From the NCBI GenBank assembly GCA_944388865.1, contig CALXKM010000050.1, forward strand, positions 1 to 35,689: 35,689 nt of DNA. Reading direction: 5' to 3'. The notes beneath the pieces are model-generated. The model ran no database searches and was not told where the DNA came from. It was given only the letters and a program-made list of their open reading frames with translations. This DNA comes from an uncultured Duodenibacillus sp. Its GTDB lineage: Bacteria; Pseudomonadota; Gammaproteobacteria; Burkholderiales; Burkholderiaceae_F. Positions within the stretch are counted from its first letter, which is position 1. Each line of letters opens with the position of its first letter. Shown here piece by piece: positions 1 to 35,689 of this stretch. Made by a program: the position numbers and the translations under genes.

Positions 1-38
1 CAAGAAAACGCCGCAGTCGCCGACAAGAAAAGCGAAGC

Positions 39-851
39 TCAAAGGCGTTTGTGCGCAACAGCAGTTGGTCGGCCGTCTTTTTCTCGCCATGCCTTGTCTT
101 TTAGAGCATCAAAAAGCGCTTGCGCACGTTTTTCGTCTACGTGAAGCTCGGCGGCGATGCGCCTGATGCTTGCCTCGCGATCAACAATGAGGCAGCCGTC
201 TGCGGCCGACAGCAGCGGATCGGTGCTTTGCTGCGTCGTAAGCGGCCAGTTTGCGCCGCTCAAGGCTGCTCTCATGCTCGAAGCTAGACTTTGCACAAAT
301 TTCTCGGTTGTGTTTTTTGAGGGCTGAGGCAAAGCGATCATGAGGCACTTTTCCCAGCGTTGTGCGCAGGCATTGAGCCGCTCGCTTGTGATGCGCCGAC
401 CTTCATCGAGAGGGGACCCTAGAACGTCGGCAAGGCGTTGTCTGCTTTGAGTCGTGTTTGCGGCAAGCCAGAGGTAGCGTGATAGGAAAATAATGATCCG
501 CGGACGGCGTGCTTCAAGCACGGCTGCAAGTATGTCGACTTTTTCGGCAATCAGGGGAACCATTTGCGGACCGTGGGCATTTTCAATGGGCTCGTCAGGC
601 CATTGAAGAGTAAAAAACTGCCGCTCAAACGGCCCTTCGCGGCCGCGCGTGCGCGTGGGCCTCATGCCCCAAAGTGAAAACCACTCGATGAAGCGATGAA
701 GGACTGTTCCACGGTCAATGCTGTTGTCAAAGAAATTGCCTTTGCGCAGTGGTTTTTTCTCCGGGCCCAAACCCGGCATGCAGACAATGAGGATGCCGCC
801 GCAGGAATTTTCCGGCGTGGTGAGAACTTCCGGCAGAGGTACTGCGCACAT
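39..851 (-). CDS. Protein of unknown function
   Basis: 270-residue soluble protein that I do not recognise. It has no signal peptide or clear membrane segment. The N-terminal half has a hydrophobic strand followed by a glycine/proline turn (GILIVCMPGLGP, about residues 19-30). A second strand (RIIIFLSRYLW) and a PQPSKNTT segment follow. This layout vaguely recalls the uracil-DNA glycosylase fold, but I cannot confirm it. The C-terminal ~45 residues resemble a small helical (HTH-like) domain. The start is supported by GGAGAG about 8 nt upstream. It begins 24 nt after the arsR stop on the same strand, so it is probably co-transcribed with arsR. That position could tie it to metal response, or it may be only a passenger. 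Confidence 0.6.
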   Translation of the reverse strand: MCAVPLPEVLTTPENSCGGILIVCMPGLGPEKKPLRKGNFFDNSIDRGTVLHRFIEWFSLWGMRPTRTRGREGPFERQFFTLQWPDEPIENAHGPQMVPLIAEKVDILAAVLEARRPRIIIFLSRYLWLAANTTQSRQRLADVLGSPLDEGRRITSERLNACAQRWEKCLMIALPQPSKNTTEKFVQSLASSMRAALSGANWPLTTQQSTDPLLSAADGCLIVDREASIRRIAAELHVDEKRAQALFDALKDKAWREKDGRPTAVAHKRL

Positions 852-875
852 GTCGCGGGCTCTCCATGAAATGGG

Positions 876-1262
876 TCAGCGTCTGTTGGCGACGGGTTTG
901 GCGCATGCGCATGACAAGTGCATGACGCGCTCAATCATGTGGTGCAGCGCCTCGGCAAGCTCCGTGTCGGCAGCGCGGTAAAAGACTTCTTTTCCCTCGC
1001 GACGCGTGAGTACAAGTCCGCTTACTTTCAAAAGCCGCAAGTGATGCGCTACAGCGGGGCTGCTCATGTCCATCAGAGCGGCGATGTTGATGACGCATTC
1101 TTCGGAGTGGCAAAGCAAAAGAAAGATGCGGCAGCGGCAAGGGTCGCTGAGCTGCTTGAAAACCTGTGCAACCGACTCAAAGGCTGCCGAAGCCGGCATT
1201 TGGGAGGCATCAGCAGAGCTTGCGCTGTCGTGTTGGTGCGGAAGAACGGATGAAGGCGACAT
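876..1262 (-). CDS. ArsR/SmtB-family metal-responsive repressor
   Basis: 128-residue winged-helix repressor of the ArsR/SmtB/CadC family, which binds operator DNA when metal-free and releases it on metal binding. The core runs FKQLSDPCRCRIFLLL, then ECVINIAALMDMSSPAVAHHLRLLK (recognition helix SSPAVAHHLRLL), then the wing GLVLTRREGKEVFYRA. Candidate metal ligands are Cys in the ECVIN segment and, in the last helix, D/E residues (DTELAEAL), His residues and a terminal HLSCAC. The set resembles the alpha-5 zinc site of CzrA/SmtB only in part, so the metal (Zn, Cd or Pb) is uncertain. It is divergent from the HMA/P-type ATPase genes, with operator-like inverted repeats between them. There is an unusual ~25-residue N-terminal extension, and no good ribosome-binding site is visible, so a later Met start is possible. 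Confidence 0.9.
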   Translation of the reverse strand: MSPSSVLPHQHDSASSADASQMPASAAFESVAQVFKQLSDPCRCRIFLLLCHSEECVINIAALMDMSSPAVAHHLRLLKVSGLVLTRREGKEVFYRAADTELAEALHHMIERVMHLSCACAKPVANRR

Positions 1263-1284
1263 TGCGGAACTTGGAAGAATTTAA

Positions 1285-1302
1285 ATTAAACGATTATTTA
1301 AT
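1285..1302. promoter_or_regulatory. ArsR operator, site 1
   Basis: ATTAAA-CGATTA-TTTAAT, a perfect 6-bp inverted repeat with a 6-bp centre. It lies immediately upstream of the -35 box of the HMA gene promoter and 22 bp from the arsR start codon. The same ATTAAA-N6-TTTAAT pattern recurs at 1344-1361 and, nearly intact, at 1734-1751. This matches the general ArsR/SmtB operator style. Binding by this ArsR is inferred. Confidence 0.65.
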
Positions 1303-1303
1303 C

Positions 1304-1332
1304 TTGACATCGACTGCTGAAGCGATTATAGT
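1304..1332 (+). promoter_or_regulatory. Promoter of the HMA gene
   Basis: TTGACA at 1304-1309 and TATAGT at 1327-1332, separated by 17 bp: near-consensus sigma-70 boxes. The expected start site is near 1339. Operator site 1 abuts the -35 box and site 2 begins at about +4, so a bound repressor would occlude the promoter from both sides. Confidence 0.75.
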
Positions 1333-1341
1333 GAAGTCAAT

Positions 1342-1380
1342 CGATTAAATGTTAGTTTAATCGTTAAACAGTCGTTTGAT
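1342..1380. promoter_or_regulatory. ArsR operator, sites 2 and 3 (tandem)
   Basis: Site 2 is a perfect inverted repeat, CGATTAAA (1342-1349) and TTTAATCG (1356-1363) around a 6-bp centre. A degenerate third copy follows, GTTAAA-CAGTCG-TTTGAT (1363-1380), two substitutions from the core pattern. Site starts are 19 bp apart, about two helical turns, which would suit side-by-side repressor dimers. Confidence 0.55.
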
Positions 1381-1406
1381 AACTTTTGCCATCAAGGAGG
1401 AGGCGA

Positions 1407-1454
1407 TTGTTCCCCCTGCATGAGCGCACGGGGCAGCACGCAGATTTTCTATGA
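1407..1454 (+). CDS. Possible 15-codon leader peptide
   Basis: Just upstream of the HMA gene is a strong Shine-Dalgarno run, AAGGAGGAGG (1394-1403), too far from the ATG at 1451 to serve it directly. A TTG at 1407 is correctly spaced and opens a 15-codon frame (two His, no Cys). Its TGA (1452-1454) overlaps the HMA ATG as ATGA. This would explain how a gene with no close ribosome-binding site is translated, by coupling. The TTG start is weak evidence, and the frame could be chance. Confidence 0.35.
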   Translation: MFPLHERTGQHADFL

Positions 1455-1669
1455 AGAAGACGTACGAAATTGAGGTTGACTGCGCCAACTGTGCGCGCGA
1501 GATGGAAGAGGCCGCAGCCAAGGTCGAAGGCGTTGCCGAGGCAACGGTAAACTTCATGACGCAAAAAATGATCGTCAAGTTTGCCGAGGGGGCTGAGCCC
1601 GCAGACGTGATGCAAAACGTTCTGAAGGCCTGCAAGAAGGTAGAGCCTGACTGCGAAGTTTTCCTCTAA
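1451..1669 (+). CDS. HMA-domain metallochaperone (free-standing metal-binding domain)
   Basis: 72-residue protein consisting of a single ferredoxin-like heavy-metal-associated domain. The metal motif is VDCANCA (about residues 9-15), with Asp before the first Cys. That is the form typical of the N-terminal domains of Zn/Cd/Pb ATPases (CadA/ZntA) rather than the MxCxxC of copper chaperones. No signal peptide, so it is cytoplasmic. It lies upstream of a P1B ATPase that lacks such a domain and probably delivers metal to it in trans. No in-frame start exists upstream, because a stop lies at 1421. The gene is followed by a terminator, so it can be made in excess over the ATPase. Confidence 0.85.
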   Translation: MKKTYEIEVDCANCAREMEEAAAKVEGVAEATVNFMTQKMIVKFAEGAEPADVMQNVLKACKKVEPDCEVFL

Positions 1670-1687
1670 GAAAACCTTTGCAGAGTC

Positions 1688-1722
1688 AAAAGCGTCGTCT
1701 TGCCTGAAGCCGGCGCTTTTTT
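1688..1722 (+). terminator. Rho-independent terminator after the HMA gene
   Basis: AAAAGCGTCG ... CGGCGCTTTT form a 10-bp stem (one G-U pair) followed by a run of T. It begins 19 nt after the HMA stop codon and separates it from the ATPase gene. Confidence 0.7.
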
Positions 1723-1728
1723 TAGAAT
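1700..1728 (+). promoter_or_regulatory. Candidate separate promoter for the ATPase gene
   Basis: TTGCCT (1700-1705) and TAGAAT (1723-1728) with a 17-bp spacer (4/6 and 5/6 matches to consensus). The -35 box lies inside the preceding terminator hairpin. The predicted start, near 1735, falls inside the operator at 1731-1754. It is supported by geometry only. Confidence 0.45.
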
Positions 1729-1730
1729 AT

Positions 1731-1754
1731 ACAATTAAACAAATGCTTAATTGT
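1731..1754. promoter_or_regulatory. ArsR operator upstream of the ATPase gene
   Basis: Perfect 8-bp inverted repeat ACAATTAA (1731-1738) and TTAATTGT (1747-1754) around an 8-bp centre. It contains the ATTAAA-N6-CTTAAT pattern seen at the divergent promoter. Its place over the predicted ATPase transcription start suggests independent ArsR repression of this gene. Confidence 0.6.
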
Positions 1755-1813
1755 TCTGGGCAGCAGCTGTCTCTTGCCGCTCAGACAATCTGATCAAAAA
1801 GAGTAGTTTTTCT

Positions 1814-3697
1814 ATGAAAGCCAAGCAAAAGAAGATGCTCGTGCGCATCATCCTTGCAGCCGCCGTGCTCATTGCCTTGATTTTTGTTCCCGTCACGGGC
1901 TGGCAACGGCTGGTGCTTTATCTGGTGCCGTATCTGATCGTCGGCTACGACATTCTTCTGAAGGCGGCCAAGGGCATAAAAAATGGGCGCATTTTCGACG
2001 AAAACTTTTTAATGACGGTGGCTACGCTCGGAGCCATTGCTATAGCTTTGTACGACGATACGGGCGACTATACAGAAGCCGTTGCCGTGATGCTTTTCTA
2101 TCAAATCGGCGAATGGTTTCAGGGTTACGCCGTGGGAAAAAGCCGCAGAAACATCGGCGAGCTGATGGACATCAGGCCCGATTACGCCAACATTGAAAAG
2201 GACGGAGTCTTGGAGCGCGTCGATCCCGATGATGTTGCCGTAGGAACGGTGATCGTCGTGCAGCCTGGCGAAAAGGTGCCCATTGACGGCGTGGTGGTCG
2301 AAGGCAATTCAAGTCTCAACACCAGTGCGCTCACCGGCGAGAGCGTGCCTCGGGGCATCAGCCAGGGCATGGAGGTTGCCAGCGGCTGCATCAATCTGAC
2401 CGGTCTCATCAAAGTGCGCACCACCAAGCTTTTTGGTGATTCGACCGTCTCGCAGATTTTGGAGCTTGTGGAAAATGCAAGCTCGAGAAAATCGCGCTCG
2501 GAGGCCTTCATCACGCGCTTTGCCCGCGTCTATACGCCCATTGTCTTTTTCAGCGCGCTTGCGCTTGCTCTTTTGCCGCCGATGGTGCGCATGCTCGGCA
2601 TGGGGCTTGAGCCGCAGTGGGATGATTGGATTTACCGAGCCCTGGTCTTTTTGGTCATCAGCTGCCCGTGCGCCCTGGTGATCAGCATTCCGCTTTCGTT
2701 TTTTGCCGGCATCGGCGGCGCAAGCAAGGAAGGCATCCTGGTTAAGGGATCAAATTATCTTGAAGCGCTCTCGGAAACGAGCACCCTTGTGATGGACAAA
2801 ACGGGCACGCTTACGCAGGGCGTCTTTGAAGTGAGCGCCGTGCACCACAACACGATTGACGAGAATCGTTTGATTGAGCTCACGGCGCTTGCCGAAAGCG
2901 CCTCGTCGCACCCTATCAGCAAGAGTCTGCAGAAGGCTTACGGCAAGTCGATCGACCGCAGCCGCGTCTCTGAGGTTCGAGAAGTTGCAGGCCAAGGCGT
3001 GACGGCCGTCGTCGACGGCCATCTGGTCGCCGCCGGCAACGAAAAGCTCATGAAGAGCATTGAAGTCTCCCCCATCTCCTGTCGCTCTGCGGGCACCATT
3101 GTGCATGTGGCCGTCGACGGTCTTTACTGCGGACACATCGTTATTGCTGATCGATTAAAGCCTCACGCCGTGCGCGCCATTGTGGAGGTTAAGCGCGCAG
3201 GCATCAAAAAGACCGTAATGCTCACCGGAGACAATCGCAAGACGGCCGAAATCGTAGCCGAAGAACTCGGGGTCGATGAGGTCAAAAGCGAACTCATGCC
3301 GGGCGACAAGGTGGCAGCCGTTGAGGAGCTCCTGGCGCATCAGCGCTCAGGCAAGCTTGCCTTTGTGGGCGACGGCATCAATGACGCGCCGGTGCTCTCG
3401 CGCGCAGACATCGGCATTGCCATGGGCGCCATGGGGTCGGATGCGGCCATTGAGGCAGCCGATGTGGTGCTCATGGACGACGATCCGCTCAAAATTGCCA
3501 AGGGCATCAAAATCTCGCGCAAGTGCCTGCGCATCGTCAAGCAAAACATCTGGTTTGCCATTGGCATCAAGGTGCTGTGTCTGCTCTTGGGTGCTGTGGG
3601 GCTGGCCAATATGTGGATGGCGATTTTTGCCGACGTCGGCGTCATGATTCTTGCGATTCTGAACGCCATTCGCGCTTTGTTCGTAAAAAATCTATAA
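1814..3697 (+). CDS. P1B-type heavy-metal efflux ATPase (Zn/Cd/Pb type)
   Basis: About 627 residues. It exports divalent soft metals from the cytoplasm using ATP. Visible motifs, in order: two N-terminal membrane pairs, the actuator LTGES, the channel motif SCPCALV in the sixth helix, phosphorylation site DKTGTLT, nucleotide-domain SHPI, and hinge GDGINDAP. In the last helices, MAIFADVG carries an Asp in the position typical of ZntA/CadA rather than Cu pumps. The usual N-terminal HMA domain is absent: the protein begins with a short basic stretch and goes directly into the membrane. The HMA domain is encoded separately upstream. I chose ATG 1814. A TTG at 1751 would extend the frame but lies inside the operator. 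The ribosome-binding site is weak. Confidence 0.92.
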   Translation: MKAKQKKMLVRIILAAAVLIALIFVPVTGWQRLVLYLVPYLIVGYDILLKAAKGIKNGRIFDENFLMTVATLGAIAIALYDDTGDYTEAVAVMLFYQIGEWFQGYAVGKSRRNIGELMDIRPDYANIEKDGVLERVDPDDVAVGTVIVVQPGEKVPIDGVVVEGNSSLNTSALTGESVPRGISQGMEVASGCINLTGLIKVRTTKLFGDSTVSQILELVENASSRKSRSEAFITRFARVYTPIVFFSALALALLPPMVRMLGMGLEPQWDDWIYRALVFLVISCPCALVISIPLSFFAGIGGASKEGILVKGSNYLEALSETSTLVMDKTGTLTQGVFEVSAVHHNTIDENRLIELTALAESASSHPISKSLQKAYGKSIDRSRVSEVREVAGQGVTAVVDGHLVAAGNEKLMKSIEVSPISCRSAGTIVHVAVDGLYCGHIVIADRLKPHAVRAIVEVKRAGIKKTVMLTGDNRKTAEIVAEELGVDEVKSELMPGDKVAAVEELLAHQRSGKLAFVGDGINDAPVLSRADIGIAMGAMGSDAAIEAADVVLMDDDPLKIAKGIKISRKCLRIVKQNIWFAIGIKVLCLLLGAVGLANMWMAIFADVGVMILAILNAIRALFVKNL

Positions 3698-3774
3698 CTT
3701 GAGGCAAGCGTTCTTTTTGCTCAGCGCCGAGCTTTGAGCCCGCGCATCAAGACAGCCTCCGATGCACGCATTTC

Positions 3775-3780
3775 TTTTGT
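3775..3780. repeat. IS target-site duplication, left copy
   Basis: TTTTGT directly abuts the left terminal inverted repeat. The identical hexamer follows the right end (5681-5686). A 6-bp duplication fits the IS1634 family. Confidence 0.85.
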
Positions 3781-3804
3781 CCCAAACTCCCGGTTGACTG
3801 ATTC
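3781..3804 (+). repeat. IS left terminal inverted repeat
   Basis: Begins CCCAAACTCCCGGTTGACTG. It differs from the right end at two positions (8 and 16 from the tip) and the match stops abruptly after base 24. Confidence 0.85.
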
Positions 3805-3835
3805 ATATAAGCACTGATCAAAATCAATCAACCGG
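3790..3835. repeat. Subterminal hairpin inside the IS left end
   Basis: CCGGTTGACTGATT (3790-3803, part of the left terminal repeat) pairs with AATCAATCAACCGG (3822-3835), with one mismatch and an 18-nt loop. The inner arm is therefore an extra inverted copy of the terminal sequence. It could be a second transposase site or a structure that hinders read-through into the element. Confidence 0.6.
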
Positions 3836-3852
3836 CAAAATGACAGTTAGAT

Positions 3853-3889
3853 GCCCGTCTTTTCAATGGATTTGAAAGACGGGCTTTTT
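3853..3889 (+). terminator. Inward-facing terminator at the IS left end
   Basis: GCCCGTCTTT (3853-3862) and AAAGACGGGC (3875-3884) form a perfect 10-bp stem with a 12-nt loop, followed by TTTTT. It lies upstream of the transposase promoter, so it would block transcription from the neighbouring ATPase operon from activating the transposase. Confidence 0.8.
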
Positions 3890-3902
3890 CTAATTTGTTA
3901 AA

Positions 3903-3931
3903 ATGATTCCTATCTATAATATAGGAATCAT
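3903..3931 (+). promoter_or_regulatory. Transposase promoter within a palindrome
   Basis: TATAAT (3915-3920) lies between perfect 11-bp arms ATGATTCCTAT (3903-3913) and ATAGGAATCAT (3921-3931). A -35 box is poor (TTGTTA at 3895 is only 14 bp away). The palindrome could be an operator or an RNA hairpin. The predicted start site is only about 7 nt before the ATG at 3935. Confidence 0.55.
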
Positions 3932-3934
3932 GCG

Positions 3935-5656
3935 ATGAGCACGAATAACTGGTACTTCACGGCTGATACCAATTCAAAGGGGTACACCTACATCAAGGCC
4001 TATCAAACGCAATGGGATCCGGTTCGAAAGCGCTCGCGCAGCATCAATCGCAGACACGTAGGCCGCCTGCACGAAGATGGTCACATTACGCCGAGCGCCG
4101 GGTTTCTTGAGCATTTTCCACAGTACGCGGGCCGCACTCTTTACTACGGTGCAGACAAGCAGCTCGTTGATGAGGCGACGTATCGCCGCGATTTCCCAGA
4201 TGCACCTGGCCCCAAGCGCGATCAGCAAGACCTAACGAGGCTTCCAACAATTCGGTGCGGCTTGACTTGGGCCGCATCCGAAATTGCAGAACAATGCGGT
4301 CTTTACCGCGATTTAGTCGCTGTTTTCGGTGATAAAAACGCTCGCAGACTCTTGGATTTGGCCATTTACAAGCTCGACAGTGGAAATGCCATGGCTTCTT
4401 TTGAACCTTGGTGGCAATCTGTCTATCTGAAAAGCTCGGCTCCGATGAGCGACCAACGCATCAGCGAACTCCTATCTTCGGTCAGCGCTCAGCAATTTGA
4501 CGATTTCTTCAGCCGACGCCACGACGCAAAGCTCAAGCGTTCGGAGGGATCGGCTTTGAGTTATGCGCTCGACAACACGTCCATCTCTACCTATTCCAGA
4601 ACCATTGCCGACGCCGCTTACGGCTATGCAAAGCGCGACCCCGAGCTAAAACAAATCAATTACACCTTCGTGTGCGATCAAAACGATGGGGAAATTGTCT
4701 TTGCTCATACTTACGAAGGGTCAATTAATGACGTGACTGCATTCTCAGACATCATCTACCGGATGAAGAATGCCAAATTCAATCTGGACAATGTCGTTCT
4801 TGTTACTGACAGAGGCTACAGCTCCCTATTGAATGTTCAAAAACTCATTAATCTCGACATGAAGTTTATTCAAGGGGTAACGCTCGTAGAGGATAGCGTT
4901 AAAAGGCAAATTGACAAGGCTAGAGCCTCGCTTCAAGACGTTTGCTTCTTTGACGCCGGCCTTAAGGTCTACGCGCGCACGTACGAAGAACCTTGGCAGC
5001 AAAAAACAGAGTCCGGGTACCTGTACCAAACAACGTACGTCCATCTTTACCGCTTCCCCGGCGTGCAAGAAAGCGAGATGATGATTCTCGCTTCCAAGGC
5101 AGAAGAAATTCTGCAATACAAAAAGTCAAATCGAAAGGTGCCGCCGGATCTCTGGCGATCTCACGGCAGATACGTCAGAGAAATTGAAATCAAAGGGCAG
5201 AAACAGTGGCTGCGCAATGATGATGCCATTCGCGAAGATATTCGCTATGCCGGCTGCTTCGTCATTCGCTCCAACTCAGAATCCAATCCTTTTAAAGCAT
5301 TGAACATTTACAACAAGCGCAATACGATCGAAATCGACTTCAATCAGTATAAAAATTGGGTCGACGGCAATCGCCTTCACTGTACCGGAACGAGTTATCT
5401 GGGCAAACTCTTCGTCTGCACGTTAGCGGCCTCTCTGCGGCTCATGATGCTCAATAGGGCTCAGACCATCAGCCAGGATCGCGGCATCAAAATTCCGTAC
5501 AACTCGCTCGACGGTCTCTTCTCCTTGCTGCGCAATCTTCTAGCGGAACGCCGAAAGAATGCCGATGCTTGGGTTGTGCGTACAGCTACGAAAAAGCAGC
5601 GCGATATACTCGCGCTGCTGGGTTTGAAGCTCCCGCCTAAGGCCCTTCGCTGTTAG
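3935..5656 (+). CDS. IS1634-family DDE transposase
   Basis: 573-residue transposase that cuts and joins the IS ends. The N-terminal ~100 residues are a DNA-binding region (YIKAYQTQWDP, RRHVGRLHEDG). The catalytic RNase H-like domain shows the first Asp in YALDNTSIST, the second in VLVTDRGYSS, and the Glu in YNKRNTIEIDFNQYK. That last stretch fits the Y(2)R(3)E(6)K signature of the IS4 superfamily exactly. No frameshift or stop is seen, so the enzyme should be active. The upstream ATG at 3930 is closed at once by a stop, leaving ATG 3935. There is no room for a ribosome-binding site between the -10 box and this start. The stop abuts the right terminal repeat. Confidence 0.95.
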   Translation: MSTNNWYFTADTNSKGYTYIKAYQTQWDPVRKRSRSINRRHVGRLHEDGHITPSAGFLEHFPQYAGRTLYYGADKQLVDEATYRRDFPDAPGPKRDQQDLTRLPTIRCGLTWAASEIAEQCGLYRDLVAVFGDKNARRLLDLAIYKLDSGNAMASFEPWWQSVYLKSSAPMSDQRISELLSSVSAQQFDDFFSRRHDAKLKRSEGSALSYALDNTSISTYSRTIADAAYGYAKRDPELKQINYTFVCDQNDGEIVFAHTYEGSINDVTAFSDIIYRMKNAKFNLDNVVLVTDRGYSSLLNVQKLINLDMKFIQGVTLVEDSVKRQIDKARASLQDVCFFDAGLKVYARTYEEPWQQKTESGYLYQTTYVHLYRFPGVQESEMMILASKAEEILQYKKSNRKVPPDLWRSHGRYVREIEIKGQKQWLRNDDAIREDIRYAGCFVIRSNSESNPFKALNIYNKRNTIEIDFNQYKNWVDGNRLHCTGTSYLGKLFVCTLAASLRLMMLNRAQTISQDRGIKIPYNSLDGLFSLLRNLLAERRKNADAWVVRTATKKQRDILALLGLKLPPKALRC

Positions 5657-5680
5657 GAATCAGTTAACCGGGGGTTTGGG
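5657..5680 (-). repeat. IS right terminal inverted repeat
   Basis: Reverse complement begins CCCAAACCCCCGGTTAACTG and matches the left end at 22 of 24 positions. It starts directly after the transposase stop codon. Confidence 0.85.
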
Positions 5681-5686
5681 TTTTGT
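5681..5686. repeat. IS target-site duplication, right copy
   Basis: TTTTGT, identical to the hexamer at 3775-3780. Confidence 0.85.
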
Positions 5687-5865
5687 GCGTCAGAGGCTTT
5701 TTATTTTTTTTTTTTAAAACAATTGAATATTTTTATGAGCCAAATAAGGAAATCCAATGTAATCCTTTTCTAAGAAATTTATTAGTGAGCTTTTGAACGC
5801 GTGAAAAAGAGTATTTCAGGGTGTTTTTTGCCGCTGCTGAGGCCTTTGCGGTTCTCCAAAAGGGG

Positions 5866-5887
5866 GATTTAAAAAGTCTTTTAAATC
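5866..5887. promoter_or_regulatory. Palindrome, possible operator
   Basis: Perfect 9-bp arms around AGTC. It does not match an FNR box (TTGAT-N4-ATCAA) or the ArsR sites at the left of the window. It is the only strong palindrome between the IS and the respiratory operon, so it is a candidate regulator site. Confidence 0.35.
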
Positions 5888-5985
5888 AATGGGTTGTTGC
5901 GATTTCTTGCGGCGTTTCTCATGCAGAGATGAGTACAAAGAAGTAGACGGCTGATTTTTCGGATCGTACTTTTGACTAGGTTCGG

Positions 5986-6013
5986 TTGACCATTTGCCGG
6001 AATGATTTTTAAT
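5986..6013 (+). promoter_or_regulatory. Candidate promoter of the respiratory operon
   Basis: TTGACC (5986-5991) and TTTAAT (6008-6013), 16-bp spacer, each 5/6 to consensus. It would give a leader of roughly 80 nt to the ATG at 6103. No better pair was seen close to the operon. Confidence 0.4.
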
Positions 6014-6102
6014 TGAACGTCATGGAAAAATCATTCGCAGGATGCTTTTTTAAGCAGCGATTTTGTGTTTTTCCGATTCACGTCAATTTGGACATTTCAA
6101 TT

Positions 6103-7524
6103 ATGAACGAACTCATCGGACTGTATCCGGCCTGGCTCGAGCCAGGCATCGGCGCCGGCTGGGTGATCGGGGCAATCGCCACCATACACGTGCTTTTCTC
6201 GCATGCGTCTGTTGGCGCCGCTCTCGTTTTTGCCTGGCTGGCTCGCCGCGCAGTGACGGCAAATCAGCCGCAGCACATTGACTTTATTCGCCGCTACGGA
6301 GCTTTTTTGCTGATCTTCAGCTACGTGCTCGGCTCCGTCACCGGCCCCGGCATTTGGTTCGCCGCAACAATTGCCAATCCACGCGGCATTTCTGCGCTGA
6401 TTCACAACTTCGTCTGGCTTTGGGCGACCGAGTGGGTCTTTTTCTTAATTGAGATCGCAGGCGTCTATCTGCTCGTGTACCTGGCCGGACGCGTTCCTGT
6501 CAAAACATACTTGAGATACGCAACGATATTTGCGCTCTCGAGCGTCGGCACGCTCTTGATCATCGTGGGCATTCTCTCCTTCATGCTTTGGCCGGGATCT
6601 CCTGATTGGTACCAAACGGGCGGCGTGCTCTCGGCTTTCTTCGGAGAGTCGATGTTTGCTCAGCTTGCCGTGCGGTTTTTCTTCATGCTCACCATCACGG
6701 GCGTCGTAGGAGGCTTTGCTGCCGCTAAGACGACCGATCCGGCAGAGAAGGCATACATTGCCCGCACGCTCTCGAGCCTGGGCGCTTTCGGCGCCGTGAT
6801 GGGCACGCTCTGCTTTTACTGGTTCATGTCTTCGCTTGCTCCGGAGACGGCCGACGTGATCGGCACGCGCATGCCCGAGAGCTTCGGCATGATGATGGGC
6901 GCAAGCGTGGGCGTGGCGCTTGCCTACTTTGCTTTTACTGCCTGGCGTCCGACGATGGTTGCCATGGTGCCGGCGGCCGTAGCGACGGTTCTTATTCTCG
7001 TGCTGGGATTGGCGCCGGGCGAGACGGCTCGCGAAATCATCCGCAAGCCCTGGGTCGCCGGCCGATATGTCTATGCCAATCAAGTTGTGGGGCGAGACGT
7101 TCCGGCTCTCGGAATTCAGAGCGAATTGCCCAAGCTTGAACAAAAAGGCATTCTCGGCACCCATCCGTTCTTGCCGGAAAATCTGCGCAATCCCCAGACG
7201 CGCTGGGAGCGGCTGGAGGCTGGGCGTGCAGCGGGCATCGCTGCTTGCTCGAGCTGCCACTCGCTTACCGTTTCCGGCATCCGTCCCATGCGTGAATTTT
7301 TCCCGAAGAATGCTTCAGCTGCCGACATAGAGACTTGGCTCGGAGCAGGACTGCATCGCGGACACATCGCATACATGCCGGCTTTGCCTCTGCCGGAGAT
7401 GGACCGCAGAGTGCTGGCTGAATTCTTGGCCGAGATGATCAAGCTGCAGGCTGAAAATCCTGATCAGGCTGCTCACTATGCGGTCAAAGGCTTCCCGAAG
7501 GATCAATACGAGGAGAAGAAATAA
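6103..7524 (+). CDS. Cytochrome bd-superfamily subunit I-like protein fused to a c-type heme domain
   Basis: 473 residues: about eight membrane helices, then a periplasmic cytochrome c domain. Helix 1 has IHVLFSH, with His29 placed like the heme-d ligand of CydA. Helix 3 carries two Glu (E110, E117), like the E99/E107 pair of Escherichia coli CydA. After the last helix comes a KPWVAGRY stretch, recalling the CydA GRQPW motif. The CydA quinol-binding Q loop is not visible. The tail has CSSCH (382-386) and a candidate axial Met in YMPALP (about 425). From memory, bd-superfamily branches lacking the quinol site and carrying heme c have been described, and this probably belongs there, taking electrons from cytochrome c. 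The start at MNELIG is chosen from helix-1 alignment, although its ribosome-binding site is weak. It is the first gene of a five-gene operon. Confidence 0.75.
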   Translation: MNELIGLYPAWLEPGIGAGWVIGAIATIHVLFSHASVGAALVFAWLARRAVTANQPQHIDFIRRYGAFLLIFSYVLGSVTGPGIWFAATIANPRGISALIHNFVWLWATEWVFFLIEIAGVYLLVYLAGRVPVKTYLRYATIFALSSVGTLLIIVGILSFMLWPGSPDWYQTGGVLSAFFGESMFAQLAVRFFFMLTITGVVGGFAAAKTTDPAEKAYIARTLSSLGAFGAVMGTLCFYWFMSSLAPETADVIGTRMPESFGMMMGASVGVALAYFAFTAWRPTMVAMVPAAVATVLILVLGLAPGETAREIIRKPWVAGRYVYANQVVGRDVPALGIQSELPKLEQKGILGTHPFLPENLRNPQTRWERLEAGRAAGIAACSSCHSLTVSGIRPMREFFPKNASAADIETWLGAGLHRGHIAYMPALPLPEMDRRVLAEFLAEMIKLQAENPDQAAHYAVKGFPKDQYEEKK

Positions 7525-8804
7525 TGACTGAGAACTTGCCTCTGGCCGGAGCTCAGATGCTGACGGCCGCGCTTGCTGATCCTGCGGGCGCACCTTCTCA
7601 TCCAGCCATTTTCCTGGTTTTGGGCGTTGTAACGTTTGCGCTGCACATCGCCGCCGTGGCGCTGCTGCTGGGCAGTACCGGCGTAGCGGTCTACGGCGGC
7701 TGGCGAGGCGGTCCGCATTGGCAGCGGCTGGGTGCGACCATGGCCTTTACGGCCAAGACATCGATGGCTGCGGCCATTGTGCTCGGCGTGGCGCCCCTGT
7801 TGTTCGTACAGGTGATTTTTGATCCGTTCTGGTACGCCACAAGCATGCTCTCTGCTGTCTGGACGCTCGTGTTTCTGGCCGCACTGCTTGTGAGCTATCT
7901 GGCGCTTTACCGTGCCAATGCAGTGATGCACGCGCATAACGGACAAAGCATTTTGAGTGCGCGAGCGGTTTTTTGGCTGGTGGTTGCCTTTGTGCTCTTC
8001 ATCAAGTGCGGCGCGCTGATGCACACCTTTGCCAATCAGGCGCTCTTTCCTACGCATTGGCTTGAGTGGTACGCGCCCAATGGTCAGATTGACGCGTCGG
8101 GCCGCTCGCTGCACTACGTGCTGCTGCCGAGATTTCTCTTTTTCATTTCGCTTGCCTTGCATGTGACGGCCGGCTGGATTTACGGATTGCGCCGCTGGGT
8201 TCTTTCCAAGCGCCATGTTCACAATGAAGACGGTCTGTACTCGGATTTTCTGGAAAAAGTGGCGTTTCGTCTGGGGCAGACGGGCGGCGTGCTCGTGTTC
8301 GTGCTCGGCGTGATCTGGATGCTGATGCTGCCGCCCGAACAGCAGTGGTTCTTGTCTGAACCCTGGCCTTATGTCGGCTTGATCCCGCTGCTTTATTTCG
8401 TGGCTCTGCCCTACATCCAGAAAAGACGGCGTCTGTGCATCACATGCAACTACATGGGCTTTGTCATGTCGGTGATCATGACGGTGGTGCTTGCCGCTTT
8501 GAGAGAAGCGCTTCGCGTGGGCACGCTTTTTGAGTCATCAGGCTGGAATCCGTTTGATATGGCGGTGCATTGGGATGTGCCGAGCATGGCGATCTTCTTT
8601 GTGACATTTCTTGCCGTCGGCGGCACGAGCCTGGCTTATATCCTGAGCGCGGCCTGGACGGCGGGGCTCGAGACTTCGGGCAGAGCTGAAGCCGTTTGGG
8701 TTCCCTCCGCCGGGCATGAAAAGCTCGGCAAGTGGGCTGCCGCATTGCTGGGCATTTGGGTCGTCGCCTACTTTGTTGTCGGCGCTGCAGTGATGCTTGC
8801 CTGA
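7524..8804 (+). CDS. Second bd-like membrane subunit
   Basis: 426 residues with roughly ten membrane helices and no heme c motif. The beginning (VTFALHIAAVALLLGSTGVAV) and the next helices follow the same pattern as the first subunit: an early His in helix 1, a short loop, then helices 2-4. This suggests a diverged paralogue of subunit I. It lacks the acidic pair of helix 3: the stretch MLSAVWTLVFLAALL contains no Glu or Asp. It is therefore likely to be a structural partner, not the oxygen-reducing subunit. Its ATG overlaps the preceding stop by one base (TAATG), with a GAGGAG ribosome-binding site, so the two subunits are translationally coupled. Confidence 0.7.
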   Translation: MTENLPLAGAQMLTAALADPAGAPSHPAIFLVLGVVTFALHIAAVALLLGSTGVAVYGGWRGGPHWQRLGATMAFTAKTSMAAAIVLGVAPLLFVQVIFDPFWYATSMLSAVWTLVFLAALLVSYLALYRANAVMHAHNGQSILSARAVFWLVVAFVLFIKCGALMHTFANQALFPTHWLEWYAPNGQIDASGRSLHYVLLPRFLFFISLALHVTAGWIYGLRRWVLSKRHVHNEDGLYSDFLEKVAFRLGQTGGVLVFVLGVIWMLMLPPEQQWFLSEPWPYVGLIPLLYFVALPYIQKRRRLCITCNYMGFVMSVIMTVVLAALREALRVGTLFESSGWNPFDMAVHWDVPSMAIFFVTFLAVGGTSLAYILSAAWTAGLETSGRAEAVWVPSAGHEKLGKWAAALLGIWVVAYFVVGAAVMLA

Positions 8805-8821
8805 TGCGGAGGATGCAAAAA

Positions 8822-9187
8822 ATGATGAAAAAAAGTTTGCTCAAGCTCTCAGTCATGGTGTTGGGCGCCGCTGCAGGAAGCGTTTGGGCTGCCGGTTCGC
8901 AGGCCGATTACGATCCGCTCAAGGAGCCTTCGGGGGCAGCCTTTGCGCATATTTGCGCGGCCTGCCACGGCACGTACGGTTATGCACGCGATTCGGCTTT
9001 CCCTCCTTTGGCAGGGATGGATGCCCAGGTGTTTGCTTCAGAAATGAAGAAGTTTCGCAGCAAAGAGCGTCCCAGCTCCATCATGAGTCATATCGCTGAC
9101 GGCTACAGCGACGCGGAAATCGAGCGCATGGCGCAGTTTTTTGCAGCTTTGCCCAAGACTGCTCCTCAAGGAGGAACAAAAAAATGA
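8822..9187 (+). CDS. Periplasmic monoheme cytochrome c
   Basis: 121 residues. A Sec signal peptide (MMKKSLLKLS..., cleavage expected after VWA) precedes one class-I cytochrome c domain with CAACH at about residues 45-49. The C-terminal helix (DAEIERMAQFFAAL) is typical of small cytochromes c. The start is set by GGAGG at 8808-8812, nine bases before ATG 8822. It begins 17 nt after the membrane subunit and overlaps fccB by four bases (ATGA). Position and size suggest it is either the heme subunit of the flavocytochrome or a shuttle to the oxidase. Sequence alone does not decide. Confidence 0.85.
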   Translation: MMKKSLLKLSVMVLGAAAGSVWAAGSQADYDPLKEPSGAAFAHICAACHGTYGYARDSAFPPLAGMDAQVFASEMKKFRSKERPSSIMSHIADGYSDAEIERMAQFFAALPKTAPQGGTKK

Positions 9188-10596
9188 GAAAGTTTGATTT
9201 ATTAAACTTTGCTCGTGAGGCGGCTGCTGGAGCGCCTGACATGGTGCGCCGCAGACTTTTGACGGCTGCTGCTGCGAGCCTTGCTCTGCCGGGGGCGTTG
9301 ACTTCCGGCAAGGCTTGGGGGGCGTCTGCCGGCGCAGGCTTTCGCGTATTGATCGTGGGCGGCGGCGTAGGGGGAGCAACGGCCGCCAAATATCTCAAGA
9401 TGTGGGCGCCGGACATTGAGGTCACAGTCATTGAGCGCAATCCTTCGTTTGTTCGGCACTACGGCAGCTCCGAACATTTGACGGGCGCGGTGACGATGCA
9501 GGATCTGACGGTGAGCTATGACGGGCTGCGTGCGCGCGGCGTCAAGATTGTGCAGGCGCAAGCCAAAGGACTCGATCCGGTGAAAAGAACGGTGACGGCG
9601 CAGGGCCCCGACGGCGCTTTGGTTCAGTGCGGCTACGACGCGCTCATCGTTTCACCCGGCGTCGAGCTTTTGTATGACGGCATTGAGGGCTACAGCGAGC
9701 AAATCGCCGAGACTTCCATTCCTTCGGGCTGGATTGCCGGAGCCCAGACGGCGCTGCTGCGCCGGCAGCTTCTTGCCATGCCCGACGGCGGCACCGTGGT
9801 GATCGTTGCCCCTCCAAATCCTTACCGCTGCCCTCCGGGACCCTACGAACGAAGTGCGCTCGTCACCGAATGGCTCCTTGAGCACAAGCCGAAGAGCCGC
9901 GTCGTCATCCTTGATCCGAAAAATGATTTCGTCACCGATGAGACGATGATCCTCGGCTGGAACCATCTCTACGGCTACGCGCCGCCGCAGCCTTACGCTG
10001 AGAAGCTCGACAAGTTCATGGTTGAGCCTTCGAAAGACTGCCGCATTGAGTGGCGCCGCGAAAAAGACGGGGGCAAGCCGCTTTCCGTTGATCCCTCGAC
10101 GCTTACGGTGCGGACGCCTTCCGGAGCTGTCAAGGCTGATGTGCTCAACATCGTGCCGCCCATGCGTGCTGCCAATATCGCTCGTGATTTCGGGCTGACC
10201 AATGCTTCGGGCTTCTGTCCGATCGACAGACGCACCTTTGCCTCAAGCCTTGTTCCAGATGTGTACGTGCTTGGCGACGCTTCGATTGCTGATGCCATGC
10301 CGAAGTCGGGCTACTCGGCCAACACCCAGGCAAAAGCTTGTGCCAGAGCGATTTTGTGCCGCCTGCAGGGACTTGAGCCGCCGGAGCCGGCCTGGTCGAA
10401 TACCTGCTATGCACTCGCAGGCGACGATTGGGGACTGTTCGTAGCCGATACTTTCCGCATTGTCGACGGCAAGATTGCCCGCACCAATACCCGTGCACGC
10501 TACCAAGACCTTGACGCTTCGCGCGTTCAGCGCCAGGTGGCCGCAAAATATCTGCGGGCCTGGATGAGAAGCATCACGGCCGATTCTTTTGGCTAA
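9184..10596 (+). CDS. fccB: FccB-like sulfide dehydrogenase flavoprotein, Tat-exported
   Basis: 470 residues, the flavoprotein of the flavocytochrome c sulfide dehydrogenase family. It oxidises sulfide in the periplasm and passes electrons to a cytochrome c. A twin-arginine signal (VRRRLLTAAAASLAL, residues 21-35) exports it folded. The FAD-binding motif is VLIVGGGVGGATAA. The redox-active cysteine pair is present: C216 in PYRCPPGPYER and C408 in NTCY. From memory these correspond to Cys161 and Cys337 of the Allochromatium enzyme. A further Cys345 (GFCPID) is also family-typical. The Cys that covalently holds FAD in Allochromatium appears replaced: the segment SFVRHYGSSEHLTG has none. Sulfide as substrate is inferred from the family. 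Confidence 0.85.
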   Translation: MRKFDLLNFAREAAAGAPDMVRRRLLTAAAASLALPGALTSGKAWGASAGAGFRVLIVGGGVGGATAAKYLKMWAPDIEVTVIERNPSFVRHYGSSEHLTGAVTMQDLTVSYDGLRARGVKIVQAQAKGLDPVKRTVTAQGPDGALVQCGYDALIVSPGVELLYDGIEGYSEQIAETSIPSGWIAGAQTALLRRQLLAMPDGGTVVIVAPPNPYRCPPGPYERSALVTEWLLEHKPKSRVVILDPKNDFVTDETMILGWNHLYGYAPPQPYAEKLDKFMVEPSKDCRIEWRREKDGGKPLSVDPSTLTVRTPSGAVKADVLNIVPPMRAANIARDFGLTNASGFCPIDRRTFASSLVPDVYVLGDASIADAMPKSGYSANTQAKACARAILCRLQGLEPPEPAWSNTCYALAGDDWGLFVADTFRIVDGKIARTNTRARYQDLDASRVQRQVAAKYLRAWMRSITADSFG

Positions 10597-10616
10597 AAGA
10601 GGAGAACATACAAGCT

Positions 10617-11447
10617 ATGAAATTTCATAAATTTTGCGCCGGCATGCTCGCTCTTTTAGCCGCAGGCGTCGTTTGGTCGGCTTCAGATTCTTCGAATCAA
10701 GAAAAACTGGCTCAGAAATATGAAGCCGTTGTCGATGAAAAGGCTGCGGCTGCCCGCACAATGCTGCCCGCAGAGGTGCAGCCGCAGGCTCCTGCCCCCA
10801 AGCCGCAGCAGCGGCAGGCGTTGACTCCGCAGCAATGGAGCAAAACGCTCGCCGGCATGCCGCAGGCTGAGGTTTTCCAAGGCTTTTCGGTGCACTCCAA
10901 GCATTTCTGCTCAAGCTGCCACGGCAAGCAGGGGCTGGCCGATACCCCGAATTGGCCCGATGTGGCAGGACAGCCCAGCGCCGTGACCATCAAGGCGCTG
11001 CTCGACTATCGAGAAGGTCGACGCAAGGGGACGCCTGCCGCCGACTTGATGACTGCGGCTGTTGCAAAGCTCTCGGATCAGGAGATTGTCGATGTTGCCG
11101 CGCTCTACGAATATTTGCCGGGCCGCGGCTCTGATCGGCAAGCTGCACCTCTTGCGAGTGCTCCGAAGCTTGTCCTCAAGGGCGATCCTGCAAGGATGGT
11201 CACGCCTTGCGCGGCCTGTCACGGAACCAGCGCCAGAGGCAATCCAAACGGCCAGGTGCCTGTTTTGCACGGACAGCAGGACTCTGCGATTGAGACTGCC
11301 CTGCGCGACTACCGTTCGGGTGCGAGAACTTCCGATATGCTGATGGAGATGCGTCAATTTTCAAAGGCGCTCACCGATGAAGAGATCAAAGAGCTTGCCC
11401 GCTGGTACGCAGGCCAGCCTGGACGGCCCGCTCAGGAGCAAAAATAG
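10617..11447 (+). CDS. Diheme cytochrome c (FccA/cytochrome c4-like)
   Basis: 276 residues. An N-terminal Sec signal (FCAGMLALLAAGVVWSAS) is followed by a Pro/Gln/Ala-rich linker (about 51-72). Two cytochrome c domains follow, with CSSCH at 98-102 and CAACH at 198-202. The layout resembles cytochrome c4 and the diheme FccA subunit. GAGGAG lies 12 nt before the ATG, 20 nt after fccB. It is probably the electron acceptor of FccB or the link to the heme c of the membrane oxidase. The operon ends here with a strong terminator. The low-complexity linker is unusual and could act as a tether. Confidence 0.85.
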   Translation: MKFHKFCAGMLALLAAGVVWSASDSSNQEKLAQKYEAVVDEKAAAARTMLPAEVQPQAPAPKPQQRQALTPQQWSKTLAGMPQAEVFQGFSVHSKHFCSSCHGKQGLADTPNWPDVAGQPSAVTIKALLDYREGRRKGTPAADLMTAAVAKLSDQEIVDVAALYEYLPGRGSDRQAAPLASAPKLVLKGDPARMVTPCAACHGTSARGNPNGQVPVLHGQQDSAIETALRDYRSGARTSDMLMEMRQFSKALTDEEIKELARWYAGQPGRPAQEQK

Positions 11448-11471
11448 ACTTTTTGGCAGCAACAACAAAAA

Positions 11472-11515
11472 GCCCGCCGGGTTGAAAAAATTCAAAAACC
11501 GGCGGGTTCGTTTTT
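11472..11515. terminator. Bidirectional terminator between the respiratory operon and valS
   Basis: CCCGCCGG (11473-11480) pairs with CCGGCGGG (11499-11506). T-rich tails follow on the plus strand (TTCGTTTTT), and the reverse strand reads CTTTTTGTTG. It therefore serves the two convergent genes. Confidence 0.8.
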
Positions 11516-11561
11516 ACGGCAGACGCCTCGTTCAACGAGGCGCCATGCGCGGCCGTGTCGA

Positions 11562-14405
11562 TCAGGCTGCGGGCAGCTTGGCGAGCTGCGCCTGCACTTT
11601 CTCAAGTAGAGCCGTAAAGTCGGTCAGACGCTTTCTTTCCTGCTCAACGACGGCTGCCGGGGCGCGTTCGACGAACGCTTTGTTGCCGAGCTTGCCGTTG
11701 CACTTGCCGATTTCACCCTGCAGGCGGGCGACTTCCTTTGACAGACGTTCGCGTTCGGCGGCCACGTCAATCTCAACTTTGAGCATGAGCTTGAAGTCGC
11801 GCACGATGGCCACCGGCGCAATCGAACCTTCGTTGACCGTATCGATGTTTTCGACATGATCGACTTCCGAGAGGCGGCCAAGGAACCGGATGTAGTCCTT
11901 GACGGCAGCAACCACGGAAGCGTCGCCTTCAATGAGAAGCGGCACGCGGGTTGAAGGTGCAAGCTGCATTTCGCCGCGCAGGTTGCGCACCGCATCAATC
12001 ATCTCCTTGATGATGGCGGTCTTGGCATCGGCGTCGGCACACTCGCTTGCTGCGTCGTACTGCGGGTAGGGGGCAATCATGACGCTTGTTTCTTCATCGG
12101 CCTGACGCTTGCCTGCGCAGACGGAAACCTTCTGCCAGAGTTCTTCTGTGACAAACGGAATCACCGGGTGGGCCATGCGCAGCGTGGCTTCAAGCACGAG
12201 GGCAAGCGTATGGCGCGTAGCGCGCGCAGCCTCTTCGTCGCCGCTGTTGAGCTGCACTTTGGAGAGTTCCAGATACCAGTCGCAGAACTCGTTCCAGACA
12301 AAGCTGTAGATGGCGTTGGCGACGTTGTCGAGACGGTACTCGGCAAAGCCCTCGTGCACGGCCTTGAGCGTGCGGTTGAATTCGCCCAGAATCCATTTGT
12401 CGACGATCGAGAACTTCATCGGCTTGCCGGCATCGGCGCCGAGTCCGCAGTCCTTGCCCTCGATGTTCATGAGCACAAAGCGCGTGGCGTTCCAAAGCTT
12501 GTTGCAGAAGTTGCGGTAGCCCGCGCAGCGCTTGATGTCGAAGTTGACGTTGCGCCCGAGCGTGGCGTAGGCCGCCATCGTGAAGCGAAGCGCATCGGCG
12601 CCGTGAGCGGCAATGCCATCGGGATAGTTCTTTCGCGTCTTGGCTTCAACCTGCGGCGCCTTTTCGGGCTGACGCAGACCGCGCGTATTCTTCTTGACGA
12701 GCGACTCAAGATCGCACCCGTCGATGATGTCCAGAGGATCGAGCGTGTTGCCCTCGCTCTTGCTCATCTTGTTGCCTTCGGCGTCGCGCACGAGGCCGTG
12801 GATGTAGACGTTCTTGAAGGGGGCGCGGCCGGTGAAGTGTTTGGTCATCATCACCATGCGGGCAACCCAGAAGAAGATGATGTCGTAGCCCGTCACCAAA
12901 ACGGTCGAGGGCAGATAGAGATCGTAGGCCGTCTTCTCGTCGCCTTCAGCATCGGGCCAGCCAAGCGTTGAGAAGGGCACTAGAGCGGCACTAAACCACG
13001 TATCGAGCACGTCTTCGTCGCGCGTGAGCTCAACGCCTTCTCCTGCTTGCTTTTGGGCTTCCTCTTCGCTGACGGCGACGTAGACGTTGCCGTCCTTGTC
13101 ATACCAGGCCGGAATCTGGTGGCCCCACCAGAGCTGACGGCTGATGCACCAGTCCTGAATGTTTTCAAGCCACTGACGATAAACGCCCTGCCACTCCTTG
13201 GGGAAGATGTTGACTTCGCCGCTGGCCACTGCCTCAAGGCCGACTTCGGCAATGGAGCGTCCCGGATAGAGAGTGCCCTCGGGAGCGGGCTTGCTCATGG
13301 CCATGTACCACTGCTCGGAGAGCATCGGTTCGACGATTTCGCCCGTACGGGTTACGCGCGGCACCATGTGCTTGTGGGGCTTGACGCTTACCAGGAGCCC
13401 TGCGGCCTTGAGATCTTCGACGGCGGCTTTGCGGCACTCGTAGCGATCCATGCCGCGATACTTCTGCGGGCAGTTCTCGTTCATGTGCGCAGTCTTCGTG
13501 AGCACGTTCATCATGGCCAGGTTGTGGCGCTTGCCGACTTCAAAGTCATTGAAGTCGTGCGCGGGCGTGATCTTCACGCAGCCCGAGCCGAACTCGCGAT
13601 CGACGTACTCGTCGGCAATGACGGGGATGAGGCGATCGGTCAGAGGGAGCTTAAGCATCTTGCCCACAAGGTGCTTGTAGCGCTCGTCTTCGGGGTGCAC
13701 GGCCACGGCCTGGTCGCCAAAGAGCGTTTCAGGACGAGTCGTTGCCACCACGACGCCTTCGCTGCCGTCGGCGCCCGGATAGCGGATTTCCCACATGAAG
13801 CCGTTGTCTTCCTGACTTTCGACTTCCAGGTCGCTTACGGCGCTTTGCAGCTTCGGATCCCAGTTTACAAGTCTCAGGCCGCGGTAAATGAGGCCTTCGT
13901 TGTAGAGCTTGACGAAGGTTTCCTTGACGACGCGCGAGAGCTTGTCGTTCATCGTGAAGTAAAGGCGCTTCCAGTCCAGGCTGTCGCCCAAGCGGCGCAT
14001 CTGGTTGAGAATTGTGCCGCCGGAGAATTTTTGCCACTCCCAGATGCGCTTGATGAACTCTTCGCGGCCGATGTCGCGCTTGTCAATGCCTTCTTTTTGC
14101 AGCTGGCGCTCCACGACGATCTGCGTGGCGATGCCGGCATGATCGGTGCCCGGCAGCCACATCGTGTTGTAGCCCGACATGCGGTAGTAGCGCGTAAGCG
14201 AGTCCATGACGGATTGATTGAAGGCGTGCCCCATGTGAAGAATGCCCGTGATGTTGGGCGGGGGCAGCTGAATGGAGAAGCTCGGCTTGTTCGGGTCGAG
14301 ACCGGCATCGAAATAGCCGCGCTCTTCCCAGATCGGGTACCAGCGCGCCTCAATTTCTGCGGGCTCAAAGCTCTTGGCTAATTCATGTGTAGTGGACTGG
14401 CTCAT
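11562..14405 (-). CDS. valS: Valyl-tRNA synthetase
   Basis: 947-residue class Ia synthetase that charges tRNA-Val in the cytoplasm and edits misactivated threonine. The ATP-binding HIGH motif is HMGH (57-60, in [13 protein letters not shown]). KMSKS lies at 546-550. The large CP1 editing insertion occupies the region between them, with [10 protein letters not shown] and the conserved [12 protein letters not shown]. The anticodon-binding domain follows, and the last ~70 residues form the charged coiled coil typical of ValRS. Full length. It is transcribed leftwards, convergent with the cytochrome operon and divergent from recC. No good ribosome-binding site is seen before ATG 14405. Confidence 0.98.
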
Positions 14406-14671
14406 AGCACAAATAGATAAATGACGAATTTTTCATTGCTCGAAGGAACTGCGGCGCGCAACAACCCGCGCCCCGCAAAACCTTCTTTTTTTGCGTTGCG
14501 GGGCGTATTTTCGCACGAAACGCAGGCTGCGACTCGGCAGCGGCAAAAACCTCTCGCAAAAACCTTCTTTTTCGTAGAATGAATCGACGGCGGCCTGCGG
14601 CGTTCTTTTCGCTGAAAATACAGATTGATCCGCCTTTGTGATGCTTCTAAATTTTTTGAGCTGGTGCTTTT
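14406..14671. other. Divergent valS/recC control region
   Basis: Contains a perfect 10-bp inverted repeat CGCCCCGCAA (14469-14478) and TTGCGGGGCG (14496-14505), with a 17-nt loop and no T-run. It also contains a near-duplicate of about 17 bp, CGCAAAACCTTCTTTTT (14474-14490), with a copy at 14555-14572 that has one extra A. Read leftwards the hairpin would lie in the valS leader. Its role is unknown. Confidence 0.45.
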
Positions 14672-17600
14672 GTGATTGAGACCTTCTACAGCAATTCGTA
14701 CGAATTCTTGCGCGAGCTTTTGTGCGAGACGATTCGCCAGGAACGCAGCCGAGGCGCTTGCAGTCCCTTCAAGGAGAATCATGTGCTGGTGCCGTCAGCG
14801 GCTGTGGCCGATGACCTCAGGATGCATTTTTCTCGAGCCTTTGGGACGGCTTGCGGACTTGACTTTTCGTACATCGGACAGTGGCTTGCAAACTTTACGC
14901 AAAGGCGCGGCGCAGCCCAGGGGTCGTTTCTCGACGACTTGGACTGGATGATACTTTTGCTTTTGGCTGACGAAAAATTTCTGGAGCGCGAGGGTTGCCA
15001 AAGACTCAGGCACTATGTCAAAGAACAAAATCCGGCCTCGCTTTGCGCTTTTGCCCAGCGCCTTGCGAGACTTTTTACGACATACGCCACCTATCGGCTC
15101 GATTGGGTGCTTGACTGGATGGGAGCCGACGTCAAGGTTTTTGAAAAGGGGAGCTCGGCGCGCAGACAGCGCGAGCGCCAGGTGCTTGAGGCGCACCCTG
15201 ACAGCGCATGGCAAAAAGAGATGTGGTCGGAATTTGCCTCGCGCTGCTGGGGGCCGGACCAGGAACCTTGGGCGGGCGCAAAGCTTCTTGCCGAAGTGCC
15301 CGAGCGCTGGAAGGAGCTGCTCTCAAAGGATCCTGTCAAAGACAAAGGCGAGGCCCTTCATGTATTTGTGCCCGATGCGCTGCCGCCTCTGGCGCTTCCC
15401 TTTCTGCAGGCGCTCTCAAAGACAACCGACATCAACGTCTACTGCATCAATCCGTCTTCGGCCTATTGGTTCGAGTCGATGCCCGCAGAGCTTTTCGCGC
15501 AGTGGAGCAAAAAGCAAGCTGGCGCTCTTTCCTATCTGAGGCGCAATGCCTCAAGCGAGCGCGCGCAGATTGAGCGCATTTGGAATTTTTCGCGCGACCC
15601 CGAGACGGCTTCAAGTTTGTGCGAAGACGACCTTCAAGCGCCTGCATCCGTCAAGCGCCAAGGCCTGATGAGCGACGCCGCGCAGCTCGATCCCGCGGGG
15701 CTGCTTGATCTTCGCGCCGCCGACGCTGCGCCCCAGCAGCAGACCATGGTCTATGTCAACAGAAATGAGGACAGCGTGCTGCACTGCCTGCAGCAGGCGA
15801 TTTTGGAAGACGACCCGAATAAGCTTGCCAGAAAGAGAACTGAGGACGACGAATCGATTTTCATCGTGAAGGCCCCGAGCTCTGCGCGCGAAGTCGAAGC
15901 GCTCGTTGACTGGATTCAGGCGCTCATTGAGCGCACTGCCCGCCAGAAGCGCCCCATTGCGGCCGACGACATTCTCGTTGTGACGCCCGACATCAATGCG
16001 ATGGCTCCTGTCGTTTCGGCTGTGCTTGACAACCGATTCGGCAAAGAGGCCATTGCCTACAGCATCGTCGGCCAGTCCGTGGTCGACGTCAACTCGGCTG
16101 CTCAGGCAATTCTTGCTGCAGGGCGATTTGTTTTCTCGCGCGCCGAGCGCAAAGACTTCGAGGCGCTTTTGGCTTACCCGATCACGGCCTTTGCAAGAGG
16201 CTTTGGCGGCGTTGATCTGGGCGCGGTCTCAAATTGGCTTGCGGCAGCCGGATACCGCTTCGGGCTCAATGAAGCGCACGCACGGGGACTTGTGCAAAAG
16301 GGATTGGCGCAAAGCGAGGGCGAAAGTTTTGAGGGCACGCTTGAGCGCGCTCTCGAAAGACTCAACTTGGGGGCCTTTGCCCGCAGCGAAGAGCCCAGAA
16401 CCTTTGCCGACGTATACGCCACCCGCGGCGATGAGCTCGGAGGCTTTAGCCGGGTTGATCAGGCCCAGCAGGCCCGCACGCTGGAATTTCTGCTGGGATT
16501 TGCGCAGGCGCTGCTGCGGGTAAGCGACGCCCCCAAAAAGGGATCCGCCCAGCAGTGGCAGAGCTGGACGCATGCGCTCATCTCGGAAGTTTTTCCAAAG
16601 GCTGCGCAAAGCGACGAAGTGCTTGTCTTTTGCGCGATTGTCGACGAGACGGTTGAAAAAATGCAGCGCGTGCTGGGAGAAGAGGGAGTCGATTTCGAGA
16701 CGTTCTGGACAATGCTGGGCATCAGAGCAACGGCCGGGCAAACGACGCTTCGCAGCACGGGGCGCGTCATATTTGCTCCGATTGATGCCTTTCGCTGGCT
16801 GCCTAGGCGCGCGATTGCCGTTCTTGGGTTGAACGAGGGCTCGGGTTTTCCAGGCGTGAACCGAAGCGAAGAATTCGACCTGATGCAGGCCGAGTGCGTG
16901 CACGAGGGTCAAAGACTTTCAGCCAGACGCAAGGGCGATCGAGACAGCCGCAGAAACAACCGCAACGTCTTTTTCGATCTGCTGCTTTCGGCTCGGGAAT
17001 ATTTCTACTGCTCGTACTGCGTCGGCAGCGACGCCGTTGAGAAAAATCCTTCGGTTGTTCTGCAGGATCTGCGGCAGACTCTGGCCATCGGCTTGGGCAG
17101 CGAAGAGGATGTCGAGCGAGAGCTCACGGTGCGGCTTGCCCCGCAGGCGGCTTCTTTAAAGAGCTTTGATGCGCGCATGAGGCTTGCCGCAAGCCGCGAT
17201 GCGGCTGCGGCCCTGGCAGTTGAAGCCGCCAGACGAGAAAACTATCTTGCCAGCGAGGCGCTCTTTTTGGATGAGAGCGCCGTGTCGATGCCTCAAGACG
17301 GCCAAGTGCGCAGCGTGAGCCTTACCGAATTCATCGAAGCCTTCATCTATCCGGACTCCTGGCTCATGAAGGCCTTGTCGATTTCCAAGATCGCGGCGCA
17401 GGGCGCGAGCGAAGTTTCGCTTAATGCCTCCTTTGACGACGCGCTTTTGCAAAAGAACTTTGCCCGCAGCGTTCTAGATCAGATGAAAAAAGGGAAGTCC
17501 GACGAGCAAATCCTGCAGGTGCTCGCGCTCAATCCGGCCATGGGGCTTGAGTCTGCGCGAACTTCCTGCGTGGGAGCCAAAGTCGCTGCTATCAGAAGCG

Positions 17601-18280
17601 GCTTTGAGAGCATGCAGGAGGCGATCGGCCAGAGCTCCTCAAGCATCGTCAAGTTCGAGTCGGCCGCAATCGGCGCCGGTTGCTACCGCCATCTCAAGCT
17701 GCCGGCCATGACCGTTTATGAAAATGAGGACAAAGAGCGCTTCGTCGTGCTCGAAGCCTTTTCCTCAACGGATATGGAGCGAGCTTTTCTGCGCTTTCTT
17801 GCGCTTGCTTCGGTCGACGAAGAGATTTCTGCGGTCATCGTCAACTTCAAGGCCGCTGGCGGCGATCAATGCATTTATCTGCGCTCGGCAAGGCAGGCGC
17901 AGCTCACGAGCCTTCCCAGGCAGACGATGGAAGTTTTGATGCAGATTTTCGAAAAGCAGGCGCTTGAGCCGCCCGCCATGGCAACGCAGCTCTTTTCGAA
18001 TTGGAATGCCCAGCAAAGAAGTTCGACGGAAATGACAAACGGCGCTCCGATCTGGCTTGGGCGCGGCGACAGACAAGATGTGCAGCAGCGCACCCAGAAT
18101 TTGAAGAGTGCCGTCTTTGGTCTGCAAAAACTTTTCGAAAAGCAGGCGGCATCGGGAAAAAAGAGAGTCTCAAGCAAGAAAAAGAAGTCGCCCGTGGAAA
18201 GCTTTAATGAGGCGGCAGCCGCTTTTGGTCTGGACACGAGCATAGAGATTTGTGGAAATGATGATGAACAGCAATCCTGA
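14672..18280 (+). CDS. recC: RecBCD subunit RecC (exodeoxyribonuclease V gamma)
   Basis: 1202 residues, a little longer than the 1122 of Escherichia coli. RecC holds the complex together, splits the DNA strands and recognises Chi. The N-terminus (IETFYSNSYEFLRELL ... ENHVLVPS) fits the RecC family. Other family-like stretches are VHVFVPDALPPLALPFL, LNRNEDS-type inactivated helicase segments and GRVIFAPIDAFRWLPRRAIAVLGLNEGSGFPG. The gene starts at GTG 14672, with only a weak ribosome-binding site. It overlaps recB by about 20 bases and is followed by recD, giving the order recC-recB-recD with no ptrA between. The lysine-rich C-terminal tail (KKRVSSKKKK) is an extension I do not know from the family. 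Confidence 0.93.
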   Translation: MIETFYSNSYEFLRELLCETIRQERSRGACSPFKENHVLVPSAAVADDLRMHFSRAFGTACGLDFSYIGQWLANFTQRRGAAQGSFLDDLDWMILLLLADEKFLEREGCQRLRHYVKEQNPASLCAFAQRLARLFTTYATYRLDWVLDWMGADVKVFEKGSSARRQRERQVLEAHPDSAWQKEMWSEFASRCWGPDQEPWAGAKLLAEVPERWKELLSKDPVKDKGEALHVFVPDALPPLALPFLQALSKTTDINVYCINPSSAYWFESMPAELFAQWSKKQAGALSYLRRNASSERAQIERIWNFSRDPETASSLCEDDLQAPASVKRQGLMSDAAQLDPAGLLDLRAADAAPQQQTMVYVNRNEDSVLHCLQQAILEDDPNKLARKRTEDDESIFIVKAPSSAREVEALVDWIQALIERTARQKRPIAADDILVVTPDINAMAPVVSAVLDNRFGKEAIAYSIVGQSVVDVNSAAQAILAAGRFVFSRAERKDFEALLAYPITAFARGFGGVDLGAVSNWLAAAGYRFGLNEAHARGLVQKGLAQSEGESFEGTLERALERLNLGAFARSEEPRTFADVYATRGDELGGFSRVDQAQQARTLEFLLGFAQALLRVSDAPKKGSAQQWQSWTHALISEVFPKAAQSDEVLVFCAIVDETVEKMQRVLGEEGVDFETFWTMLGIRATAGQTTLRSTGRVIFAPIDAFRWLPRRAIAVLGLNEGSGFPGVNRSEEFDLMQAECVHEGQRLSARRKGDRDSRRNNRNVFFDLLLSAREYFYCSYCVGSDAVEKNPSVVLQDLRQTLAIGLGSEEDVERELTVRLAPQAASLKSFDARMRLAASRDAAAALAVEAARRENYLASEALFLDESAVSMPQDGQVRSVSLTEFIEAFIYPDSWLMKALSISKIAAQGASEVSLNASFDDALLQKNFARSVLDQMKKGKSDEQILQVLALNPAMGLESARTSCVGAKVAAIRSGFESMQEAIGQSSSSIVKFESAAIGAGCYRHLKLPAMTVYENEDKERFVVLEAFSSTDMERAFLRFLALASVDEEISAVIVNFKAAGGDQCIYLRSARQAQLTSLPRQTMEVLMQIFEKQALEPPAMATQLFSNWNAQQRSSTEMTNGAPIWLGRGDRQDVQQRTQNLKSAVFGLQKLFEKQAASGKKRVSSKKKKSPVESFNEAAAAFGLDTSIEICGNDDEQQS

Positions 18281-21200
18281 ATTCAATCTTGTCAGTTCGC
18301 ATCTGACCGGCCGATGGCTTCTTGAGGCTAGCGCGGGCACGGGCAAGACGTACTCTCTGGAACATCTGGTGGCCAGACTGCTCGTGGAGCAAAAAAGTTC
18401 AATTGAGCGCATCCTGCTTGTGACGTTTACCAATGCCGCCACAAACGAAATCAGCGAGCGCGTCAGGCAGCTTCTAAAGCGCATGTACGCGCGCTCGCTG
18501 CCTCAGGCTCAGCCTTTGAGCGACGCGATTGAAGAAAAGCTCATCGATCAATGGGTGAGCTCGGGCTTTGATCTGACGAACATTTTCGGCCGTGCGCTGG
18601 AAGCCTTTGACGACGCTTCGATTTTGACGATTCACAGGTTCTGCCAGAAGATGCTCTCGGAATTCAGCTTTACGAGAGCAGGCGACTATGAAGTTGAGCT
18701 TGCTGAAACCAACGAGCTCATCGATGCGGTCGTTGAGGAATTCATTCGACGCGAATCGGCGGCGTTGAGACAAAAAGACGATGCCGCAAAGCTTCTTGGC
18801 TGGAAGGACAATCTGTGCAAAGTGCTCGAAAAGCTCGCGGCGGCCGTGCCGGTTGTTGCCGAAATTCGAATTGATGAGAACTTTTCAGGCGCCCCCGAAG
18901 CTGAGATTTCGGACGAGCTCAAGCAAATCTTTGAAAGATTTCTCAGTGAAGCGCCGGCAAGACTCTCCGAGCTCGAAAAAAATGCACGCACGATGACCTT
19001 TGACGGGCTGCTGGTCAAAACGCATGAACTTGTCAAAAAAAATAAAGAGCTCGCGCGCAGCATTCGCCGCCGCTATGACGCCGTCTTGATCGATGAGTTT
19101 CAGGATACGGATTCGCTGCAGTACGGCATCTTCAAGACGCTCTTTTTCCCCGAAGACGCTGCGCCCGAAGAGGTCGCCCAAGCTCCCAAGTCCGTCTTTT
19201 TTGTGGGAGACCCCAAGCAGGCAATTTATGCCTTTCGCATGGCTGAGCTTGAAACCTACATGCAGGCTCGCCGCGAAATTCAAGCGCTCCCCAAAGACAA
19301 AGGCGGCGTTTTGGAACTCACGCAGAACTTTCGCTCCGCCAAGCCTCTGGTTGAGTTCGTCAATGCCTTTTTTGCAAGCAAGGACGAGCGAAGCGCCTTT
19401 TTAACGCCCGAAATTGAATTTTCAAAAAGCACGGCTGCGGGATCTTCCGTGCAGCTCGTGCGCGTGATGGGCGATAGGGCGGTTCCGATTCCCGCGGTGA
19501 GCATCTGGATGAATCCGGTTGAGTTTGAAGAAGAGCCCGACGAGCACCCCTTCAATGCCGCCGAAGCTCGGGAAAAAGAGGCGCTTTGGATTGCCCGCGA
19601 CATCGCCTCGCTTCTTGACGGCACGGTGCGCGTGAGAAAAAAGAATGTTGTCGACGGCGTGGTGCGCTCCTCTCGTCCGCTTAAGGCAAGCGACATCGTC
19701 ATTCTTGCTCCCTCGCGCACCGACAGCGACCTTTTCGTCGAGACGCTTGCCAAGCACAACATTCGGGCTGTCGTCGACTCGCAGCAGGACGTGCTTCAAA
19801 CCAATGAGGCGCTCGAAATTCTTGCCGTGCTGCGCGCCATGCTGAGCACCTCTGACAGAAGGCTTGTGTCGGCTGCCCGCGCCACGCGCCTGATGGGACG
19901 CACATTGTCCGACATTCGAAGGCGCGAGGAGTTGGCCGTCGCCGACAGAGCGCTTCTTGAAGAGGCGCTTGAGCGCTGGAGCACGTCGGGGCCGGCTGGC
20001 GCGTTTGGCCTCATCATGAAGAAAAGGGAGACGACGCAGCGGCTTTTGAAGGTGAGTCAAGGGGCTGCGGCGCTGACAAACTACGCGCATGTCGTCGAGA
20101 TTCTGCAGGCGAGCTGGACGGCGCTCAGAGGCGCTTCGGCCGTGCTCGAGCGGCTTGAAGCCGCAATGAGCAGTTCGCAAAAAGCTCCTGAAGAAAGAAT
20201 GGTGCGAAGCGCCGCCGACGAAGATGCCGTGCGCTTTGTCACCATGCACTCAAGCAAGGGGCTGGAATTTCCCGTGGTGTATCTGGCCTCAATCTCGACG
20301 CTCAAGGAGCGCTCCAACAAAGACGTCTTCTTTAAGGGCGAAGGCGAAAGCGGAAAGTTTGCCGTTGCCGCGCCGATTGAGCTTGGCGAAGAGATCCGAA
20401 AAGAGGCGGCCATGCGCGAGCGCATCGAAAAGGTACGTTTGGCCTACGTCGCCATGACGAGAGCTTCGTCGCGGCTCGTGCTGCCGATGTTTGGCATCAA
20501 CACCCGACAATGGAAGTCGTCCTTTTCAAACGCATGCAATCGCGCGCTTTTTGCGATGAAAGGTGACCCCGAAGGGAAATTTGGCGAAAACAGCGCCAGA
20601 GTGCGCAGCGCCTGCCGGGATTTGATGCAAAAGACTAACGAGGCCTGCGGCGAAAGTACGATCAATCTTGAAGACTTTGGCGAAGGTCTCGCCTGGCTTG
20701 ATGACTGGGAGAATCTGCCAAAGCCCGTTGAGATGGTCACGGAAGCCCCCGGTGAGATGAAGCTAGAGCTCGATAAAGAGCGTGATTTGCAGCCATGCAG
20801 GGCGCTGGCCTCGCACGGGCTGCTGCCTGCCTGGAGGCGCTCGAGCTTTACGGCGATTTCTCGAAAGCTTCTGTCTCAGAGCGAGGCGGCAGACGAATAT
20901 GAGCCCGGCACCGATGTGCTCGATCAGATGGCGCAGGCGCAGACGGCTTATGCTGCCGAAGATGATGAGATAGGCGCAGCGCCCGCACCTGACAAAGAGC
21001 AAAATCCGGCTGCGGCGGCTTTCCTGCGCGGAAAGGATGTCGGCGATTGGCTGCACAGACAGCTTGAGCGCGCTTTCAGCGCGCGCAAGATGAGCGAGCG
21101 CTGCGCGCTGCTTGAGGCTGCCGCCGATGAGCTCGATCAGGCCTTTTTTATGGCAGGCAGAACAGCTAAGGAGCTTGAAGCTGCAAAAAGACTCATTCGC

Positions 21201-21800
21201 GCGCGCTTTGGCGCGCTCAATGATGCCGAGCTCTTTGTCGAGAAGAGCTCGGGGCGCAGCATTCGCCTGGCCGATGTTGACGCTTCGCGCTGCCGGTCTG
21301 AGATGGACTTTTTGATGCATGCGCCCTCAAAGAGTCTGGATGTGGCTTCGCTTATTGCTGCGCTCAACGCCTGCGGACTTGACTTTGCAAGCGAAGCCGC
21401 CGAATCCCTGCAGGGCTTTGTGACGGGCTCAATTGACCTGATGTTTGAAGCCTGCGGCAAGTATTGGGTTCTCGACTGGAAGAGCAACTTCATCGGCGAC
21501 GGACTGCCGCAGTCTTATACGCAAGAGGCCGTTGCAGAAGAAATCAAAGAGAAAAATTATGCATTGCAGTACATCATCTATCTGACGGCATTAAAGCGCC
21601 ACTTGATTGCCTCGGGCGGATATTCCCAAGAGACGGTGTGGGAGGCCATCGGAGGCGCCGTCTACGTATTCTTGCGCGGCATTGATGAGAACAACGAACT
21701 GCAGCCGCAGGGCTCTAGAAGAGGCGTTTTCGTCGACTGCCCCCGCGAAGCTGTCGATGCGCTTGACGCTCTTTTGGGATCGGACTTGAGCAGCAAATAA
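18258..21800 (+). CDS. recB: RecBCD subunit RecB (helicase-nuclease)
   Basis: 1180 residues. RecB is the 3'-5' SF1 helicase and the only nuclease of RecBCD, for double-strand break repair and destruction of linear foreign DNA. Walker A is ASAGTGKT (Lys30). Walker B is VLIDEFQDTD, followed by FFVGDPKQAIYAFR, TQNFRS and VRFVTMHSSKGLEFPVVYL (motif V) and the VRLAYVAMTRA motif VI. The C-terminal nuclease shows LDWKSN (D1073, K1075), then YTQEAV and the YALQYIIYLTAL helix, as in E. coli. Three ATGs occur in a row (18258, 18261, 18264). A GTG at 18252 is also possible. The start overlaps the recC end, implying coupled translation. Confidence 0.96.
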   Translation: MMMNSNPEFNLVSSHLTGRWLLEASAGTGKTYSLEHLVARLLVEQKSSIERILLVTFTNAATNEISERVRQLLKRMYARSLPQAQPLSDAIEEKLIDQWVSSGFDLTNIFGRALEAFDDASILTIHRFCQKMLSEFSFTRAGDYEVELAETNELIDAVVEEFIRRESAALRQKDDAAKLLGWKDNLCKVLEKLAAAVPVVAEIRIDENFSGAPEAEISDELKQIFERFLSEAPARLSELEKNARTMTFDGLLVKTHELVKKNKELARSIRRRYDAVLIDEFQDTDSLQYGIFKTLFFPEDAAPEEVAQAPKSVFFVGDPKQAIYAFRMAELETYMQARREIQALPKDKGGVLELTQNFRSAKPLVEFVNAFFASKDERSAFLTPEIEFSKSTAAGSSVQLVRVMGDRAVPIPAVSIWMNPVEFEEEPDEHPFNAAEAREKEALWIARDIASLLDGTVRVRKKNVVDGVVRSSRPLKASDIVILAPSRTDSDLFVETLAKHNIRAVVDSQQDVLQTNEALEILAVLRAMLSTSDRRLVSAARATRLMGRTLSDIRRREELAVADRALLEEALERWSTSGPAGAFGLIMKKRETTQRLLKVSQGAAALTNYAHVVEILQASWTALRGASAVLERLEAAMSSSQKAPEERMVRSAADEDAVRFVTMHSSKGLEFPVVYLASISTLKERSNKDVFFKGEGESGKFAVAAPIELGEEIRKEAAMRERIEKVRLAYVAMTRASSRLVLPMFGINTRQWKSSFSNACNRALFAMKGDPEGKFGENSARVRSACRDLMQKTNEACGESTINLEDFGEGLAWLDDWENLPKPVEMVTEAPGEMKLELDKERDLQPCRALASHGLLPAWRRSSFTAISRKLLSQSEAADEYEPGTDVLDQMAQAQTAYAAEDDEIGAAPAPDKEQNPAAAAFLRGKDVGDWLHRQLERAFSARKMSERCALLEAAADELDQAFFMAGRTAKELEAAKRLIRARFGALNDAELFVEKSSGRSIRLADVDASRCRSEMDFLMHAPSKSLDVASLIAALNACGLDFASEAAESLQGFVTGSIDLMFEACGKYWVLDWKSNFIGDGLPQSYTQEAVAEEIKEKNYALQYIIYLTALKRHLIASGGYSQETVWEAIGGAVYVFLRGIDENNELQPQGSRRGVFVDCPREAVDALDALLGSDLSSK

Positions 21801-21818
21801 AAACGAGGAAAGAGAGCA

Positions 21819-23645
21819 ATGCCTAAGGAAGAACACATTTTTTCTGATGCCGTGCTTGCTTCAGCAAGGCTTTTTGCCGGCATGCTGCGCCGCGACGGGA
21901 AGAATTTTTCCGATGAGGATGAAAAAACTCTTGCCCTTTTGCTGAGCGCGCTTCAAGAGGCGCAAAAAGCGGGCAGCGTTTGTTTGGGAAAGGAGCGTTT
22001 TGAGTCGGCTGCTGCCGCGGCGGCAATGCCCAATGCGCAGCTCTCCGAGATCGTCAAGAAATTTGAAGATTGCGGGCTGATCAGTTTTTTTAACGGCAAG
22101 TTCCTGCCTAAAGAGGCTCCTTTGGTTGCAGATGTCGGGCAAGCAGATGTGCGCGTTTATGCCGAGCGCAGCTTTTATGAAGAGGCTCGGCTTGCCCAAA
22201 AGGTGATGCGTCTGGCAAGCATCGGGACGAAAGCGACATCGCCTGCAAAAGACGAATCTGATAAGGCGAGAAGGGCGGCAGAGCTCGCCCTCAACGAGTA
22301 CTTCGTGGTGGTCAGCGGCGGCCCTGGCACGGGAAAAACGACGATCGTCACGAGCATTCTTGCCGGACTGCTCAAAAAAGACAGCGCCTTGCGCATCGTT
22401 CTTGCCGCGCCGACGGGAAAGGCTGCCGGCCGCATGCAGCAGGCCGTGCACGAGCAGGCCAAAAAAAGATTTGCCGAAAGCGCAGTGGGTGCAAAACTGC
22501 TAAGTCTGCAAGCCGGCACAATTCATAGACTTCTGCTTACCAAGCAAGACGACGGCTCGCGTCCCGGTCCCGATACGCCGCTCGATTGCGATGTGCTTGT
22601 CGTCGATGAAAGCTCGATGGTGGACATGCCTTTGGCAATGCGCCTTTTTGAGGCTATTGACGAGAGCCGCACCCGCGTGATTTTGCTCGGAGACCGGCAC
22701 CAACTTGCGGCTGTGGGGCCTGGCTCGGTCTTTGCCGACTTGTCCGACCTCTCGGGAGCCCTTGCCGGAAACATTGAGCAGCTTACCTTTAGCCATCGCT
22801 TTGCTGCAGACAAGGCTATCGGCACGCTTGCGGCGGCCATCAACGCGGGCGACGATGGAAATGTGCTTGAACTTTTGAAGGACTTTACGAACCGCGAACA
22901 AGATGTGCACGCCGATAATGTCGTGCGCTGGCATCGAGCACGGGCAATCAGCGAGGCTCTCACCCGCGAGGCGCAAAGCTGGATTGAGCGCATGATGAAA
23001 AGCATCATCGAAGGAATTCGCGCCGGCCAAAAGGGCTTTGCCGCGGGCGGACAAGAGCGCCTGGAGGCGGCCCGCAGCGTGGCGAAGGTCATGCGCAGCT
23101 TCGGGGCGCTCGCGGCGGCTCGCCGCGGGCCAATGAGCGTTGAGGCGATCAACCGCGAGGCCGATGCCATTTTGTGCGCCAACGGTTTTGAGGGAAGTCG
23201 CTGGCGGCAGATCATTGTGCGCAGCAACGACGATGTGCTCGGGCTCTACAACGGCGACGTGGGCGTTGTTGTCCCTGCTGAAGACGGGGGCGAGGAGGTG
23301 TTTTTCCTTGATTCCGACCGCTTCGTCAAGCTCGGCTTGCTGCCGCCTTTTGATGAAGCGTTTGCCATCACGATTCACCAGTCTCAAGGGTCGGAATACC
23401 ATCATGCGGCCGTGTTTTTGCCTGTAGACGAGAACTCGCCTTTGGCTGCTCGCGAGCTTCTTTATACCGCCGTGACGCGCGTAAGCGATGAGCATGAGAA
23501 AGGATCTTCGAAAAAGCGCTTCGGCACGCTTGATATTTTCGGCAGCGCGCCGGTTGTGAGAAAGTCAGTCAAAACGCGCGTGATGCGCGAAGGCGGCCTT
23601 GCCGCAAGACTGGGACAAGTCGGGAGCCTGCAGCAAATCAATTAG
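21819..23645 (+). CDS. recD: RecBCD subunit RecD (5'-3' helicase)
   Basis: 608 residues, the same as the E. coli protein. SF1B helicase that travels on the 5'-ended strand. An N-terminal RecC-contacting domain (about 1-140) is followed by Walker A SGGPGTGKTT (Lys173), Walker B VLVVDESSMVDM, LLGDRHQLAAVGPGSVFADL, and the C-terminal motifs FAITIHQSQGSEYHHAAVFLP and ELLYTAVTR. A GAGGAAAGAGAG ribosome-binding site precedes ATG 21819, which lies 18 nt after recB, so the three subunits form one transcription unit. Confidence 0.96.
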   Translation: MPKEEHIFSDAVLASARLFAGMLRRDGKNFSDEDEKTLALLLSALQEAQKAGSVCLGKERFESAAAAAAMPNAQLSEIVKKFEDCGLISFFNGKFLPKEAPLVADVGQADVRVYAERSFYEEARLAQKVMRLASIGTKATSPAKDESDKARRAAELALNEYFVVVSGGPGTGKTTIVTSILAGLLKKDSALRIVLAAPTGKAAGRMQQAVHEQAKKRFAESAVGAKLLSLQAGTIHRLLLTKQDDGSRPGPDTPLDCDVLVVDESSMVDMPLAMRLFEAIDESRTRVILLGDRHQLAAVGPGSVFADLSDLSGALAGNIEQLTFSHRFAADKAIGTLAAAINAGDDGNVLELLKDFTNREQDVHADNVVRWHRARAISEALTREAQSWIERMMKSIIEGIRAGQKGFAAGGQERLEAARSVAKVMRSFGALAAARRGPMSVEAINREADAILCANGFEGSRWRQIIVRSNDDVLGLYNGDVGVVVPAEDGGEEVFFLDSDRFVKLGLLPPFDEAFAITIHQSQGSEYHHAAVFLPVDENSPLAARELLYTAVTRVSDEHEKGSSKKRFGTLDIFGSAPVVRKSVKTRVMREGGLAARLGQVGSLQQIN

Positions 23646-23685
23646 AATCGAGCGCAGAGCCTTTGCTCGAACTTGGAGTGAATTC

Positions 23686-24669
23686 ATGGTGAACAGCAAA
23701 TCCACCGTCAACGGGGCCGTCGTCTGGCTAGCCATACTCAAGCGCATTCCCAGAAACTCTTGGGTGACGACGCAGCAGCTGCTCGAGAGCATGCAGGAAG
23801 CTGGCTACAACATCAGCGAAAGAAAAATTCAGCGCATCTTAAAGGAGATGGTCGAAAGCGCGGAGTTTGGAATCGAGACCAACAAAAAAGCCAAGCCATA
23901 CGGTTACCGGCTGAGGCTGCCCGAGGGCTCGCTTCCGATCAATCAGATGAAGCCCAATGAAAGTCTTCTGATTCGGCTCTTTGAAGAACATCTGCGCTTT
24001 CAGCTGCCTGAGCGTATTCGCAGCTCTTTGACTCCGGTGTTTGAGACGGCGCGCTTAACCCTCAAGGAAAAAGCCACGGGCAAGGCTAAGGACTGGAGCT
24101 CGAAGGTGGCCTTTGTTCCGAGCACCGTGCCGATGCTTGCGCCCAATATCAAAAACAGCGTTTTCAACGCTGTGAGCAATGCTCTTTATCGCGATGCAAA
24201 GCTCGAAGTTCAGTATGAAAATTCAAAGGATGAGACCATAAGCGGACTTGTGTCTCCATTGGGACTGGTGCAGCAGGAGCACAGGCTTTATCTCATCTGC
24301 CGCTTTGACGGCTACGATGACGTCAGACATCTTGCGCTTCATCGCATCAAAGCTGCTCAGGAATGCGAGAACTTTCCTGCTGAGCGCCCCAAGGGATTTT
24401 CTTTGCAGCGCTACATTGCCGAGCGGCATCTTAATTTCAGCAACGGTAAGAAAATCCTGCTTGAAATCGAATTCACCAATCCGACAACGGCAAAAAATAT
24501 GCAGGAGACGCCCTTTACAAAGGATCAAAAGCTCGAGCAGCTCGAAGACGGGGCATGGCGCCTGCAGGCAGAGATGGACGATACCGTGATCCTTGACGGC
24601 TGGCTTGCCGCTTGGAAGGATGTCGCAGGCATTCGCAAGGTGGTCAAGACTGAAATCAAGAATAAGTAA
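23686..24669 (+). CDS. WYL-domain transcriptional regulator
   Basis: 327 residues. An N-terminal winged-HTH (AILKRIPRNSWVTTQQLLESM ... SERKIQRILKEM) leads to a WYL ligand-binding domain. The WYL motif region is recognisable as VSPLGLVQQEHRLYLICRFDGYDDVRHLALHRI, here quoted in part: PLGLVQQEHRLYLICR then RHLALHRI. A C-terminal extension follows. Such proteins sense nucleic-acid or nucleotide ligands and often control phage-defence or DNA-damage genes. The start at ATG 23686 is set by GGAG 7 nt upstream. It begins 40 nt after recD with no terminator between, so it is probably co-transcribed with recCBD. Control of that operon or of defence genes is inference. Confidence 0.85.
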   Translation: MVNSKSTVNGAVVWLAILKRIPRNSWVTTQQLLESMQEAGYNISERKIQRILKEMVESAEFGIETNKKAKPYGYRLRLPEGSLPINQMKPNESLLIRLFEEHLRFQLPERIRSSLTPVFETARLTLKEKATGKAKDWSSKVAFVPSTVPMLAPNIKNSVFNAVSNALYRDAKLEVQYENSKDETISGLVSPLGLVQQEHRLYLICRFDGYDDVRHLALHRIKAAQECENFPAERPKGFSLQRYIAERHLNFSNGKKILLEIEFTNPTTAKNMQETPFTKDQKLEQLEDGAWRLQAEMDDTVILDGWLAAWKDVAGIRKVVKTEIKNK

Positions 24670-24711
24670 TAGGCTGCATATAACCTGTTAACCGCTATGT
24701 GCAGAGCCTTG

Positions 24712-24772
24712 ATGCGCATTGAGCAAAAAGAAGCAGTTTTGTGTTTTCTTTTCGTGCAATGCGCATTTTTTT
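24712..24772 (+). terminator. Candidate terminator after the WYL gene
   Basis: ATGCGCATTG (24712-24721) and CAATGCGCAT (24757-24766) are a perfect 10-bp inverted repeat followed by seven T. The 35-nt loop is long, and ATGCGCAT is itself a palindrome, so the structure is less certain than the others. Confidence 0.45.
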
Positions 24773-24897
24773 GCGACATGTGTTGACGTACTGCGCTTTA
24801 GCATCACGCGTAAAGAAGAATTTTGCGTGCTGCAGATCAGAGCCGGCGTTGTTTGTCCGGCTTTGACGCTGCGCTTTGAGAGTTTGGAGAAACGTCA

Positions 24898-26055
24898 ATG
24901 CCGCATCAATACACCGAAAAGCGACAATCGGTCGCTCGATTTGCCTTTGTTTGCCGATATCGCAAAGGAACGCTGCAATCCAAAAGCAAGGAACCTGCCT
25001 TTGCTCCGATCGTGGTTGCCCTGAGTTCAAAAGCGATGGCTGAGATTTTGGGCTGTACAAGATTGGTGGAGTCGCAGCTGGAAGCTGATTTCTGGCAGAC
25101 GCAGGCTTTTGTAAGGGAGCTTGCCGTGCATCCGGATTCGCGCGTGCGGGCAGAAGCTGCGCGCTATGAGTGCCAAACATGCGAGACGGCGGAAGTGCTC
25201 GCTCAGGATCCTTCTTATGAAGTTCGAAGCAATCTGGTGCAAAACCAGCAGGCGCTTGACATGCTCTCGCTTGAAGGTGTTCTGGCTTTGGCAGGAGAGG
25301 ATCCGGACTTGCAGCTGGAGGCCTTGGGAACGTTGAGGCTATTGCTTGCGGGCGCCGATCAAGAAAACTACGCCATGAGAAAAGATAAGCTTGCTGGCTT
25401 TTTGAAGACGGCTCAATCATTTCCCGATCAGATGATTGTCTCAGAGCTCGAATCAATCAAGGCGCAAGGCGAAGACATCTTTATGCATGAGCCAAGGCTG
25501 CGGCCATCTTCTCGATGTCTGAGACATCGAAGGGCGCGCGAGGCAAGCGCCTCGTGCGGCGCAATTGAATGTCTTGCCGGATTTTTAAAGACAACCATCC
25601 CTGCGGGCTTTGATGCAGCCAAGCCTGTGATCAGGCTTGATGCAGATGCTCTCGACTATATCGTCGACAGCCTCGAAGATGGACCTACGGCAGATGCAGT
25701 GCTGCAGCGTCTGGCGGAGCACCCGGCAAGTTCCGTGCGGGCATCTGTGGCGCAAAACTCTCTGATTACCCGGCGAGCAATCGACAAGCTTGTCGCAGAC
25801 AAAGCCTACAGCGTTCGCAGCGCTTTGCTCGAAAACGAAGAGGTGCTCTCAAAGTGCAGTGTCCAGGAAATCGTTTCAATCATCGACAAAGATCCGGGAC
25901 TGCTGCAGAGTCTTACTTGGAATCCATTTATCGCCCAGAGAATTTACTCTGCGCTCGAAGAGGCTTTCGGATCGAGCGAAGATCCATTTGTGCAGGAACT
26001 CATGATCGACCTGCAGGAGTCGATCGAAGATGAGCAGGATGTTGAGGGCTTCTAA
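24898..26055 (+). CDS. LRV/HEAT-like repeat protein of unknown function
   Basis: 385 residues. The recognisable parts are short helical repeats of the leucine-rich-repeat-variant type. At about residues 67-125 they include RELAVHPDSRVRAEAARY and VLAQDPSYEVRSNLVQNQ. At about 275-350 they include LQRLAEHPASSVRASVAQ and LVADKAYSVRSALLENEE. Such arrays bind proteins or nucleic acids. No signal peptide or membrane segment. ATG 24898 has GGAGA at a good distance, but the first ~45 residues are unlike the rest, so ATG 25036 could be the true start. An Arg/Ser-rich stretch of ~20 residues between the two repeat blocks is encoded by two adjacent DNA hairpins. No partner is indicated by the neighbours. 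Confidence 0.65.
   Translation: MPHQYTEKRQSVARFAFVCRYRKGTLQSKSKEPAFAPIVVALSSKAMAEILGCTRLVESQLEADFWQTQAFVRELAVHPDSRVRAEAARYECQTCETAEVLAQDPSYEVRSNLVQNQQALDMLSLEGVLALAGEDPDLQLEALGTLRLLLAGADQENYAMRKDKLAGFLKTAQSFPDQMIVSELESIKAQGEDIFMHEPRLRPSSRCLRHRRAREASASCGAIECLAGFLKTTIPAGFDAAKPVIRLDADALDYIVDSLEDGPTADAVLQRLAEHPASSVRASVAQNSLITRRAIDKLVADKAYSVRSALLENEEVLSKCSVQEIVSIIDKDPGLLQSLTWNPFIAQRIYSALEEAFGSSEDPFVQELMIDLQESIEDEQDVEGF
25509..25557. repeat. Tandem hairpins inside the LRV gene
   Basis: Hairpin 1 is CGATGTC (25513-25519), TGA, GACATCG (25523-25529). Hairpin 2 is CGAGGC (25539-25544), AAGC, GCCTCG (25549-25554), extended by further pairs. Together they encode the Arg-rich segment between the two repeat blocks, which suggests a small palindromic (REP-like) insertion kept in frame. 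Confidence 0.45.
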
Positions 26056-26285
26056 CTGGCATGACAAAAAGTTTGATTGACCAAATATTCCCTTATTGGG
26101 AGTGAAGAGCCTGCTAATTTTGCATTCGCTGCTTCAATGATGTCTGTTTCGCAAGCCCTCAAAAGCTTGAAAAAATATTGCCCTGAGCAGGGACTTTTGC
26201 TGAGCGTTTGATTCGCGGCCTAAACTGTCTGTTGCAGAAGCTGGAAAGGTCCTCACTGTCGTCAATCCAGCAAAGGAGTCAAGCT

Positions 26286-27716
26286 ATGACCTGGGATTTC
26301 CACAAGCAATTCATCAATGGCCAGTGGGTGCAGTCAACCGGAAGCGGGCGAATCAATGTCGTCAATCCTGCCACGATGCAGCCCTTTGAATGGGTGTCCG
26401 ACGGCACGCTCGAAGACGCCAATCGTGCTGTTAAAGCCGCAAGCGCAGCTCAACCGGCTTGGGCGGCAGTTCCATTGGCCGAGCGTGTCGCGCTCATGAA
26501 AAGAATGCTGGAAAACTTGCGCACGATGGCCGATGAACTTGTGTCGCTTGAGGTCAAGGAATTGGGTTCACCCGAGTTTTTTGCTCGCGCTACTCACTGC
26601 AATTATCAGTTTGCCCGCATTGAGAGCTACATCGAGATCGCTCAGAGGCTTGAACTTGAAAGCGAGTACGCCGAAAGCCTCGTTATTCGCGAGCCGGTGG
26701 GTGTTGTCGCCTGCATCACGCCTTGGAACTATCCATTGGGTCAAGTGGTCCAGAAGGTAATTCCGGCCATTTTGATGGGCAACACAGTGATCCTCAAGCC
26801 CAGCCAGCACACGCCGTTGACAGCGTGCCTTTTGATGGAGGCCTTTAGATCGGCAGGGTTCCCGGCGGGCGTCGTGAACATGACTTCCGGACGAGGGAGT
26901 TTTCTTGGCGAAGCGCTCGTCAGCAATCCAAAGGTGGACATGGTCTCCTTCACCGGTTCGACACAGGTGGGAATCAAGCTTTCGCAGAAAGCGCTTGAAG
27001 GCATGAAGCGCATCAGCCTTGAGCTGGGCGGCAAATCTCCCTATGTCTGGCTGCCTGGCATGAATGACTATCGACCGGCTGTGGAGAAGCTTTTTGCATC
27101 CATTTTCTTGAACTCCGGGCAGACCTGCACGGCTCTCTCCAGACTCTTGGTGCCTGAGTCGATGGAAAAAGAGGCGCTCAATTTGATCAAGGAAGCTCTT
27201 CCTGCCTATGTGGTTGGAGACCCAATGGATCCGGCAACCAAGGTTGGACCTCTTGCGTCAAGAGCGCAGTACGACAAGGTTCGAAGCTACATTGAGCTTG
27301 GCTTGACTGAAGGAGCCGTGATGCAGGGCGGAGAAGTCCCGCCGCAGGAACCGCAGGGCGGCTATTACGTCAAGCCCGTGGTGTTTTCGGAAGTCAAAAA
27401 CAGCATGCGTATTGCTCAGGAAGAAATTTTCGGTCCTGTGCTTTGCGTCATCACCTATAAGAGCATTGAAGAGGCCATAGAAATTGCCAACGACACGCCC
27501 TATGGGCTTAATGCTTCCGTTTATGGCCCCAAGGAAAAGGCTGTGGGAGTCGCCCGGGCTATCAAGGCGGGCAACGTGTACGTCAACGACGGGCCACGCG
27601 ACATCACGGCGCCCTTTGGCGGCTATAAGGCTTCTGGCATCGGCCGCGAAGGCGGTGCTGCGGGACTGCTTGAGTTTACGCAGTACAAGGCGATTTTCGA
27701 GCATGGCGCGTATTGA
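26286..27716 (+). CDS. NAD(P)-dependent aldehyde dehydrogenase
   Basis: 476 residues, a full-length member of the aldehyde dehydrogenase superfamily, oxidising an aldehyde to its acid. The cofactor and catalytic motifs are ITPWNYPLGQ, ILKPSQHTPL, VSFTGSTQVG, general-base E246 in LELGGKSP, nucleophile C281 in NSGQTCTALSR, EEIFGPVLCV and PFGGYKASGIGREGG. The substrate cannot be told from sequence. AAAGGAG lies nine bases before ATG 26286. A longer frame from 26208 lacks family similarity. Cytoplasmic. It stands alone, between the LRV gene and the restriction island. Confidence 0.95.
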   Translation: MTWDFHKQFINGQWVQSTGSGRINVVNPATMQPFEWVSDGTLEDANRAVKAASAAQPAWAAVPLAERVALMKRMLENLRTMADELVSLEVKELGSPEFFARATHCNYQFARIESYIEIAQRLELESEYAESLVIREPVGVVACITPWNYPLGQVVQKVIPAILMGNTVILKPSQHTPLTACLLMEAFRSAGFPAGVVNMTSGRGSFLGEALVSNPKVDMVSFTGSTQVGIKLSQKALEGMKRISLELGGKSPYVWLPGMNDYRPAVEKLFASIFLNSGQTCTALSRLLVPESMEKEALNLIKEALPAYVVGDPMDPATKVGPLASRAQYDKVRSYIELGLTEGAVMQGGEVPPQEPQGGYYVKPVVFSEVKNSMRIAQEEIFGPVLCVITYKSIEEAIEIANDTPYGLNASVYGPKEKAVGVARAIKAGNVYVNDGPRDITAPFGGYKASGIGREGGAAGLLEFTQYKAIFEHGAY

Positions 27717-27882
27717 TGTTGCAGTGCTTTGTTAATGAGAGATGAGTCTGGTCAACAAGGGTGATGACGATTCAAAATTCGCCAAATGCTTTGTATTGTG
27801 GTGTTGATGTTTTACTCGTGGAGGTTCGAGAAAAAATGAAACGGTGTTTGTTGTGAGAAGCATGTTTAACTGATCTTGGGTT

Positions 27883-27941
27883 TTCGGAGCCCTGATAAGA
27901 AATACAGTTGTGTATGCAATTGGATTTCGATGGGCTCCGAA
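27883..27941. repeat. Perfect 10-bp inverted repeat near the island edge
   Basis: TTCGGAGCCC (27883-27892) and GGGCTCCGAA (27932-27941), 39 nt apart. The palindrome GAATAC-A-GTATTC (27939-27951) overlaps the right arm. There is no T-run on either strand, so a terminator is unlikely. The region 27717-27982 holds no credible gene. The repeat could be a recombinase site or the island boundary. Confidence 0.4.
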
Positions 27942-27982
27942 TACAGTATTCTGAGGAAAATAGTATTTGTGTTTTGAGCGCG

Positions 27983-29071
27983 CTAAATCTGATTGGTGAT
28001 TGCCGAGAAACAATAATCAGCCCATTTTTGGAGTAGCTCGCGGCGTCTGCCGATCATTTGACCACGTCTATAGGCGCCGTTGTGTTTGTCATTTGAGTCA
28101 ACATGAGCTAGACATAGTTCAACGACAGACATGTCGGCTCCATTTTCCTGTGCCCAAGTGGCAAACGAAGCGCGAAAACCATGCGTTACCGCAACGCGAT
28201 TGTTTTGGATGGGATCTCTGAATCCGCCGTGGCCGAGCTCGTGTGCTTTTCGATCAAGTTTGCGTATAAGTTTGCGAAGCGCTGTTCCTGATAGTTCTTT
28301 CCCGTTAGCAGTAAAGATCAAATTTTCATCAGTATTTGATTGTGATAGAGATCGAAGAAGGTCAAGAGCTTGAGTGCTTAGTGGTACTTCGTGAGGTCGG
28401 TTACGTCCCTGTTTTCCTTTCATGTGAGAGGAAGGAACTAGCCACTCGCGGAGGGGCAAATTCACTTCTTTCCACTGAGCTTGTTGGATGGGCTGCAAAC
28501 GTGAGACGGTGAGGATGGTAAAGAGGAGGGCAGTAGCGCTGACGCAGTCTTCTTTGATAAGCAAAGAAATAAAGAGAGGTATATCGCGCCAGTCGGCAGA
28601 GGGGTGATGTCCGCCAGGATTTCGTAAGCGCATGCCTAGATAGGGTTCTATGAGGTCAATTTCAGTGGGCAGGCGAATGTTAGGATTTCTGAGATTTTTT
28701 GCGGTAGACCAGCGAAGAAATTGGGATAAAGCAATAAGAACTTTAAGATGTGTTTGCTGTGTGCTTTGCATTGCTAGCTCGAGGCAATCGACAACATTTT
28801 GAATGGAAACTTGATAGGGACGAAGTGATCCAATTGTGGGAAATACATATTTTTCTCCTAAGGAATACCTGCGTTTATATGCATTTTTATCAGTCCATGT
28901 TTTTAAAATGGTGTATTCCTCTATCCATACGGGCCATAGGGCTCGTATATCTAGATTGAAAAGATCTTTGGGTGTCCTGTTGGATTGAGGTTGTTTTAAT
29001 TTGAGGATTTGGAATGCAAATGAATTTGTAAATTTGTTTGAGGTAAATCTTTTAAAAAATGAGAATAGCAT
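27983..29071 (-). CDS. Tyrosine recombinase, probable hsdS invertase
   Basis: 362-residue phage-integrase-family recombinase. The catalytic set is complete: R191 in TVSRLQ, a Lys at about 218-220 in SHMKGKQGR, H297-x-x-R300 in THGFRASFATWA, H323 in LAHVD and nucleophile Y334 in NGAYRRG. The N-terminal half provides a core-binding SAM-like domain (KVLIALSQFLRWS). ATG 29071 is preferred because AGGAG lies eight bases upstream. A Met seven codons earlier (29092) would overlap that site. The gene lies 67 bp from a silent hsdS cassette that shares inverted repeats with the expressed hsdS. It probably inverts that segment. Integration of the island is an alternative role. It is more A+T-rich than genes to its left. 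Confidence 0.88.
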   Translation of the reverse strand: MLFSFFKRFTSNKFTNSFAFQILKLKQPQSNRTPKDLFNLDIRALWPVWIEEYTILKTWTDKNAYKRRYSLGEKYVFPTIGSLRPYQVSIQNVVDCLELAMQSTQQTHLKVLIALSQFLRWSTAKNLRNPNIRLPTEIDLIEPYLGMRLRNPGGHHPSADWRDIPLFISLLIKEDCVSATALLFTILTVSRLQPIQQAQWKEVNLPLREWLVPSSHMKGKQGRNRPHEVPLSTQALDLLRSLSQSNTDENLIFTANGKELSGTALRKLIRKLDRKAHELGHGGFRDPIQNNRVAVTHGFRASFATWAQENGADMSVVELCLAHVDSNDKHNGAYRRGQMIGRRRELLQKWADYCFSAITNQI

Positions 29072-29111
29072 TTCATTATCTCCTAGTGGCATGAAATGCT
29101 GTTTATTTTGA

Positions 29112-30407
29112 ACTTGTTTTGTACTTGGTTTCGGCCTTCAGTTAGAGAGCGAACCGAAAGTTTCCCAAATTGGAGAAGCTTCAGAGGATGTTCCATTTCT
29201 GATTCCTGAGAAATGGAAGTGGGAAAAACTAGGTGATGTAGTTGAATTTAATTCAAAAATTTCACTAGACGATGAATTAGAAGCTAGCTTTTTACCTATG
29301 TCTGCAGTCAGTGCCGGATATGAAAATAAAATTGATACAAGTGAAAAGCGGTTGTGGAAAAACATAAAAAGTGGGTATTCTAAGTTTGCTGATGGCGACA
29401 TCATTATGGCGAAAATTACCCCTTGTTTCCAAAACTTAAAATCAGCAATTTGCAAAAATCTACACAACGGAATTGGAGCTGGTTCGACAGAATTTCACGT
29501 TATCAGGACAGGATCTTCACTAAATTCAGAATATTTATTGTTTTTTTTGAAATCACCTTATCTTATTAAGTACGGAGTGGAAAATTTTAAAGGTACTGCT
29601 GGACAGCAAAGAATTGGAACAAATGATTTAAAAAAATGTTTAATTCCTGTGCCACCACTTGAGGAACAGCAACGTATTGTTGACAAGCTTAACGAACTAA
29701 GACCGCTTGTTGAAACATACGGTAAAGAGCAACAACTTGTCGAGTTGCTTGAGGGGAGTTTTGCTGAAAAATTAAAAAGTTCAATTCTTCAGGAAGCGAT
29801 CCAAGGCAAGCTCGTTTCACAGCTAGAGAGCGAACCTGTAGTCACTCAAATCGGCACAAAACCACATGTTGCCCCATTTATTGTTCCAGATAAATGGAAA
29901 TGGGTTCAACTAAAAGCTGTCGGCAAAGTTATCGGAGGAGGAACCCCTAGAACTAATGTTCCTGAATACTGGGATAATGGGGATATTCCTTGGTTTACCC
30001 CTGCCGATCTTGGTAAAGTAACTGACATATATGTAGGATCAAGCGCAAGAAAAATAACCGCAAAGGGACTTGCTAACAGTTCGGCAATAACAATGCCAAA
30101 AAATTCTGTTTTGTTTTCTTCTAGAGCACCAATTGGTTATATAGCGTTAGCGAAGGAAAACTGCTGCACAAATCAGGGGTGTAAATCTTTTATTGCCAAT
30201 GAATCTGTTATCGTGCCAATGTGGGCCTACTGGGTCCTAAAGGCTCGTACACCTGATATTGTTTCAAGAGCTTCTGGAACTACGTTTAAAGAAATCTCTG
30301 GTCGAGGTATGGGGGACACATGGATTCCGCTGCCCCCCATTGCAGAGCAAAACAGAATTATTACGAAGATCAAAGAGTTGTTTGATATCGCGAAAGTATT
30401 GCAATAG
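29112..30407 (+). CDS. Silent hsdS cassette (no start codon)
   Basis: Open frame for two target-recognition domains of a type I specificity subunit, without its N-terminus. Homology to the expressed HsdS begins abruptly at QLESEP (codons from 29139), and an in-frame TGA at 29109 leaves no ATG, GTG or TTG before it. The first ATG, at 29298, is well inside TRD 1. Layout: TRD B (after PEKWKWEKLGD), central conserved helix (PPLEEQQRIVDKLNEL ... SILQEAIQGKLVSQLESEP), TRD C (PDKWKWVQLKA ... GGGTPRTN), and the final EQNRIITKIKELF helix. Both TRDs differ from those of the expressed gene. It ends 11 bp from the end of the convergent hsdS. It is likely to be a store of alternative specificities. Confidence 0.8.
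   Translation, partial: TCFVLGFGLQLESEPKVSQIGEASEDVPFLIPEKWKWEKLGDVVEFNSKISLDDELEASFLPMSAVSAGYENKIDTSEKRLWKNIKSGYSKFADGDIIMAKITPCFQNLKSAICKNLHNGIGAGSTEFHVIRTGSSLNSEYLLFFLKSPYLIKYGVENFKGTAGQQRIGTNDLKKCLIPVPPLEEQQRIVDKLNELRPLVETYGKEQQLVELLEGSFAEKLKSSILQEAIQGKLVSQLESEPVVTQIGTKPHVAPFIVPDKWKWVQLKAVGKVIGGGTPRTNVPEYWDNGDIPWFTPADLGKVTDIYVGSSARKITAKGLANSSAITMPKNSVLFSSRAPIGYIALAKENCCTNQGCKSFIANESVIVPMWAYWVLKARTPDIVSRASGTTFKEISGRGMGDTWIPLPPIAEQNRIITKIKELFDIAKVLQ
29138..29155 (+). repeat. hsdS inversion repeat IR1, silent copy
   Basis: TCAGTTAGAGAGCGAACC, 18 bp, identical in inverted orientation to 31623-31640. Similarity to the expressed gene ends exactly at its left edge. Confidence 0.7.
29811..29836 (+). 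repeat. hsdS inversion repeat IR2, silent copy
   Basis: 26 bp containing CACAGCTAGAGAGCGAACC. It matches the inverted copy at 30969-30994 at 25 of 26 bases and lies between the two TRDs of the silent cassette. Confidence 0.7.
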
Positions 30408-30418
30408 AAACAAATCGT

Positions 30419-31702
30419 TTAAATAGACTTGATATTGCCAATGTATTGAAATAGTGATTTTATTGTTTTGACAATTCTTCGTTGCTCTTCGAGAGGAGGT
30501 AGTGCTAATGGTATTTGTTCTGTCTCTTTCTTAGTGATATGAATCATTGTGCTACCTCTTCCCGATGTGCTTTTTAACTTCTCAGCCATTGAGAGAAGCC
30601 AAAAATACAACCATTCTTTGTCGACATATTCAGAACAAATAACTTTCCAGATGTGATAGTGATATATGCATCGGCCACCGTTCCAAATTTTAGGACCAAA
30701 TGAAGCAGACCATGCAAACAACAAATCGTTGTCATCACAATATTTGTTAGGTTCTAATTCTAAGTCTGAATAATACCAAGATCCATTTGTGAAAAAATTT
30801 CCAACTCTCAAAACCGGCACTCTCCCCGGAGCTTTGTTTAGCAATTCAGATTTTGAGTATGCCCTTCCATTTAATAGACTAGCAACGTTCGAAAACTTGA
30901 CCCATTTCCATTTTTCTGGAGCATTAAAAGGAATACTTTTTGGTTCCTCTCCAATTATGTCCACTTTGGGTTCGCTCTCTAGCTGTGGAACGAGTCTCCC
31001 CTGGATTGCATCTTGAAGAATTGAGGCTCGAAGTTTTTCAGGAAAAGTGGCTTCAATAGATACTAGTTCTTTTTCTTCACGTTGATAAATCTCAACGAGC
31101 TTCTTTAATTCATAAAGCCGTTTTACAATGCGTCTTTGTTCTTCGATAGGTGGTAGGGCTAACGGAACTTGTTCTGTCTCCCTTTTAGTTATATGAATCA
31201 TTGTACTTCCTCGTCCAGAAGAACTTTTTAATCGTTCGGACATCGCAAGTAACCAAAAATATAACCATTCCTTATCCACCGATTTGGAGCATATTACCTT
31301 CCAGATGTGATAGTGATAAATACACTTTCCGCCATTCCAAATCTTAGGCCCAAACGAGGCAGACCAGGCAAATAGCAAATCGCCATTATCGCAGTATTTA
31401 TTTGAATCTAATTTCAAATCCGAATAATACCAAGAGCCATTTGTAAAAAAATTGCCAACTCTTAAAACAGGAGTTCTTCCCGGGGCATCATCTAATAGTT
31501 CATTTTTAGAATAAGCGCGGCCATTTAAGAGACTCGCAATGCTTGACAATGTTACCCATTTCCACTTTTTAGGGATTTCATATGGTACAGCCTTCAATCC
31601 ATTACCAACCTGCGTAACCTCTGGTTCGCTCTCTAACTGAGGAACAAGCTTCCCTTGAATTGCATCCTGAAGGATCGAAGCCCACAATTGCTCAGCTTTC
31701 AT
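30419..31702 (-). CDS. hsdS: Type I restriction-modification specificity subunit with duplicated TRD
   Basis: 427 residues. HsdS chooses the DNA target of the HsdM/HsdR complex. Layout: a short N-terminal conserved helix (ASILQDAIQGKLVPQLESEP), TRD 1, central conserved helix (PPIEEQRRIVKRLYELK ... SILQDAIQGRLVPQLESEP), TRD 2, and the final EEQRRIVK helix. The two TRDs are about 85 % identical over some 129 residues. Shared stretches include VLRVGNFFTNGSWYYSDL and SGRGSTMIHIT. ATG 31702, with AGGTG just upstream, is preferred to the GTG at 31711. The start overlaps the hsdM stop. Its end faces the silent cassette across 11 bp. The repeats make it a probable subject of inversion. Confidence 0.92.
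   Translation of the reverse strand: MKAEQLWASILQDAIQGKLVPQLESEPEVTQVGNGLKAVPYEIPKKWKWVTLSSIASLLNGRAYSKNELLDDAPGRTPVLRVGNFFTNGSWYYSDLKLDSNKYCDNGDLLFAWSASFGPKIWNGGKCIYHYHIWKVICSKSVDKEWLYFWLLAMSERLKSSSGRGSTMIHITKRETEQVPLALPPIEEQRRIVKRLYELKKLVEIYQREEKELVSIEATFPEKLRASILQDAIQGRLVPQLESEPKVDIIGEEPKSIPFNAPEKWKWVKFSNVASLLNGRAYSKSELLNKAPGRVPVLRVGNFFTNGSWYYSDLELEPNKYCDDNDLLFAWSASFGPKIWNGGRCIYHYHIWKVICSEYVDKEWLYFWLLSMAEKLKSTSGRGSTMIHITKKETEQIPLALPPLEEQRRIVKTIKSLFQYIGNIKSI
30969..30994 (-). repeat. hsdS inversion repeat IR2, expressed copy
   Basis: Inverted partner of 29811-29836 (25/26). It lies between TRD 1 and TRD 2 of the expressed gene, so recombination here would exchange TRD 2 only. Confidence 0.7.
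31623..31640 (-). repeat. hsdS inversion repeat IR1, expressed copy
   Basis: Inverted partner of 29138-29155 (18/18). It lies just before TRD 1, so recombination here would swap the whole two-TRD cassette behind the fixed N-terminus. Confidence 0.7.
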
Positions 31703-33173
31703 TACTGTCACCTATCATTTCGAGAATCTTTGCCAGTGCTTCGTCCATTTTCCTCTCATGAGCTTCCCGTTCAGCTTGATACTTTGCTATCAATTCTTTC
31801 GGAGGCAGAATTTCTTCCTGTTCTTGTGGATATCCGCAGAGATCAAGGTTGTAATCAAGGGCTTTAATTTCGTCTACTGAGAATTTTTTTACTTTATCAA
31901 CACCATCTAATTGCACCTCAGACCGGTTATCCCACCACTGTGCAACTTCATCGAGATGCTCCAACTTTATGGGCTTTGTTTTTGAGAAATGTTTGTAACC
32001 TTCAGGCATATCAACTCGATAGAACCAAGTTTCCGTGGTGGTACCTGAGTTGTCAAAGAAGATAATATTGGTAGCGATGGATGTGTAAGGTGCAAACACG
32101 CTTGTCGGCAGTCTGACAATTGTGTGTACGTCGAACTTCGAGAAGAGCAGCTTTTTGATCTCTGTTTTTGCTCCACTTCCAAACAAAAAGCCATCGGGAA
32201 TGATTACTGCTGCTCTACCGTTTTTCTTAAGACGATAAGCAATTAGTGTCATGAACAAATCCGCTGTTTCGGCACTACGGAATTGCTCAGGGAAATTCAT
32301 CTGAATTTCGGGCTTTTCGCTTCCACCATAGGGCGGATTCATCAGGATAACGTCGAATTTATCTTTTTCCCCGTATTCTTGAACGTTCGTAGTCAGAGCA
32401 TTGTCATGCCGAATATTGGGCTCGTCCAGTCCATTTAGGATTAGATTGGTGACACAAAGCAAATAAGGAAGCGATTTTTTCTCAATCCCGAAGAATGAGC
32501 GCATTAGAACCGCTCTGTCTTCATTGGTTCCAGCCGCTGCTGCCGGGTCAAGAACCAGCCGAGCGGAGTTTAAAAAACCGCCGGTACCGCAGGCAAAATC
32601 GGCTACGCAATCGCCAGGTTTGAGTTGCACGTGTTGTGCCATGAAGTCCGTCAGAGCTCTTGGTGTGTAGAACTCACCGGCATTGCCTGCGCTTTGCAAT
32701 TTTTTGAGGATTGTTTCGTAGATCTGCCCAAATGCGTGGGTTTCGTTAGGATCACTGAAGTCAAATTCATTGATGAGGGCAATCAAGTCATAAAGCTGAA
32801 CCCCCTCTTTCATGTAATTATGAATGTCTGAAAAGACTGCTTTGACGACACTCTTTTTTTTCGGGCAATTTGGAGGCAATTGCAAGTTGCGCAACGTAGG
32901 GAACAGTTCGTTATTAACGAAACTGATGAGCTCATCCCCCTTGCGCATGGTTAGGTTGTTGACGCTCGTGTTAGCCCAGTTTCTCCAACGACATTTTTCT
33001 GGAATGATTGATTCAAAGTCGTTTTCGAGCAGGTCCCACTCGGATTCTGCGTCATCATAGATTTTCAGAAAGAGCATCCAGGTCAGTTGCTCAATGCGTT
33101 GTGCGTCACCATTGACACCTGCGTCCTGGCGCATGATGTCACTGACTCGCTTTACAAAATTGCTGATGCTCAT
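31692..33173 (-). CDS. hsdM: Type I DNA methyltransferase subunit
   Basis: 493-residue N6-adenine methyltransferase subunit, which with HsdS protects host sites and with HsdR forms the restriction enzyme. The N-terminal HsdM bundle (MSISNFVKRVSDIMRQDAG ... LTWMLFLKIYDD) is typical. The catalytic domain has GEFYTPRAL, AdoMet motif I DFACGTGGFL (192-201) and motif IV NPPYGG (279-284). Full length and intact. Its ATG overlaps the hsdR stop by four bases (ATGA), and its end overlaps hsdS, giving a tightly coupled hsdR-hsdM-hsdS operon. Confidence 0.96.
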   Translation of the reverse strand: MSISNFVKRVSDIMRQDAGVNGDAQRIEQLTWMLFLKIYDDAESEWDLLENDFESIIPEKCRWRNWANTSVNNLTMRKGDELISFVNNELFPTLRNLQLPPNCPKKKSVVKAVFSDIHNYMKEGVQLYDLIALINEFDFSDPNETHAFGQIYETILKKLQSAGNAGEFYTPRALTDFMAQHVQLKPGDCVADFACGTGGFLNSARLVLDPAAAAGTNEDRAVLMRSFFGIEKKSLPYLLCVTNLILNGLDEPNIRHDNALTTNVQEYGEKDKFDVILMNPPYGGSEKPEIQMNFPEQFRSAETADLFMTLIAYRLKKNGRAAVIIPDGFLFGSGAKTEIKKLLFSKFDVHTIVRLPTSVFAPYTSIATNIIFFDNSGTTTETWFYRVDMPEGYKHFSKTKPIKLEHLDEVAQWWDNRSEVQLDGVDKVKKFSVDEIKALDYNLDLCGYPQEQEEILPPKELIAKYQAEREAHERKMDEALAKILEMIGDSNES

Positions 33174-35605
33174 TCAGTCTCCATCGTCGTTTGAGTTGTT
33201 TCGTTATTTAAGGGACGGTATAAGGCGTTTTCCAAATCCATTACGGCTGCACGATACTGCATTTTTCCACCAAACGCCCTGACAACGTTCACAGGTCCGC
33301 CCATCGGACGAAATTCTTCACTGCGAAGCACTGCGATGTCGTCCACTTCGCGCACTCCTTCGCGAGCGTAGATGGTAATTAACGTTTCGAGAACTTGCCT
33401 AGCGGTACCCTGATATTTATCAAGGAATTTGCTGCGAGCCGCACGGGAAACTCGCATCTGACGAGTCATCGGAGGACGCCCGAACGCAATTTCACAAAGA
33501 AGATCAAACTCATCAGCGTCAGGATTTTTTAGTTCTTTTCGCAGTTGGTCGAAAAGAACCCCGTTATCCTCAAGACGCTTGAGTATCGCTTTCTTTTCCT
33601 CTTCTCCGTTCCAAACCTCAAGAAACTCTGCTTCCGAACCAAAGAGCTCAAGAATGTTTTTTCGCGTGTAGTCGCGGAATTTTGCGGTGACCAGTTCTCC
33701 TTTCTCGTTCAGATAACTGATTGATGAGCCAACGACCTCAACTGAAACGCCTTTCACGATATAGGTGACTTTTTCTGGATTGTCAGGGTCGGGGAGGACT
33801 GGCTTAGTATTGCCGGTATTCTTTCCTGTATCTTTGTCGTTGGTCTTACCTTCCTCATTTGTGTTGTCATCTGTCTTAGGAAGTGGATCTCCTTCTTCCC
33901 ATGAAGATTCGTATTCTGCGGGCCCATCAAATTCGGGGTCATGGAAAAGCTCGCAAACGCCGCGGAAATCCAGAATTGTGAAGAATGTTTTACCAGCGTC
34001 TTCGCGCAACCGAGTTCCACGTCCAATGATTTGCTTGAACTCGGTCATTGAACGGATAGAGGTGTCAAGAACAATCAACTTCACGCATTTTGTGTCAGCC
34101 CCAGTTGTTAAAAGCTTGGAAGTCGTTACCACAACCGGATAAGGTTCATAAGAACTCGTGAAGCTGTCATAGAGCTTTCGGCCTTCTTCGTCATCGCCAG
34201 TCATGCGAACAACGTAAAAGGGCTCTTGCGCAACCATGTCCTGATTGCAGGCACGGATAGCATCGCGCATTCGGGCTGCGTGAGCCTGAGTCTTGCAGAA
34301 GATGATTGTTTTGGACATGCGTCCGAGGTGATGAAGATATTTTGTAACATGCTCCGCTACAGCCTTGGTACGACCTTCAAGGATGATGCGGCTGTCATAA
34401 TCTTCAACCGTATACCGGCGTTTCTCGATCAGGAATCCGTTGGCGTCTTTTTCTCCATCTTGTGGTTCCCATCCATCTCGATCCTTATCAAGATAGACTC
34501 GAACGACCTGGAATGGCGCAAGGAATCCGTCCTCAATACCCTGTTTCAGACTGTAGGTGTACAACGGTTTTCCGAAATATTCGGCATTATCGGCGCCGTC
34601 TTTGCTACTAGGAGTTGCTGTCAGACCAATCTGAATTGCAGAGTGGAAATATTCGAGAATCTCACGCCAACTACTTTCTTCTTTAGCGCTGCCGCGGTGA
34701 CATTCGTCAACAATGACAAGATCGAAGAAATTTGTTGGTACTTGCCGAAAATTGTCAGCGAAAGTTTTCTCCGTGCTGCCATCCTCACTTCCTTTGAGTT
34801 GCTGGTACAACCCGAAAAAAATACTGTGAGCCGGACTGATTTTTCCACCTTGAATTTTGGTCGCATCCTTGCCAAATGGAGCGAAATCATTTGTCAATGG
34901 GCCGTCTATCAAAAAATTTCGATCGGCAAGGTAAAGCACGTTGTTTACAAGGCCTGCTTGTTTAAGTCGCCAGACAATTTGAAATGCTGTGTATGTCTTT
35001 CCGGTGCCTGTAGCCATGACTAACAGTGCACGGCGTCGGCGTTCGGACACGATTGCATCGACTACACGGTTGATCGCTACCATCTGGTAATAGCGAGGAA
35101 CTTTCCCGTCATCACTTGTGAAGTACTGTGCATCGGCCATTGCGGCTTCTCGTTCACTTGGTACTCCACGGGCTTCACACCACATCCTCCAAAGCTTATC
35201 GGGTGAAGGGAAGTCCTCCATTGCCAACTCTCGCTGAGCCCCTGTTTTGAGATTAAATTCAATGAATTTCTCGCCTGCTGTGGCGTAAGCAAAGGGAATG
35301 TCAAGCAACTTGGCGTATGTAATAGCTTGATCAATACCGTCTTCAGCGGATTTGGCCGACTTTTTTGCCTCAATGACAGCCAAAGGACAATTCACATTGC
35401 GACAAAGCAAATAGTCGGGCCTGTTACGTCCCTTGGGTTTTACTTTCTGGGTGATATTTTTTTCAGGAACAATGCGGAAGCGATCACTACGAAGTGAGTA
35501 TTCCATCCATATTGATGCAGAGGGCCAACCTGCTGCTTTCAATGCTGGTGTGATGTGGCGCACTCTTGTGTCTGTCTCTGTTTCGAGGTGATCATAGTTC
35601 AGCAT
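33170..35605 (-). CDS. hsdR: Type I restriction endonuclease subunit (EcoEI-like)
   Basis: 811-residue motor-nuclease that translocates and cuts unmodified DNA. The N-terminal PD-(D/E)xK nuclease reads D64 in RPDYLL and E79-A-K81 in AVIEAKK. The SF2 translocase follows, with Walker A MATGTGKT (197-204), DECH box VDECHRG, LTATPSS, and motif VI QIIGRGTRLRE. After about residue 560 comes a Gly/Asp/Asn/Thr-rich, low-complexity linker (DDNTNEEGKTNDKDTGKNT) and then a helical C-terminal domain that probably contacts HsdM. The size matches the shorter EcoEI-type R subunits rather than EcoKI. It is the first gene of the hsd operon within the window. Its start overlaps the end of a serine-recombinase frame. 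Confidence 0.95.
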   Translation of the reverse strand: MLNYDHLETETDTRVRHITPALKAAGWPSASIWMEYSLRSDRFRIVPEKNITQKVKPKGRNRPDYLLCRNVNCPLAVIEAKKSAKSAEDGIDQAITYAKLLDIPFAYATAGEKFIEFNLKTGAQRELAMEDFPSPDKLWRMWCEARGVPSEREAAMADAQYFTSDDGKVPRYYQMVAINRVVDAIVSERRRRALLVMATGTGKTYTAFQIVWRLKQAGLVNNVLYLADRNFLIDGPLTNDFAPFGKDATKIQGGKISPAHSIFFGLYQQLKGSEDGSTEKTFADNFRQVPTNFFDLVIVDECHRGSAKEESSWREILEYFHSAIQIGLTATPSSKDGADNAEYFGKPLYTYSLKQGIEDGFLAPFQVVRVYLDKDRDGWEPQDGEKDANGFLIEKRRYTVEDYDSRIILEGRTKAVAEHVTKYLHHLGRMSKTIIFCKTQAHAARMRDAIRACNQDMVAQEPFYVVRMTGDDEEGRKLYDSFTSSYEPYPVVVTTSKLLTTGADTKCVKLIVLDTSIRSMTEFKQIIGRGTRLREDAGKTFFTILDFRGVCELFHDPEFDGPAEYESSWEEGDPLPKTDDNTNEEGKTNDKDTGKNTGNTKPVLPDPDNPEKVTYIVKGVSVEVVGSSISYLNEKGELVTAKFRDYTRKNILELFGSEAEFLEVWNGEEEKKAILKRLEDNGVLFDQLRKELKNPDADEFDLLCEIAFGRPPMTRQMRVSRAARSKFLDKYQGTARQVLETLITIYAREGVREVDDIAVLRSEEFRPMGGPVNVVRAFGGKMQYRAAVMDLENALYRPLNNETTQTTMETE

Positions 35606-35689
35606 GCTAGATCCTTTTCCTTCAAATACTTGTAGATCGTCGTGCGGCCAATCTTGAGGTTTTTAGCGACGCGCGAGATAGGAACTCCC
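35599..35689 (-). CDS. C-terminal end of a serine recombinase/resolvase (partial)
   Basis: The last 29 codons of a leftward gene that continues beyond the window. The peptide GVPISRVAKNLKIGRTTIYK, then YLKEKDLAC, is a helix-turn-helix of the resolvase/invertase (Hin/Gin) C-terminal type. The catalytic domain is outside the window, so activity cannot be judged. An unrelated HTH protein remains possible. The TGA (35599-35601) overlaps the hsdR ATG by seven bases, so the two are probably co-transcribed. Confidence 0.6.
   Translation of the reverse strand, partial: GVPISRVAKNLKIGRTTIYKYLKEKDLAC

Follow-up and report, generated by a model that had tools for sequence, protein, structure and literature searches.

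A five-gene operon in the window (the whole 35,689-nucleotide stretch of DNA that was analysed) likely encodes a dedicated electron-transfer chain from sulfide to oxygen, a reading to which we assign a probability of about 0.72. From the gene content and order, the predicted fold of two membrane proteins, their conserved residues, the co-inheritance of the genes and a genome in which neither heme-copper oxidase nor cytochrome c1 was detected, we infer the heme content, the electron path, the sulfide donor and the oxygen acceptor. The five genes are confirmed at 6103..11447, where the initial annotation had placed them:

6103..7524, + strand: OrA, membrane subunit of predicted CydA fold with a C-terminal heme-c domain (473 aa, CSSCH)
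7524..8804, + strand: OrB, second membrane subunit of predicted CydA fold (426 aa, without CxxCH; H41, R327 and R331 invariant)
8822..9187, + strand: FccA-like monoheme cytochrome c with a signal-peptide-like start (CAACH)
9184..10596, + strand: FccB, flavocytochrome c sulfide dehydrogenase (FCSD) flavoprotein (470 aa, twin-arginine-like leader, C216/C408)
10617..11447, + strand: cytochrome c4-like diheme cytochrome c with a signal-peptide-like start (two CxxCH)

The tight packing noted at the outset is borne out by overlaps of 1 base between OrA and OrB and of 4 bases between the monoheme cytochrome and FccB, and by a gap of only 20 bases between FccB and the diheme cytochrome. Three ATG codons (8804, 8813 and 8822) are candidate starts of the monoheme cytochrome; we favour 8822, which lies behind GGAGG, and, depending on the start chosen, this gene overlaps OrB by 1 base or follows it after 17 bases. 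A promoter scan returned 0 sigma-70-like sites against a mean of 2.3 in shuffled sequence.

In the proposed chain, a periplasmic FccAB would use its FAD/disulfide site to turn sulfide into sulfur or polysulfide, the electrons passing to the heme of FccA. From there the cytochrome c4 would shuttle electrons to OrA's heme-c domain, and OrAB, acting as a bd-superfamily enzyme linked to cytochrome c, would reduce oxygen at two buried hemes. Such a chain would run without quinone, bc1 complex or heme-copper oxidase. A plausible benefit would come from the resistance of bd-type oxidases to sulfide: the cell could consume sulfide when oxygen is low, for detoxification, for oxygen removal and perhaps for some energy. 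PMC10205796 refers to bd oxidases of E. coli that are insensitive to sulfide.

The soluble components can be assigned with little ambiguity. FccB, initially described as an exported homologue of the sulfide dehydrogenase flavoprotein, carries an RRR leader at residues 22-24 and matches PF07992, PF21706 and PF09242 above cut-off, i.e., the FAD, FCSD central and C-terminal domains (FCSD_central E 7e-38, FCSD-flav_bind E 1.1e-16), and its family profile matches 1fcd chain A at E 7.1e-123. By residue count on the profile alignment, C216 and C408 of FccB (P0004) align with C161 and C337 of 1fcd, which we take to be the redox cysteine pair. Both are kept in all 70 rows of OrA-linked FccB (71 were collected including that of the window, and one short row was dropped), in 26/26 stand-alone rows and in 2/2 rows labelled apart. 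A third cysteine, C345, is present in 62 of the 70 linked and all 26 stand-alone rows; it was considered as the second catalytic cysteine and ruled out, C408 being the equivalent of 1fcd C337. The remaining two cytochromes were identified correctly as monoheme and diheme proteins and can now be described more narrowly. The best solved match of the former (P0003) is 1fcd_C (E 9.5e-16, first 74 residues of the chain), which makes it FccA-like, and the latter matches 1etp (E 3.2e-18), which makes it cytochrome c4-like. FccA cytochromes are known in both monoheme and diheme form, according to PMC12010331.

The relation of the two membrane proteins to CydA is strong by fold in the predicted models but weak by sequence, and it was the fold comparison that decided their kinship, since the sequence-only links were weak. 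OrA scored 12.3 bits (E 0.063) against PF01654 of Pfam, whose cut-off is 26.2 bits; among OrA relatives, one (G018) reached 28.5 bits and three others stayed below the cut-off at 20.6-23.9 bits. No NCBIfam match to the membrane proteins was found, a profile search with OrA reached a mycobacterial CydA at E 0.11 only, ranking behind rows that were mostly small cytochromes c, and one with OrB gave nothing up to E 1. Comparison by hhalign of OrB with a two-row CydA alignment gave E 0.45, and that of OrA with two CydA rows gave E 0.0027 at a probability of 11. The profiles of the two subunits align with one another by hhalign at a probability of 96.4 (E 1.1e-9). Fold matches to alternative complex III and PsrC were weighed and ranked lower.

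According to the predicted models, both membrane subunits keep the CydA fold and candidate heme ligands, in agreement with the initial description of a CydA-like protein with its own cytochrome c domain followed by a second CydA-like subunit. The OrA model contains eight long helices, which we read as membrane helices. The N-terminus of CydA is outside; if the same is true of OrA, eight helices would place its heme-c domain (C382-S-S-C385-H386, distal M425) in the periplasm. Residues H29, E110, E117, E311 and R314 of OrA, together with the CxxCH motif and M425, are invariant in 44/44 rows. The low-probability hhalign alignment pairs H29 and E117 with H19 and E107 of CydA, which, with E99 and E445, are presumably active-site ligands; it does not pair E110 with E99 and does not reach E311/E445, so that these two equivalences are drawn by eye, with E311 fitting the VIA end points 328 and 462. 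Between helices 6 and 7, OrA has no Q-loop of the kind found in quinol-oxidizing (qOR) bd oxidases; the loop there counts 16 residues in 40 rows out of 44, with 18 residues in one further row and 24 in the other three. Position 192 of OrA, matched by eye on an insecure alignment to H186 of CydA, presumably the b558 ligand, is T in 31/44 rows and F in 5/44, and histidine is outside its four commonest letters. In two genomes of one genus (G568 and G812), OrB and two CxxCH motifs occur in a single 606-aa frame, a natural fusion that fits a diheme cytochrome as a partner of OrAB.

Conservation of the operon was followed in 79 named loci, which represent only the closest kin of OrA (the best 80 of 529 matching stretches). 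FccB adjoins OrA in 70 of them, lying downstream of it in 63 and upstream in 7, so that most homologous operons include fccB; of the nine loci without it, six are incomplete and L027, L096 and L097 are not. Gene order is 1-2-3-4-5 in 58 loci, 3-4-1-2-5 in 6, includes an extra cytochrome c in 2 and is different in 13, of which 9 end, by eye, at a contig boundary. This conservation rules out a chance grouping of genes. Tree distances of OrA and FccB correlate over 68 loci (rho 0.776, shuffled maximum 0.149), and the two trees have 28/65 splits in common. Linked FccB rows separate nearly completely from the others: the labels change 3 times, compared with 24.6 times in shuffles. This count is slightly high, because two rows labelled apart were placed with the stand-alone proteins and one of them, L091 at 13842, is part of a second operon copy. 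The hosts of matching loci are mainly beta- and gammaproteobacteria, many with sulfur-oxidizing genus names; named strains include Sutterella wadsworthensis 2_1_59BFAA, Duodenibacillus massiliensis, Thiomonas bhubaneswarensis and Thiomicrorhabdus species.

When genomes were sampled evenly, OrA had no FccB next to it in 4/9 of the class, 2/8 of the order and 2/3 of the phylum sample; weak OrA matches (E 8.4e-4 to 4.9e-7, mostly short and in the cytochrome c domain) were left out before counting, which removed 3 of 11 genomes from one survey, 2 of 11 from another and 10 of 13 from a third. One FccB-less OrA, that of G570, occurs in two of these samples and is as close to the family profile as several FccB-linked ones, the other FccB-less ones being more distant. 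Since such relatives exist, FccB is a trait of one large branch and not of the whole oxidase family.

The genome of this window is 98.8% complete and yielded neither a heme-copper oxidase nor a cytochrome c1; its PF13442 matches below E 0.1 all lie in this operon. These results lend support to the electron path from sulfide through FAD, heme c and bd-type heme to oxygen without quinone that was originally proposed. PF13442 was the sole model in the cytochrome c survey; since the matches inside the operon themselves fall under its cut-off, other cytochromes could escape it. OrA is present in 7 of 67 family genomes, and heme-copper oxidase and cytochrome c1 were found in 0/7 of these. A NapC/NrfH-type multiheme cytochrome is present in 7/7 and may provide another quinol-to-cytochrome c route; 1/7 has a cytochrome c peroxidase-family match. 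The genome also encodes a canonical CydA with, by eye, a CydB-like frame next to it, and therefore its oxygen respiration can do without OrAB. The most far-reaching form of our reading is a complete one-operon sulfide-to-oxygen respiration free of quinone, bc1 and heme-copper oxidase, whose operon holds all PF13442 matches of the genome below E 0.1. It would end in a bd-type, sulfide-tolerant cytochrome c oxidase and would have been passed on as one module among beta- and gammaproteobacteria, many being sulfur oxidizers. We regard the odds of it as even, having reduced our estimate because the cytochrome survey relied on one model with sub-threshold scores.

It is conceivable, if rather unlikely, that OrAB is a general bd-type cytochrome c oxidase loosely partnered with FccAB as one donor of several. 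OrA/OrB without FccB in the stretch examined (L022, L024, L130, L132, L133, L134 and L135, to which the three complete loci mentioned above can be added) would agree with this, and L130, from G570, is not distant at 640 bits. However, FccB accompanies OrA in most close relatives, and the absence from this genome of a detected cytochrome c1 or any further PF13442 match below E 0.1 argues for the dedicated chain. We consider it highly improbable that OrAB works in reverse as a cytochrome c:quinone reductase delivering sulfide electrons to the quinone pool. Most improbable, in our estimation, is an acceptor other than oxygen (nitric oxide or peroxide) or an FccAB donor that is another thiol or sulfane sulfur. 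The eight linked FccB rows that have lost the cysteine at 345 suggest that some may have drifted in substrate, but the redox cysteine pair and the candidate bd-type active-site residues are retained, and the genus names of many hosts point to sulfur oxidation.

If the dedicated chain is confirmed, the c-type bd branch would gain a defined electron donor and FCSD a dedicated terminal oxidase. The physiological acceptor and role of FCSD are debated, and such an oxidase would answer where its electrons go. Sulfide could then be respired with oxygen where heme-copper oxidases would be poisoned, and Sutterella and Duodenibacillus of the gut could rid the mucosa of sulfide as well as of oxygen. The five-protein set is small enough for reconstitution.

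Known FccAB complexes (Allochromatium vinosum 1FCD, Thermochromatium 3VRD, Thioalkalivibrio 5N1T) resemble the one described here in adjacent genes, the redox cysteine pair and the FAD and C-terminal FCSD domains. In contrast to them, FccAB is here co-directional with a bd-type oxidase; FccA has one heme where that of 1FCD has two, and a loop near residues 270-290, present in the 6 linked FccB rows compared, is absent from the 8 stand-alone rows compared. Canonical CydAB (E. coli 6RKO/6RX4) has the fold common to both membrane subunits, and candidate active-site H/E residues of OrA align with its own, but OrA is without the quinol loop, has apparently lost the b558 histidine and has gained a heme-c domain, and the second subunit OrB is CydA-like and not CydB.

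Judging by shared features, OrAB probably belongs to the OR-C branch of the bd superfamily. This branch, reportedly defined in Murali 2021, has heme c fused to its CydA-like subunit, and we know of no biochemically characterised member. OrA is like OR-C in its CydA fold, missing quinol loop and fused heme c, and differs in that OrAB is tied to a sulfide dehydrogenase. OR-C is named in PMC13189123, PMC10839748 and PMC11707229. The OR-N CydAA' of nitrite oxidizers, with two CydA-like subunits thought to be fed by cytochrome c, is a different bd branch, likewise uncharacterised, and is described with no FccAB link in the passages of PMC10839748 consulted. A full-text literature search, whose reach did not extend to Murali 2021, found no description of an FccAB paired with a bd-like oxidase. 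The parts are of known kinds, FCSD and probably the OR-C branch of bd oxidases, and it is their pairing that is new.

The five co-directional genes at window positions 6103-11447 most likely encode a chain leading from sulfide through FccB, FccA, cytochrome c4 and the heme c of OrA to oxygen, whose electron flow we infer from gene content, predicted fold, conserved residues and inheritance. Sulfide would be oxidized at the disulfide and FAD of FccB, and the electrons would pass to FccA, to cytochrome c4, to the heme c of OrA and finally to a bd-type heme pair, at which oxygen would be reduced. The initial annotation had claimed five tightly packed genes, including an FccB homologue, and both are indeed present. 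The genes of OrA and OrB (the CydA-fold membrane proteins) share 1 base, and those of the small cytochrome and FccB share 4 bases. According to the start codon chosen, the small cytochrome gene either overlaps that of OrB by 1 base or follows it after 17 bases, and a gap of 20 bases precedes the last gene, that of the diheme cytochrome c. FccB matches PF21706 (E 7e-38) and PF09242 (E 1.1e-16), and its family profile finds, among solved structures, chain A of 1fcd (E 7.1e-123); by sequence, it is clearly a flavocytochrome c sulfide dehydrogenase (FCSD) flavoprotein. The small cytochrome encoded 5' of it has the 1fcd cytochrome subunit as its best solved match (E 9.5e-16) and is FccA-like, the last protein of the operon is cytochrome c4-like (1etp, E 3.2e-18), and OrA ends in a heme-c domain with CSSCH and Met 425. 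The FccA-like and c4-like identities give the operon the order oxidase, FccAB, c4. A DDE transposase gene (PF01609, 3935-5656) lies directly upstream, about 450 bases before OrA.

The initial annotation had noted CydA-like helix residues. In OrA, H29, E110, E117 and E311 are invariant in 44 of 44 alignment rows, as are R191, R314, the CxxCH and M425. OrA H29 is aligned with CydA H19 and E117 with E107 (two CydA rows, probability 11); the equivalences of E110 with CydA E99 and of E311 with E445 come from manual reading, the latter being in keeping with the VIA end points (residue 328 versus 462). The ligand roles of the matched CydA residues are those given in the bd literature. The position read as CydA H186 is T or F in 36/44 rows. 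Helices 6 and 7 are joined by a loop of 16 residues in 40/44 rows; one row has 18 residues there and three have 24. OrB has an invariant H41 (48/48), and its E328 is found in 45/48 rows; H41 would match CydA H19, judging by the VIA start against 6rx4_A (24 versus 2) and by the profile alignment of OrB with OrA. We picture OrA and OrB as a bd-type active site that lacks the quinol loop and is fed by heme c instead, and b558 is probably absent from them. Distant relatives at three loci (L134, L135 and L024) carry CxxCH in both membrane subunits.

FCSDs are described as working with FAD, a pair of redox cysteines and an FccA that has either one heme or two (PMC12010331). The cysteine pair claimed for FccB corresponds, by residue count on the profile alignment, to C161/C337 of 1fcd: C216/C408 is kept in 70/70 linked rows (the window and the loci, 71 in total, one dropped as short), in 26/26 stand-alone rows (taken from the best matches of the class-genome FccB search) and in 2/2 rows labelled apart. 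A loose pattern finds a twin-arginine-like motif in 49/70 linked FccB. A third cysteine, at window-protein position 345, is kept in 26/26 stand-alone FccB and lost in 8/70 linked ones (L082, L084, L085, L092, L094, L095, L099 and L100, mostly with Thiomicrorhabdus-type hosts). L091, of Thiomicrorhabdus heinhorstiae, carries tandem operon copies (4963-15143), the second with a diverged FccB, which forms one long-branched group with the eight.

Homologous operons do not consistently lack an fccB-like gene, the outcome that the initial annotation had named as refuting. When named genomes were scanned, 529 stretches encoded an OrA relative, and FccB adjoins OrA in 70 of the 79 loci kept (63 downstream, 7 upstream), a count biased to near kin since these loci are the best 80 stretches only. 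Six of the nine FccB-less loci stop within 1.8 kb downstream of OrA (L029, L037, L055, L068, L088 and L089); the loci truly without FccB among these 79, from the best 80 of 529 stretches, are L027, L096 and L097, and full operons are found in the same genome bin as L027 (L026) and in the same strain as L097 (L086). The gene order is 1-2-3-4-5 in 58/79 loci, with two more having an extra cytochrome c, 3-4-1-2-5 in six and different in 13, of which nine are, by manual reading, cut by a contig end. Hosts among the 79 loci include, by record title, Thiomicrorhabdus, Hydrogenovibrio, Halothiobacillus, Thiobacillus, Thiomonas, Thiocapsa, Thiothrix and Sutterella, as well as Hydrogenophaga, Tepidimonas, Limnohabitans and Marinobacterium, the last four not known first for sulfur oxidation; the host of L061 is a bin titled deltaproteobacterium.

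In the class sample, a convincing OrA occurs in 9/370 genomes and FccB adjoins it in five, with none beside OrA in the fetched stretches of genomes G570, G568, G812 and G669. The order sample has OrA in 8/399 genomes with FccB adjoining in six (none in the fetched stretches of G346 and G396), and the phylum sample in 3/397, with FccB adjoining in the window's own genome only (none in those of G570 and G887). The OrA match of G570, at 640 bits, is as high as FccB-linked ones, so the absence of FccB is not confined to distant OrA kin. Within the family, OrA is present in 7/67 genomes, six of them with FccB adjoining an OrA copy; the contig of the seventh (G019) breaks off after OrB. The OrA relatives without adjoining FccB indicate that FccB marks one large branch of OrA. 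FccB is itself commoner than OrA (88/276 class genomes, E 1e-40): four of 30 fetched class FccB loci are OrA-linked, and in the other 26 a frame for a c-type cytochrome lies upstream, with neither OrA nor OrB found in the fetched flanks (some 1.5 kb if the contig was long enough).

In the FccB tree, linked and other rows are almost separate, with 3 label changes (one row was mislabelled) versus 24.6 in shuffles. Across 68 loci, tree distances correlate at 0.776 between OrA and FccB (shuffled maximum 0.149) and at 0.899 between OrA and OrB (shuffled maximum 0.153), and the splits in common are 28/65 and 39/65, respectively. Transfer of the whole operon is suggested by the Chromatiaceae operons L047, L048 and L059: each of the three quick trees places betaproteobacterial or unnamed rows nearest to them, apart from one another and L050. 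G568 and G812, which belong to one genus, each have a single frame of 606 aa that encodes OrB together with two CxxCH motifs:

L132, 6364-8184: OrB-cytochrome fusion, no FccB in the fetched stretch
L133, 3873-5693: OrB-cytochrome fusion, no FccB in the fetched stretch

Such a naturally occurring fusion fits the idea that the partner of OrAB is a diheme cytochrome; in G568, FccB is encoded at another place in the genome.

The window genome is a Sutterellaceae draft (98.8% complete, 53 contigs) whose kin are named Duodenibacillus and Sutterella. Heme-copper oxidase (PF00115) and cytochrome c1 (PF02167) were each found in 0/7 OrA-bearing family genomes, and in 27/67 and 18/67 genomes of the family as a whole. 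In the window genome, PF13442 matches at E values under 0.1 are confined to the four heme-c domains of the operon (E 1.9e-5 to 0.03), all below the model cut-off, and the next match is at E 0.11; one model can miss cytochromes at such scores. A fully closed chain is counted against by a canonical CydA with a CydB-like neighbour in the window genome, by a NapC/NrfH-type multiheme cytochrome in 7/7 OrA-bearing family genomes and by a peroxidase-family gene in one of the seven; these genome searches revealed no further acceptor known to take electrons from class I cytochrome c and reduce oxygen. Elsewhere in the window, an ArsR-type regulator and a P-type ATPase (876-3697) likely serve metal efflux, RecC/RecB/RecD-like exonuclease V genes lie in a row (14672-23645), and a phage-type integrase beside two oppositely directed type I specificity genes, with hsdM and hsdR (27983-35605), suggests a type I restriction system that is phase-variable through inversion of hsdS.

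The benefit of the operon may be sulfide tolerance, given that heme-copper oxidases are poisoned by sulfide. FCSD is described as handing electrons over at the cytochrome c level (PMC4288042), and E. coli growth under sulfide as requiring its sulfide-insensitive bd oxidases (PMC10205796).

Among the literature matches listed, and within the portions available, an operon of FCSD and a bd-type oxidase is not described; subscription papers mostly, and Murali 2021, reportedly the paper defining the bd-superfamily branches, lie outside this scope. In excerpts from other papers, the superfamily is split into qOR, OR-C and OR-N (PMC13189123), cytochrome c is held to be the likely electron donor of OR-N types (PMC10839748) and OR-C profiles are used for annotation (PMC11707229). 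FCSD and the bd-type oxidase are thus both of known kinds, and it is their joining in one operon that may be new.
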